Shown here one piece after another: positions 1 through 40,283 of a stretch of DNA of 40,283 nucleotides (positions are counted from its first letter, which is position 1; every line of letters begins with the position of its first letter). The position numbers and the translations under genes were made by a program. Origin of the DNA: a virus; IMG/VR virus record IMGVR_UViG_3300008954_000110, positions 1-40,283 of that record. One strand, given 5' to 3'. The notes below the pieces were generated by a model. The model ran no database searches. It was not told where the DNA came from and saw nothing but the letters and a program-made list of their open reading frames with translations.

Positions 1-119
1 AGGATCTCTCTGTAGTCGTCCAGGACTTTGTAGACGGACTCAGGTTCGTCTCCGGTGTCGGAGAAGATGGCTACGTCGGCCTTTGGGACGTTGTGGAGTC
101 CCAGCGCGGACATGATCGC
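1..119. repeat. Terminal direct repeat, left copy
   Basis: The first 119 bases are identical to the last 119 (40165-40283). The repeat lies inside a coding sequence that continues uninterrupted when the ends are joined, so the molecule maps as a circle of 40164 bp. A length of exactly 119 equals a k-mer size used by common metagenome assemblers, so this is more likely an assembly overlap than a packaged terminal repeat; that reading is inference. Confidence 0.95.
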
Positions 120-182
120 AAGGGCCGTAGACTGTGTCCCGGCGCCCCAGGAGATGTAGGTGAAGTCGTATGCTTTGGGCAC
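1..182 (-). CDS. PP-loop PAPS-reductase-like protein, N-terminal part
   Basis: This is the beginning of the leftward gene whose remainder is at 39489-40283. Reading leftward from GTG at 182, the protein begins VPKAYDFTYISWGAGTQST, which contains the SxGxxST-type PP-loop that binds ATP in the PAPS reductase/adenine nucleotide alpha-hydrolase superfamily. The GTG lies 2 bases after the stop of the upstream gene at 185, with AAGAG upstream as a weak ribosome site. An internal ATG at 113 would lose the PP-loop and is rejected as the start. Joined across the ends the protein is about 285 aa. The PP-loop is clear; the exact start is less certain. Confidence 0.85.
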   Translation of the reverse strand, partial: MPKAYDFTYISWGAGTQSTALAIMSALGLHNVPKADVAIFSDTGDEPESVYKVLDDYREI

Positions 183-184
183 GG

Positions 185-400
185 CTACGCTCTTAGTTTG
201 TTCATGGGTTTGCGTTTGCGTCGTTTTGGGGAAGACACGTCTGTGGGGTTCCCGACGGTGGTGGGGTGGTTTGGCGGGTTGTTGCGGCCCAGGTTTTGGT
301 TGGTTTGGTGTGCTTGGTCGAGTGTGATCCGTTTCTGTTCGATTTTGACGACCTGTCGTCTGGTGACGTTGAGTTCGCGGGCTTGTTGGATGCGTGTCAT
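185..400 (-). CDS. Small basic protein, possible HTH
   Basis: A 71-aa leftward ORF ending 2 bases before the PAPS-reductase-like gene, so the two are probably co-transcribed. Residues about 5-25 (QQARELNVTRRQVVKIEQ) resemble a short helix-turn-helix; the second half is rich in Asn, Pro and Thr and ends in a basic stretch (KRRKRK). The upstream AAAAGAG is a modest ribosome site. Family not recognised. The A/C-rich coding strand matches its leftward neighbours, which supports it being real, but a chance ORF is possible. Confidence 0.5.
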   Translation of the reverse strand: MTRIQQARELNVTRRQVVKIEQKRITLDQAHQTNQNLGRNNPPNHPTTVGNPTDVSSPKRRKRKPMNKLRA

Positions 401-425
401 GGGGCTCTTTTGGTGGTGTAAGAGT

Positions 426-538
426 CAGGCCCCCTACTCGCTGGCGGCTTGGGTTCGGTAGCCGCGCCCCGGGGGTTTCAGGTTTGCCTGACGCGGTATG
501 CGTTGGCCTCCGGGGTGGAGATGCGAGCAGGGGGCCTG
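426..538 (-). repeat. 16-bp inverted repeat in leftward intergenic gap
   Basis: Bases 426-441 (CAGGCCCCCTACTCGC) and 523-538 (GCGAGCAGGGGGCCTG) are inverted copies with one mismatch, separated by 81 bases. They fill the gap between the leftward genes at 558-704 and 185-400. On the minus strand the transcript could form a long stem closing a loop that contains smaller hairpins such as CAGG-CAAA-CCTG. No T-run follows, so it is not a classical terminator; a structured leader or processing element is possible. Confidence 0.6.
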
Positions 539-557
539 TGCCAGGAACACCCTGGCG

Positions 558-704
558 TTAACTGGCTTTCGCGAGGAGTTGTTCCCAGGCCTTGTCTACT
601 TCCTTCTTGGCTCTGGAGAGCGCGTCTTCGCATGCGGTTTTGTCGCCTGCTTCGAGGGCGAGCATGGCTTGGATGATGAGGTCTGAGAGTTCGGACGGGT
701 TCAT
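558..704 (-). CDS. Small helical protein, 48 aa
   Basis: The ORF is open further upstream, but the ATG at 704 is chosen because AGGGG lies about 5-8 bases before it and the upstream sequence belongs to the next gene. The product is alpha-helical and acidic (ELSDLIIQAMLALEAGDKTA), with alternating charged and aliphatic residues typical of small helical phage proteins. It starts 10 bases after the stop of the CxxC membrane protein gene, so it is probably in the same leftward transcript. Function unknown. Confidence 0.6.
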   Translation of the reverse strand: MNPSELSDLIIQAMLALEAGDKTACEDALSRAKKEVDKAWEQLLAKAS

Positions 705-714
705 GTTTTCGCCC

Positions 715-870
715 CTACATGAGGAGGAGGATGGCGACGGTGGTTGCTGTCGCGATGGCGGCGACGAGGTATGCGGCGGTGGCTCCTGTGGGTTCACAGG
801 GTTCGCCTCCGTGGCAGAGCCAACAGGGCTCTCCGAGCACGAGCTGAGAGTCGTCGCAAGCAGGACACAT
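715..870 (-). CDS. Small CxxC zinc-ribbon membrane protein
   Basis: A 51-aa protein. Residues 2-5 (CPAC) and 16-19 (CWLC) form a CxxC pair expected to bind a metal, followed by another Cys at 25. Residues about 30-50 (ATAAYLVAAIATATTVAILLL) are a single membrane segment reaching the C-terminus. The ATG at 870 has a strong GGGAGG site 4 bases upstream, which decides the start. This is probably the first gene of the leftward transcript running through the join. Role unknown; it would be membrane-anchored with the Cys cluster on one face. Confidence 0.7.
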   Translation of the reverse strand: MCPACDDSQLVLGEPCWLCHGGEPCEPTGATAAYLVAAIATATTVAILLLM

Positions 871-886
871 GTCGCCTCCCCGTAGT

Positions 887-915
887 CCGTTTGCACCCAA
901 AGGGTACCAAAACGG
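887..915. promoter_or_regulatory. Divergent intergenic region with small inverted repeat
   Basis: The only gap between the leftward block (first start at 870) and the structural operon (start at 940). CCGTTT at 887-892 and AAACGG at 910-915 are inverted copies around a spacer containing GGTACC. Promoters for one or both directions should lie here or just outside, but I see no convincing -35/-10 pair. An operator is possible. Confidence 0.3.
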
Positions 916-939
916 CGTCGAGTGGTCGAGTTGGGATGC

Positions 940-1410
940 ATGATTGGTCTGGTGGAGAACGAGCACCTGCCGTGGTTACGGGACAACTTTGAGCGTCTTG
1001 GTTGGCTTGAGCGTTGGCGTGCGATTGAGGCGCGATTCCCTGACGCGATGGTTGGGTGTGCTCGACTCCGGCGTCCCCATGACTTTGCGAACCAGCGGTT
1101 GTGGGGCTTTTCGGCTTTGCAGTTGCCGTATTACGGGGCGCGATTGATCTACCGGATGGTGACTCCCCCTGGGTGTAAGGACGTGAGGCAGGTGCGAGCT
1201 GCGAACGGTGTGTTCCCGGTGAAGGGGATGGGCTTGGTGATGAATGGGGCGAGGGCGTTGGCTTGGGCGTTGCCCCACCACTGGCTCCGTTGCGAGGCGC
1301 ACACTTCCCAGTCGAAGGTGTGTGCTGGGGCGGGCATGCAGACGTTGACTCCGCTGATCCCTGAGTCCGTCCGCGCGTACTGGGGCGAGGAGGTCGCGGA
1401 TGCCGGTTGA
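940..1410 (+). CDS. Unknown protein upstream of terminase
   Basis: First rightward gene before the terminase pair. ATG at 940 is preferred (GGGA 4 bases upstream); an in-frame GTG at 922 would add six residues. The 156-aa product has many Trp and aromatic residues (e.g. LPWLRDNFERLGWLERW near the N-terminus) and conserved-looking Cys and His in the second half. No family recognised. Its 3' end overlaps the small terminase start by 11 bases, suggesting translational coupling and a job linked to packaging or early structural expression. Confidence 0.65.
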   Translation: MIGLVENEHLPWLRDNFERLGWLERWRAIEARFPDAMVGCARLRRPHDFANQRLWGFSALQLPYYGARLIYRMVTPPGCKDVRQVRAANGVFPVKGMGLVMNGARALAWALPHHWLRCEAHTSQSKVCAGAGMQTLTPLIPESVRAYWGEEVADAG

Positions 1411-1855
1411 GCGGGGCAAGCCGAAGCGCCGGGCCGGGAAGGGGACGACGATCCCTGGGGGCTGGGACCCGTACTTCACTGAGCCATCCTTGCCGTCGGA
1501 CTGGGTCGAGCGCCTTGGGGTGCCGTCAGAGGTGGTCAAGCGGCGGCAGCGGATAGAGGTGGCGATAGAGGAGTTTCGGGCTCGCCTCTGCGAGGGGTGT
1601 TTGGAGAGCGGGGTTGAGTATCTGGAGTCTCACCGCGACGACTTTGCGGTCTTGTGCGCGATGCTGGCGGCTGCTGGGATCGAGGACAAGCCGACCGAGG
1701 TGTGGCTGCGGATGCTCGGGCAACTGGCCGGTTGGACGACGACCCGCAAGCTCAAGAAGGACTTGGAGAGCGAGTCCGCCCCCAAGGACCAGGCCGAGCG
1801 ATTCATGGTCGAGGTGAACAAGCGGAAGCAAGAGCTTCAGGACACCGGGTCATGA
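1400..1855 (+). CDS. terS: Terminase small subunit (probable)
   Basis: A 151-aa protein immediately upstream of, and overlapping by an ATGA, the large terminase. The N-terminus is basic (GKPKRRAGKG), the middle is predicted helical, and the end is a charged helix (ERFMVEVNKRKQEL), as expected for a DNA-recognition subunit with an oligomerisation helix. GGAGG lies 6 bases before the ATG, so the start is firm despite its overlap with the previous gene. Assignment rests on size, charge and position rather than a diagnostic motif. Confidence 0.7.
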   Translation: MPVERGKPKRRAGKGTTIPGGWDPYFTEPSLPSDWVERLGVPSEVVKRRQRIEVAIEEFRARLCEGCLESGVEYLESHRDDFAVLCAMLAAAGIEDKPTEVWLRMLGQLAGWTTTRKLKKDLESESAPKDQAERFMVEVNKRKQELQDTGS

Positions 1856-3474
1856 CCACCGCTGAACAAGAGTTGCCCCGTGGCATCGAGGGGCTTGAAC
1901 TGCCCCTGTACGACGACATCTCCACGGCTGATGCACGGATCCTCGCGGAGCAGGACTTTTATTGGTTCTGCGTGGAGGTCTGTGGGTACCCAGATTTACA
2001 TCCACCACTACACAGGGATCTGCTCTGTCACTTCCTCCAGCAGTTCGAGTCCAGCGACAAGCCTGTGGGGAATCTCGAGGTGGCACGCGGGCATTTTAAG
2101 AGCACGATTGCGAGCATTTGCTACCCCTTGTGGATGCTGATGCGGGACCCGGATCTGCGGATCTTGATCGTGCATGGCAAGCGGGACATGGCGGTGAAGA
2201 TGCTTCGCGAGCTCAAGAGCCACCTGATCAGGAATGATCGGTTGAGGGCGATAGCACCTGACGCCTTCTGGGCTGACCCGGCGAAGCAGTCGAACCTTTG
2301 GCTGGCCGATCAGATCAACGTGAGGCGGGAGCGGGAGAACAAGGTGCCGAGTGTGACGGTGACGGGGGTGGATTCCTCCGTTGTTTCTCAGCACTACCAC
2401 CTCCAGATTCACGATGACCTGGTGTTCAAGGAGAACGTGGGGACGCCGGACATGCGGGAGAAGACCCGTCAGTTCCGGCGTGAGAGTCGTTCGTTGTTCG
2501 AGCGCACGGGTGGTTTGAACAAGACGCTGAACATCGGGACTCGGTGGCACTACGACGACGCGCACCAGGAGCTGGAGGACGGGGCAGCGGGCGAGGGGCC
2601 GTACGCGGGGATGGTTCACCAGTTGAAGTTGGGTTGCCGGAAGGATGACGGGACCCCTCTGTTCCCAACGATCTGGACGAACGAGGAGTTGGAGCGCGAG
2701 CGGCAACTCCAGGGCAGCCATGTGTTCTCGTGCCAGTTCGAGAACAACCCTGTGCCTGACGGGGAGGCGTACTTCAAGCGCAAGGACTTCCGCTGGTTCG
2801 ACGACTTGCCGAACTGGGAGCGGTACCCGAAGGAGGGCGACCCTCAGTCGCCTTACTACTTCTACACGGCGGTTGACCCGAACCGATCTCAGCAGACTCT
2901 GGCTGACCCGGCGGTGGTGATGACGGCTGCGATAGAGGCTTCGGGCGACATCTGGATAGTTGACATGTCCCGGGGTCACCCTACGGGCTCTGAGCTGGTG
3001 CAGATCATCCGCTCGCACTTGGAGCGTTGGAACCCCAGGGAGTTGATCGTTGAGTCGAACAACTTCCAGTTGCAGTTGTGCAACTGGATCCGCGAGGACC
3101 AGATCAGTCACGGCCAGGCGTGGCCGATCCGTTCGGTCGTGCGTGGCCCTACAACGCGCAAGATTGACCGAATTGGTGCCCTTCAGCCCCTCGTTGAGCG
3201 CGGAGGTCTCCACATCAGGAGTGGCTTTGATGTCGTCGGCCAGGAGTTGGAGCAGTGGCCGCACGCGAAGCACGATGACACGTTGGATGCGTTATCGGAC
3301 ATCTACACTTTTGGAGATCGGCCTTCGGCAGTTCATAATAATGCTCGTCCTCCGAAGTCTCATGACGTGATGCAGTCGGTGATCGACGACATGATGGGGA
3401 GGACGCGGGGGCCGTCGCGGCGGGCGCGGATGGGCGGGCGCACACCCAAAACCAACGGATGGATGCTTAGATAA
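1852..3474 (+). CDS. terL: Terminase large subunit
   Basis: ATPase-nuclease that pumps DNA into the procapsid and cuts it. The reading frame is open back to 1654, but the ATG at 1852, overlapping the small-subunit stop as ATGA, gives a normal 540-aa protein. The ATPase domain has an ARGHFKST Walker A (about residues 78-85), and LQIHDDLV with a DD pair near 188-189 as Walker B. The RNase H-like nuclease domain shows D342 (TAVDPN), E401 (IVESNN) and the HDDTLDALSD motif at 474-483. All catalytic acids expected in the family appear present. Confidence 0.96.
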   Translation: MTTAEQELPRGIEGLELPLYDDISTADARILAEQDFYWFCVEVCGYPDLHPPLHRDLLCHFLQQFESSDKPVGNLEVARGHFKSTIASICYPLWMLMRDPDLRILIVHGKRDMAVKMLRELKSHLIRNDRLRAIAPDAFWADPAKQSNLWLADQINVRRERENKVPSVTVTGVDSSVVSQHYHLQIHDDLVFKENVGTPDMREKTRQFRRESRSLFERTGGLNKTLNIGTRWHYDDAHQELEDGAAGEGPYAGMVHQLKLGCRKDDGTPLFPTIWTNEELERERQLQGSHVFSCQFENNPVPDGEAYFKRKDFRWFDDLPNWERYPKEGDPQSPYYFYTAVDPNRSQQTLADPAVVMTAAIEASGDIWIVDMSRGHPTGSELVQIIRSHLERWNPRELIVESNNFQLQLCNWIREDQISHGQAWPIRSVVRGPTTRKIDRIGALQPLVERGGLHIRSGFDVVGQELEQWPHAKHDDTLDALSDIYTFGDRPSAVHNNARPPKSHDVMQSVIDDMMGRTRGPSRRARMGGRTPKTNGWMLR

Positions 3475-3917
3475 TGGCTGACCTCGTCACACGCTTCTAC
3501 GCGGAGAGCACGATTGAGGGTTCTAAACGGACCCTGGAGTGGACCTCCACCCTCTCAAGCCAGGTGTCGTGCTACGACCAGCTCTTGCCGCTGACCACGA
3601 CAAAGGCCGAGGTGCTGACCATCGCGACCGACGAGGCAGGCCGCACGCTCGAGGACATCACCTGCCTTGTCCTTGAGAACCGCAGCTCGACAATCGACAT
3701 CTACGCGGCGTTGAGCCAGTCAGCCAAGGGCGTCTGGCACCTGATCCCAGCAGGCAAGTTCATGGTCTTCTGGAGTAAGTCCATCGACTGTGACGATGAC
3801 GCGGCAGCAGGCGCCAGCCCGAGCTTTGCTCCCATCGCCAAGGTTGAGGCCAAGGCAGCCAGCGGCAACCCAGTCCTTCGTGTTTTGGCGTTTGACGACA
3901 CAGCGGTAGGCTCATGA
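3474..3917 (+). CDS. Probable virion protein between terminase and portal
   Basis: A 147-aa protein whose ATG overlaps the terminase stop (TAATG) and whose stop overlaps the portal start (ATGA). It looks beta-rich, with alternating hydrophobic residues and an acidic loop (CDDDAAAG), and has no membrane or signal segment. Its position in the head operon suggests a small capsid, spike or decoration component. Family not recognised. Confidence 0.7.
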   Translation: MADLVTRFYAESTIEGSKRTLEWTSTLSSQVSCYDQLLPLTTTKAEVLTIATDEAGRTLEDITCLVLENRSSTIDIYAALSQSAKGVWHLIPAGKFMVFWSKSIDCDDDAAAGASPSFAPIAKVEAKAASGNPVLRVLAFDDTAVGS

Positions 3918-5956
3918 GTAGACCTGACGGTAATTACTCGCACATCGCCGGAACCGGGCGTGGATACACTCACTCGCTCACGAGCGCGCCATCTCCTGAC
4001 ACTTCGAGGGGGAAAGCGAGCAAGGGGGATGGTGGTGATGGCAAGCGGCCAGACAGGGGGGAAGCCTCCTGGTATCAGGCCCTCGTCAACTACTACGACC
4101 AGGCGGTCTCGAAGAGACGCTGGTGGTGGGATGCGGTTGACGAGCAGTATTACCAGCGTTCGTTTGACGCGAGTCTTGAGGACCGAGAGATCCTCGACGA
4201 GGTCCGCCCTGGTCGGGTGTATTCGATAGTTCATACCGTCGAGGCGATGACGTTCAATCGTCGCCCCAAGTTGTTCCTCAAGGGCTGGAACGCGAAGGTT
4301 CAAGACGACTGGATCCCGACGATGGAGGACGTTCTGAATGCCGAGTGGTATGACGAGCCCTCAATCGGTCGCGAGGTTCGGATCTGCATCCGTGACTGCG
4401 TGAAGTACGGGTGGGGCATCGCGATGACGACGTACGATGCCGAGTTCCCTGAGGACTATGAGCCTGAGGAGGGTGACCTCGGGGTCGTAGACCAGCCCTT
4501 GATGGAAGCTGCGATTGCCGACGCGGAGGCGGATATTGCGGTGGAGATGGCGGAGCGTACCCCGTTCCCAGACGAGGTCCCCACCTTCGAGCACGACGAC
4601 CGGGTGTCTTTCGACAACATCAACACCCGTCGAGTTGACCCCCGCCTGTTCATGATCGATCCCGACGCCTCCTGCCCGGAGGACGCGAAGTGGATGGGTC
4701 GCAAGATCATCGCGGATCTGCACTCCGTGAAGGAGTTCTTCCGAGACCACCCGAGAGTCAGCGAGCTGGGGCCGACATCCCGACCGGAGGACGAGTTCCC
4801 CGGCAGAACCGGGCGCAACCGGCAGGATGTCCACCAGTCCCCCTACCAGAACATCACCCTCTACGAGGTCTGGGAGAAGATCGTCGGCGGTGGGTGGCGA
4901 CGGATCCTCATGCCGAAGGACCACGACTTCGTCCTGTCCACGACCGAGAACCCGTTCCACGGGGGGTGCCCGTTCCACATCCTGCGATGGAACGAGGACG
5001 GGGTCACGATCTGGAGCCAGTCGGACATCGAGCCGATCTGGTCGATCATGCTGGCAGAGCGAATCACCAGCACCAAGGTCGTCGATGGCTACACGCGGGA
5101 GCACGAAGACACCTACCTGTTCGACCAGTCCGTTGGAATCACGGAAGAACAGATGAACGTGGTCAACGACCCCGGCGTTGCCAAGTACATCCCGGTGACA
5201 TCTGGCGGTCGTCGCCTCTCCGACTTGATCTACAAGTTGCCGAAGGACACCAAGTCGCCAGAGGTGCTGCAACTCCTGTCCTTGTATGAGCGGCAGTTCC
5301 AGATTGGGACCGGACTCGGGCCGAACCAGTTCTCGCAGGCGATGAAGAGCGGCACCTCGGCCACGGAGAGCGCGGAGGTCGCAGGATTCGCCAGAGCTCG
5401 CGGGAGCCACAAGTACGGGGCCGTGGAGGAGTTCGTCTCCGCCATCGCCTCGTTCCGACTTGGGCTCATGATCCAGTTCTACGACGCGGAGCGTATCGCC
5501 CGCATGGCCGGCGCCGAAGGGGCGGCGGTGTGGACGGAGATCAAGGAGCAGCTCAACCACCCGGGCGAGATCAAGAAGGGCATGCGGGTCAGGGTCCAGC
5601 AGGGCTCCATGAAGCCGGAGAACGACGAGCAGAGGCTTCAGAGCCTGATGGCGCTGCTACAGGTCTCGCTCTCCAACCCGGCGCTCTCGTCGAACGTCAA
5701 CATGCCCGCGATCTTCGAGGACATCTCGCGAGCCCTGGGAAACCACCGGGGGTCGAGGTACCTGATCACAGAAGACGCGCAGAAGATGGCTATGGCTATG
5801 GCCGCGATGCAACTGATGCAGCAGGGGGCTGGCCCGAACGGGCAGGGTAGCCCCGCCGCCGCCGGTCCAATCCCCCAGACCGCAGGGCAGGCACGCCAGA
5901 ACATGGCGGGGACGCCTGGCGGTAACACTTCGCCGCTCGCGGCAGGAATGGCTTGA
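3914..5956 (+). CDS. Portal protein
   Basis: The 12-fold connector at the packaging vertex. At 680 aa it is in the size range of podovirus portals. The first 50 residues are Gly/Ser/Lys-rich and disordered; the core contains aromatic helices (SWYQALVNYYDQAV near 52-65), long beta and loop regions, and a helical stem/crown region (AVEEFVSAIASFRLGLMIQFYDAERIARM split around 500-530). The tail is Met/Gln/Ala-rich and low in complexity. Position after the terminase and before the scaffold supports the call. It starts in an ATGA overlap with the previous gene. Confidence 0.9.
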   Translation: MSRPDGNYSHIAGTGRGYTHSLTSAPSPDTSRGKASKGDGGDGKRPDRGEASWYQALVNYYDQAVSKRRWWWDAVDEQYYQRSFDASLEDREILDEVRPGRVYSIVHTVEAMTFNRRPKLFLKGWNAKVQDDWIPTMEDVLNAEWYDEPSIGREVRICIRDCVKYGWGIAMTTYDAEFPEDYEPEEGDLGVVDQPLMEAAIADAEADIAVEMAERTPFPDEVPTFEHDDRVSFDNINTRRVDPRLFMIDPDASCPEDAKWMGRKIIADLHSVKEFFRDHPRVSELGPTSRPEDEFPGRTGRNRQDVHQSPYQNITLYEVWEKIVGGGWRRILMPKDHDFVLSTTENPFHGGCPFHILRWNEDGVTIWSQSDIEPIWSIMLAERITSTKVVDGYTREHEDTYLFDQSVGITEEQMNVVNDPGVAKYIPVTSGGRRLSDLIYKLPKDTKSPEVLQLLSLYERQFQIGTGLGPNQFSQAMKSGTSATESAEVAGFARARGSHKYGAVEEFVSAIASFRLGLMIQFYDAERIARMAGAEGAAVWTEIKEQLNHPGEIKKGMRVRVQQGSMKPENDEQRLQSLMALLQVSLSNPALSSNVNMPAIFEDISRALGNHRGSRYLITEDAQKMAMAMAAMQLMQQGAGPNGQGSPAAAGPIPQTAGQARQNMAGTPGGNTSPLAAGMA

Positions 5957-6651
5957 TGCACACTGATCTGAAGACACCCCGTCGGGCTCTGGAGGACATG
6001 TCTGAGACTGACTTCATCAGGGAGGACATCCCAGACGTGAAGTGGGACAAGTTGCGGGGTGTGGCGGAAGACTTCGCGTCCAACCTGAAGCTGACCGACG
6101 CGGTCTATGACGAGCGCCTCGAGAACGGGGACCGCTGGTATCCGTATGTCCTGGTGACATCCCCGCAGATGCACCTGCGGGTGTGCGGGTGGAACGACAT
6201 GGTCGAGACCATGGCGCCGGACGCCGACGAGTGGGAGACGGTGGTCCCTCCCCAGCACGACGGAGCGAGGTGGCACGGAGGCGGGTCCACGTTCTATTAC
6301 CCAGATGGGACGTTCAAGTTTCAGACGCACGGGAGCAAGGAGCGCAAGGGCTCCGAGGACTACCCGGTCATTGAGGATCTGGGGAGTGACGCCGCTCGGC
6401 GCCTGTTCCCCGAGAGGTATGTCGTCCTTCCCGACGGTCGGGAAGGGATCAGCACTGAGGGTCTCTCCTCTGCTGACCTGAAGGTGATCATGCGTGAGAC
6501 GGGACACCGCATTGCGGATCGCGGCGAACGCTTCTCGACCAAGAATCTCGGAGATTGGTCGGACAAGATCGCCAGGAAACTTCGAGATAAGGGGTTTGAC
6601 AAAGATGCAGACCAGTGGGAAAGGCGGGAAAAAGGGACGCTCGGGTGGTGA
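5956..6651 (+). CDS. Unknown head-operon protein
   Basis: A 231-aa protein whose ATG shares one base with the portal stop (TGATG). A TTG one codon earlier is also in frame. The product is soluble, mixed alpha/beta and rich in Trp, Tyr and charged residues; the middle has Gly-His-rich turns (QHDGARWHGGGSTFYYPDG) and the C-terminus is a basic helix. Not recognised. Position between portal and scaffold is where podoviruses often carry minor head or maturation factors, which is only contextual. Confidence 0.75.
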   Translation: MHTDLKTPRRALEDMSETDFIREDIPDVKWDKLRGVAEDFASNLKLTDAVYDERLENGDRWYPYVLVTSPQMHLRVCGWNDMVETMAPDADEWETVVPPQHDGARWHGGGSTFYYPDGTFKFQTHGSKERKGSEDYPVIEDLGSDAARRLFPERYVVLPDGREGISTEGLSSADLKVIMRETGHRIADRGERFSTKNLGDWSDKIARKLRDKGFDKDADQWERREKGTLGW

Positions 6652-6652
6652 C

Positions 6653-6784
6653 ATGCCGATGACGGGTAACCTCGTCAAGGGCGAGTCGTGCAGCGCGGGC
6701 GTGACCAAGGCGAGTCACCGCGTTGTGAGCAGTTTCCCTGTGGGATTCAGCCACAGCCGCACCTCCGTCAAGGGCAAGAAGTAG
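6653..6784 (+). CDS. Small Gly/Ser/Lys-rich protein
   Basis: A 43-aa ORF starting one base after the preceding stop and ending 3 bases before the scaffold gene. An alternative in-frame ATG at 6605, with AAGGGG upstream, would give 59 aa and add a GKGGKKGRSGG basic segment while overlapping the previous gene. The product has a single Cys and a basic C-terminus (SVKGKK). Function unknown; tight placement in the operon is the main support. Confidence 0.5.
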   Translation: MPMTGNLVKGESCSAGVTKASHRVVSSFPVGFSHSRTSVKGKK

Positions 6785-6787
6785 TCC

Positions 6788-7690
6788 ATGTCCGAGGAAG
6801 GGATGGTTCAACCGGGCGACGTTGGCATGGGCGTTCCCCTTGCTATCGACAACCAGGCCGAAGCTCAGGTCCAAGAGGACCAGCAGACGCCCCAGTTTGC
6901 CGATAACGAGGGCCAGTCCGCCTACACCACGGAGGCTCAGGAAGTCCACGACTCTCTCGGGACCGAGGCCGCGCCGAATCATTGGCCGCCAGAGTTGCAG
7001 GAGGAGTGGGAGCGCAGGGAGAAGGAGCGCAATGACGCCTTCTCGCAGAAGGCCCAGGGGATCGCACGTCAGAAGAAGGAGCTGGAGGAGTTCCAGCGCA
7101 AGGCGCAAGCCTACGATCTGATGATGTCGGACCCCGCTCAGGCACGAGCTCGCATTCAAGGGCTGCTTGGCAATGCCCCTGACCCGGCGCAGCAGCAGGC
7201 ACAGGAGCCCGCGGTTAACCCCCGCGAGGTTTTGAAGGATGAGGTCGTCGATGCCGTAGACGCCCTGATCCACCAACGGCTCTCCGATTTCAAGACAACT
7301 GATCTCGGGGCGCTACAGCAGTACCAAACGGCAATCGATTCCTTGCTGAGACAGAACGTGGAGCGCGATTGGGCGAATCTGGTCAAGCGGTATCCACATG
7401 CCTCAGAGTTCAAGGACAAGGTCGGCACGTTCTGTGGAACGACCGGCATCACCGACCTGGAACAGGCGTACTTCGCCGTCGCTGGACCGGACGCCGTCAA
7501 GGCGGGTTCGCAGTCGCTCCTGAAAAAGGAAGCTACCGAACGCCGACGCGCCCAGTCGATCCAGCCGACAAGCACTACGCATGGATCCTCGCCCCGCCCT
7601 GTCTCTCCTGATAACAAGAAGATGGGGCTTGCGGATGTGATTATCCAAGTTGCCAGAGAGCACGGAGTCACACCACCGCAACCGTGGTAG
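6788..7690 (+). CDS. Scaffolding protein (probable)
   Basis: A 300-aa protein directly before the major capsid gene. Residues 1-60 are acidic and Gln-rich; residues about 68-115 form a highly charged coiled coil (LQEEWERREKERNDAFSQK). An Ala/Gln linker, a helical segment and a disordered Ser/Thr/Pro region (QPTSTTHGSSPRPVSP) follow. Low complexity, coiled coil and location are typical of internal scaffolds that direct procapsid assembly and leave. A short basic/aliphatic C-terminal helix could contact the coat. Confidence 0.82.
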   Translation: MSEEGMVQPGDVGMGVPLAIDNQAEAQVQEDQQTPQFADNEGQSAYTTEAQEVHDSLGTEAAPNHWPPELQEEWERREKERNDAFSQKAQGIARQKKELEEFQRKAQAYDLMMSDPAQARARIQGLLGNAPDPAQQQAQEPAVNPREVLKDEVVDAVDALIHQRLSDFKTTDLGALQQYQTAIDSLLRQNVERDWANLVKRYPHASEFKDKVGTFCGTTGITDLEQAYFAVAGPDAVKAGSQSLLKKEATERRRAQSIQPTSTTHGSSPRPVSPDNKKMGLADVIIQVAREHGVTPPQPW

Positions 7691-7717
7691 CCATGAACCA
7701 AGAAAGGAAACAGTGCC

Positions 7718-8833
7718 GTGGCAACCGCATCGCGCAGGACAAGTAATTTCAACACTCTGTACTCAACCGCAATCGAGCGGTGGTACGACCCGGGCCGCGT
7801 TCAGGACACCGTGTTCGAGCCGACGCCTCTCCTCTGGGCCCTGTCCCAGGTGGCGAAGGAAACCGGACGTTGGTCGTTCGATGTTCTCGTGTCCATCCTT
7901 GAGTCCAAGGCCTCTGGCGTTGACTCCTTCCAGTACTACGACACCGTCAGCACGGCCCCGAGCAAGGGCCCGCAGACCGCTCGGTTCCCGATGGCGAACT
8001 ACAGCGGCCCGCTGTCGATCTCGTGGCAGGAAGAGGTCGAGAACCGTGACCCGAACCGCATCGCGGATCGGATCATGATTGCGCTGGAGCAGCTTGAGCT
8101 CACGATGGCCGAGCGCCTGAACCTGGACTGCTACATGGGTAACACCGTGACCTCGACCAATCTGGTCGGGCTTGAGCAGGCCCTCCCGGCGTTTACGGAC
8201 CAAGGGACTTTGGGTGCCCACACGGACCAGTACGAGTACAAAAACGCGACCAATGCCTACGGAGGCATTACGCGGGTCGCGTGGACGGCCTCGACGACTG
8301 GCACCGGCTGGGAACCTGTTGTCGCTGACTTCAACGCTGGAGCTGCCAACGACTTCAAGTACTCCTCCGGCGTACCGGATATCGGCCTCAAGGAATTGCA
8401 GGACATCTACATGTTCGCGTCCAAGGGCACCATCCACCCGGACCTCGGCATCTGGTCGAACAGCCCGTTCCGTGACTACGAGAACGCGGCCCAGGAGAAG
8501 ATGCAGATCCGCAAGGAGAGCGACGAGTTCCGTGGCATCCAGATCGGGTTTGAGAACCTGAAGTACAAGAACGCGGTCATCATCCGCGACGAGAACGCGG
8601 TCACGCAAAACGCGACCGGCGCGATCAGTGACGACACCAACGGTGAGCAGAACGCCTACCTGTTGAACACTCGTTTCTGGAAGCTCCTCGTCGAGGAAGA
8701 CTTCGACTTCGCTCTTGGCCCGGTTCGCGGCCCTGTCGATCAGCACGCAACCGTGCGTCACATGGTCTGGCGCGGTCAGTTGGTTTGCACCAACCCCCGC
8801 TACCAGGCACGGATCTACGGCTACGGCGCGTAG
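7718..8833 (+). CDS. Major capsid protein
   Basis: A 371-aa coat protein between scaffold and decoration-like genes. It begins at GTG with AGGA about 10 bases upstream; no in-frame ATG exists near it, and the N-terminus (TASRRTSNFNTLYSTAIERW) reads as a normal coat N-arm. It has a balanced acidic sequence without low complexity, and a conserved-looking C-terminal segment (HATVRHMVWRGQLVC). An HK97-type fold is inferred from position and size. A strong hairpin follows the stop, as often seen after highly expressed coat genes. Confidence 0.88.
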   Translation: MATASRRTSNFNTLYSTAIERWYDPGRVQDTVFEPTPLLWALSQVAKETGRWSFDVLVSILESKASGVDSFQYYDTVSTAPSKGPQTARFPMANYSGPLSISWQEEVENRDPNRIADRIMIALEQLELTMAERLNLDCYMGNTVTSTNLVGLEQALPAFTDQGTLGAHTDQYEYKNATNAYGGITRVAWTASTTGTGWEPVVADFNAGAANDFKYSSGVPDIGLKELQDIYMFASKGTIHPDLGIWSNSPFRDYENAAQEKMQIRKESDEFRGIQIGFENLKYKNAVIIRDENAVTQNATGAISDDTNGEQNAYLLNTRFWKLLVEEDFDFALGPVRGPVDQHATVRHMVWRGQLVCTNPRYQARIYGYGA

Positions 8834-8846
8834 TTCACTCGGTGAT

Positions 8847-8875
8847 CCGGGGGAGGGGGTGTTCCCCTCCCCCGG
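8847..8875 (+). terminator. GC-rich hairpin after major capsid gene
   Basis: A perfect 12-bp stem (8847-8858 with 8864-8875, CCGGGGGAGGGG) with a 5-base loop GTGTT, 13 bases after the coat stop. No T-run follows, so it may act as a partial terminator or as an mRNA 3'-end stabiliser that raises coat protein relative to downstream genes. Confidence 0.75.
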
Positions 8876-8946
8876 TGGGGATCTAAGGCTCCTGACCTGA
8901 TACGCGGGCAGGAGGACGTAAACCCGCTTCCTGAAGGGAGGACATC

Positions 8947-9528
8947 ATGCGTATTTCGAGACTTGGACGGTTCCCTGCCATGGGGGACACGGTTGACAGC
9001 TCCGGTACAACTGTCGCCGGCCCTGACCGCATCTACACTTACTTCGAGGCCGACGGCGCCGTAGCCATCGGTGCCCCGGTGCAGTTGCAGACCGATGTGA
9101 ACAACAACACCACCGGCAACATCAACGGGTGGGAGGTCGTCGAGGCTGACACGGGCAACCCCGGTGGCGGGTCTGGCACGATTGTCGGCGCCTACCAAGG
9201 CGTGAACCTGTCCAACCCGGGCGGCAACACGGTCGTCAATTTGGCGAACGCCGCCGGAGGCGCCGGCGATGCGGGCTCCGCGACGTTGACTGGTCGGGTG
9301 GCTGCGGATGGTGACATCATCGAGGTCATCTGCTACGGGCAGGGCTACGTCCTCGCGGAGGGTTCGACTGACGTGGTCGCTGGTGACAACCTCATCGCGG
9401 ACGGCACTGGCGGACGCTTGGTTACCGTTGCCGACTTGGCCGACGGATCCGGTGGTCTGGTCATCGCCCTCGGGCCGCTCACGGAAGCTGCCGAAGGCTT
9501 GATCCCCGCGTTCTTCCGCTGCATGTAA
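8947..9528 (+). CDS. Capsid decoration-like structural protein
   Basis: A 193-aa Gly/Ala/Val/Thr-rich, beta-rich protein directly after the coat gene, with a strong GGGAGG site 6 bases before the ATG. Repeated short strands and Gly turns (GGGSGTIVGAYQG) and a segment with GDIIEVICYGQGYVLAEG resemble head decoration proteins of the lambda D/Psu-like beta-tulip type, although I cannot confirm the fold. The C-terminus ends in FFRCM. It likely coats or cements the capsid. Confidence 0.65.
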   Translation: MRISRLGRFPAMGDTVDSSGTTVAGPDRIYTYFEADGAVAIGAPVQLQTDVNNNTTGNINGWEVVEADTGNPGGGSGTIVGAYQGVNLSNPGGNTVVNLANAAGGAGDAGSATLTGRVAADGDIIEVICYGQGYVLAEGSTDVVAGDNLIADGTGGRLVTVADLADGSGGLVIALGPLTEAAEGLIPAFFRCM

Positions 9529-9725
9529 TGCTTCGGAGGTTCCGGGACTACATGAACGCACCTGCGGGCGAGTACCGCAGGTGCGCGTCATGCCAACGCC
9601 TGCGGGACGTTTGGCGCTTCCTCGCAAAACACAAGGGCCGCTGCGTGTGCGGCAGTGGTCAATTCCGTGAGCCGACTCGCGTCTTCTGGCACGAACGGCT
9701 TCGTATCATCCTGAGGATCATCTGA
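9528..9725 (+). CDS. Small zinc-ribbon protein
   Basis: A 65-aa basic protein whose ATG overlaps the previous stop (TAATG). It has CASC at residues 19-22 and CVCG at about 39-42, i.e. two pairs of Cys spaced like a zinc ribbon, flanked by Arg-rich helices. Such proteins usually bind nucleic acid or act as small virion or regulatory factors; the structural-operon position leaves this open. Confidence 0.65.
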   Translation: MLRRFRDYMNAPAGEYRRCASCQRLRDVWRFLAKHKGRCVCGSGQFREPTRVFWHERLRIILRII

Positions 9726-10292
9726 ATGGACTTGAGAGACAAGACGGTTTCTCCCAAACGCCGCCCGTGGGACTTCCCCCGACGGACCAACCCCATGGAC
9801 GACTCCGACATCGATCCCAGAGACTTGCGTCCCTGGGAGATACGGCAGTGGTTCATCGACCCGAGCTGTTGCAGCCTGGCGGAACTGCATCAGGAATGGC
9901 AGAACGGGACCGCCGTTGGGGTTGTCGCTCCGCCCCCGACGGGCTCGCCTCTTTACAGTTACGACGAGGTCGAGAAGGTGTGGCAGATCGCGGAAGAGAC
10001 CGGCTGCACCATCGTTGAAGCTGCGATCTCAGTGAAGGGCGCGGACTCGTTTCCTCCGCAGTTCATGCAGAGGATCCTGAAGAGTCCTGACCAGTGCGTG
10101 GCCGACACCAACAAGCCGCAAGCGACGGTGATTGAAGAGAGCCCGGACGTGGTGTTCGTTGACCCCGCGGCAGCGGTCAAACCCAAGAGGCCCGCGAAGG
10201 CGTCCAAAGCCAAGAAGGGCACCGCCACCAGGCGGGGCGGCAAGCCATCGGTGGCTGTCGCTGAAGAGCCTATCCCCACAAACGTCGAGTAA
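9726..10292 (+). CDS. Unknown protein with basic Ala/Lys tail
   Basis: A 188-aa protein whose ATG immediately follows the previous stop, with GAGG about 9 bases upstream. Residues 1-125 look globular (Pro/Trp/Asp-rich start, then helices such as VEKVWQIAEETGCTIVEAA). Residues about 145-175 are a Lys/Arg/Ala-rich flexible tail (KPKRPAKASKAKKG) that could touch DNA. Family not recognised; probably a minor virion or assembly component. Confidence 0.65.
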   Translation: MDLRDKTVSPKRRPWDFPRRTNPMDDSDIDPRDLRPWEIRQWFIDPSCCSLAELHQEWQNGTAVGVVAPPPTGSPLYSYDEVEKVWQIAEETGCTIVEAAISVKGADSFPPQFMQRILKSPDQCVADTNKPQATVIEESPDVVFVDPAAAVKPKRPAKASKAKKGTATRRGGKPSVAVAEEPIPTNVE

Positions 10293-10298
10293 GTTGTC

Positions 10299-11051
10299 AT
10301 GGCATACCCCACTGTCACCGTCGGAACAATGGTAGGTCGAGTCGCCCACATGTTGCAGAACAATGCAACGGCGTCGTCGGATCTGTCCACGGAGATCAAG
10401 TGGGCACTTGAAGACAACCTCAACCGCCTGTGCATGCGAGCTGACATCCCGGCGTTCCGCAAGGAGCACGACTTCACCGTCTCGACCGGGTCTGCATCGT
10501 ACGAGATGCCTGCGGACTTCTACCGGATCATCGAGCCCGGCCTGAAGTTCACCGAGGACCCGAACTGGACGCTCGAGTGGTTCGACCAGCAGGACTTCGA
10601 CCGGGTCGGCGGTGACTGGCGTTTCCAGAACAACTCACGGCCACGGAACTACACCATCCGTGGCCGTGACGAGTTCACCGGTCGGTTCATGCTGAAGGTC
10701 TCGCCCAAGCCTGACCAGAACTACACGATGGTCCTGCCCTACTTCAGCACGCCGCAGCGGATCGCGACTGCTGGCGACAACGACAGCGTGGACAAACGAT
10801 TCCCGCCCAGTTGGTGGAAGGTCATCGCTTTTGGGGCAGCCATGGACTTCCCCCAGTACCTGACCGAGAGGCAGCGCCGCTCCTACGAGGCGCGGTACAC
10901 AGAGGGGGCGATCCTGATCACCCAGACCTCAAGCCCTGTCGTCGGACGGATGTACCAGAACCGGCGCTACCAGGGTGCCCAGACGCGAGGTGGCGTGACG
11001 TGGGGCATGACGGGGACAGACATCATTGACGCGCAAGGGAACGCGCTCTGA
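10299..11051 (+). CDS. Head-to-tail adaptor (tail tubular A-like)
   Basis: A 250-aa protein directly upstream of the nozzle gene, matching the gp11-then-gp12 order of T7-like phages and the size of podovirus adaptors. The N-terminal helices (STEIKWALEDNLNRLCMRAD) are followed by a motif of the kind SYEMPADFYRI and later a WWKVIAFGAAMDF helix, as seen in connector proteins that form a ring under the portal. Function: joins the portal to the tail nozzle. Confidence 0.75.
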   Translation: MAYPTVTVGTMVGRVAHMLQNNATASSDLSTEIKWALEDNLNRLCMRADIPAFRKEHDFTVSTGSASYEMPADFYRIIEPGLKFTEDPNWTLEWFDQQDFDRVGGDWRFQNNSRPRNYTIRGRDEFTGRFMLKVSPKPDQNYTMVLPYFSTPQRIATAGDNDSVDKRFPPSWWKVIAFGAAMDFPQYLTERQRRSYEARYTEGAILITQTSSPVVGRMYQNRRYQGAQTRGGVTWGMTGTDIIDAQGNAL

Positions 11052-14000
11052 TGCCAGTCAAGAGCAGAGTGGACAGGTTCGGCGGTTTGTCCGACCGCCA
11101 GGTCCCGGTCAACCTGACTCGGATCGAGTCGCCAGACCTCCGCAACGTCGAGTTCTCCGAGGGCGTGATGCAGAAGCGCAAAGGCTACCGGCGCATGCAC
11201 GCCAGCTCGATGACGGATTGCAGTATCCGGCTCAACGGTGACGACCAGTACGTCAAGATAAGCGACCGCACGACATCGGACATCTACGAGCCGAACAACC
11301 GGCTGTTCTTGACCATCGACGTGGTGCTCCGCAAGACCCTCGCTGATGAGCGGTTCGTCGTCTCTCGTGGGCACTCGGGCGCGGCAGCCAATCGGTTCTT
11401 GCAGATCAGCTACGACCCCAGCACCCCGGGGTGGAAGTTGTACGTTTACGACACGAGCACAGGTGGGGGCACGCTCGTCACATCGACCATTACAGATGGC
11501 ACCGGAGATGGGTCCGACATCGTCGGGAAGTACCGCCATCTTGAGGTCGTGTGGTCTACCGGGACGACCTACAAGTTCCGGGCGCTCGACTCTGCGGGCT
11601 CAGTCGTAGGATCGGAGCAGACGTTTACACAGGCGGGTTGGCAGACCGACTCGAATCTGGGCTCCGCGACGGGGTACATGCTTGGGGCTCGGGCCGATTC
11701 GGCGTTTTCCCCCGTGGCTTCCACCTACTTCCCCGGGACCCTCGCAGAGTTCCGCGTGTGGGACCACACCTCGGCCCCGACATATTTCTCGGACGCGGCG
11801 GCGTCTCGGGTCGGGCGCGAGCTCGACGAGTCGCCGCAAGCAGGAGACACCGATGAATACTCGAACCTTACGGGGTACTGGAAACTCAACGACGGGACGA
11901 CATCTACCGTCACCGATTACTCCGCGGTTCAAAACGACGGAGTCATCGCGGACCCACCAAGGTGGATCTCAGACCCCACACTTCACCCCGGGCCGTCGGC
12001 ACTGGAGTTCTACGGAGAGCAAGGGGCGGTCCTCTGGAAGTGCGGATCCCTCGCCAACAACACCTTCGACATTGACAGCGGGACTGGCTTATATCCGTTG
12101 CGTACCTGGACCGTTGCGTTCACATTCGTCCCGCGAATGGACAAAGGCGAAACGACTGTACGAGATCAGACCCTCCTCTGGTTTGGATCAGACGCTACCA
12201 CCCCCGCCCCTTTTGGCGTAGAGATCGCGTCCGACAAGGTCGTCGTCAAGTACAGGGACAACACCTCGCTCAAGACGGCGACGGTCAATTACGCGCTGTC
12301 TCTGAAGGAAGACAAGCCGTTGCGGTTGGTGGCGCTCCACTCCGACGACGGCGGCGTGCAAACGATTCTCACATCCCTCCTGTACGACGAGAACGGGGCG
12401 TATCTCGCGCATGTTAATGTATCGACCGCGGATTCAACGTTCAGCACGTTGAGCGCGGCACTTGGGATCGGGCGGAAGTTCAGCACCGACTTCAACGAGC
12501 CGCTGACCTACCACGCTGCGGCAGCTCGCGCCGTCATCTCTGACATCTGGTTCGGACACACTCTGGGCTCCGGTACGGGCTACCACCATGGCCCGATGTT
12601 TGCCAGCGGGCCGGGAGAGGGGAACCACCCCTTGTTCCCCCTTACCTCAGGGGATCCGGTCACGTTGATAGGGCAAACGGGAGCGCCCCAGCAAGCCGTT
12701 ATGCTCGGCGGACTCCCGATGGACGAGGGCGAAGGGGAGAAACTCCGCGTGGTCGGAACGACCCAGGGGGACGCCCAGTACGCCGTAGTCCTCCCTGGGG
12801 AAGAGGCTGGGTGCCGGTGGGATGTTGGGTTGGTAGAACCGTTCGACCCTCCAGAGATCGATGGGATATTTGACTACCGCCGCGTGGGCAAAGACGGGTC
12901 GATGGTGCGGTCGCTTCTCGTCCTCTCGGGCACGACGCTTTACGAGGCCCGGAACTTAGCCAAGGGCGTTGGCAATGCGGACATGTACCCCGTGGCGGGG
13001 AATATCCACAAGGGTGGAAAGGCCACGTTCACCCAGCTCGGGTCTACGGTCTACATCGGCAGGGAGAACGGGTTCCGGCCTCGGAAGTACGACGGGCGAT
13101 ACCTGGACTGGGTCGGCATCAAGGCGCCACTGACGGCCCCGTCTGCAAGCGCAGACAACCACGCCAGCGGGTCGATCCCAGACGGCACCTACTACATTTA
13201 CTGCACCTACGTGAACGCGGAGACCGGCACGGAGTCAAACCCTAGCCCGGGTCACCCGGTGACGATTAGTGGCAGTGACGATGCGGTCGGGTCAATCAAC
13301 CTGCCCGTCAGCACCGACCCTCAGGTGAACCGTCGCAGGATCTACATATCGACTGCCGGGGCCACGGAGAACGCCGCGCCCATCTATCTTGCGGTCACGG
13401 TGGAGGACAATGTCTCCACGTCGTACGCCGCCGGCATTTACACGTTCCCCGACACCACGACCGCCGTATCCATCGCGGACTTCAACGTGAACACAGAGGC
13501 CCCTGCCGGATCTCTTGTGAAGTCGTTCAAGGATCGGCTGTGGGTTTCGGGTAGCCCACTCACCCCGAATCGCGTGCATTATTCTGGCGTGTTGACGCCA
13601 GACTCGTTCGACGGCACCGCGTATTTGGGGTTAGACCAGGACACTGGCGACAAGATCACAGGCTTCGCTCGCTTGCTGAACCGCATGGTTGTGATGATGC
13701 GCGACGGCAAGGTCCAGCTCACAGCGAGCGGCCTGTCCGACACACCGTTTTCTGTCCAGGTTGTCTCGCGTGACCACGGTGCGGTCGGGCCGCAAGCGGT
13801 CACAGAGTTTGACGGGATTCTTGCCTACTTGGGCGAGCGCGATGTGAACCTGTGGGACGGCGGGCAGCCCCTGAACATCTCCTCGCCCAATAGCGCCGAC
13901 CGTCCGTCTATCCAAGACACTGTCCGCACGGCGCTTCAGCGGTCGCGGCTCAGTTCCGCCGCGCTCCAGATCAACCGGACGCGGCGCCAGGTCTGGCTCT

Positions 14001-14785
14001 CCGCGACCCCGTCAGGAGACACGCGCAACACGATGCAGCTCGTGTTCGACTTGGAGACCGGCACTTGGTCTCGCTACTCCGGCATGGACATCGACGCGAT
14101 GTCCGAGGTCGAGGACGGGAACGACGACGTGGACCTGTACGCGGGCATCAGGGGCTATCTGTGCAAAGTAGACGAGGGCGACTTTGACGGGCTGGCCGAT
14201 GTGGTCTTCGGGGTGGCTACGGGGGGAAGCGACGACACGCTCGTAGACACCGCCGCGTCGTTTTCCACGACGGCTCTGAAGGGCCTGTACCTCTACTGGT
14301 ACGACATCTCCGCCGATGTCATGCGCTCTAGCCGCATCCGCAAGAGCACCTCTACGACGCTGTACTTGTACGACAACAAGGACGGCGTTGAGCCTGCGGC
14401 GGGCGACATCTACGTGGTCGGTGGCATCCAGTGGTACGCGGACTTCGTCGCGGACTTCGGGAACCCGATGATGGCGAAGAAGATTCACTGGCTGCGGCTG
14501 GCTGGGTCCTCGTCGCTCGACGGGAACCGGATCCGTGTTCAGGTCGCGGCGGAGAAGCCCGCGAGGGACTCTGCGTGGAACGCCGCTGCGACAGAGTACA
14601 TCGACACATGGACGGCCTCCGAGACGTACAAGTTGATTGGCGTAGGAGGCCTTGGCCGGTCCTTCCGGGTGCGTATTTCCGACACCGGGTACGCATCTGC
14701 GAGTAGCGCCGACGCCGTCCCCATGGGCGGGCGGATCGAGGTCTATGAGTGGGAGTTGGAAGGCGAGGAGATTGACCTCCAATGA
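11051..14785 (+). CDS. Tail nozzle (tubular B-like) with two lectin-like inserts
   Basis: A 1244-aa tail tube protein. Residues 1-50 carry the nozzle-type start (LRNVEFSEGVMQKRKGY), and the nozzle beta-propeller/platform resumes near residue 600 and runs to the end (DGTYYIYCTYVNAETGTES, VKSFKDRLWVSGS, LQINRTRRQVWLS). Between them lie two beta-sandwich modules of LamG/concanavalin-A type, about residues 51-240 (SIRLNGDDQYVKIS to EFRVWDH) and 315-500 (ALEFYGEQGAVLWKCG to ISDIWFG). T7 gp12 is about 794 aa, so the inserts explain the extra length. They probably bind glycans on the host surface. The stop overlaps the fibre gene start. Confidence 0.82.
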   Translation: MPVKSRVDRFGGLSDRQVPVNLTRIESPDLRNVEFSEGVMQKRKGYRRMHASSMTDCSIRLNGDDQYVKISDRTTSDIYEPNNRLFLTIDVVLRKTLADERFVVSRGHSGAAANRFLQISYDPSTPGWKLYVYDTSTGGGTLVTSTITDGTGDGSDIVGKYRHLEVVWSTGTTYKFRALDSAGSVVGSEQTFTQAGWQTDSNLGSATGYMLGARADSAFSPVASTYFPGTLAEFRVWDHTSAPTYFSDAAASRVGRELDESPQAGDTDEYSNLTGYWKLNDGTTSTVTDYSAVQNDGVIADPPRWISDPTLHPGPSALEFYGEQGAVLWKCGSLANNTFDIDSGTGLYPLRTWTVAFTFVPRMDKGETTVRDQTLLWFGSDATTPAPFGVEIASDKVVVKYRDNTSLKTATVNYALSLKEDKPLRLVALHSDDGGVQTILTSLLYDENGAYLAHVNVSTADSTFSTLSAALGIGRKFSTDFNEPLTYHAAAARAVISDIWFGHTLGSGTGYHHGPMFASGPGEGNHPLFPLTSGDPVTLIGQTGAPQQAVMLGGLPMDEGEGEKLRVVGTTQGDAQYAVVLPGEEAGCRWDVGLVEPFDPPEIDGIFDYRRVGKDGSMVRSLLVLSGTTLYEARNLAKGVGNADMYPVAGNIHKGGKATFTQLGSTVYIGRENGFRPRKYDGRYLDWVGIKAPLTAPSASADNHASGSIPDGTYYIYCTYVNAETGTESNPSPGHPVTISGSDDAVGSINLPVSTDPQVNRRRIYISTAGATENAAPIYLAVTVEDNVSTSYAAGIYTFPDTTTAVSIADFNVNTEAPAGSLVKSFKDRLWVSGSPLTPNRVHYSGVLTPDSFDGTAYLGLDQDTGDKITGFARLLNRMVVMMRDGKVQLTASGLSDTPFSVQVVSRDHGAVGPQAVTEFDGILAYLGERDVNLWDGGQPLNISSPNSADRPSIQDTVRTALQRSRLSSAALQINRTRRQVWLSATPSGDTRNTMQLVFDLETGTWSRYSGMDIDAMSEVEDGNDDVDLYAGIRGYLCKVDEGDFDGLADVVFGVATGGSDDTLVDTAASFSTTALKGLYLYWYDISADVMRSSRIRKSTSTTLYLYDNKDGVEPAAGDIYVVGGIQWYADFVADFGNPMMAKKIHWLRLAGSSSLDGNRIRVQVAAEKPARDSAWNAAATEYIDTWTASETYKLIGVGGLGRSFRVRISDTGYASASSADAVPMGGRIEVYEWELEGEEIDLQ

Positions 14786-15972
14786 GCATGGAGTTCTCGC
14801 TTCTCAACCCGCCACCTCCGGCGAGTGACGGCGCAGAGCAAACCACGCAATGGCTCGAGTTGCTGCGTGAGACTCTGATCCTGTACTTCGCGAAACTCGC
14901 GGAGCCCGGGTGCGGCATCAGCCTTGACGACGACAACAAGTTGCAGGTCAAGATAGACGGGTCGAAATTGTCGTGCTCCGACTCCGGCGTGACCGTTGTC
15001 GAGAGTGCCCTGGCGCACGCAAGTTTGTCGGGGCTCACAGGAGACGCCCATTCCGACATGGTGTTTGACGCTCCGGCCACGACAGACCGGAATGTGATTC
15101 AGCCGGGCGCTGCGGCGGCGGTGGCGCTGGTCCTGAAGAACCATGCGTCACAGAGCACCAACTTGACCGAGTGGCAGGCGAGCGATGGCGGCGTCATGGC
15201 CTCCGTCTCGCAAGCTGGCTACCTGACCATCAGAGGCTTAAGCGCAGACAACAACCAGATCGTCAGCGTTGCGGAGGCGAGCTCTGGTCAGGCCCACGCT
15301 GTCCCCAGGACGCAACTGGAGAGCACTGCCAGCGGCAAGGGCGCCTCAATGATCGGCATCCAGGACGCGGGGACCTACACCAGCAACACCACCGTTGAGG
15401 CCGCGTTGCAGGAGCTGTACGGGAAATTAGGGGGGGTCGCGTGGTCGCTTTGGGTGCCGCTCCACGGGACCCAGGTGCAGGACGGGGGTACGGGGACCTT
15501 GTCCAACTCTGGCGTCGGCATTGTCTCATCGTCAGACTACGACGGGCACAGCGTGGCGGCTAACTGGGGGGCGACCAACAAGGAGGGGTTCGCGTTTTCG
15601 TGGACGGTCCCCGGCGACTTGAAGACCTCGGCGGTGGTCACTGCGAAGTTGTACTACCGGCTGTCGGGCAACCCCGGCTCGCGACATGCGTCCTATTGCG
15701 GCATCGACGCCAGGGCGGTGGCCGATAACGAGGTGACTATTTCCGGCGGTAGCCTCGCCAGCGTCGCGGCGGTCAAAGAGTTGGACGACGGCGGTTACAG
15801 CAGCGGCGACCTCGTCGTCCACAGCGTCGGCACTCTGTTCGCGGCCTCGACCCTGGCTGCCGGGGACTACGTCAAAGGGGTCGCCTACAGGGACCCGACT
15901 AACGCAGATGATGACTACACGGGAACCTGCCAGTTCGTTGGGGTCCTATTCGAGGGGACACGGAGCTTGTGA
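14782..15972 (+). CDS. Tail fibre / receptor-binding protein (probable)
   Basis: A 396-aa protein starting in an ATGA overlap with the nozzle gene. The N-terminus binds the tail by position; the middle is repetitive Gly/Ser/Ala beta structure with a segment IQDAGTYTSNTTVEAALQEL, a pattern common in trimeric phage fibres and linkers. Residues about 225-396 form a distinct beta-rich C-terminal domain (AWSLWVPLHGTQVQDGG onward) likely to contact the receptor. No enzyme motif seen. Confidence 0.75.
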   Translation: MSMEFSLLNPPPPASDGAEQTTQWLELLRETLILYFAKLAEPGCGISLDDDNKLQVKIDGSKLSCSDSGVTVVESALAHASLSGLTGDAHSDMVFDAPATTDRNVIQPGAAAAVALVLKNHASQSTNLTEWQASDGGVMASVSQAGYLTIRGLSADNNQIVSVAEASSGQAHAVPRTQLESTASGKGASMIGIQDAGTYTSNTTVEAALQELYGKLGGVAWSLWVPLHGTQVQDGGTGTLSNSGVGIVSSSDYDGHSVAANWGATNKEGFAFSWTVPGDLKTSAVVTAKLYYRLSGNPGSRHASYCGIDARAVADNEVTISGGSLASVAAVKELDDGGYSSGDLVVHSVGTLFAASTLAAGDYVKGVAYRDPTNADDDYTGTCQFVGVLFEGTRSL

Positions 15973-16460
15973 GTGGATTGACGGTCAGAGCGGTCGATTG
16001 GCGACAATACCCGGACGTTGAGGCCCTAAGGCGGCGCCTTGCGGAGCATGAGCTGACGCTATCCTCAACCTGCCGCAGGGGGTTTGATGCGCTTGCGGCG
16101 TACCGGGCGACGGTCGAAGCAATGTCGAGGCTTGCCGACCACGACACATCGACGTGGGTGGCTTACGACGAAGCTACCCCGGTTGGCTATTTGCAGTTGG
16201 CGGTTGGGTCGTTTCTCGGGCGTGGGAGTGGACTCACGGTTCGCGACCAGGGGTTCTTTGTCCTCCCTGAGTATCGTCCAGAGGCGAGCATGGCACTGTA
16301 CAAGGCGGCGGCGCGAACGATTAAGGGCGCTCGAGTAAGCGCGGTGCAGGCCCTTGTGTGCGCGGAGAACATCGACGCTGCGGAGGTGTTCGAGCGGGTG
16401 GGGTTTCGGCCAGTCGCAACCGTGTACGAGAGAGAACTGAACTATGAGCTCACAGAGTAG
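15969..16460 (+). CDS. GNAT-family acetyltransferase
   Basis: A 163-aa protein starting at a GTG in a GTGA overlap with the fibre gene. The GNAT layout is visible: an N-terminal strand and helices, a central strand (TPVGYLQLAVGSFL), motif A-like VLPEYRPEASMALYKAAA for acetyl-CoA, and the C-terminal ENIDAAEVFERVGFRPVATVYER seen in many GNATs. The substrate is unknown. Its place between fibre and internal virion genes suggests it modifies a virion or host protein, or is itself packaged. The usual Q/RxxGxG/A loop is degenerate, so activity is uncertain. Confidence 0.75.
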   Translation: MSGLTVRAVDWRQYPDVEALRRRLAEHELTLSSTCRRGFDALAAYRATVEAMSRLADHDTSTWVAYDEATPVGYLQLAVGSFLGRGSGLTVRDQGFFVLPEYRPEASMALYKAAARTIKGARVSAVQALVCAENIDAAEVFERVGFRPVATVYERELNYELTE

Positions 16461-17043
16461 CGCACAGAAACGGGCATCCAAACAGGCGCTCAAAGCTCCC
16501 AAGACGCTGGCAGCAGGCCAGGCGGCGTTCCTTGAGGACCCGACGTGGCTGGCGCTGAACGAGTTGATCGCACCCTACTTGGCCGATCCGTTCAGTTTGT
16601 CGGACGAGAACTTGCAGCCGATCATCGCCGGGTTGAGCGCGGCCCCGATCATGGGGGCGCAGGCGCGGACGCAAGACGCCCTCGGTCGCCTCTCAGGTAT
16701 GGGTCTTGCCCGAGGCGGCGCGACCGTGGACGCAATCAGTGATGTCCAGGGGCAACTCGGGGCCGACTTGGCTGGCCTTCGCGCACGGATCCAGATGCAG
16801 CAGCTCGCTCAGATGTGGCCGGACATCCTGAACGCGATGAGCACCGGGAGCAACCTCTTGCAACAGCGTTATGCGTGGGACCGCGACATCTCCAACGCAC
16901 AACTTGGGTCGGCCAGCACGTTGACGCAGTTGGCCGGTCAGCCGGGTCCGGCGGCGATGATCGGGCAGGGCATCGGGAACCTCGCCTCGTCGGCGCTCGG
17001 CGGGTGGGCGCAGAACTGGGGCGCACCGACGCCAGGGGGTTAA
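16444..17043 (+). CDS. Internal virion protein, gp14-like
   Basis: A 199-aa Ala/Gly/Gln-rich helical protein that overlaps the acetyltransferase gene by 17 bases, with GAGAG before the ATG. It contains amphipathic helices with Gly/Ala spacing (GAQARTQDALGRLSGMGLA) and a Gly-rich end. Size (T7 gp14 is 196 aa), composition and position after the nozzle/fibre genes and before large helical proteins fit an ejected pore-forming core protein. No sequence-level proof. Confidence 0.65.
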   Translation: MSSQSSAQKRASKQALKAPKTLAAGQAAFLEDPTWLALNELIAPYLADPFSLSDENLQPIIAGLSAAPIMGAQARTQDALGRLSGMGLARGGATVDAISDVQGQLGADLAGLRARIQMQQLAQMWPDILNAMSTGSNLLQQRYAWDRDISNAQLGSASTLTQLAGQPGPAAMIGQGIGNLASSALGGWAQNWGAPTPGG

Positions 17044-17047
17044 GAGC

Positions 17048-18679
17048 ATGAGCGAGTTTGGAGCTGGTTTAGCACAGGGCGTCGGGCAGGGCATTGGGCC
17101 TGCGATGCAACGGGCGCAGGATCAGAGGCGTTGGCGCGAGCAGGCGGACTTCCAGCGCGAGCAGGCCGACCGTCAGCATGCTCTATCGGAGCGCCAGTTG
17201 GCCTCGCAAGAGAAGAGTGCGCTTGCCCTGGCCGACTATCGCACTCGGTCGGCTGACATCCAAGCGGAACAGGCGGGCGAGACCCGGAGGTCGAACATAG
17301 TGAAAGAGGGTCTGTCCCGCGACCAACTCGCGCTTGACACGCGAGCGCAATCCGCAAAGGAGGAGAGGGAGGAGCGACAGCACGCTTTCGCCGTCCACAC
17401 TCAGGAAGGGCGGCAGGCTTTGGGGGAAAGAAAGCTCGGCCTCGAAAGGGAGGTCCACGAGTCGGGCAAGGAAGGGCGTGAGGCACAAACCGATCTCTTG
17501 AAAGCCCAAGCCATGGACAAGAGAGCGGACGCGGAGGTGGCGGGTGATCGCGCCGCAGCCGAAACGAAGGAGGCCGGTGCCAGAGCTGATTTGGCGTTGG
17601 CGCAGTTAGAGCAGATAAGAGGTGAGCCCACTCACGCGGAACGCCGTGCGGAAAGGTTGCGCGATCAGGCGAGCGAGGGCATCCAGGTCGCAATCGAAGA
17701 GTACAGGGCCCGCGCCAGGGCGGAGGGGCAGGAAGTCAAAACTGGGTTCAAGGAAATGCAGAACCTGCTCCAGAACGTGCTGGCCGGAGGGATGCTGCGG
17801 GCCCAAGGGGGCGAGGACATTGGGAAGAGACTGGCTGAAACCCTGGCGGCTCAGTACCACCAAGAGCATGGGGCAATTACTCCAGAGGTCGCCAGGCTTG
17901 CCGACCAGATCCAGAGAGTCTACGAAGGTTACGCCGGGGACGGTGCGGCCACGATGGCTATCGTTGAACGCGCCATGACGCAGGGCAGGACTGAGGTCGA
18001 GACGTTCCTTAAAAACCATTCCCGACTTACTGGAGAGATGGACAAGATCTCGCACCTACTGATGGCCCGGCCCGACATGGCCTTGGCTGACCGCGAACGA
18101 CATCTCCTCAGAGTTAGCGAGATCTCTCAGGAGTTGAGAGATGACCGGGCGGCCATGGGTGCCCCGTCTCAGATCGCGACTCGGGTGTTGCTTGAGGCGA
18201 AGAAGGCGAGGGAGCAGAAGATTGCGGACGCTATCGCCCAATCGCAACCGGATCAGTCCGCTGCCCTGGCCGCGATCAATGAGGTTGAGCGGGCCGTCGG
18301 CAAAATGCCCAAGGCGCTGATACGGAACGTCCGGTATCAGGACGCGAACGGCAACACTTGGAAGTGGCATGAGGATGTCGATACAGAGGAGTTCCTAGAT
18401 GTCCTGGCGCAACCCGACCAGATCGCGGCTCTCGCCCGCATCCACACGCAGCGCACTCCACCGGGAAGCGCGGCGGGGATGAGGAAACTCACTGCCGAGG
18501 ATGCACTGAGATTGTTGATCAGTGTCGGTGCTGACAAGTTCCCCAACAAGGAGAAGATCTTCCAAGGGGACTTCGAGGCTGCCTACGGGGCAGAGTTCGA
18601 CGACATCGAGGGATTCGGTCTCCAGTTCTCTTTCGTGAACATATTCAAGGATCCGTTGCTCGTCCGCACCGGGAGGTGA
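17048..18679 (+). CDS. Internal virion protein, long coiled coil
   Basis: A 543-aa protein 4 bases after the gp14-like gene. Residues about 15-190 are almost continuous Gln/Arg/Glu/Ala coiled coil (RRWREQADFQREQADRQ), followed by helical domains and a more globular C-terminus (EDALRLLISVGADKFPNKEK). It matches the place and character of gp15-type ejection proteins that help move DNA across the cell envelope. Signal peptide and membrane segments are absent. Confidence 0.65.
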   Translation: MSEFGAGLAQGVGQGIGPAMQRAQDQRRWREQADFQREQADRQHALSERQLASQEKSALALADYRTRSADIQAEQAGETRRSNIVKEGLSRDQLALDTRAQSAKEEREERQHAFAVHTQEGRQALGERKLGLEREVHESGKEGREAQTDLLKAQAMDKRADAEVAGDRAAAETKEAGARADLALAQLEQIRGEPTHAERRAERLRDQASEGIQVAIEEYRARARAEGQEVKTGFKEMQNLLQNVLAGGMLRAQGGEDIGKRLAETLAAQYHQEHGAITPEVARLADQIQRVYEGYAGDGAATMAIVERAMTQGRTEVETFLKNHSRLTGEMDKISHLLMARPDMALADRERHLLRVSEISQELRDDRAAMGAPSQIATRVLLEAKKAREQKIADAIAQSQPDQSAALAAINEVERAVGKMPKALIRNVRYQDANGNTWKWHEDVDTEEFLDVLAQPDQIAALARIHTQRTPPGSAAGMRKLTAEDALRLLISVGADKFPNKEKIFQGDFEAAYGAEFDDIEGFGLQFSFVNIFKDPLLVRTGR

Positions 18680-18682
18680 CCC

Positions 18683-19594
18683 ATGCCAGACCCACTCGAT
18701 CTGATAACCGGCGCGTACATGCAGCAGAGCGCACAGCCGGGGTCTTTGCCTCTCTTCCCGTCTCTTGGTGGGCAGCAGGCCCCGTCGCCCACTGGTGGTG
18801 GCAGGCAGGCTCAGACTCCTTCGCCGGAGCAGGGGACGGCACAGCTCGGCCCCGCGATGATGACTCCGCCGACGCCCACGCCGGAAGTGCAGCCGTTGCC
18901 GGACATCTTCAATCGTCCGATTCAGGTCGCTGCTCCGCAGGCCCCGTTCCAGCCCGAACCACCGCCACCGCCGCCGCCACCGGCCCCGGCAGCCCCTTCA
19001 CCGAATGCGATCAACCAGGCGCTCGCTCTTATCGGGATCCTCGGTGGGCTCCAGCAGACGGGGATGAACCCATTGTTCAACACCTTCGGGGTGGAGGGGA
19101 TGGTCTCCGCCCCGCCGGGCGCGTACACGGGTGGCGGTCAGCCGCTGCTCCCTCTGGCTGGGGAATACACGGGTGGGCACCCGGGCAATTGGCTCGGCAC
19201 CGGATACTGGTCAGGTGGAAACTTGGGCTTCGGGAGTGGGAAATGGGGGGGGGCGGGGGCGCCAGAGTATGGTACGAACTATGGTTGGGGCGGCACAGGC
19301 GTCGGTTTCAACCCATGGCTCTACGGCGCCTCCGGCGAGCACCCGAACCCCGGGTCGCAGCCATGGAGTACTTGGGAGCAGGCGATGCAGACGGTCCTCA
19401 ATAGTTTGGCTCCGTCGCTACAGGCCCTCGCCCCTGTGCAGACGCTGTTCAGTTCGCCGTTCGCAACACTCGGCAGTTCTGGGGCACCCGGATGGTGGGA
19501 CCCAGCGCCCAACTACCAACTCGCCGTGAATGACCCGCTGGTTAACGCCGCTATAACCGCGTTGTCCCAGTACGCGACAACACCAGGGGTGTAA
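18683..19594 (+). CDS. Pro/Gly-rich virion protein
   Basis: A 303-aa protein with GGGAGG before the ATG. Residues about 60-115 are Pro-rich with a PPPPPPPPAPAAP run; residues about 145-225 are Gly/Tyr/Trp-rich (NLGFGSGKWGGAGAPEYG). Such low complexity suggests a flexible linker or filling protein inside the virion. It lies between two likely ejection proteins. Family not recognised; the rightward operon continues 1 base after its stop. Confidence 0.65.
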   Translation: MPDPLDLITGAYMQQSAQPGSLPLFPSLGGQQAPSPTGGGRQAQTPSPEQGTAQLGPAMMTPPTPTPEVQPLPDIFNRPIQVAAPQAPFQPEPPPPPPPPAPAAPSPNAINQALALIGILGGLQQTGMNPLFNTFGVEGMVSAPPGAYTGGGQPLLPLAGEYTGGHPGNWLGTGYWSGGNLGFGSGKWGGAGAPEYGTNYGWGGTGVGFNPWLYGASGEHPNPGSQPWSTWEQAMQTVLNSLAPSLQALAPVQTLFSSPFATLGSSGAPGWWDPAPNYQLAVNDPLVNAAITALSQYATTPGV

Positions 19595-19595
19595 C

Positions 19596-22500
19596 GTGCC
19601 GCCACTCGGACCAGGAGGGCTCCTTCGCCCATCAACCGTGTACTCGGGGGCATCCTCTCTCCCCGGGTTGCCGGGCCTCGCGCAGTTACCGAGGCTCGGC
19701 GGCGGCGGGCAACAAGCGTCACAGCTTGCTCCGTACCTGCCGGGCGCGGCGGAAGTCTCGCGTCAGATGCAGGAGATGGAGGAGGACAAGCCCTGGTGGC
19801 AGGAACTCCTTGAGGTTCCCGACGAGATCCTCTTCGGGCAGATGCTCAAGGCGACGTTAGCCGCCGTGGACAAGGAGCCGCTGGAGGGCATCTGGGATGT
19901 ATTTCGGAAGAACCCCCTGATGCAGATAATCGACATGGTGCTGCCGGGTCAGCCGCTTACTGGCGACGATGTCCGGTTCACGGACGTTCGGAAGGCGTGG
20001 GGGGGGACTGACGTTGACGAGGGCTGGGGAAACTTCTTCATCAACCTCGCGGGCGAGATACTGACCGACCCCACGTCATACATCTCGTTTGGGGCAAGCG
20101 CGCCGTTCAAGGCCGTAGGGACGGGGGGCCGGGGTCTCACGGCAGTGGGCAAGCGGACAGGCGACCTCGTCGAGAACGCCCGCTATCAGAAGTGGCTAAT
20201 TGACTCGCAGCGCAGGGGGCGGGCACCCCGAGGCGTTGATGCCGGTGCCCCCGTCTTCCCCTGGGAGCAGGCGGGCCCCAGCCCCTCAGGCAGGCTTGCG
20301 GAGTTGGGCGTTTCTCGCCCCCTGGCCTCCGGCCCGGCGGAGAAGGCTATCCCCTTCGCAGAAGCGATAGACCGTGGCGCCCGGCACATGGCGGTGTTCC
20401 GCGTGCCCTTAACCAAGCGCGGGTGGATCGTCCCCACGCCGAAGTCCATGGATCTTCGGCTGGCCCGGGGCCTTGAGCGGTGGGGCAACTTCTTGAACAC
20501 CTCGCCGCTGACTAAGCCCTTGGTCACGGGGTTCTCGCGGCGCGGGGCACCGGGCATAGGCGCGACCGATGGGCGTACGGCTGCGGACGCAGCGGAGATC
20601 CGAGGCTACGTTGGTGACGTGCTTGCTACGGGCGAGGAACTCGACGAGTCCTGGCGCCGCCCATTCATGGAAATGATGAACTGGATGGTCCGCCAGGAGT
20701 ACGGCAAGCAGGCGCTCGAGGACACTCGCGTCCAACAGTTCATCACCACCATCTCCGAGTTGCCGCCGTCAGCAATAGACGACATGGGCAACATCTCCAA
20801 GGTGTTGCAGGAGGGTGTCGGTCACCTCAAGGCACTGAGTCGGGCCCAGCGTTCTCACAAGAACAGCCCGATGTACCGGGACTTGCTTCGGGCAGCGAGG
20901 GAGGGTGACGCTCAAGCGGCGAACTACCTCCATAGCAAGGGGCTCCCCCTGATCAATCCGGCGTCCGGCCTGATCGACGATGCGGTCTACGACATGCACG
21001 GCCTGATCAAGCGGGAGGGGATCGAATTGCCCGACCCCCGCGGGGCGGTGAGCAGGGACCGGCAACTGTACGAAGCGATGCCAGACGCGGCTACGCCCGG
21101 CATGGTCGAGCGCGGCGGACCTGGCGCGGCGATACCCGACCCGTCGAAGGAGGTGCTGGAGGCCGGTGCTGCTCAGTTCGGCAAGTTGGTCGGAGACATC
21201 AAGGCGGAGTACGGCGACGAGGCGATGGAGGCGTTCGTCAACCTCGGAGTACATGGCCGTACGCTGATGGAGAAACTCGGAGTAAGGGAGGTGGGTCAGG
21301 GGATCCTCAACCAGCTCACAGAGAACTACTTCCCACGCGAACTGACATCGCAGGTGAAGCAGGTGCTCCACGACCAGTTCATGGATCGCATCCCGGCAGC
21401 CAGCGGGGCGTCACGCGCCTTTATCGAAAAGCACTTCTTCCAGCAGGGCCGGACGATCACCGACCTTACGACGTGGCAGGCCAACCAACTCTTCTACCAT
21501 CTGGGGAACCCGACCACGGGTGGCATCCCGATCAAGGAGTTCCAGGAGTCGATGGAAGCTGGGGCGAGGGCCCTGGAGGCCAAGATCTTCGACAAGAAGT
21601 TCCTGCGTGGTCTCAAGAAGTTGGCGAAGACGGACGAGTCGGCAGAGCAGGCTTGGGAGTTTTTTAACACCAACCCGTTCACGGCTTGGATGCGCCGCAT
21701 CGAGCAGTCGGGCATCGCGATGTCCAACCGGGAGATGTTCAAGCATCTCCTCCATGCAGACAGTCCCCTGATCAAGTCGGAGCACACGCTACGGGAGGCG
21801 ACGGAGTTGTCCGCCAAGGGCGAACTGCCGCTGCGACCTGGCCGAGTGCGAATCTTGGTCACAGGGTCGGGTCGCCAGTTGGGCGGTGCCCTGGAAAAGC
21901 CCGGAGAGATTGCTGCGCTGGGCGCCCACAACCAGAACGCCGCTCGCATGCACATCGCCCGGCAGGCCTCCCGGGACGCGGCAATGCGGGAGTTGGCGGA
22001 CAGCAAGTTGACGGTGGACGAACTCATCTCTCAGATCGACGACACCCTGGTGGATGCGATCCCTCTTCAGTTGGAGCGTGTCGCCCCCGTCGCGGAGTCG
22101 CTGGAGGAGTCCCTTACTTACGGGGTCGTGTACCACAAGGAACTGAAGCGCCAGTTGTCCGAGCTCCAGAACATGGCGCTCGCGAACAAGGATGCCCGCG
22201 ATGCGTTGCGGCAGTTGGTCAAGAGGGACGAACTCATCTCCGACCCGGAGATGATTGGCGCCCTCGACGAGTTGCTGGATGTTCTGGACTTGCCCCCGGC
22301 GACGGGCAAGGTGCCCAAAGCCGAAGCAAAGAAACTCGGGCGTGAAGACCTGAGGGTGTCGGAGTCCTCCGTAGCGGGGGATTCCGCCCACAGCGCCCGC
22401 ATCGAGGATGTCCGTGGCCGATATCCAGATGATGCGGAGATGGCGCTGGCTGCGGCCCGGGAGCAGGGCGCCGAACTTGCAGACATCTCGACCTCCGGCG

Positions 22501-24785
22501 CGGCTCGCCTTGAACAGATCCGCAACTGGAAGCACGCTCTCGAACCTGCCATGCGTGAGGAGATGGACATACTCCTTCACCGCATGCGAGACCTCCGGCG
22601 GCGAAGGAATGAACAGGAGGCCTCCCTCAAGGAGTTACGCCGCGAACTGCGCGAGATGCGGACGAATGCGAGGGCGGAGATAAGCGGCGCCCGCAAGGAG
22701 GCGTACAAGGCCAAGTTGGAGGTGTGGGGTAACGCCCGCGTCCGCCAGAGGGAGGCCGACCTAAGGAAGCAACTGCGCAGAGAACGCATTCACGAAGAGA
22801 CCGCCCGGAAGTTTACTGGCAACGACCTCGACCAGGAGGCTGCTCTCAACAAGATCCACGCAGAGCGCGGCGTGATGCCACTCGACGAGCTGCGTGCGGA
22901 CCACCCAGAGCACTACCGCAAACTTGTGGAGAGGACGCCTGACGCCCGGGTGGTAGAGATGGACGCGGATGTCTATCAGTCGGTCTGGGGTGACCGGGGC
23001 GTATTCGAAAACCTGCGGCGCCCCGACGCTTGGGGGGACAAGGCGTTCTTCAAATGGCTCGACCAGAACACCACCTGGTGGAAGATGTGGACGCTCCTCC
23101 CGGCTGTGAAGGGCGTCCCGCTCTTCTTGAACACGCGGGCCCGCGACTACATGTCGAACATGGCGTTGCTGTGGCAGCAGGATGCGAGCCTCGGACGCGC
23201 AGCGCAACTCGCGAGGACCGGCTTGGGCGAGTTAGGGACGCTGCCTCTCCAGCGCAAGTTGGGCATGAATCGCAGTACGGGGTTCTCCCACGCCGGTAGG
23301 CAAGCGGCCAAGGTGTCTCGCGCCGTCCGGCAGATGGCGGCGGGGAAAATGCGGCCCGAGATGGCTGGTGGCGCGGGGTTCCGTGGGGCCGGTCGCGCTC
23401 GCACCGTAGATCCCGAGACTTGGCTGGAGACTCCCGGGGCGGGATTGGGAGTGACGGACGATGTGGACGCCCTGTCTGACACCATCGAGTGGACGCTGAC
23501 AAACGGCGAGAAGCAGTCCATCTCTGTTGGGGGGCTGGTCGAGAAACTACAGTCCCGCGGGCTGCTCGACTCGTCATACGTCCGCGACGAGATCTTCCAG
23601 GCGCAGGGCGAGGTCCTCCTGATGGCGGCGAAGGCTCAGGGCAAGGGGCTGGCGAAGGCCCGCGCCGCCCTCCAAGGCATAATGCCTCCGCTGCTCCCAG
23701 GGGCCAAATCCAAGGCCGGGCAGAACCCTCTCAATAAGTCAGGCTTTGAGACCGCCCAACTGCTGGACAACAACTCAAAGATCACGGGGGTGATGGTGGC
23801 GCTCGAAAATGGGCACACCTTGGACGAGGCCATAGACCTGACGCGGGCATGGTCGTACGACCCCCGCAAGGGACTGACCAACTTCGAGCGCACCAAACTC
23901 CGCCGCGTCATCCCGTTCTATGCGTGGTCTAAGTTCGCGGTTCGGTCCCAGGTCCAAGCCTACTTCACCCGCCCTGGCACGGTGACCGCTTGGGAGAAGT
24001 TGCGGGACAGCGCGGACAAGATGATCGGGATGTCTCCGGCGGAGCGCGAGCTCGCCGTACCCGACTTCATCAACTCGCAGTTCGGAGTCCCGTACCGCCG
24101 AGATGAAAACGGCAACCCAGAGTTCGCCATGTTTGGCGGCTACTTCCCAGTGGGGGACATCGCCCGCATCGTCCACTCGCTGGACGAGATGAGCAAGTCT
24201 GGGAGTGCGGGGACGGGGGTTGTGCGAGGCGCCGCCCACTACGTTGGCGAGAACGTCCACCCCTACATCAAGGCGCCGGTGGAGACGATCTTCAACTACA
24301 GCACTTTCAACCAGAGGGAGTTGGAGTTGTACCCTGGGCAGCCGACCGAGATGTTCGGCATAGAGATGTCGCGCAAGGCGCGGCACATGCTCAGGGTTGT
24401 CCGCGTGGGCAACGAGGTTGACAAGTTGTGGCCGGTATCCAACAAGCAGGCCACCGCACTACTGGCGGCCCGGACACCCGGCACGGTTGACCCGTCCAGC
24501 ATGGGGAGGAAGTTCTGGGAATCCGCGTTGAACCCGATGCCGCGCACGCGCACAGCAGACGTGGACAAGGCGATGACCTACAAGTTGGCGCAAGCCGAGA
24601 GGCAAGAGGGGCTCTTGCGAGGCCAGTTGCGTAAGGCCCTGGAACACCCAGAACGCCGTGGGTCGGGCAAGGCACCGGAGGTGCTTCGACAGCTCCTTGC
24701 CCAGGAGATGGCGAGGATCAAGTACATCCAGGACCAGCAGCGGGAGAGGGCCTCGCGGGCTCTGATGAGAGGACGGGCGACGTGA
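19596..24785 (+). CDS. Very large ejection-type internal virion protein
   Basis: A 1729-aa protein starting at GTG one base after the previous stop. Largely alpha-helical, with a basic coiled coil at about residues 996-1065 (RRRRNEQEASLKELRRELRE) and a conserved-looking VIPFYAWSKFAVRSQVQAYF segment near 1437-1456 of the kind found in large phage polyvalent/ejection proteins. Position and size parallel T7 gp16 (1318 aa). I could not find a clear transglycosylase motif, so any cell-wall-cutting role is unproven. The last residues are basic. It overlaps the holin-like gene as GTGA. Confidence 0.75.
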   Translation: MPPLGPGGLLRPSTVYSGASSLPGLPGLAQLPRLGGGGQQASQLAPYLPGAAEVSRQMQEMEEDKPWWQELLEVPDEILFGQMLKATLAAVDKEPLEGIWDVFRKNPLMQIIDMVLPGQPLTGDDVRFTDVRKAWGGTDVDEGWGNFFINLAGEILTDPTSYISFGASAPFKAVGTGGRGLTAVGKRTGDLVENARYQKWLIDSQRRGRAPRGVDAGAPVFPWEQAGPSPSGRLAELGVSRPLASGPAEKAIPFAEAIDRGARHMAVFRVPLTKRGWIVPTPKSMDLRLARGLERWGNFLNTSPLTKPLVTGFSRRGAPGIGATDGRTAADAAEIRGYVGDVLATGEELDESWRRPFMEMMNWMVRQEYGKQALEDTRVQQFITTISELPPSAIDDMGNISKVLQEGVGHLKALSRAQRSHKNSPMYRDLLRAAREGDAQAANYLHSKGLPLINPASGLIDDAVYDMHGLIKREGIELPDPRGAVSRDRQLYEAMPDAATPGMVERGGPGAAIPDPSKEVLEAGAAQFGKLVGDIKAEYGDEAMEAFVNLGVHGRTLMEKLGVREVGQGILNQLTENYFPRELTSQVKQVLHDQFMDRIPAASGASRAFIEKHFFQQGRTITDLTTWQANQLFYHLGNPTTGGIPIKEFQESMEAGARALEAKIFDKKFLRGLKKLAKTDESAEQAWEFFNTNPFTAWMRRIEQSGIAMSNREMFKHLLHADSPLIKSEHTLREATELSAKGELPLRPGRVRILVTGSGRQLGGALEKPGEIAALGAHNQNAARMHIARQASRDAAMRELADSKLTVDELISQIDDTLVDAIPLQLERVAPVAESLEESLTYGVVYHKELKRQLSELQNMALANKDARDALRQLVKRDELISDPEMIGALDELLDVLDLPPATGKVPKAEAKKLGREDLRVSESSVAGDSAHSARIEDVRGRYPDDAEMALAAAREQGAELADISTSGAARLEQIRNWKHALEPAMREEMDILLHRMRDLRRRRNEQEASLKELRRELREMRTNARAEISGARKEAYKAKLEVWGNARVRQREADLRKQLRRERIHEETARKFTGNDLDQEAALNKIHAERGVMPLDELRADHPEHYRKLVERTPDARVVEMDADVYQSVWGDRGVFENLRRPDAWGDKAFFKWLDQNTTWWKMWTLLPAVKGVPLFLNTRARDYMSNMALLWQQDASLGRAAQLARTGLGELGTLPLQRKLGMNRSTGFSHAGRQAAKVSRAVRQMAAGKMRPEMAGGAGFRGAGRARTVDPETWLETPGAGLGVTDDVDALSDTIEWTLTNGEKQSISVGGLVEKLQSRGLLDSSYVRDEIFQAQGEVLLMAAKAQGKGLAKARAALQGIMPPLLPGAKSKAGQNPLNKSGFETAQLLDNNSKITGVMVALENGHTLDEAIDLTRAWSYDPRKGLTNFERTKLRRVIPFYAWSKFAVRSQVQAYFTRPGTVTAWEKLRDSADKMIGMSPAERELAVPDFINSQFGVPYRRDENGNPEFAMFGGYFPVGDIARIVHSLDEMSKSGSAGTGVVRGAAHYVGENVHPYIKAPVETIFNYSTFNQRELELYPGQPTEMFGIEMSRKARHMLRVVRVGNEVDKLWPVSNKQATALLAARTPGTVDPSSMGRKFWESALNPMPRTRTADVDKAMTYKLAQAERQEGLLRGQLRKALEHPERRGSGKAPEVLRQLLAQEMARIKYIQDQQRERASRALMRGRAT

Positions 24786-24997
24786 CGAACGGCGATGCGG
24801 AGTTCCGGGGGGCCACCAAGGTCGAGATCTCTCACTTGCGAGAGCAGATCAAGGAGATCCGGTCGGACTTGAAGTCTATCTCTGACGGGCTGATCCAACT
24901 CGAGTCGTTCCGGTCCCGCGTCCTGGCGCTCGCCAGCGTCGGGGCGGGGTTGGCGACGTTGATCGTTCAGTTCGCGCTGAACAAGGTGGGGAGTTAA
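24782..24997 (+). CDS. XhlA/holin-like membrane protein
   Basis: A 71-aa protein starting at a GTG overlapping the previous stop. Residues about 14-45 are a charged coiled coil (KVEISHLREQIKEIRSDLKS) and about 47-66 a single membrane helix (VLALASVGAGLATLIVQFAL). This layout is that of XhlA-type haemolysin/holin accessory proteins, which work at the inner membrane in lysis. It heads a cluster of small membrane and lipoprotein genes. Confidence 0.7.
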   Translation: MTNGDAEFRGATKVEISHLREQIKEIRSDLKSISDGLIQLESFRSRVLALASVGAGLATLIVQFALNKVGS

Positions 24998-24999
24998 CC

Positions 25000-25185
25000 A
25001 TGAGGGCAATTTGGTCGGCCATCCTTCGGATGTTGGGTGTGCCCGAGACTGACCCGGTGGCCGACATCAAGAAGCGGGTCGGAGATGCAGAGCGCCGTGC
25101 GGGGGAGATGGAGCGGGTCACCCTGAGCTGGACGGCTGCCGACCTTTCGCCTCAAGACCTGAAGGACTTGGGGATCCGCAGGTGA
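25000..25185 (+). CDS. Small protein in lysis cluster
   Basis: A 61-aa protein 2 bases after the holin-like gene, with GGGGAG upstream of the ATG. The first 13 residues are hydrophobic/amphipathic (MRAIWSAILRMLG), the rest charged and helical. Not recognised. Its stop overlaps the next start as GTGA, so all three are probably translated together. Confidence 0.6.
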   Translation: MRAIWSAILRMLGVPETDPVADIKKRVGDAERRAGEMERVTLSWTAADLSPQDLKDLGIRR

Positions 25186-25406
25186 TTAGCGGCATCCTCC
25201 GGGCGTTCTTCTCCGCTCTCTTCCCCTTCCTGTTCAAGCCCAAGGAGAAAACTGTTGCCACGACATCTGATCAAGCTCCTCGCATTCTCCGCTACGACAT
25301 TTCTCGTGGCGTGCTTGAGCGGTTGCGTCGGAAGCGACTCTCCGAGGGTAGTCCTGGTCCCACCGATAATGTGGGTGGAGACCCCGACGGGTCCGGTGGT
25401 GAGTGA
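25182..25406 (+). CDS. Small membrane protein overlapping the lipoprotein gene
   Basis: A 74-aa ORF starting at a GTG in a GTGA overlap. Residues 2-18 are strongly hydrophobic (ISGILRAFFSALFPFLF), followed by a basic region and a Gly/Asp-rich tail. The lipoprotein gene is embedded from 25255 in the +1 frame, as in Rz/Rz1 spanin pairs, so this could be the inner-membrane partner. However, it is much shorter than a typical i-spanin and lacks a periplasmic coiled coil, so the assignment is weak. Confidence 0.45.
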   Translation: MISGILRAFFSALFPFLFKPKEKTVATTSDQAPRILRYDISRGVLERLRRKRLSEGSPGPTDNVGGDPDGSGGE

Positions 25407-25551
25407 CCTGATAAAGATTGGGCCTGAGGCGTACGCCAAGGTCTATGTTTTCAGCAAGGGGGAGTGGCAACTGTCCTCTGAGGAAGTGCGACTGCCGGAG
25501 GGCTACCTCCTGGTGCCTCCGCCCCCACATTCCGACAAGGAGGGGAACTGA
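25255..25551 (+). CDS. Small lipoprotein, candidate outer-membrane spanin
   Basis: A 98-aa precursor starting at TTG with a near-perfect AAGGAG 7 bases upstream, which strongly supports the rare start. The N-terminus is a lipoprotein signal (HLIKLLAFSATTFLVACLSGC) with a lipobox LSGC at 21-24; LVAC at 17-20 also fits. The mature part is about 75 aa with Pro-rich stretches, as in Rz1-type spanins that fuse the inner and outer membranes at lysis. Half of it is encoded within the previous ORF in another frame. Confidence 0.7.
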   Translation: MPRHLIKLLAFSATTFLVACLSGCVGSDSPRVVLVPPIMWVETPTGPVVSDLIKIGPEAYAKVYVFSKGEWQLSSEEVRLPEGYLLVPPPPHSDKEGN

Positions 25552-25769
25552 TGTGGAGTGCAATTAAGGGCCTGCTCGCCAGCAAGAAGGCGTTGGCCGC
25601 CGCCGCCGGAGTCATCGTCACACTGGTCGGCAAGCTCGGGATCCAACTGGACACGGATGCGTTGGTGGTGTTGATCAGCCCCATCGTCGCGTTCTGTATC
25701 GGGCAGGGGATTGCTGATAACGGCAAGGAGGCGGCGAAGGTGTCCGCGGACACCACAGCGTCGAGTTGA
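25551..25769 (+). CDS. Holin-like two-helix membrane protein
   Basis: A 72-aa protein whose ATG overlaps the lipoprotein stop (TGATG). It starts SAIKGLLASKKALAAAAGV, has two membrane segments (about 14-30 and 37-54) and ends with IGQGIADNGKEAAKV. This architecture, with a short soluble tail, is common in a small phage membrane protein family often annotated as holin. It would permeabilise the inner membrane. Confidence 0.7.
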   Translation: MWSAIKGLLASKKALAAAAGVIVTLVGKLGIQLDTDALVVLISPIVAFCIGQGIADNGKEAAKVSADTTASS

Positions 25770-25770
25770 C

Positions 25771-26985
25771 GTGGCAAGAAGCGGCTACTCCCCAGAAGAG
25801 CAGCTTCAGTACCTCATCACCGCGGCCCGGAACGTGGCGAGACGCACAGGCACCGTGCGGCAGACCGACCTGAGGCTTGAGCTGGCGGCCACTGGCGCTC
25901 CGATAATGTCTGAGTCCAGTGTCCGGCGGGCGTTTGGGTACACGATCTCGGACATAAAGCGCCACGTCATCCGGGGCGACCCCTTGGCGGCTCGCAGCGA
26001 ACGCGAGCCTGTGGAGACGGTGGAGTACGACCCGGACAAGGGCGTAGACCCAGAGGCTGTGTGGGATCGACTGAGGACTCACGCCTCAGAAAGGATCGAC
26101 CGGGAGATCGCGCAGCGGTTCCGCTCTGTAGACCTGACATCGTGCGCTGGGCCTGTCGGTCTGCTGTTGATGGGGGATCTGCACGTCGGTCACCAGGCTG
26201 TCGATTACGCCCGAATTGACTGGTGCGTAGAGCAGGTGCGGAGAGATGACATCCCGGTGCGTGCGATCCAGATCGGAGACGCAACCGACAACCTGTTCTG
26301 GGCAGTGAGCGACATCCAAGCGCAAACGACAGAGATCCCAGAGCAGGCGGTCGCCGTGGCGAGGGTGTTCGGGCTCATGGGTGACCGCTTGTTGGGGGTT
26401 GTCCCTGGGAACCACGACCAGTTCGGGCAAACCCGGAGCGGGCAGTGCATCTGGGACACGGTCGTTGCCCTGTGCCCTGGCTTGGTCTACGACCCGTATG
26501 AGTTGGTGCTCGACATCCGAATTGGCGAGGTGGTGTATCGATGGGTGGTGCGTCATCAGGTGAGGGGGCGATCCCAGTACCGGGCGTCTCACGGCGTAGA
26601 TCGCTGGCACCTGTTTAACGACGCGCACCTGGACGCGGACGCGGTGGTCGCCGGGCACACGCATACGTCGGGTTACGCGCACCGGGAGATGAAGGGGAAG
26701 AAGCGCCACGGCGTGCAGCTCGGCTCTTACAAGAGCCCGGAGGGGATCGGTGACGACTACGCGACGAAGCAGGGTTTCGCGTACGGGAACTACAACCCCG
26801 ACATGGTCGCCATCTTGCACCCGGACATCCGGCGCATCGAAGTGTACGAAGACTCAGAGCGCGGGCTAACCGTGCTCGAGTCGCTGTGGAAAGGGAAGAC
26901 CCAGAAGTCATGGCCTCGGAAGAGATCGGGCCGGAAGACGAAGCGCAGGACGAAAGCCACGAAGGGTGCGCCGAAGACGGCGTAA
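25771..26985 (+). CDS. Calcineurin-like metallophosphoesterase
   Basis: A 404-aa protein starting at GTG two bases after the holin-like gene; the longer open frame upstream belongs to that gene. The metallophosphoesterase metal-binding motifs are all present: GDLHVGH (135-141), GDATDN (169-174), GNHD (213-216), RH (261-262) and GHTH (295-298). Residues 1-75 are an extra helical region with an HTH-like SESSVRRAFG. The C-terminal 25 residues are a polybasic tail. Phage relatives include nucleases and phosphatases; a DNA- or nucleotide-directed role is inferred. The 3' end overlaps the next gene by 76 bases. Confidence 0.88.
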   Translation: MARSGYSPEEQLQYLITAARNVARRTGTVRQTDLRLELAATGAPIMSESSVRRAFGYTISDIKRHVIRGDPLAARSEREPVETVEYDPDKGVDPEAVWDRLRTHASERIDREIAQRFRSVDLTSCAGPVGLLLMGDLHVGHQAVDYARIDWCVEQVRRDDIPVRAIQIGDATDNLFWAVSDIQAQTTEIPEQAVAVARVFGLMGDRLLGVVPGNHDQFGQTRSGQCIWDTVVALCPGLVYDPYELVLDIRIGEVVYRWVVRHQVRGRSQYRASHGVDRWHLFNDAHLDADAVVAGHTHTSGYAHREMKGKKRHGVQLGSYKSPEGIGDDYATKQGFAYGNYNPDMVAILHPDIRRIEVYEDSERGLTVLESLWKGKTQKSWPRKRSGRKTKRRTKATKGAPKTA

Positions 26986-27206
26986 CGCTCTGGCGGTTCG
27001 TGCTCTCGTCAGACGGCGAGAACTTCTACGAAGTGCATTTGCTGAACAAGGGGGAGCCCAACCTCGGCACGGTGATCGAGCGCCACCTCTCCCCGGACGG
27101 CGAGGTGCTGCCATGCTTTTGGCGTAGCCAGTTTCCACGGCCCAAGGCGGTGAGAGCCGATTACGTCGTTATGTACCAGCAGGTCCTGTTGGACACCATT
27201 GAGTGA
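26910..27206 (+). CDS. Acidic unknown protein
   Basis: A 98-aa protein; ATG at 26910 is preferred, with AGAAG just upstream, although an in-frame GTG at 26886 exists. The first 25 residues are strongly acidic (EEIGPEDEAQDESHEG) because they share DNA with the polybasic end of the phosphoesterase gene in another frame. The rest is globular (TLWRFVLSSDGENFYEVHLL). Not recognised. Confidence 0.6.
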   Translation: MASEEIGPEDEAQDESHEGCAEDGVTLWRFVLSSDGENFYEVHLLNKGEPNLGTVIERHLSPDGEVLPCFWRSQFPRPKAVRADYVVMYQQVLLDTIE

Positions 27207-27220
27207 CGAAAGGGGGCGGG

Positions 27221-27346
27221 ATGCCCAAGGCAGGCGGGAAACAATTTGCGTACACCAAGGCGGGGAAGCGTGCGGCGAAGGCGTACGCCAAGAAGATGGC
27301 GAAGTCCAAGGTGACCAAGAAGAAGGTCACCAAGAAGAAGAAGTGA
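27221..27346 (+). CDS. Short Lys/Ala-rich basic peptide
   Basis: A 41-aa gene with a strong AGGGGGCGGG before the ATG. The product begins MPKAGGKQFAYTKAGKRAAK and ends in KVTKKKVTKKKK, with about 40% Lys. Similar short peptides of the form MPKxGxKxFxYTxxGK are, from memory, widespread in phage structural operons. Histone-tail-like charge suggests nucleic-acid contact in the head or cell, but function is unknown. Confidence 0.75.
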   Translation: MPKAGGKQFAYTKAGKRAAKAYAKKMAKSKVTKKKVTKKKK

Positions 27347-27347
27347 T

Positions 27348-28256
27348 ATGAGCTCTCAACAAGCATTCCATTCGGAGCCTGCGGGAACGATGCGAGGTCC
27401 GGCTGGCCGGCCTTTGCGGCCACACGAGGTGAGGACCCTGGGGCAGGGTGCCTTTGGCAGCACTCCAGCTTACGAGGAGGCCTTGCGGGCATCGCAGATG
27501 CACCACCGCGTTCCAGAGGTGAGCCCGGCAGACGTAGCCGCAATTGATGCGGCACTCACCCGGCCTCCGACGCAAGTGGTCACAGCGCCTCCGGGTCCGG
27601 CACCGATGCCGATGCCGAGAGCAGCGGCACCTCTGCCGCCGGGGGGCGGCGCGGCTGAACAACCCCGCCCGCCGGTCCCCGCCGGTCCCCACTGGTCGTA
27701 CGGGCAGCCGTTCCCAGACAACTGGCAACCCCACAGCAGGCCTCCGGGTCCGGCACCGATGCCAATGCCCGCCGTCTCCGCGCCTCCGGGTCCGGCACCG
27801 ATGCCGATGCCCGCACCTCCCGCGCCAACGACGATCTCGCCTACCGGGCAAACCGGGGCGGACCTGGTGGACGCGCTGGACCCCCAGCTCGACTACTTGG
27901 TAGGCCAGATCGGGGACCTCGCTACTGGACTGAACCCAGAGGACGTGGCGACCGCGTGGCGGCGCAACAACATGGACGGTTTCGTGAATGCGTTCGTCCG
28001 CTCTCGCGGCCCGGAAGCAGGGGAGAAACTCCTCGACACGCTCTTCCGCCGTCACTTCCACAACCGACCGGAGATGGCGCCCATCTGGGACGCTATGGTC
28101 AGTGAGATCGAGAAGGGGCTTCAACTCCCCGGCGGGGTGGGACTCGACACAGGTGGTCGCCAATACCTGGACCCCCTTCAGGGGCCCGGGGCGCCAGAGC
28201 CGCCTCGGTTTTCGCCAGACCCCACGACCTTCAGCGGGTTCCGGCGCCAAGAATAA
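27348..28256 (+). CDS. Pro-rich repeat protein
   Basis: A 302-aa protein starting one base after the previous stop. Residues about 80-160 contain three PPGPAPMPMP repeats plus Pro/Ala/Gly linkers; the C-terminal part (about 165-290) is a helical domain (VDALDPQLDYLVGQIGDLAT). The layout suggests a disordered arm attached to a folded module, perhaps a virion or cell-surface component. Family not recognised. Confidence 0.7.
   Translation: MSSQQAFHSEPAGTMRGPAGRPLRPHEVRTLGQGAFGSTPAYEEALRASQMHHRVPEVSPADVAAIDAALTRPPTQVVTAPPGPAPMPMPRAAAPLPPGGGAAEQPRPPVPAGPHWSYGQPFPDNWQPHSRPPGPAPMPMPAVSAPPGPAPMPMPAPPAPTTISPTGQTGADLVDALDPQLDYLVGQIGDLATGLNPEDVATAWRRNNMDGFVNAFVRSRGPEAGEKLLDTLFRRHFHNRPEMAPIWDAMVSEIEKGLQLPGGVGLDTGGRQYLDPLQGPGAPEPPRFSPDPTTFSGFRRQE
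27587..27811 (+). repeat. Three near-identical 30-bp repeats
   Basis: Three copies of a 30-bp unit beginning GCCTCCGGGTCCGGCACCGA, at 27587-27616, 27740-27769 and 27782-27811, in frame and encoding PPGPAPMPMP. The second has one base change (GCCAATGCC). Near-identity at the DNA level shows recent duplication or slippage inside the gene. Confidence 0.9.
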
Positions 28257-28315
28257 AAAACAAGACGACTGAACCTCGCCGCCCGGCGGGAGTATGAGCA
28301 AGGGGGGAACTCGCA

Positions 28316-28843
28316 ATGAGAGCCTTTCTCGTACTGGTTGTCTTGGCGGTCTGCGCTTGCGGTCAGGTCGTCATACCAAGGGTAGTGACGGACGAGTCGG
28401 TGCATGGGCTGACGGTGACCGCGGATCTCGCGTTCTACACCCCGGCGCACGACGAGATTGTGACCGAGTGGTTCGTGTTCCTCACCCCGGACCTCTCGGC
28501 GTCGAGCCCGAGGACGCTCCCTCCTACGGCGAACTGGGGGGGCGTGCCTCCCCCGGAAGGGCTGCCGATGGAGTGGCTCGGCGCTCCAGCATCCCCGCCG
28601 GTCGGGCCGGTCTACGCGCCCACTGGGGTTACCGGAGAAGTCCTCCCATCGCCGTCTGTTTTCGGCGGCGGCTCGTGGGCTTACGCCGCAATGGGTGCGT
28701 CCTTCTCCGGGTTCATGGAGTGCGCTGTCTGGGCCATCCCTCCGTCGGTCAATCCTCTCGGGTGGAACGCCTACTTCGTGGGGTACACCGCCAGTGACTC
28801 GTACGGGTTCCGGTTTTGGGGTCTGTGGAGCGAAGTCCAGTGA
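28316..28843 (+). CDS. Secreted or lipid-anchored protein
   Basis: A 175-aa protein with an AGGGGGGAA ribosome site. Residues 1-15 (RAFLVLVVLAVCAC) form a signal segment; VCAC could serve as a lipobox, giving Cys15 as the lipidated residue, but it is a poor match to LAGC. The mature part is beta-rich and Pro/Gly/Trp-rich. It lies at the end of the rightward operon with the lysis and membrane genes. Function unknown; an exclusion or envelope role is speculative. Confidence 0.65.
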   Translation: MRAFLVLVVLAVCACGQVVIPRVVTDESVHGLTVTADLAFYTPAHDEIVTEWFVFLTPDLSASSPRTLPPTANWGGVPPPEGLPMEWLGAPASPPVGPVYAPTGVTGEVLPSPSVFGGGSWAYAAMGASFSGFMECAVWAIPPSVNPLGWNAYFVGYTASDSYGFRFWGLWSEVQ

Positions 28844-28926
28844 GCGCCAGCCTCGCGGCTCTTATGCTCGTGTTCCTGGTCCTGGCGTGGAGCGCGAGCA
28901 AGGACGAGGGGCGTCACCGTCGGTAG
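28840..28926 (+). CDS. Tiny membrane peptide, 28 aa
   Basis: GTG at 28840 overlaps the previous stop as GTGA. The peptide is one membrane helix (ASLAALMLVFLVLAWSAS) followed by a charged tail (KDEGRHRR). The last codons overlap the 3' end of the leftward gene at 28914. Translational coupling and the membrane-plus-basic-tail pattern support it; function unknown. Confidence 0.5.
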   Translation: MSASLAALMLVFLVLAWSASKDEGRHRR

Positions 28927-29102
28927 CGGCCACGCACCTCCGCAAAGCAATGGCGCTCCTCAATCGCGGCGCACTTGTCACAGGGGTCTCTCGTCGCTGA
29001 GACGTGCCTCGCCCCGCAGGTCCGGCAGTAGAGCCCGGGATCCCTGGGAGGAAGGGGGCGAGGGTCCCGCTCCCGGGCTGCTCTGCGCTTACTCAGAGTC
29101 AT
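28914..29102 (-). CDS. Small zinc-ribbon protein at end of recT operon
   Basis: A 62-aa leftward gene overlapping the 3' end of recT; TTG at 29111 with GGAGG upstream is an alternative start. The N-terminus is Arg-rich (SKRRAARERDPR), then CRTC and, 15 residues later, CDKC give a four-Cys zinc ribbon with a further Cys downstream. Likely nucleic-acid-binding. As third gene of the recombination operon it may assist RecT, but this is only positional. Confidence 0.6.
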   Translation of the reverse strand: MTLSKRRAARERDPRPLPPRDPGLYCRTCGARHVSATRDPCDKCAAIEERHCFAEVRGRYRR

Positions 29103-29826
29103 TGCCCTCAATCGCCTCCACCGGGACGAGCTGGACCTCTTCCAGCCCGATCTCTCTCTGCTCGTCAGCGACTACCGCTCGCCGCAGCAACTGGCTGTCT
29201 TCTGTGGACATGGGGCACATCTTCAGAGTCTTGCGGATCACGGTCTTGAGGGCCATGGCCTCGTAGTCGGTAGACCAGGGCCCGGACCCAGAGGCTTTTG
29301 CACGAGAGCGGATGCGGTCCACGTCGTCCTTGGTCATGATCTCCCACTGGATGCCGCCGTCCTTGAGACGGACCACGCAGTAGACGTGAGTCATCGCGCC
29401 CGCATTGGACATCGCGGGGACGTGGCGGAGGACCGGCTCAAGCCCGTACGCGACATCGAACTCGTCGTTCGCACGGACGACCCGGGCCTCCACGGAGGAG
29501 ACCTCCCCAGTCCTCCTCGCGAGGGTCATGAGCCCGCGGTAGCCAGGGATCAACTGGCACTTCTGGCCGTACGGCACCAGGTATGCCTCCCCCAGCACGC
29601 TGTCGGGCATGAGGGAGAGGGCCGCGGCCTCGTTGATCGCCCCGATGACCGACTCCACGCTGCACTTCTGGAGTTGCGGCGTGGTGCCGAACGCGGTGAG
29701 GGCTACTCGCTTGAACCGCTCGACATCCACCCCCTTGGCGAGCATGCTCTGAAGCTGCGATGTCCGGGCCTCCAGCATCTGCCCGAAGTTCTGAACCTTT
29801 TGCCGTGCGGTGACTGCGCCTGCCAT
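29089..29826 (-). CDS. recT: RecT-family single-strand annealing protein
   Basis: A 245-aa annealing protein that pairs complementary ssDNA made by the adjacent exonuclease. ATG at 29826 overlaps the exonuclease stop (TAATG) and has GGAGG 7 bases upstream; the longer open frame is not used. RecT hallmarks are visible: AINEAAALSLMPDSVLGEAYLVPYG and the QLIPGYRGLMTLARRTGEV core, then MALKTVIRKTLKMCP near the C-terminus. It is probably used for replication-coupled recombination and end processing. Confidence 0.93.
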   Translation of the reverse strand: MAGAVTARQKVQNFGQMLEARTSQLQSMLAKGVDVERFKRVALTAFGTTPQLQKCSVESVIGAINEAAALSLMPDSVLGEAYLVPYGQKCQLIPGYRGLMTLARRTGEVSSVEARVVRANDEFDVAYGLEPVLRHVPAMSNAGAMTHVYCVVRLKDGGIQWEIMTKDDVDRIRSRAKASGSGPWSTDYEAMALKTVIRKTLKMCPMSTEDSQLLRRAVVADEQREIGLEEVQLVPVEAIEGNDSE

Positions 29827-30749
29827 TACTTGTGCCTCCTCAGGATCCGTGTGGTGCGCTCCGGGTGCTCCACCGTGTACGCCTTGCGTACCTGCGTCTT
29901 CCAACTGTAGCTAACGCCGTTCGGCAGCACTCCCGAAGTGTGCTCACCTATGGCCCTTTTGAGTTTGTTCTCCAGTTCCTTCTTCTTGTCGCCCATGTCC
30001 TTGAGCGCCTGCTTCACGCTGACGAGCTCGTCGTCGAGGTCGGTGAACATGCCCGTCAGCGCGACACTGCCTTCGCTCAGGCTGGCGGGGTACATGAGGG
30101 AGAGGACTTCCCCGTCACCGGCAGTCGTCTCGTCGGGCGGATCCCCCGCCTCCAGCCGCTCGTGGAACTCCTTCACCTTCGGCAGCAGCTCGTCGTGGAT
30201 GAACTCGTCATCTCGCTCGATCTCCCACATCTCGAATTGCCGAGCGTTGAACAGCGCCCCGACCGTGACCATGTTTGACCGGGTCACCGCCATCTGCACT
30301 TGCACCTGGCACTGGACATGAGCAGGCACGCCATCCTCCCAGTGCTTGGTGACCGAGGTGACCTTCGCCTCGCCCAACTCTGGGAACGGCTCCTTCAGCG
30401 AAGGGATCACGCCAGCCCCTCCGACGATGGCGTCGGGGGTCGCGTGCAGGTACGGGAAGTCGGGGTTCACGAGCCCGATCTCGAACTCCGAGAACGTCTT
30501 CCCCTCGCTCTTGTCCGTCATGGCCTGAAGCACGGCGGTCTGGAGCCGGTGCCCCCACTCTGCCGCCTCGCTGGCAATGGGGCCGTCGTCGGTCAGCCCG
30601 ATCTTGTTGGAGAACAACTTCAGGGGGCTCGACCAGGGGTTGAGGCCGAGGATGGTGGCAGCTTCGCTCGCGCCGATGGATGATTGCCGCCACTCGAGCC
30701 ATTTTTGGCGCTGATTGACCGCATGGGGACCTTTTCTGAGAGCTTCCAT
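29826..30749 (-). CDS. YqaJ / lambda-exonuclease-like recombination nuclease
   Basis: A 307-aa 5'-3' exonuclease of the PD-(D/E)XK superfamily that makes ssDNA for RecT. Motifs: SSIGASEAATILGLNPW (23-39), the acidic helix around E64, HATPDAIV (102-109, D106), GEAKV (126-130, the E-x-K pair) and QCQVQM (148-153). The C-terminal third is a helical extension not needed for the catalytic core. The ATG at 30749 has only GGGG directly before it, so the start is less certain than the function. Confidence 0.9.
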   Translation of the reverse strand: MEALRKGPHAVNQRQKWLEWRQSSIGASEAATILGLNPWSSPLKLFSNKIGLTDDGPIASEAAEWGHRLQTAVLQAMTDKSEGKTFSEFEIGLVNPDFPYLHATPDAIVGGAGVIPSLKEPFPELGEAKVTSVTKHWEDGVPAHVQCQVQVQMAVTRSNMVTVGALFNARQFEMWEIERDDEFIHDELLPKVKEFHERLEAGDPPDETTAGDGEVLSLMYPASLSEGSVALTGMFTDLDDELVSVKQALKDMGDKKKELENKLKRAIGEHTSGVLPNGVSYSWKTQVRKAYTVEHPERTTRILRRHK

Positions 30750-30777
30750 CCCCTGATATTACGGTCGGGGCGGACAG

Positions 30778-31083
30778 TCAGAGGAGGATGGAGTCGGGGT
30801 CTGGGGCCCCTGCGTCCGGGGGCGTCATCTCCGGCCCGGCAAGAGGCATCTTTGCGAGCGCCGACCAGAGTTCCGCCGACCAGCACCAGACTCGCTGGCT
30901 CGCGGGATCCCGGCGAACCACCTCATGGAATGGGTGATCTGGGTCGCTGGTCGCTCGTCGGGTGCTGCGAGAGGACATTCCCGCGTACTTACCGATGACC
31001 CGCCAGCCGCGGAGGATGCGGGGCCATTCCGCCGGGTCGGCGGGCACTTTTCGCTCCTCAGGAGCAGGGGGCAGATCTGTCAT
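30778..31083 (-). CDS. HTH DNA-binding protein, likely regulator
   Basis: A 101-aa protein at the head of the leftward recombination operon. Residues about 20-65 (WPRILRGWRVIGKYAGMSSR then TRRATSD, PFHEVVRRDPASQRVWCW) form a helix-turn-helix plus wing like small AlpA/excisionase/regulator families. No ribosome site precedes the ATG; instead a promoter lies so close that the mRNA may begin at or within a few bases of it. It is the obvious candidate to bind the repeated palindromes just upstream. Confidence 0.75.
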   Translation of the reverse strand: MTDLPPAPEERKVPADPAEWPRILRGWRVIGKYAGMSSRSTRRATSDPDHPFHEVVRRDPASQRVWCWSAELWSALAKMPLAGPEMTPPDAGAPDPDSILL

Positions 31084-31092
31084 GGACGGGTG

Positions 31093-31121
31093 ATTTTACA
31101 GCTATTCAGGCCCATCCGCAA
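31093..31121 (-). promoter_or_regulatory. Leftward promoter of recombination operon
   Basis: On the minus strand TTGCGG (31116-31121) is separated by exactly 17 bases from TAAAAT (31093-31098), a 5/6 match to TATAAT. Transcription would start at about 31086, giving a leader of only a few bases before the ATG at 31083, i.e. a near-leaderless mRNA. The palindrome at 31130-31155 ends 9 bases upstream of the -35. Confidence 0.6.
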
Positions 31122-31129
31122 ACGAGGGA

Positions 31130-31155
31130 CCCTCTGGAGTACTTACTCCAGAAGG
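31130..31155. promoter_or_regulatory. Palindromic site 1 (CTGGAGTA family)
   Basis: CCCTCTGGAGTA (31130-31141), a 2-base spacer, then TACTCCAGAAGG (31144-31155): inverted 12-base arms with one mismatch. It shares its half-site with the second site 133 bp away and lies just upstream of the leftward promoter. Likely an operator, or an iteron of a replication origin. Confidence 0.7.
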
Positions 31156-31178
31156 TAGGCGGATGGGGCAGGGACCTT

Positions 31179-31277
31179 CGACAGTGGCAGCTCTCGAACG
31201 TCCTGAAGAGGGGCGGTAAGTGGTGACGGCCAAACCCTTTGCGTCTCCGACCGTCCGACAGTGGAGGCTCTGGAACG
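31179..31277. repeat. 22-bp direct repeat inside control region
   Basis: CGACAGTGG-AGCTCT-GAACG type sequence occurs at 31179-31200 and 31256-31277, matching at 19 of 22 positions. The two copies lie between the two palindromic sites, adding a second repeat family to the same 200 bp. Confidence 0.65.
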
Positions 31278-31287
31278 GGGGGCGCCA

Positions 31288-31324
31288 CCTTCTGGAGTAC
31301 TACTCCAGAAGGTACTCCAGAGGG
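31288..31324. promoter_or_regulatory. Palindromic site 2 with extra half-site
   Basis: A perfect 12-1-12 palindrome, CCTTCTGGAGTA C TACTCCAGAAGG (31288-31312), directly followed by another half-site TACTCCAGAGGG (31313-31324). The tandem half-sites are 12 bp apart. It ends 20 bp before a TGCTATCAT extended -10, so a bound protein would cover the rightward -35 region. Confidence 0.75.
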
Positions 31325-31340
31325 TAGCGAGGGGACGCCG

Positions 31341-31349
31341 TGCTATCAT
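31341..31349 (+). promoter_or_regulatory. Candidate rightward promoter (-10 TGCTATCAT)
   Basis: TGC followed by TATCAT is an extended -10 element; no good -35 is visible at the right spacing, but the palindromic site occupies that place, consistent with an activated or repressed promoter. Predicted start near 31356. Related TGnTAnnnT elements precede the 36223 and 37640 genes. Confidence 0.4.
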
Positions 31350-31355
31350 GCCCGC

Positions 31356-31483
31356 GACGACGCCACACCTTGGCGCGGCATCGCCGGGTATGCGTCTCCC
31401 CGGCGACACACCACCCGCGCCAGACTGAGGGTTAGTCACTGCCCCCGGAAGTCTCTCGCGAGGACTCTCGGGGGCGCTTTCTT
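31356..31483 (+). ncRNA. Candidate structured small RNA or attenuated leader
   Basis: The segment from the predicted start to a strong terminator contains no credible ORF but is highly structured. An outer 8-bp stem TGGCGCGG/CCGCGCCA (31371-31378 with 31415-31422) encloses an inner 8-bp stem TCGCCGGG/CCCGGCGA (31381-31388 with 31399-31406) with a 10-base loop, and the terminator hairpin follows at 31441. The expected length is about 128 nt. It could be a free small RNA or an attenuator ahead of the 31746 operon. The family is not recognised. Confidence 0.45.
31441..31483 (+). terminator. Intrinsic terminator upstream of 31746 operon
   Basis: GCCCCCG (31441-31447) pairs with CGGGGGC (31469-31475); inside, AGTC/GACT and the self-complementary CTCGCGAG extend the stem. 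GCTTTCTT follows. It is a convincing Rho-independent terminator with no gene between it and the upstream candidate promoter. Confidence 0.75.
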
Positions 31484-31745
31484 GCCCCCAGAGACTTGCG
31501 CCCCGGCGGGCCACCCTCTACGCTCCCATCCTGGGCGACGGAGACGCACCCTAAGCCCCCCAGATTGGTTCGCCGCATCTGGGCACCAAAACGCGGCCAC
31601 GTCCCACAGGGGGCCGGAGAGACGCGCTACCGGCTTGGGCCTACAAGACGAAAAACTGCGGGGGCCTGAGGGTGTGCCCTCCCACTGAACCCCGGACCCG
31701 CAACCTGGGGGGAGGGGGGGTGTCTGAGAAGGAGGGAACCCCGCT
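31484..31745. other. Non-coding stretch before 31746
   Basis: Together with the sites above, 31084-31745 is about 660 bp without a convincing gene. This part has several small hairpins, e.g. CCCAGAT/ATCTGGG (31559-31565 with 31577-31583) and GAGGG-TGTG-CCCTC near 31670, G-runs near 31710, and an AAGGAGGG ribosome site at its end. ORFs crossing it lack starts and coding character. It could be a leader or part of an origin. Confidence 0.5.
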
Positions 31746-31940
31746 GTGTCCGAACACACACCAGAGACGATAGAGACCTGTGAGTGCGACCTTTGCACCC
31801 TCGACCAGATCATGGCAGCTCGGGTAGTACTCGCTGCCGTGTCAGGCAAGGACGCAGATATGATGGTGAGGATGGCGAGCAAGCCGCCCCCCACCAAGGG
31901 TCTGCGGCTCGCGTGGGAGGACTTTATCCAGCGCAATTAG
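31746..31940 (+). CDS. Small CxxC protein
   Basis: A 64-aa protein starting at GTG with AAGGAGGG about 10 bases upstream. The N-terminus has CECDLC (residues 12-17), a compact Cys cluster, followed by helices with AARVVLAAVSGKDADMMVRM. First gene after the control region, 18 bases before the helicase-loader-like gene. Function unknown. Confidence 0.6.
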   Translation: MSEHTPETIETCECDLCTLDQIMAARVVLAAVSGKDADMMVRMASKPPPTKGLRLAWEDFIQRN

Positions 31941-31958
31941 CGAGTTAGGGGGGAGGGG

Positions 31959-32507
31959 ATGAGCGACAAGTCCAGAGTGGACGACGTGGTAGGGGCGTAC
32001 ATGGCGGAGTTATCCGAGTACCTACCGGGTATTCGGAGGCCCGTCGCGTCCGGCGTCAAGAAGTTGGTGCAGCAGGCCATCAACAGGGAGGGCTGGAGCC
32101 CATCGGAATGGCAGGAGTACTTCGCCTCCGTGCGGCAGATGCCATTCCTCCTGGGGCAAGTGAAACCCTGGCGAGCCAGCCTCTCGTGGCTCCTGGGGGT
32201 CACCAACATGGCGAAGGTGACCTCCGGCCAATACCTCCAGACGCAGGGAGGGGCGCCGGAGCAGACGCAGTCGATGAGATCACGGGTAGGGAGGGCTTTC
32301 GATGTCGAGCAGGCGCAGGGCCGGGGCATTCACGATCCTGATGGAGTTCCACGCATACCTCCAGTTGAGCGAGGAAGCCATCCGGTACTTTTCCAAGGCG
32401 ACCGGACACCTGAGCGACGAGGTGTTTCAGGAGACGGTCGAGCGCCTGATCAAGGAGAAGGGGAGGCGGATCGCGAATTTACTCGCGACCTTTTTGGAGA
32501 CTGCTGA
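31959..32507 (+). CDS. Helicase-loader / DnaD-like replication protein
   Basis: ATG at 31959 has GGGGGGAGGGG directly upstream. Residues about 48-93 (WSPSEWQEYFASVRQMPFLL then QVKPWRASLSWLLGVTNMAKV) match the conserved C-terminal block of phage replisome-organiser proteins (FLxGxxKPWRASxxWLxxxxNxxKVxxGxY). This copy is short and lacks a visible N-terminal DNA-binding domain. After about residue 105 the frame overlaps the next gene for 206 bases and looks non-native (Arg/Gly/Pro-rich), so the real protein may be shorter or frameshifted. Confidence 0.65.
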   Translation: MSDKSRVDDVVGAYMAELSEYLPGIRRPVASGVKKLVQQAINREGWSPSEWQEYFASVRQMPFLLGQVKPWRASLSWLLGVTNMAKVTSGQYLQTQGGAPEQTQSMRSRVGRAFDVEQAQGRGIHDPDGVPRIPPVERGSHPVLFQGDRTPERRGVSGDGRAPDQGEGEADREFTRDLFGDC

Positions 32508-32658
32508 TCGGGTGCGCGAGGACCACGCGATGCTCGCCCAGTCGGAGAGGGTAGCGGCCAGCCACCGGGTCGAGGACCAAGGCATGTCATGGCGTGATTT
32601 CCTGACGAGCAGGGGGTTGCCGCCGGACACCAAATTAGGAGAGGCACAGATCAAATGA
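32302..32658 (+). CDS. Helical unknown protein
   Basis: A 118-aa protein with GGGAGGG 6-7 bases before its ATG, a strong start despite lying inside the preceding frame. It is helical and charged throughout (YLQLSEEAIRYFSKATGHLS, RVREDHAMLAQSERVAASHR). Family not recognised; the operon links it to the replication-like protein before and the DpdA/QueD genes after. Confidence 0.7.
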   Translation: MSSRRRAGAFTILMEFHAYLQLSEEAIRYFSKATGHLSDEVFQETVERLIKEKGRRIANLLATFLETADRVREDHAMLAQSERVAASHRVEDQGMSWRDFLTSRGLPPDTKLGEAQIK

Positions 32659-32984
32659 GCGAGGGCGCAGTGGATAAGACGGTGCGGAAACAAGCCGAGA
32701 AGATCATGGCTCAACACCGCGAGAACTGGATGCGTCGGAAGTTGATCGCAGACGCGACGGCGAGGGCGGCGTACCGGCTCCTCCTGGGCCGGGTGGAGGA
32801 GAAGGGGCAACCCTTGCCCACGGTTGACCGTGAGGCCACATCCATGGAGATGCTGGCTCAGATCGCATTGGCGGTGACCAGCGACGGCTACGACTTGGAC
32901 GTGGTGCAGAAGGTGATTGACGAGGAGATGGAGGCGGGGCAGCCGAAGAAGGACGGGCCAACCCCTGAGGGCTCGCCTGCATGA
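32655..32984 (+). CDS. Unknown helical protein
   Basis: A 109-aa protein starting in an ATGA overlap. It has a basic N-terminal half (RKQAEKIMAQHRENWMRRK) and an acidic, helical second half, ending in a Pro/Gly tail. Its stop overlaps the start of the DpdA-like gene. Function unknown. Confidence 0.65.
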   Translation: MSEGAVDKTVRKQAEKIMAQHRENWMRRKLIADATARAAYRLLLGRVEEKGQPLPTVDREATSMEMLAQIALAVTSDGYDLDVVQKVIDEEMEAGQPKKDGPTPEGSPA

Positions 32985-33727
32985 TGGTCATGCCGTCCAA
33001 CAGCTGCGCGAATGTTGTCCACTATTGGGCCGGGAAACACCCCGGTCAACTGGGGCACCTCTATTCGCCAGGGGGGCAAAAGGGACCATTCTCGTGGCTC
33101 CCCTACGCCATAGACAATGGGGCATACCCAGCCTTTTCTAAGGGACGCCCGTGGGACGAGGCGGCGTTCACGGAGCTGCTGGCGTGGGCGCAGGAGGCAA
33201 GAGATTTCCGCGGCAAGGCACAGCCACCTCTCTGGGTCGTGGTCCCTGATGTCGTCGCTGACAAGTGCGCGACCCTCGACAGGTGGCAGGAGTGGGCGCC
33301 CAAAGTCTCCGCCTACGGCTACCCGTTAGCCTTCGCAGCTCAGGATGGCATGACTCCAGGGGATGTCCCACCCGAAGCCGATGTCGTTTTCATGGGCGGG
33401 ACGAGGGACTGGAAGTGGGCCAACCTGGAGGTGTGGTGTGAGCAGTGCCCCCGCGTCCACGTCGGGCGCGTGAACACATACGGGCAACTCCGCAGATGCT
33501 CAGACGCTGGCGTCGAGTCAGTAGACGGGACGGGGTGGTTCCGTGGAGGGATCAATGCCAATAACCAGCAACTACACCAGCTTCACCGATACCTGCGCGA
33601 AGAGGCGGGGGAGGCAACTCGGGAGATACAAAACACTGTCATGGGCTGGCGCGCTGATCTCCAACGAAAGGAAATCCTGGTGTCAACAGACGCGCCAGCC
33701 CATTTACCTACCAAGGGGAAGCAATGA
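32981..33727 (+). CDS. dpdA: DpdA-like (TGT-superfamily) DNA transglycosylase
   Basis: A 248-aa TIM-barrel-type protein resembling the phage/bacterial DpdA branch of tRNA-guanine transglycosylases, which swaps guanine in DNA for a 7-deazaguanine base. Features: IDNGAY (44-49), VVPDVV (87-92, candidate catalytic Asp90), AAQDG (119-123), FMGGT (137-141), HVGRVN (160-165) and SVDGTGW (180-186, Asp182). It lacks the large C-terminal tRNA-binding part of archaeal TGT. It is followed by queD with a 4-base overlap, which strongly supports a deazapurine role. Substrate base unknown. Confidence 0.65.
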   Translation: MMVMPSNSCANVVHYWAGKHPGQLGHLYSPGGQKGPFSWLPYAIDNGAYPAFSKGRPWDEAAFTELLAWAQEARDFRGKAQPPLWVVVPDVVADKCATLDRWQEWAPKVSAYGYPLAFAAQDGMTPGDVPPEADVVFMGGTRDWKWANLEVWCEQCPRVHVGRVNTYGQLRRCSDAGVESVDGTGWFRGGINANNQQLHQLHRYLREEAGEATREIQNTVMGWRADLQRKEILVSTDAPAHLPTKGKQ

Positions 33728-34146
33728 AAGTCATCAAGGTGTTCAGGTTTGAGGCGGCGCATCGCCTTCCATACGTTGATCCAACCCACAAGTGCCACAA
33801 CCTCCACGGCCATAGTTATCGAGTTGAGGTTGAGGTCTCAGGTGGACTCGACTTCGACAAAGGTTGGGTCGTCGATTTCGGGGAGATCAGCGAGCGATGG
33901 GACGGGCGTTGCAAGCCCCTCTTAGACCACCAAGTGTTAAATGACCACCTCGACAACCCGACCGCCGAGGAGCTCGCCCTGTTCATCATGAACAAACTCG
34001 CCGGTCCCTGGCCGATCACCAAGATCACGGTCTGGGAAACGGAACGGTCGGCGGCGGTCTTGGAAACCACCCCAACGACGCGCAAGAAGCCAGACCTCTC
34101 CGCAAGAGACCTTCGCCCAACCCCTGACCACCAAGTCGGCGCATGA
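33724..34146 (+). CDS. queD: 6-carboxytetrahydropterin synthase QueD
   Basis: A 140-aa QueD/PTPS-family enzyme converting dihydroneopterin triphosphate to 6-carboxy-tetrahydropterin, the second step of preQ0 synthesis. Zinc ligands His13 (FEAAHRLP), His28 and His30 (CHNLHGHSY), catalytic Cys24, LDHQVLN with His69, NPTAEELA (78-85) and VWET with Glu105 are all in place. AAGGGG precedes the ATG, which overlaps the dpdA-like gene. The last 25 residues form a basic Thr/Pro/Lys extension beyond the core. Confidence 0.93.
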   Translation: MKVIKVFRFEAAHRLPYVDPTHKCHNLHGHSYRVEVEVSGGLDFDKGWVVDFGEISERWDGRCKPLLDHQVLNDHLDNPTAEELALFIMNKLAGPWPITKITVWETERSAAVLETTPTTRKKPDLSARDLRPTPDHQVGA

Positions 34147-34229
34147 GGGTGGGCTCACTCTTCAGCGGGATAGATCTCGGCACCCGTATCATGGAGGTCC
34201 ATGGCAAGCCCGACCCAGAGAACGCTTGA
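34143..34229 (+). pseudogene. 28-codon ORF resembling a cytosine-C5 methyltransferase N-terminus
   Basis: ATG at 34143 overlaps the queD stop as ATGA. The peptide begins MRVGSLFSGIDLGTRI, close to the start of Dcm-type cytosine-C5 DNA methyltransferases, where motif I (SLFSGIGG) binds S-adenosylmethionine. It ends after 28 residues, inside the next gene. It could be a relic left when a methyltransferase gene was replaced, or a translation-coupling peptide that resembles it by chance. Confidence 0.4.
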
Positions 34230-34638
34230 GTATCTGCGGAAGCAGGGCTGGACACCCGACGTGTGCGAGCGATGGCTGCCCGCCATGGCAACGCCAGCGA
34301 AGGGGCAGCAGCCAGCTCTGTTCCGCTTAGTCCGACGCAAAGACCTGTGGGGGTTTGGCGACGTGATCGCCATCGCGCCCGATGAGCAACCCCTGATAGT
34401 TCAGTGCACCTCAGGGTCGAACACCGCTGCCCGTGTGAGCAAGATGCTCGACGACCCGGACGTTAGCCCACGGGTCGAACTGGCGATGCGCTCAGGGATC
34501 CGAGTCGAGGTGTGGGGCTGGCGCAAGATCAAACTCAAGCCCGGGGGCAAGGCCGTGCGGTGGGCACCGAAGATCCAACCGCTCTCGCTCGCTCTCTTCG
34601 AGCACAAAAGAAGAGCCCCCGAAGATCGCGATCCATGA
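34201..34638 (+). CDS. PD-(D/E)XK-like nuclease (probable)
   Basis: A 145-aa protein with GGAGG before its ATG. Residues about 8-12 (LEYLR), 46-58 (RKDLWGFGDVIAI, Asp54) and 65-72 (LIVQCTSG) form a restriction-endonuclease-like core in which the usual E-x-K is VQCTS; VEVWGWRKI follows at about 103-111. This pattern occurs in a common phage family of presumed Holliday-junction/VRR-like nucleases. Activity with Gln in place of Glu is possible but unproven. Its stop lies in the loop of the terminator that follows. Confidence 0.65.
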   Translation: MASPTQRTLEYLRKQGWTPDVCERWLPAMATPAKGQQPALFRLVRRKDLWGFGDVIAIAPDEQPLIVQCTSGSNTAARVSKMLDDPDVSPRVELAMRSGIRVEVWGWRKIKLKPGGKAVRWAPKIQPLSLALFEHKRRAPEDRDP

Positions 34639-34651
34639 TCTTCGGGGGCTC
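34613..34651 (-). terminator. Bidirectional terminator between convergent operons
   Basis: A perfect 15-bp stem, GAGCCCCCGAAGATC (34613-34627) with its inverse at 34637-34651, and a 9-base loop. On the minus strand it is followed by TTCTTTTG, so it is a proper intrinsic terminator for the recombinase operon; on the plus strand the T-run is missing. The stop codon of the plus-strand nuclease gene falls within it. Confidence 0.85.
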
Positions 34652-34682
34652 CAGCTTGGGTTAGGATAACCGACGCGAGATT

Positions 34683-34958
34683 CTAACCCTCGCGAGGATT
34701 ATCGCCAACCTGCACCTCCCCAGAAACTGCGTACCCGAGGGTGGCTTCCACTTCTCGAAAGAGTTCCCTCAAGAACGGGAGCATCCTATCCGCCACCTCC
34801 GCCCCCAGTCGAGCGTGCGCCCTCAACAATTGATCCTCACCCCCAGGGCCGCTCCTGACCTCTCGCGCCAGATGGACAGTGCGGGCCTTGTCATCAAGCA
34901 CCTTAATCCGCAGCCACCACTGGTTTATGCGCTCGCGGCGCACCAGAGGGTCGGTCAA
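34683..34958 (-). CDS. Helical protein coupled to serine recombinase
   Basis: A 91-aa protein read from TTG at 34958, which overlaps the recombinase stop (TTGA) and has GAGG 7 bases upstream. The longer open frame belongs to the recombinase region. It is helical, with an Arg/Trp-rich start (RRERINQWWLRIKVLDD) and a long C-terminal helix (MLPFLRELFREVEATLG). Tight coupling suggests it works with the recombinase, for example as a directionality or accessory factor, but no family is recognised. Confidence 0.65.
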   Translation of the reverse strand: MTDPLVRRERINQWWLRIKVLDDKARTVHLAREVRSGPGGEDQLLRAHARLGAEVADRMLPFLRELFREVEATLGYAVSGEVQVGDNPREG

Positions 34959-35617
34959 GACGCAGCCTCGCGACGGCGGCGAAGGCGAGATATCGCCTGA
35001 TGCGTCCACGGTCGCCCCTGAGCGGTCGGCATGTTGCGAGCGTTCAGGTGGTTGGCAACCTCCCTCGTGGTGTAGTTGCCAGAGAGCAACGTCTCCAAGG
35101 CCACGCGGGTGTCCACGGGGAGGCCCCGGTCTGCCCGATGGCGGTTGAAGTCCTCCCCCCGCGCTGCCTTGGCCTGCAAGGCGGCCCGCGTCCGCTCGCT
35201 GATCAACCCCGCCTCCAACTCGGCCACCGCGGCCAGAATCGTGACGCCGAACCGGCCCATCGCAGAGTCTGTGTCGATCCGCTCCTTCACGGAGTGGAAC
35301 GCCCACTCGTCGCGCTTACTCTCCTCCACGATGTCCAAGATCGTCCGCACGGAACGGGCGACACGACTGATGTCCAACACCACCAAGTGTCGCACCCCGT
35401 CCTCCCGCTCCCGCAGCATCGTGAGGCACCGCTGGAGACCCTCGCGGTGAGCAGTCTTGCCAGTCAACCCCTCGTCCCTGATGACATCCACTAAGTGGAA
35501 ATCGTGCAGTTGGCAGTACGCCCGGATGCGAGCCTCCTGGGCCTCCATGCCCAGTCCGCTCTCCGCCTGCTCCACCGTGCTCACTCGCACATAACCAATA
35601 GCCTCGTTGTCACCCAT
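34955..35617 (-). CDS. Small serine recombinase (resolvase/invertase type)
   Basis: A 220-aa site-specific recombinase. The catalytic domain starts IGYVRVSTVEQAESGLGMEA with nucleophile Ser13; VLDISRVARS carries the conserved Arg pair, followed by the long E-helix (ELEAGLISERTRAALQAKAA). The C-terminus is a short HTH (TTREVANHLNARNMPT, then PWTHQAISRLRRRR). The length is that of resolvases and invertases; large phage serine integrases are more than twice as long. Start supported by GGGGAGG. Roles could be dimer resolution, inversion or integration. Confidence 0.92.
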   Translation of the reverse strand: MGDNEAIGYVRVSTVEQAESGLGMEAQEARIRAYCQLHDFHLVDVIRDEGLTGKTAHREGLQRCLTMLREREDGVRHLVVLDISRVARSVRTILDIVEESKRDEWAFHSVKERIDTDSAMGRFGVTILAAVAELEAGLISERTRAALQAKAARGEDFNRHRADRGLPVDTRVALETLLSGNYTTREVANHLNARNMPTAQGRPWTHQAISRLRRRREAAS

Positions 35618-35825
35618 TCGTCGGCCTCCCCTGCTTCCTCGGTTCCCACTTCCGCACGGACGCCAGCGGCACCCCCTTCACAGCGCGGTGCTCACTCGTC
35701 TTGATCTCGACATAGGGGAGATCCCCCCGCTCCACCGCCGCCTGCACCGCGGCCCACGAGCAACCCTTCATCTCTGCCACCATGGTCAGTGACACAAACG
35801 GGGTACTCTCCATCAGCCTGCTCAT
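35610..35825 (-). CDS. Excisionase-like HTH protein
   Basis: A 71-aa protein just upstream of the recombinase, overlapping it by 8 bases, with AGGAG before the ATG. Residues about 13-38 (TMVAEMKGCSWAAVQAAVER then GDLPYVEI) are a winged-HTH of the MerR/excisionase kind, with a short wing and a basic end. Next to a site-specific recombinase this suggests a recombination directionality factor or a small regulator. Confidence 0.65.
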   Translation of the reverse strand: MSRLMESTPFVSLTMVAEMKGCSWAAVQAAVERGDLPYVEIKTSEHRAVKGVPLASVRKWEPRKQGRPTNG

Positions 35826-35983
35826 GCGTCGTCTCCTTTCGCCTCGTCGCCCGGGTCGCAGTCAACGAGAAAGTCCTTCCCGCCCTCCAGCTCCTCCGCA
35901 CAACGCCGGGACACGTTGCGCCGACACTCATCACAGAGCTCGCGCCAGGATGGCCTCTCCACGAGACCGCAGCACACACACAT
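35822..35983 (-). CDS. Small zinc-finger protein, first gene of recombinase operon
   Basis: A 53-aa protein; ATG at 35983 is chosen because AAAGGAG lies 6-7 bases upstream, although the frame is open back to 36052. CVCC (2-5), LCDEC (16-20) and a further Cys provide a four-to-five-Cys zinc finger; the C-terminal half is acidic. The stop overlaps the next start as ATGA. Likely a small DNA-binding or protein-binding factor. Confidence 0.65.
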   Translation of the reverse strand: MCVCCGLVERPSWRELCDECRRNVSRRCAEELEGGKDFLVDCDPGDEAKGDDA

Positions 35984-36104
35984 GTTGCGCTCCTTTGTCA
36001 TGTCCACATGATCGCCCAAAACCCGTGAACCATCAAGAGCCCATCGGCCCATCGGCTCACGTCAGGGTGGGCGCAAACCCCTGCGGCGGAGGGCCTCGAG
36101 GCCT

Positions 36105-36130
36105 GGTGCCCGGCACGAGCTCCGGGCACC
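36105..36130. promoter_or_regulatory. 9-bp hairpin in divergent region
   Basis: GGTGCCCGG (36105-36113) and CCGGGCACC (36122-36130) are perfect inverted copies with an 8-base spacer, between the leftward recombinase operon and the rightward 36223 operon. No T-run, so more likely an operator than a terminator. Tandem CATCGGC at about 36041-36055 lies nearby. Confidence 0.5.
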
Positions 36131-36158
36131 CCCTGGGACCCGGGCAACGAGAGAACCC

Positions 36159-36185
36159 TTGCGTCCTCTCGATTTGTGCTACCGT
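36159..36185 (+). promoter_or_regulatory. Candidate promoter of 36223 operon
   Basis: TTGCGT (36159-36164) lies 15 bases before TACCGT (36180-36185), which is preceded by TGC, giving an extended -10 like that at 31341. Transcription would start about 30 bases before the ATG, whose leader contains AGGAGG. Confidence 0.35.
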
Positions 36186-36222
36186 GTCCACAGGGGGATT
36201 GGCCCCCGACAGGAGGACCGAC

Positions 36223-36558
36223 ATGGCGAAGAGTTATGAGGCACCGACCGTGGCCTTCGCAGAGTTTCAGGCCAGCCCCAAGGGGGGACGCATGAGCGAC
36301 AACAAGGACGTGGCGATGTTTTGCGACAATGTCGGGGCCATCGTGGGGGAGGCGTGGTGGGACCCGTCGCCAGACATGGACCTCCTCGCAAAATTGGCCG
36401 AGGCCGTCGAAGCCGACGACTACAGTTGCGATCACCCTGTAGATTGGGCATGGGGCTATCTGTTCGGCGTCGCCTCCTCCGGGGGCCAGACCATGCTGGA
36501 CTGCGTGCGTGACATGATCGCCCTGGCGCAGACTGCCGGACAGGAGGGAGAGTCATGA
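36223..36558 (+). CDS. Unknown acidic protein
   Basis: A 111-aa protein with AGGAGG before its ATG; an internal ATG at 36292 is a weaker alternative. Acidic and Trp-rich (GEAWWDPSPDMDLLAKLAEA, PVDWAWGYLFGVASSGG), with helices and two to three Cys. Not recognised. First gene of a three-gene block tied by ATGA overlaps. Confidence 0.65.
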   Translation: MAKSYEAPTVAFAEFQASPKGGRMSDNKDVAMFCDNVGAIVGEAWWDPSPDMDLLAKLAEAVEADDYSCDHPVDWAWGYLFGVASSGGQTMLDCVRDMIALAQTAGQEGES

Positions 36559-36650
36559 GGGCCATCGGTTACATGGCGATGATCCTGCTCTTCCCCGTCT
36601 GCATGATTCTCTGGATGCTCGACACCAACAACGAAAGGATGGACCGATGA
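36555..36650 (+). CDS. Tiny membrane peptide, 31 aa
   Basis: ATGA overlaps at both ends (with 36558 and 36647) and GGAGGGAG upstream. The sequence is one membrane helix (GYMAMILLFPVCMILWML) with a short charged tail (DTNNERMDR). Function unknown; its coupling to the thioredoxin-fold fusion could place that product at the membrane. Confidence 0.65.
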   Translation: MRAIGYMAMILLFPVCMILWMLDTNNERMDR

Positions 36651-37303
36651 AGATCACAAAGATCGACCGCGAGGCCTGCAAGGCCCTTCAGGAAGAACTG
36701 CAAGAGGCCCTGACCGAAGTGGGCGACCGCCTCGGCGTCCGACTGACGGTCGGCAACGCTTCGTACTCCGACACCCGCGCCACGATCAAGGTGGAGGCGA
36801 ACGTGGTCAACGAGGACGGCACGGTTACGAGCAAGGAGGCCGAGGCGTTCACCCGGTTGGCGCCCCGCTACGGGCTGGACCCCGCCGACCTTGGCCGCGA
36901 ATTCACCTCCGGGGGCGAGACCTACCGGGTCTCCGGCCTGAACACTCGCAGCATGAACCATGAAGAGATCGAGCTCCCGGAGGACCCGGCGTCCGCGATC
37001 CGCGTGCTGGAGGAGGGGTCTACGACCGCCCCTGTGGTCGTCTTCAAGAAGAGCCCCATCTGTCCGGTCAGCACCATGGCGGAGGGGAACTTCCAACGCT
37101 GGCTGTCCGCCAGGGGAGACGATCCCCTGAAGGTGTGCGTCGTCGATGTCATCAGCCAACGGGGTCTCGCCCGCGGGCTCACATCGGAGCTGGACATCCG
37201 GCACGAGTCACCGCAGGCGCTGGTGTTTCGGGAAGGGGTCCTGACCTGGCACGACAGCCACGGGGGCCTCACGGAAGACGCCTTCGCTGCGGCTCTGGGT
37301 TGA
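36647..37303 (+). CDS. Phage N-terminal domain fused to YtxJ/bacilliredoxin-like domain
   Basis: A 218-aa two-domain protein. Residues 1-105 (MKITKIDREACKALQEELQE, LTVGNASYSDTRATIKVE, YRVSGLNTRS) resemble, from memory, a small phage family of unknown function. Residues about 112-218 look like YtxJ/monothiol bacilliredoxin (DUF2847): VVVFKKSPICPVS with Cys139, then HESPQALVF (186-194) with the cis-Pro, and WHDSHGGLTE. Such proteins reduce or transfer thiols on protein disulfides in bacillithiol-using bacteria. A fusion of the two is unusual. The start has AAAGGATGG. Confidence 0.75.
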   Translation: MKITKIDREACKALQEELQEALTEVGDRLGVRLTVGNASYSDTRATIKVEANVVNEDGTVTSKEAEAFTRLAPRYGLDPADLGREFTSGGETYRVSGLNTRSMNHEEIELPEDPASAIRVLEEGSTTAPVVVFKKSPICPVSTMAEGNFQRWLSARGDDPLKVCVVDVISQRGLARGLTSELDIRHESPQALVFREGVLTWHDSHGGLTEDAFAAALG

Positions 37304-37639
37304 CCCCGGCCTCAGGGCGCGTCGTCGCCGGCGGCGTAGGTGATGGTGGACTCGGCGCACGCACCCCGAGGCCATCTCCGCCCGCTACCAGGGCACCAAG
37401 TGGGCGCCAGGTCGCGCCCAGCTCCGCCCGTCACCCGAGGGCCTCGAGACGTGGCCGGGGCCCATCGGACGCGGTTGGCCACGCGCCCAGCTCGGGAACC
37501 CCGGCGTGCCAGGGTGAGGCCCCTCGCCCGGGGCACCAGGTCGGGGCATGGGCGCCCCCCCCCCGGTGGAATCCGTGAGCCGTCACGAATTAGTGGTAGT
37601 GTGGGGGAGCGGGAATGGGCCCGCATTGGAGGAACCGAC
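37304..37639. other. Non-coding region between operons
   Basis: About 336 bp without a credible gene; frames through it lack starts and have Pro/Arg/Gly-rich shadow character. It contains GAGGGCCTCGAG (37437-37448), also present at 36089-36100, a C10 run (37555-37564), and a candidate -10 at 37597. It ends with GGAGGAACCGACATG, nearly the same leader as GGAGGACCGACATG at 36213. It is probably a leader/promoter region. Confidence 0.6.
37594..37602 (+). promoter_or_regulatory. Candidate promoter, TGGTAGTGT
   Basis: TGG plus TAGTGT (37597-37602) is another extended -10 of the TGnTAnnnT kind, with GTGAGC 16 bases upstream as a weak -35. It would serve the 37640-38634 genes. Confidence 0.35.
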
Positions 37640-37726
37640 ATGGGAACCTTGAGCGTAGTGGCCGTCGTGGCCATCGGGTTCGCGATACTTGAGATTGCAA
37701 CGGAGATAGCGTCATGGCGCCGCTAA
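37640..37726 (+). CDS. Tiny membrane peptide, 28 aa
   Basis: GGAGGAACCGAC precedes the ATG, a strong ribosome site. The peptide is a single membrane helix (LSVVAVVAIGFAILEIATEI) with a basic end (SWRR). It overlaps the next gene by 13 bases. Short single-helix peptides occur several times in this genome. Confidence 0.65.
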   Translation: MGTLSVVAVVAIGFAILEIATEIASWRR

Positions 37727-38547
37727 ACAGGAACGGCGCCGTTTTCTACAGGGGTCCGTCCATGATTGACGGCGCCCCGATAATCGGCGTGGCTACCGGA
37801 TTCCGCGTGGAATCCGATAACGGGAAAACAGGGGACATGATCCAAACGTGGATCATGCCGGAATCCGTGGAGCCGCCGACGGCGGCACGTAACGGCGCGG
37901 ATCGATCCGTGTGTGGGGATTGCAGCCACGCCTACCGACCCGACGACGACGACGATGACACCCGTACGTGCTACGTGGATGTCGGCAAGGCACCGTTAGC
38001 GGTTCACCGTTGTGCTTCCCGTGGCGGCTACCCGGACTACGCCACATGTGGGAGCGACTACGCATTGTCATCCGCCATCATAGGCGCCGACATGGACGTT
38101 CACGCTCCCGACGGTTGGAAACTACGTATGGGATCATGGGGCGATCCCGCTGCAATCCCTGCGGACGTGTGGGCCCACGCGGTGGATACTATCGTGGTAT
38201 CCGGCTGGACCGGCTATACCCACCAGTGGAACGCCCCCCGCGGTTCCATTCTCCGCCGTAACGTCGATAGGTTGCGTCCGTACGTTATGGCCTCCGTCGA
38301 ATCCGAACGGGAAGCACGACGTGCACAACGTCGTGGCTGGCGGACCTTCCGGGTTGGGCGCGGGCTGGACGACATGGCGGAGAACGAGACTCTCTGTCCC
38401 GCGTCCGAAGAGGCGGGACACCGCACTACTTGTGCGGACTGCACCCTGTGCGCGGGATTCGGACGGTTCGGGATTCGCCGTTCGGCGCGGTCGATCTTCA
38501 TCCCCGCACACGGCGCGCAAGCGGCAAGCATCCGGTGGGAAGTCTGA
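37714..38547 (+). CDS. Conserved Cys-rich phage protein (DUF7227-like)
   Basis: A 277-aa protein with GGAG before its ATG. Cys pairs occur at about 67-70 (CGDC) and, near the end, in LCPASEEAGHRTTCADCTLC. The middle carries WGDPAAIPADVWAHAV and SGWTGYTHQWN, and later SVESEREARRAQRRGWRTFR. This combination is, from memory, a widespread phage family of unknown function with conserved Cys that could bind zinc or an Fe-S cluster. The family name is recalled, not verified. Confidence 0.75.
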   Translation: MAPLNRNGAVFYRGPSMIDGAPIIGVATGFRVESDNGKTGDMIQTWIMPESVEPPTAARNGADRSVCGDCSHAYRPDDDDDDTRTCYVDVGKAPLAVHRCASRGGYPDYATCGSDYALSSAIIGADMDVHAPDGWKLRMGSWGDPAAIPADVWAHAVDTIVVSGWTGYTHQWNAPRGSILRRNVDRLRPYVMASVESEREARRAQRRGWRTFRVGRGLDDMAENETLCPASEEAGHRTTCADCTLCAGFGRFGIRRSARSIFIPAHGAQAASIRWEV

Positions 38548-38550
38548 CCG

Positions 38551-38634
38551 ATGGACAACGAACAAGACTACGCCATCCCCATCATAGTGCTGATCGTGAT
38601 CCTCTACGCCATAGCCGCTATCATCCACGCCTAA
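38551..38634 (+). CDS. Tiny membrane peptide, 27 aa
   Basis: ATG at 38551, 3 bases after the previous stop with GGGAAG upstream. A hydrophilic acidic start (DNEQD) and one long aliphatic helix (AIPIIVLIVILYAIAAIIHA) to the end. Clear membrane peptide; function unknown. Last gene before a strong terminator. Confidence 0.65.
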   Translation: MDNEQDYAIPIIVLIVILYAIAAIIHA

Positions 38635-38654
38635 CGCGCCCCACGGCGCCCCAC

Positions 38655-38688
38655 ACGGGCCCGGATGCCACACGGTGTCCGGGCCCGT
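38655..38688 (+). terminator. Strong hairpin ending the rightward operon
   Basis: ACGGGCCCGGATGCC pairs with GGTGTCCGGGCCCGT over 15 bp (two G-U pairs) around an ACAC loop, 20 bases after the last stop, followed by TCT. The T-run is short, but the stem is very strong. Confidence 0.75.
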
Positions 38689-39041
38689 TCTCATGGGCAG
38701 GACGCACCACGGGCCCGGAGGATGGAAGGGAAGGGGGGCGCCAGGTCTGGCTCCGCTCCTGCCTCCCCGGGGACTGCTATATGCGACGGTCCGGGGGGGG
38801 GCCCATGCCGGTCCCTGCCACCACGGGCCCGTCTGCGGCACGGGAACGTCCGATGGCGTGCCAGGATCGGCGGTCTTCCGCCAGCTCCCGCCAGTCCCCG
38901 CGAATTCTCGCCCCCCCCCGGGAAAAACCACCCGGCCCGGATCCAGGCCCCTGGGGCCGGGGGTGGGGGCCTTTGGGGGGCCCGGGGCCCCTCGTCCCGC
39001 CTATAGGTACCTACTCCCTCTGCGTGCCTTCTGGGTTTTGG
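38689..39041. other. Very GC-rich non-coding region between convergent genes
   Basis: About 353 bp separating the rightward terminator from the leftward gene ending at 39042. It has runs of G and C and several short palindromes (GGCCCCTGGGGCC near 38965, GGGGCCC/CCGGGCCCC near 38980-38990). Three frames are open by composition alone, with no starts or coding character. It may hold the terminator of the leftward block or an origin/attachment site; none is proven. Confidence 0.55.
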
Positions 39042-39359
39042 TTAGGCGTGGGTGATTGGGAGTCGTCGGACGTAGATGGGGGAGTTCTCTCCGAGGGCCG
39101 CTCCGGCGACGTTGAACTGGAAGTCTTCGGCGGCTTGTTCGTATGAGCAGCCGGTTTCGTCCTGGAGTATTTGGATGCAGACTTCTTCGTCGTAGCAGAC
39201 GGCGGGTTTCAGTCCGACTCTTTCGCCTACGCCGATGACGGCTTTTTCGAATCCGACGGCGACGATGAGTTCTGGGTCGATGTCAGCGAGTAGGTCGAGG
39301 ACGAGCTCGGTGTGTTTGTGTTGCTCGTCATCGGAGGGGGTGGTTGGTCGCGTAATAAT
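39042..39359 (-). CDS. Conserved-type small phage protein with no ATG/GTG/TTG start
   Basis: The leftward frame ending at TAA 39042 encodes a compact protein (PELIVAVGFEKAVIGVGERV, CIQILQDETGCSYEQAAEDF, FNVAGAALGENSPIYVRR). This pattern is, from memory, typical of a common phage protein family of unknown function. The frame is open to a TAG just upstream yet has no ATG, GTG or TTG. ATT at 39357-39359 sits 7 bases after AGGA and would give 105 aa; ATT at 39354 is next. Either a rare ATT start or a sequencing error explains it. Confidence 0.6.
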   Translation of the reverse strand: MITRPTTPSDDEQHKHTELVLDLLADIDPELIVAVGFEKAVIGVGERVGLKPAVCYDEEVCIQILQDETGCSYEQAAEDFQFNVAGAALGENSPIYVRRLPITHA

Positions 39360-39488
39360 GGAACAGTCCTAACAACAAATTGGGTGCGACCGTGAGCGGT
39401 GTGTGTGGGTTTTTTTGGCGAGGTCTTCGGGTTCTAAGGGTGTGTCCGTGAACGGTACTGAACGCCCCGCTGGTTTGTGTATCAGGTT

Positions 39489-40283
39489 TCAGACTCCGCA
39501 CATGCCTTCGCACTCCTGGTTCATCCCGTCGAACAGCCGTAGTTGCCCTGGGTTCTTCCAGTCTTGGAAGCGGACCTCCCTGAGTGGTTTGAGTGATCGG
39601 TGTAGGAAGACGGGTCTTTCGATACCGGACATGGACATGTCCCTGATTTGGTCGTCGATTAGGGCGGCCCTCTCGAACTCCTCGGGCTCGTTATTCTTCA
39701 TGTCCTCCCAGAAGGCGTCGGAGTGGAAGGGGCAGAAAACGCAGGAGGACTTCCCGACTGGCGGGAGGTTTCGTTCCTGGAGGAAGTTGATGCAGTCATC
39801 TCTTGAGAGGTCGGCGTCGATGAGTGGGTAGTGGTTTTCGACCCACTTTGTCCGCGAGGGTTTCATCCTCACGATTTCGTCTGTGGTGATGCCGATCATG
39901 GCCCGGACGTTTTTCTTGCCTGCAATCCTCTGCCCAGGCTTGTAGCCCAGTTGTCGCCGGACCTCCTTCTCTATGGGGTCGATTTTGTACTCCCTGGTGC
40001 ATTGGCACGTGGTGAGGCGTCGGAGGATGGTGGACCGCCCGTCGTCGCCCATGATGAATGCTGGGATGGCGGCGCACCGTTGTCTTTCGCCTTTGTGTCT
40101 TTGGATGATGTGGTCGGAGAGTCTGCCTGCGGACACGATATGCACGGGTAGTCCGTGGCCTTCGAGGATCTCTCTGTAGTCGTCCAGGACTTTGTAGACG
40201 GACTCAGGTTCGTCTCCGGTGTCGGAGAAGATGGCTACGTCGGCCTTTGGGACGTTGTGGAGTCCCAGCGCGGACATGATCGC
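39489..40283 (-). CDS. PP-loop PAPS-reductase-like protein, C-terminal part
   Basis: Continuation of the gene that begins at 182 across the circular join. It contains IFSDTGDEPESVYKVLDDY after the PP-loop, CQC, the Cys motif SSCVFCPFHSDAFW and a final ECEGMCGV, suggesting an Fe-S cluster or zinc site. Members of this superfamily reduce PAPS or insert sulfur into nucleic acids (as DndC or TtcA do). In phages the substrate is usually unknown; DNA or tRNA thiolation or host sulfur diversion are alternatives. Total length about 285 aa. Confidence 0.88.
   Translation of the reverse strand, partial: AIMSALGLHNVPKADVAIFSDTGDEPESVYKVLDDYREILEGHGLPVHIVSAGRLSDHIIQRHKGERQRCAAIPAFIMGDDGRSTILRRLTTCQCTREYKIDPIEKEVRRQLGYKPGQRIAGKKNVRAMIGITTDEIVRMKPSRTKWVENHYPLIDADLSRDDCINFLQERNLPPVGKSSCVFCPFHSDAFWEDMKNNEPEEFERAALIDDQIRDMSMSGIERPVFLHRSLKPLREVRFQDWKNPGQLRLFDGMNQECEGMCGV
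40165..40283. repeat. Terminal direct repeat, right copy
   Basis: Identical to bases 1-119. One copy should be dropped to give the circular map; the coding frame of the PAPS-reductase-like gene continues from here into base 120. Confidence 0.95.

Follow-up and report, generated by a model that had tools for sequence, protein, structure and literature searches.

A short DpdA-like transglycosylase encoded with QueD as a probable compact DNA-protection module in a tailed phage

Introduction

Modification of phage DNA with 7-deazaguanines is best known from systems that combine a full preQ0 pathway with a DpdA enzyme of about 300 residues. In these canonical cases, represented by phage 9g, phage CAjan, and Sonali gp87, 7-deazaguanine genes adjoin dpdA and usually amount to the full folE-queD-queE-queC set. 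Schemes in which a phage carries DpdA only and draws the base from its host are also known, from Salmonella phage 7-11 and Pantoea phage MED16, which have dADG in their DNA, a singleton DpdA, and no phage preQ0 genes (PMC6884629, PMC8306585). A further type, DpdA2 of Vibrio phage nt-1, is a 464-aa protein with a TGT-like fold. Outside DNA modification, Cap10 of type IV CBASS is a TGT-family barrel that handles 7-deazaguanine; it binds the modified N-terminus of a protein, acting together with Cap9 and a CD-NTase. Here, we describe a phage locus in which a short dpdA-like gene overlaps queD, and we compare the protein and its gene context with these systems.

Results

A short dpdA-like gene overlaps queD in a tailed-phage contig

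The window, that is, the whole 40,283-base stretch that we analyzed, is a linear tailed-phage contig encoding a terminase, a portal/head-tail adaptor, and a major head protein. The contig may be incomplete, and the gene absences reported below apply to these 40,283 bases only. A first-pass annotation of the sequence had proposed a 248-aa TGT-like protein overlapping a complete QueD, and both ORFs were recovered where it had placed them (Table 1), sharing 4 nt. Since a second 4-nt overlap joins the 109-aa ORF to the dpdA-like gene, the three genes look translationally coupled. By position, the 109-aa ORF is predicted to lie in the same transcription unit as the dpdA-like gene; its product had no family match above cut-off in Pfam, PHROG, or NCBIfam. 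The 145-aa protein encoded after queD had no match in Pfam or PHROG. A homologue of it adjoins short dpdA in loci L046-L050, where it lies upstream of dpdA (4942-5292 in L046), and it is suggested to be part of the module. Bases 24981-38411 of the window recur in a second assembled IMG/VR contig with 99.95% identity over 13.4 kb, so the dpdA-like/queD arrangement is not an assembly artefact.

Two other features of the window deserve mention. A serine recombinase (PF00239; 34955-35617, minus strand), whose start is overlapped by a short protein (35610-35825, minus strand), is transcribed together with that protein against the queD module, and its presence suggests a temperate phage. The plus-strand ORF at 36647-37303 encodes a 218-aa protein ending in a bacilliredoxin-like domain (PF11009 BrxC, E 1.3e-20), which is unusual for a phage.

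Table 1. Genes of the dpdA-like/queD locus, with coordinates in the window.
Feature	Position	Strand	Basis
Short dpdA-like gene, TGT superfamily, 248 aa	32981-33727	+	ORF with ATG start, phrog_15826, DpdA profile match, invariant residues, TIM-barrel model
queD, 6-carboxytetrahydropterin synthase, 140 aa	33724-34146	+	PF01242, TIGR03367, PDB 4ntm and others
109-aa protein, function not assigned	32655-32984	+	ORF list; 4-nt overlap upstream of dpdA-like gene
145-aa protein, function not assigned	34201-34638	+	Starts 54 nt 3' of queD

The 248-aa protein as a short DpdA-type enzyme

The 248-aa protein contains VVVPDVV, FAAQDG, MGGT, HVGRVN, and SVDGTGW, which include every motif quoted in the earlier reading. 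It had no matches in Pfam or NCBIfam, and PF01702 (TGT) matched nowhere in the window. It did match phrog_15826 (E 1.2e-32), a PHROG without an assigned function. As the sole query, the window protein retrieved only the near-identical contig from IMG/VR and nothing from genome_contigs, and searches of PDB by sequence, whether with the single sequence or with a profile, returned noise only. Searching cultured phages with tblastn yielded 24 records, ~33-40% identical to the window protein; depositors had annotated several of them (from Arthrobacter and Mycobacterium phages) as "DpdA-like tRNA-guanine transglycosylase". Relatives were found in at least 352 places in IMG/VR. In an alignment of 67 relatives (A3), D45, P89, D90, Q121, F137, G139, G140, K145, H160, D182, and G183 are invariant (67/67).

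The profile built from these 67 relatives matched the canonical phage DpdA family in HHalign with E 2.7e-8. With 9g DpdA leading the profile, the match rose to E 1.1e-9, while the best of 30 column-shuffled controls reached E 0.17. In the reverse direction, a DpdA HMM searched against 38,978 ORFs matched members of the window's clade at E 2e-5. HHalign against a single E. coli TGT sequence gave no match. The alignment pairs D72 (of DSGAF), D114, H141, the GG pair, H196 (the His of KVHGFG), and D215 of 9g DpdA with D45, D90, Q121, G139-G140, the invariant H160, and D182 of the short branch. In terms of Zymomonas mobilis TGT, D45 would correspond to the acid/base Asp, D90 to the substrate Asp, Q121 to the Gln, G139-G140 to the Gly-Gly pair, and D182 to the nucleophilic Asp, an active-site assignment that is based on alignment rather than superposition. 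The zinc site of tRNA-acting TGTs (three Cys and one His) is absent; among the 67 relatives, no Cys is conserved above 54% and H160 is the only invariant His.

These features place the protein among the known systems. It shares the aligned active-site positions, including H196, with canonical DpdA, but members of the short branch have ~205-248 aa, whereas canonical enzymes have ~300-317 aa and carry His where the short branch has Q121. The DpdAs of 7-11 and MED16 are closer in form: they are short (~234-261 aa), have DNGAF and PD motifs, match the short branch in HHalign (E 1.4e-9), and depend on a base that the phage does not make. However, they form a separate sequence group, neither queD nor a transporter is reported with them, and Q121 and the H.GRVN motif are found only in the present branch. 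The proteins of Arthrobacter phages Aoka and Sonali, Mycobacterium phages GreaseLightnin and Ksquared, and others belong to the same family, with 31-37% identity, the same invariant residues, and the same fold expected; unlike the window gene, which is directly followed by queD, they are paired with a transporter (plus a QueF-like gene in Aoka) or a full pathway. Membership in DpdA2 was considered and rejected. The nt-1 protein gives a weak Foldseek match but lacks H196, whereas the short branch has H160; there was no profile match in the nt-1 genome and no HHalign match to the 464-aa protein.

An AlphaFold2 model made on A3 (pLDDT 89, pTM 0.83) is a (beta/alpha)8 TIM barrel. Its best Foldseek neighbors in PDB include the DpdA DNA preQ0 insertase (7ui4), Cap10-CdnD (9ntn), and many TGTs, and matches among predicted viral structures include several phage "queuine tRNA-ribosyltransferases". 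Because KDPG aldolases, epimerases, and other TIM barrels score equally with DpdA and TGT, the fold fits but does not discriminate; the discrimination comes from the sequence profile, the invariant residues, and the gene context. Judged from sequence, the 248-aa protein is a short, divergent, zinc-less DpdA-type branch of the TGT superfamily, and the TGT/DpdA relationship proposed at first reading is borne out by the HHalign match together with the neighbors of the modeled barrel. The accompanying suggestion of an undescribed branch survives in part: the branch is short and divergent, but it is not unseen before, since members are already annotated as DpdA-like in phage databases. We found no paper that treats the short DpdAs as a branch; novelty was assessed from PMC6884629, PMC8306585, and the annotation in databases, and an earlier description is possible.

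The level Foldseek scores of Cap10-CdnD and DpdA raise the question of the acceptor. The same type of enzyme could transfer the same base to tRNA, as a queuosine-type modification that aids phage translation, or to a protein, as Cap10/Cap9 do, perhaps disturbing a defence protein. A non-DNA acceptor is possible because Cap10, whose TGT-family structure has been reshaped for binding the N-terminus of a protein, has turned the TGT barrel to protein modification (PMC11996544), and the short protein is far smaller than the DNA-acting bacterial DpdA. We nevertheless consider such an acceptor unlikely. The profile matches phage DpdA, H196 included, as well as the short DpdAs of phages with modified DNA, and the zinc subdomain of tRNA-acting TGT is missing. 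Moreover, the window holds no QueC/Cap9-like protein, and no CD-NTase match was found among the adjacent ORFs scanned.

QueD is the only pathway enzyme found in the window

The 140-aa ORF matches PF01242 (E 2.5e-27) and solved QueD structures in PDB, 4ntm among them (E ~1e-21), and just passes TIGR03367 queuosine_QueD, scoring 89.4 bits where the cut-off is 89.25. It keeps the metal and catalytic motifs EAAHRL, C..LHGHS, and LDH..LND and the C-terminal Glu, and we read it from its sequence as a full-length, intact QueD. Scanning the window for QueC, a radical SAM protein (QueE), FolE, a precursor transporter, and canonical DpdA revealed none of them, so the first-pass statement that only queD is phage-encoded holds for this possibly incomplete contig. 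Its companion statement, that known phages carry dpdA with some of the pathway genes, leaves out the host-supplied, DpdA-only schemes of 7-11 and MED16. Across the window's clade, QueD scored above the Pfam cut-off in 14 of 47 contigs, many of which are fragments.

Short dpdA is repeatedly linked to 7-deazaguanine genes

The pairing with queD might be coincidental if QueD served pterin metabolism or the making of tRNA queuosine and the 248-aa protein were an unrelated TIM-barrel enzyme. The breadth of the PTPS family, the narrow pass of TIGR03367, and Foldseek E-values shared with aldolases and epimerases would fit this reading. Gene context was scored in 118 relatives, non-redundant at 80%, for a recognized 7-deazaguanine gene within 4.5 kb. 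Such a gene was present in 75 of the 118, as a queuosine-precursor transporter (Vut_1 family) in 55 and as queD, queE, queC, or folE without a transporter in 20, while the remaining 43, many of them in fragments, had no recognized partner nearby. The set comprises the matches listed from several queries, one of which was the transporter-associated Aoka protein, so 55/118 is not a population frequency. Partners are always on the same strand as short dpdA and mostly abut it: over all loci, 68/81 transporters and 23/29 queD genes lie within 300 nt. Among 28 neighboring membrane proteins sampled, 26 matched Vut_1, 25 matched TIGR00697, and 20 matched a preQ0/preQ1 transporter model. A transporter and synthesis genes occur together in one case only (with queC), and combinations without a transporter include queD alone, queD-queE, and queC-queE.

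A quick tree of the family, weakly supported at 45 of its 115 inner branches, requires at least 28 changes of partner type, with separate minima of 19 for the transporter and 13 for synthesis genes; when only well-supported branches are counted, these two minima are 5 and 9, respectively. The many changes indicate that the link between dpdA and 7-deazaguanine genes is not a single inherited accident, and the repeated linkage excludes a chance neighbor for practical purposes. Together with the profile match to DpdA and the lineages that carry queE, queC, a Q-precursor transporter, or a QueF-like gene in place of queD, this makes a coincidental pairing very improbable.

One clade, which includes Arthrobacter phage Aoka and a Nocardia farcinica contig, has the order transporter, QueF-like, short dpdA. 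In Aoka (L001, 4086-5570), these are gp38, gp39, which scores above the PF14489 cut-off, and gp40, and L086, L089, L090, L092, L109, and L277 are arranged likewise; in this cultured phage, gp38-gp40 resemble an operon for import, reduction, and insertion. The nearest relative in a bacterial assembly, on an Acidobacteria gp4 MAG contig (L263), has QueC directly upstream, but at 52% it is too distant for the host of the window phage to be named from it.

Several loci depart from these patterns. A clade in actinobacterial assemblies of Nocardia, Actinomadura, Sphaerisporangium, and Nonomuraea (L269, L273, L275, L276, L278, L281, L286, and L287) has no recognized 7-deazaguanine gene nearby, and its members may be prophage or host genes. 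PAPS-reductase/PP-loop-type proteins, possible tailoring enzymes for the base, lie near short dpdA in 11 loci (7 non-redundant), including L006 (5589-6506), L156 (7201-7986), L053 (5977-6789), L133, and L279. In L071 and L073 (ORF 3-11819), the short DpdA domain forms part of a 3,939-residue open frame and resembles a polyvalent-protein domain; this protein might be injected with the DNA, and its C-terminal 1,333 aa had no Pfam match.

Among 56 contigs or records with the short gene, 4 also carry canonical DpdA (Sonali, phiG7, R29Z, and one contig from IMG/VR), and in these the two lie beside or near each other. The short protein could accordingly be an accessory to the inserting enzyme: it might be a non-catalytic subunit, carry the base, or remove 7-deazaguanine from DNA, and eukaryotic TGT does have a non-catalytic partner subunit. 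We find this role improbable, as the other 52 of the 56 show no canonical DpdA and the catalytic positions are all invariant in the 67 relatives. In addition, the short gene is frameshifted in Escherichia phage phiG7 while canonical DpdA is kept, which fits redundancy rather than an obligate subunit. The phiG7 paralogue (L005, 4881-5470) is split into two overlapping frames beside the intact canonical gene, and the short DpdA of phage SHIN8 was likewise matched in two pieces.

A proposed route to modified phage DNA

Our preferred reading, to which we give a probability of roughly 0.7, is that the short DpdA swaps guanine in phage DNA for a 7-deazaguanine, is fed by QueD and the host pathway, and thereby hinders restriction. 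From the computed homology, active-site set, QueD assignment, and operonic pairing, we infer the reaction, DNA as its target, preQ0 as the base, the host supply, and the anti-restriction role as follows. The 248-aa protein would carry out the TGT reaction on phage DNA, replacing guanine with a free 7-deazaguanine base; D182 would act as the nucleophile and D45 as the acid/base. The translationally coupled QueD would make CPH4, the first committed intermediate, and thereby feed the FolE product into the pathway; FolE is a folate enzyme that hosts commonly have. If QueE and QueC are both present in the host, they would then complete preQ0, which is probably the inserted base and which, in phage DNA, would hinder host restriction enzymes. 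A Pseudanabaena phage carries a QueD that is absent from its host (PMC9837993), a precedent for single-gene supplementation. Across the family, the same DNA transglycosylase would be fed by import, by import plus a QueF-like step, or by partial synthesis atop the host pathway.

A variant that we hold to be unlikely is that these short enzymes define a distinct base-transfer system, supplied by synthesis or import, that departs from known DpdA in its base or its target. The base could then be a 7-deazaguanine not yet described in DNA, or the acceptor could be something other than DNA, for instance a defence protein of the host modified in the manner of Cap10.

Discussion

Our findings suggest that the short DpdA and QueD probably form a compact DNA-protection module in this phage. 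Compared with the best-known phage systems, enzymes of the short branch are smaller and mostly found in the absence of canonical DpdA; their partner genes provide import (Vut_1), import together with a QueF-like enzyme, or part of the synthesis pathway. A 2019 survey detected no correlation between the transporter and any phage group (PMC6884629), whereas in the DpdA branch described here the transporter is the most frequent partner. If the proposed route is correct, the DNA of Aoka, GreaseLightnin, and ReqiPine5 would be modified only when the precursor is available. Such a dependence on precursor might also be the reason that a phage can appear unmodified, despite carrying a DpdA, when its host makes no preQ0.
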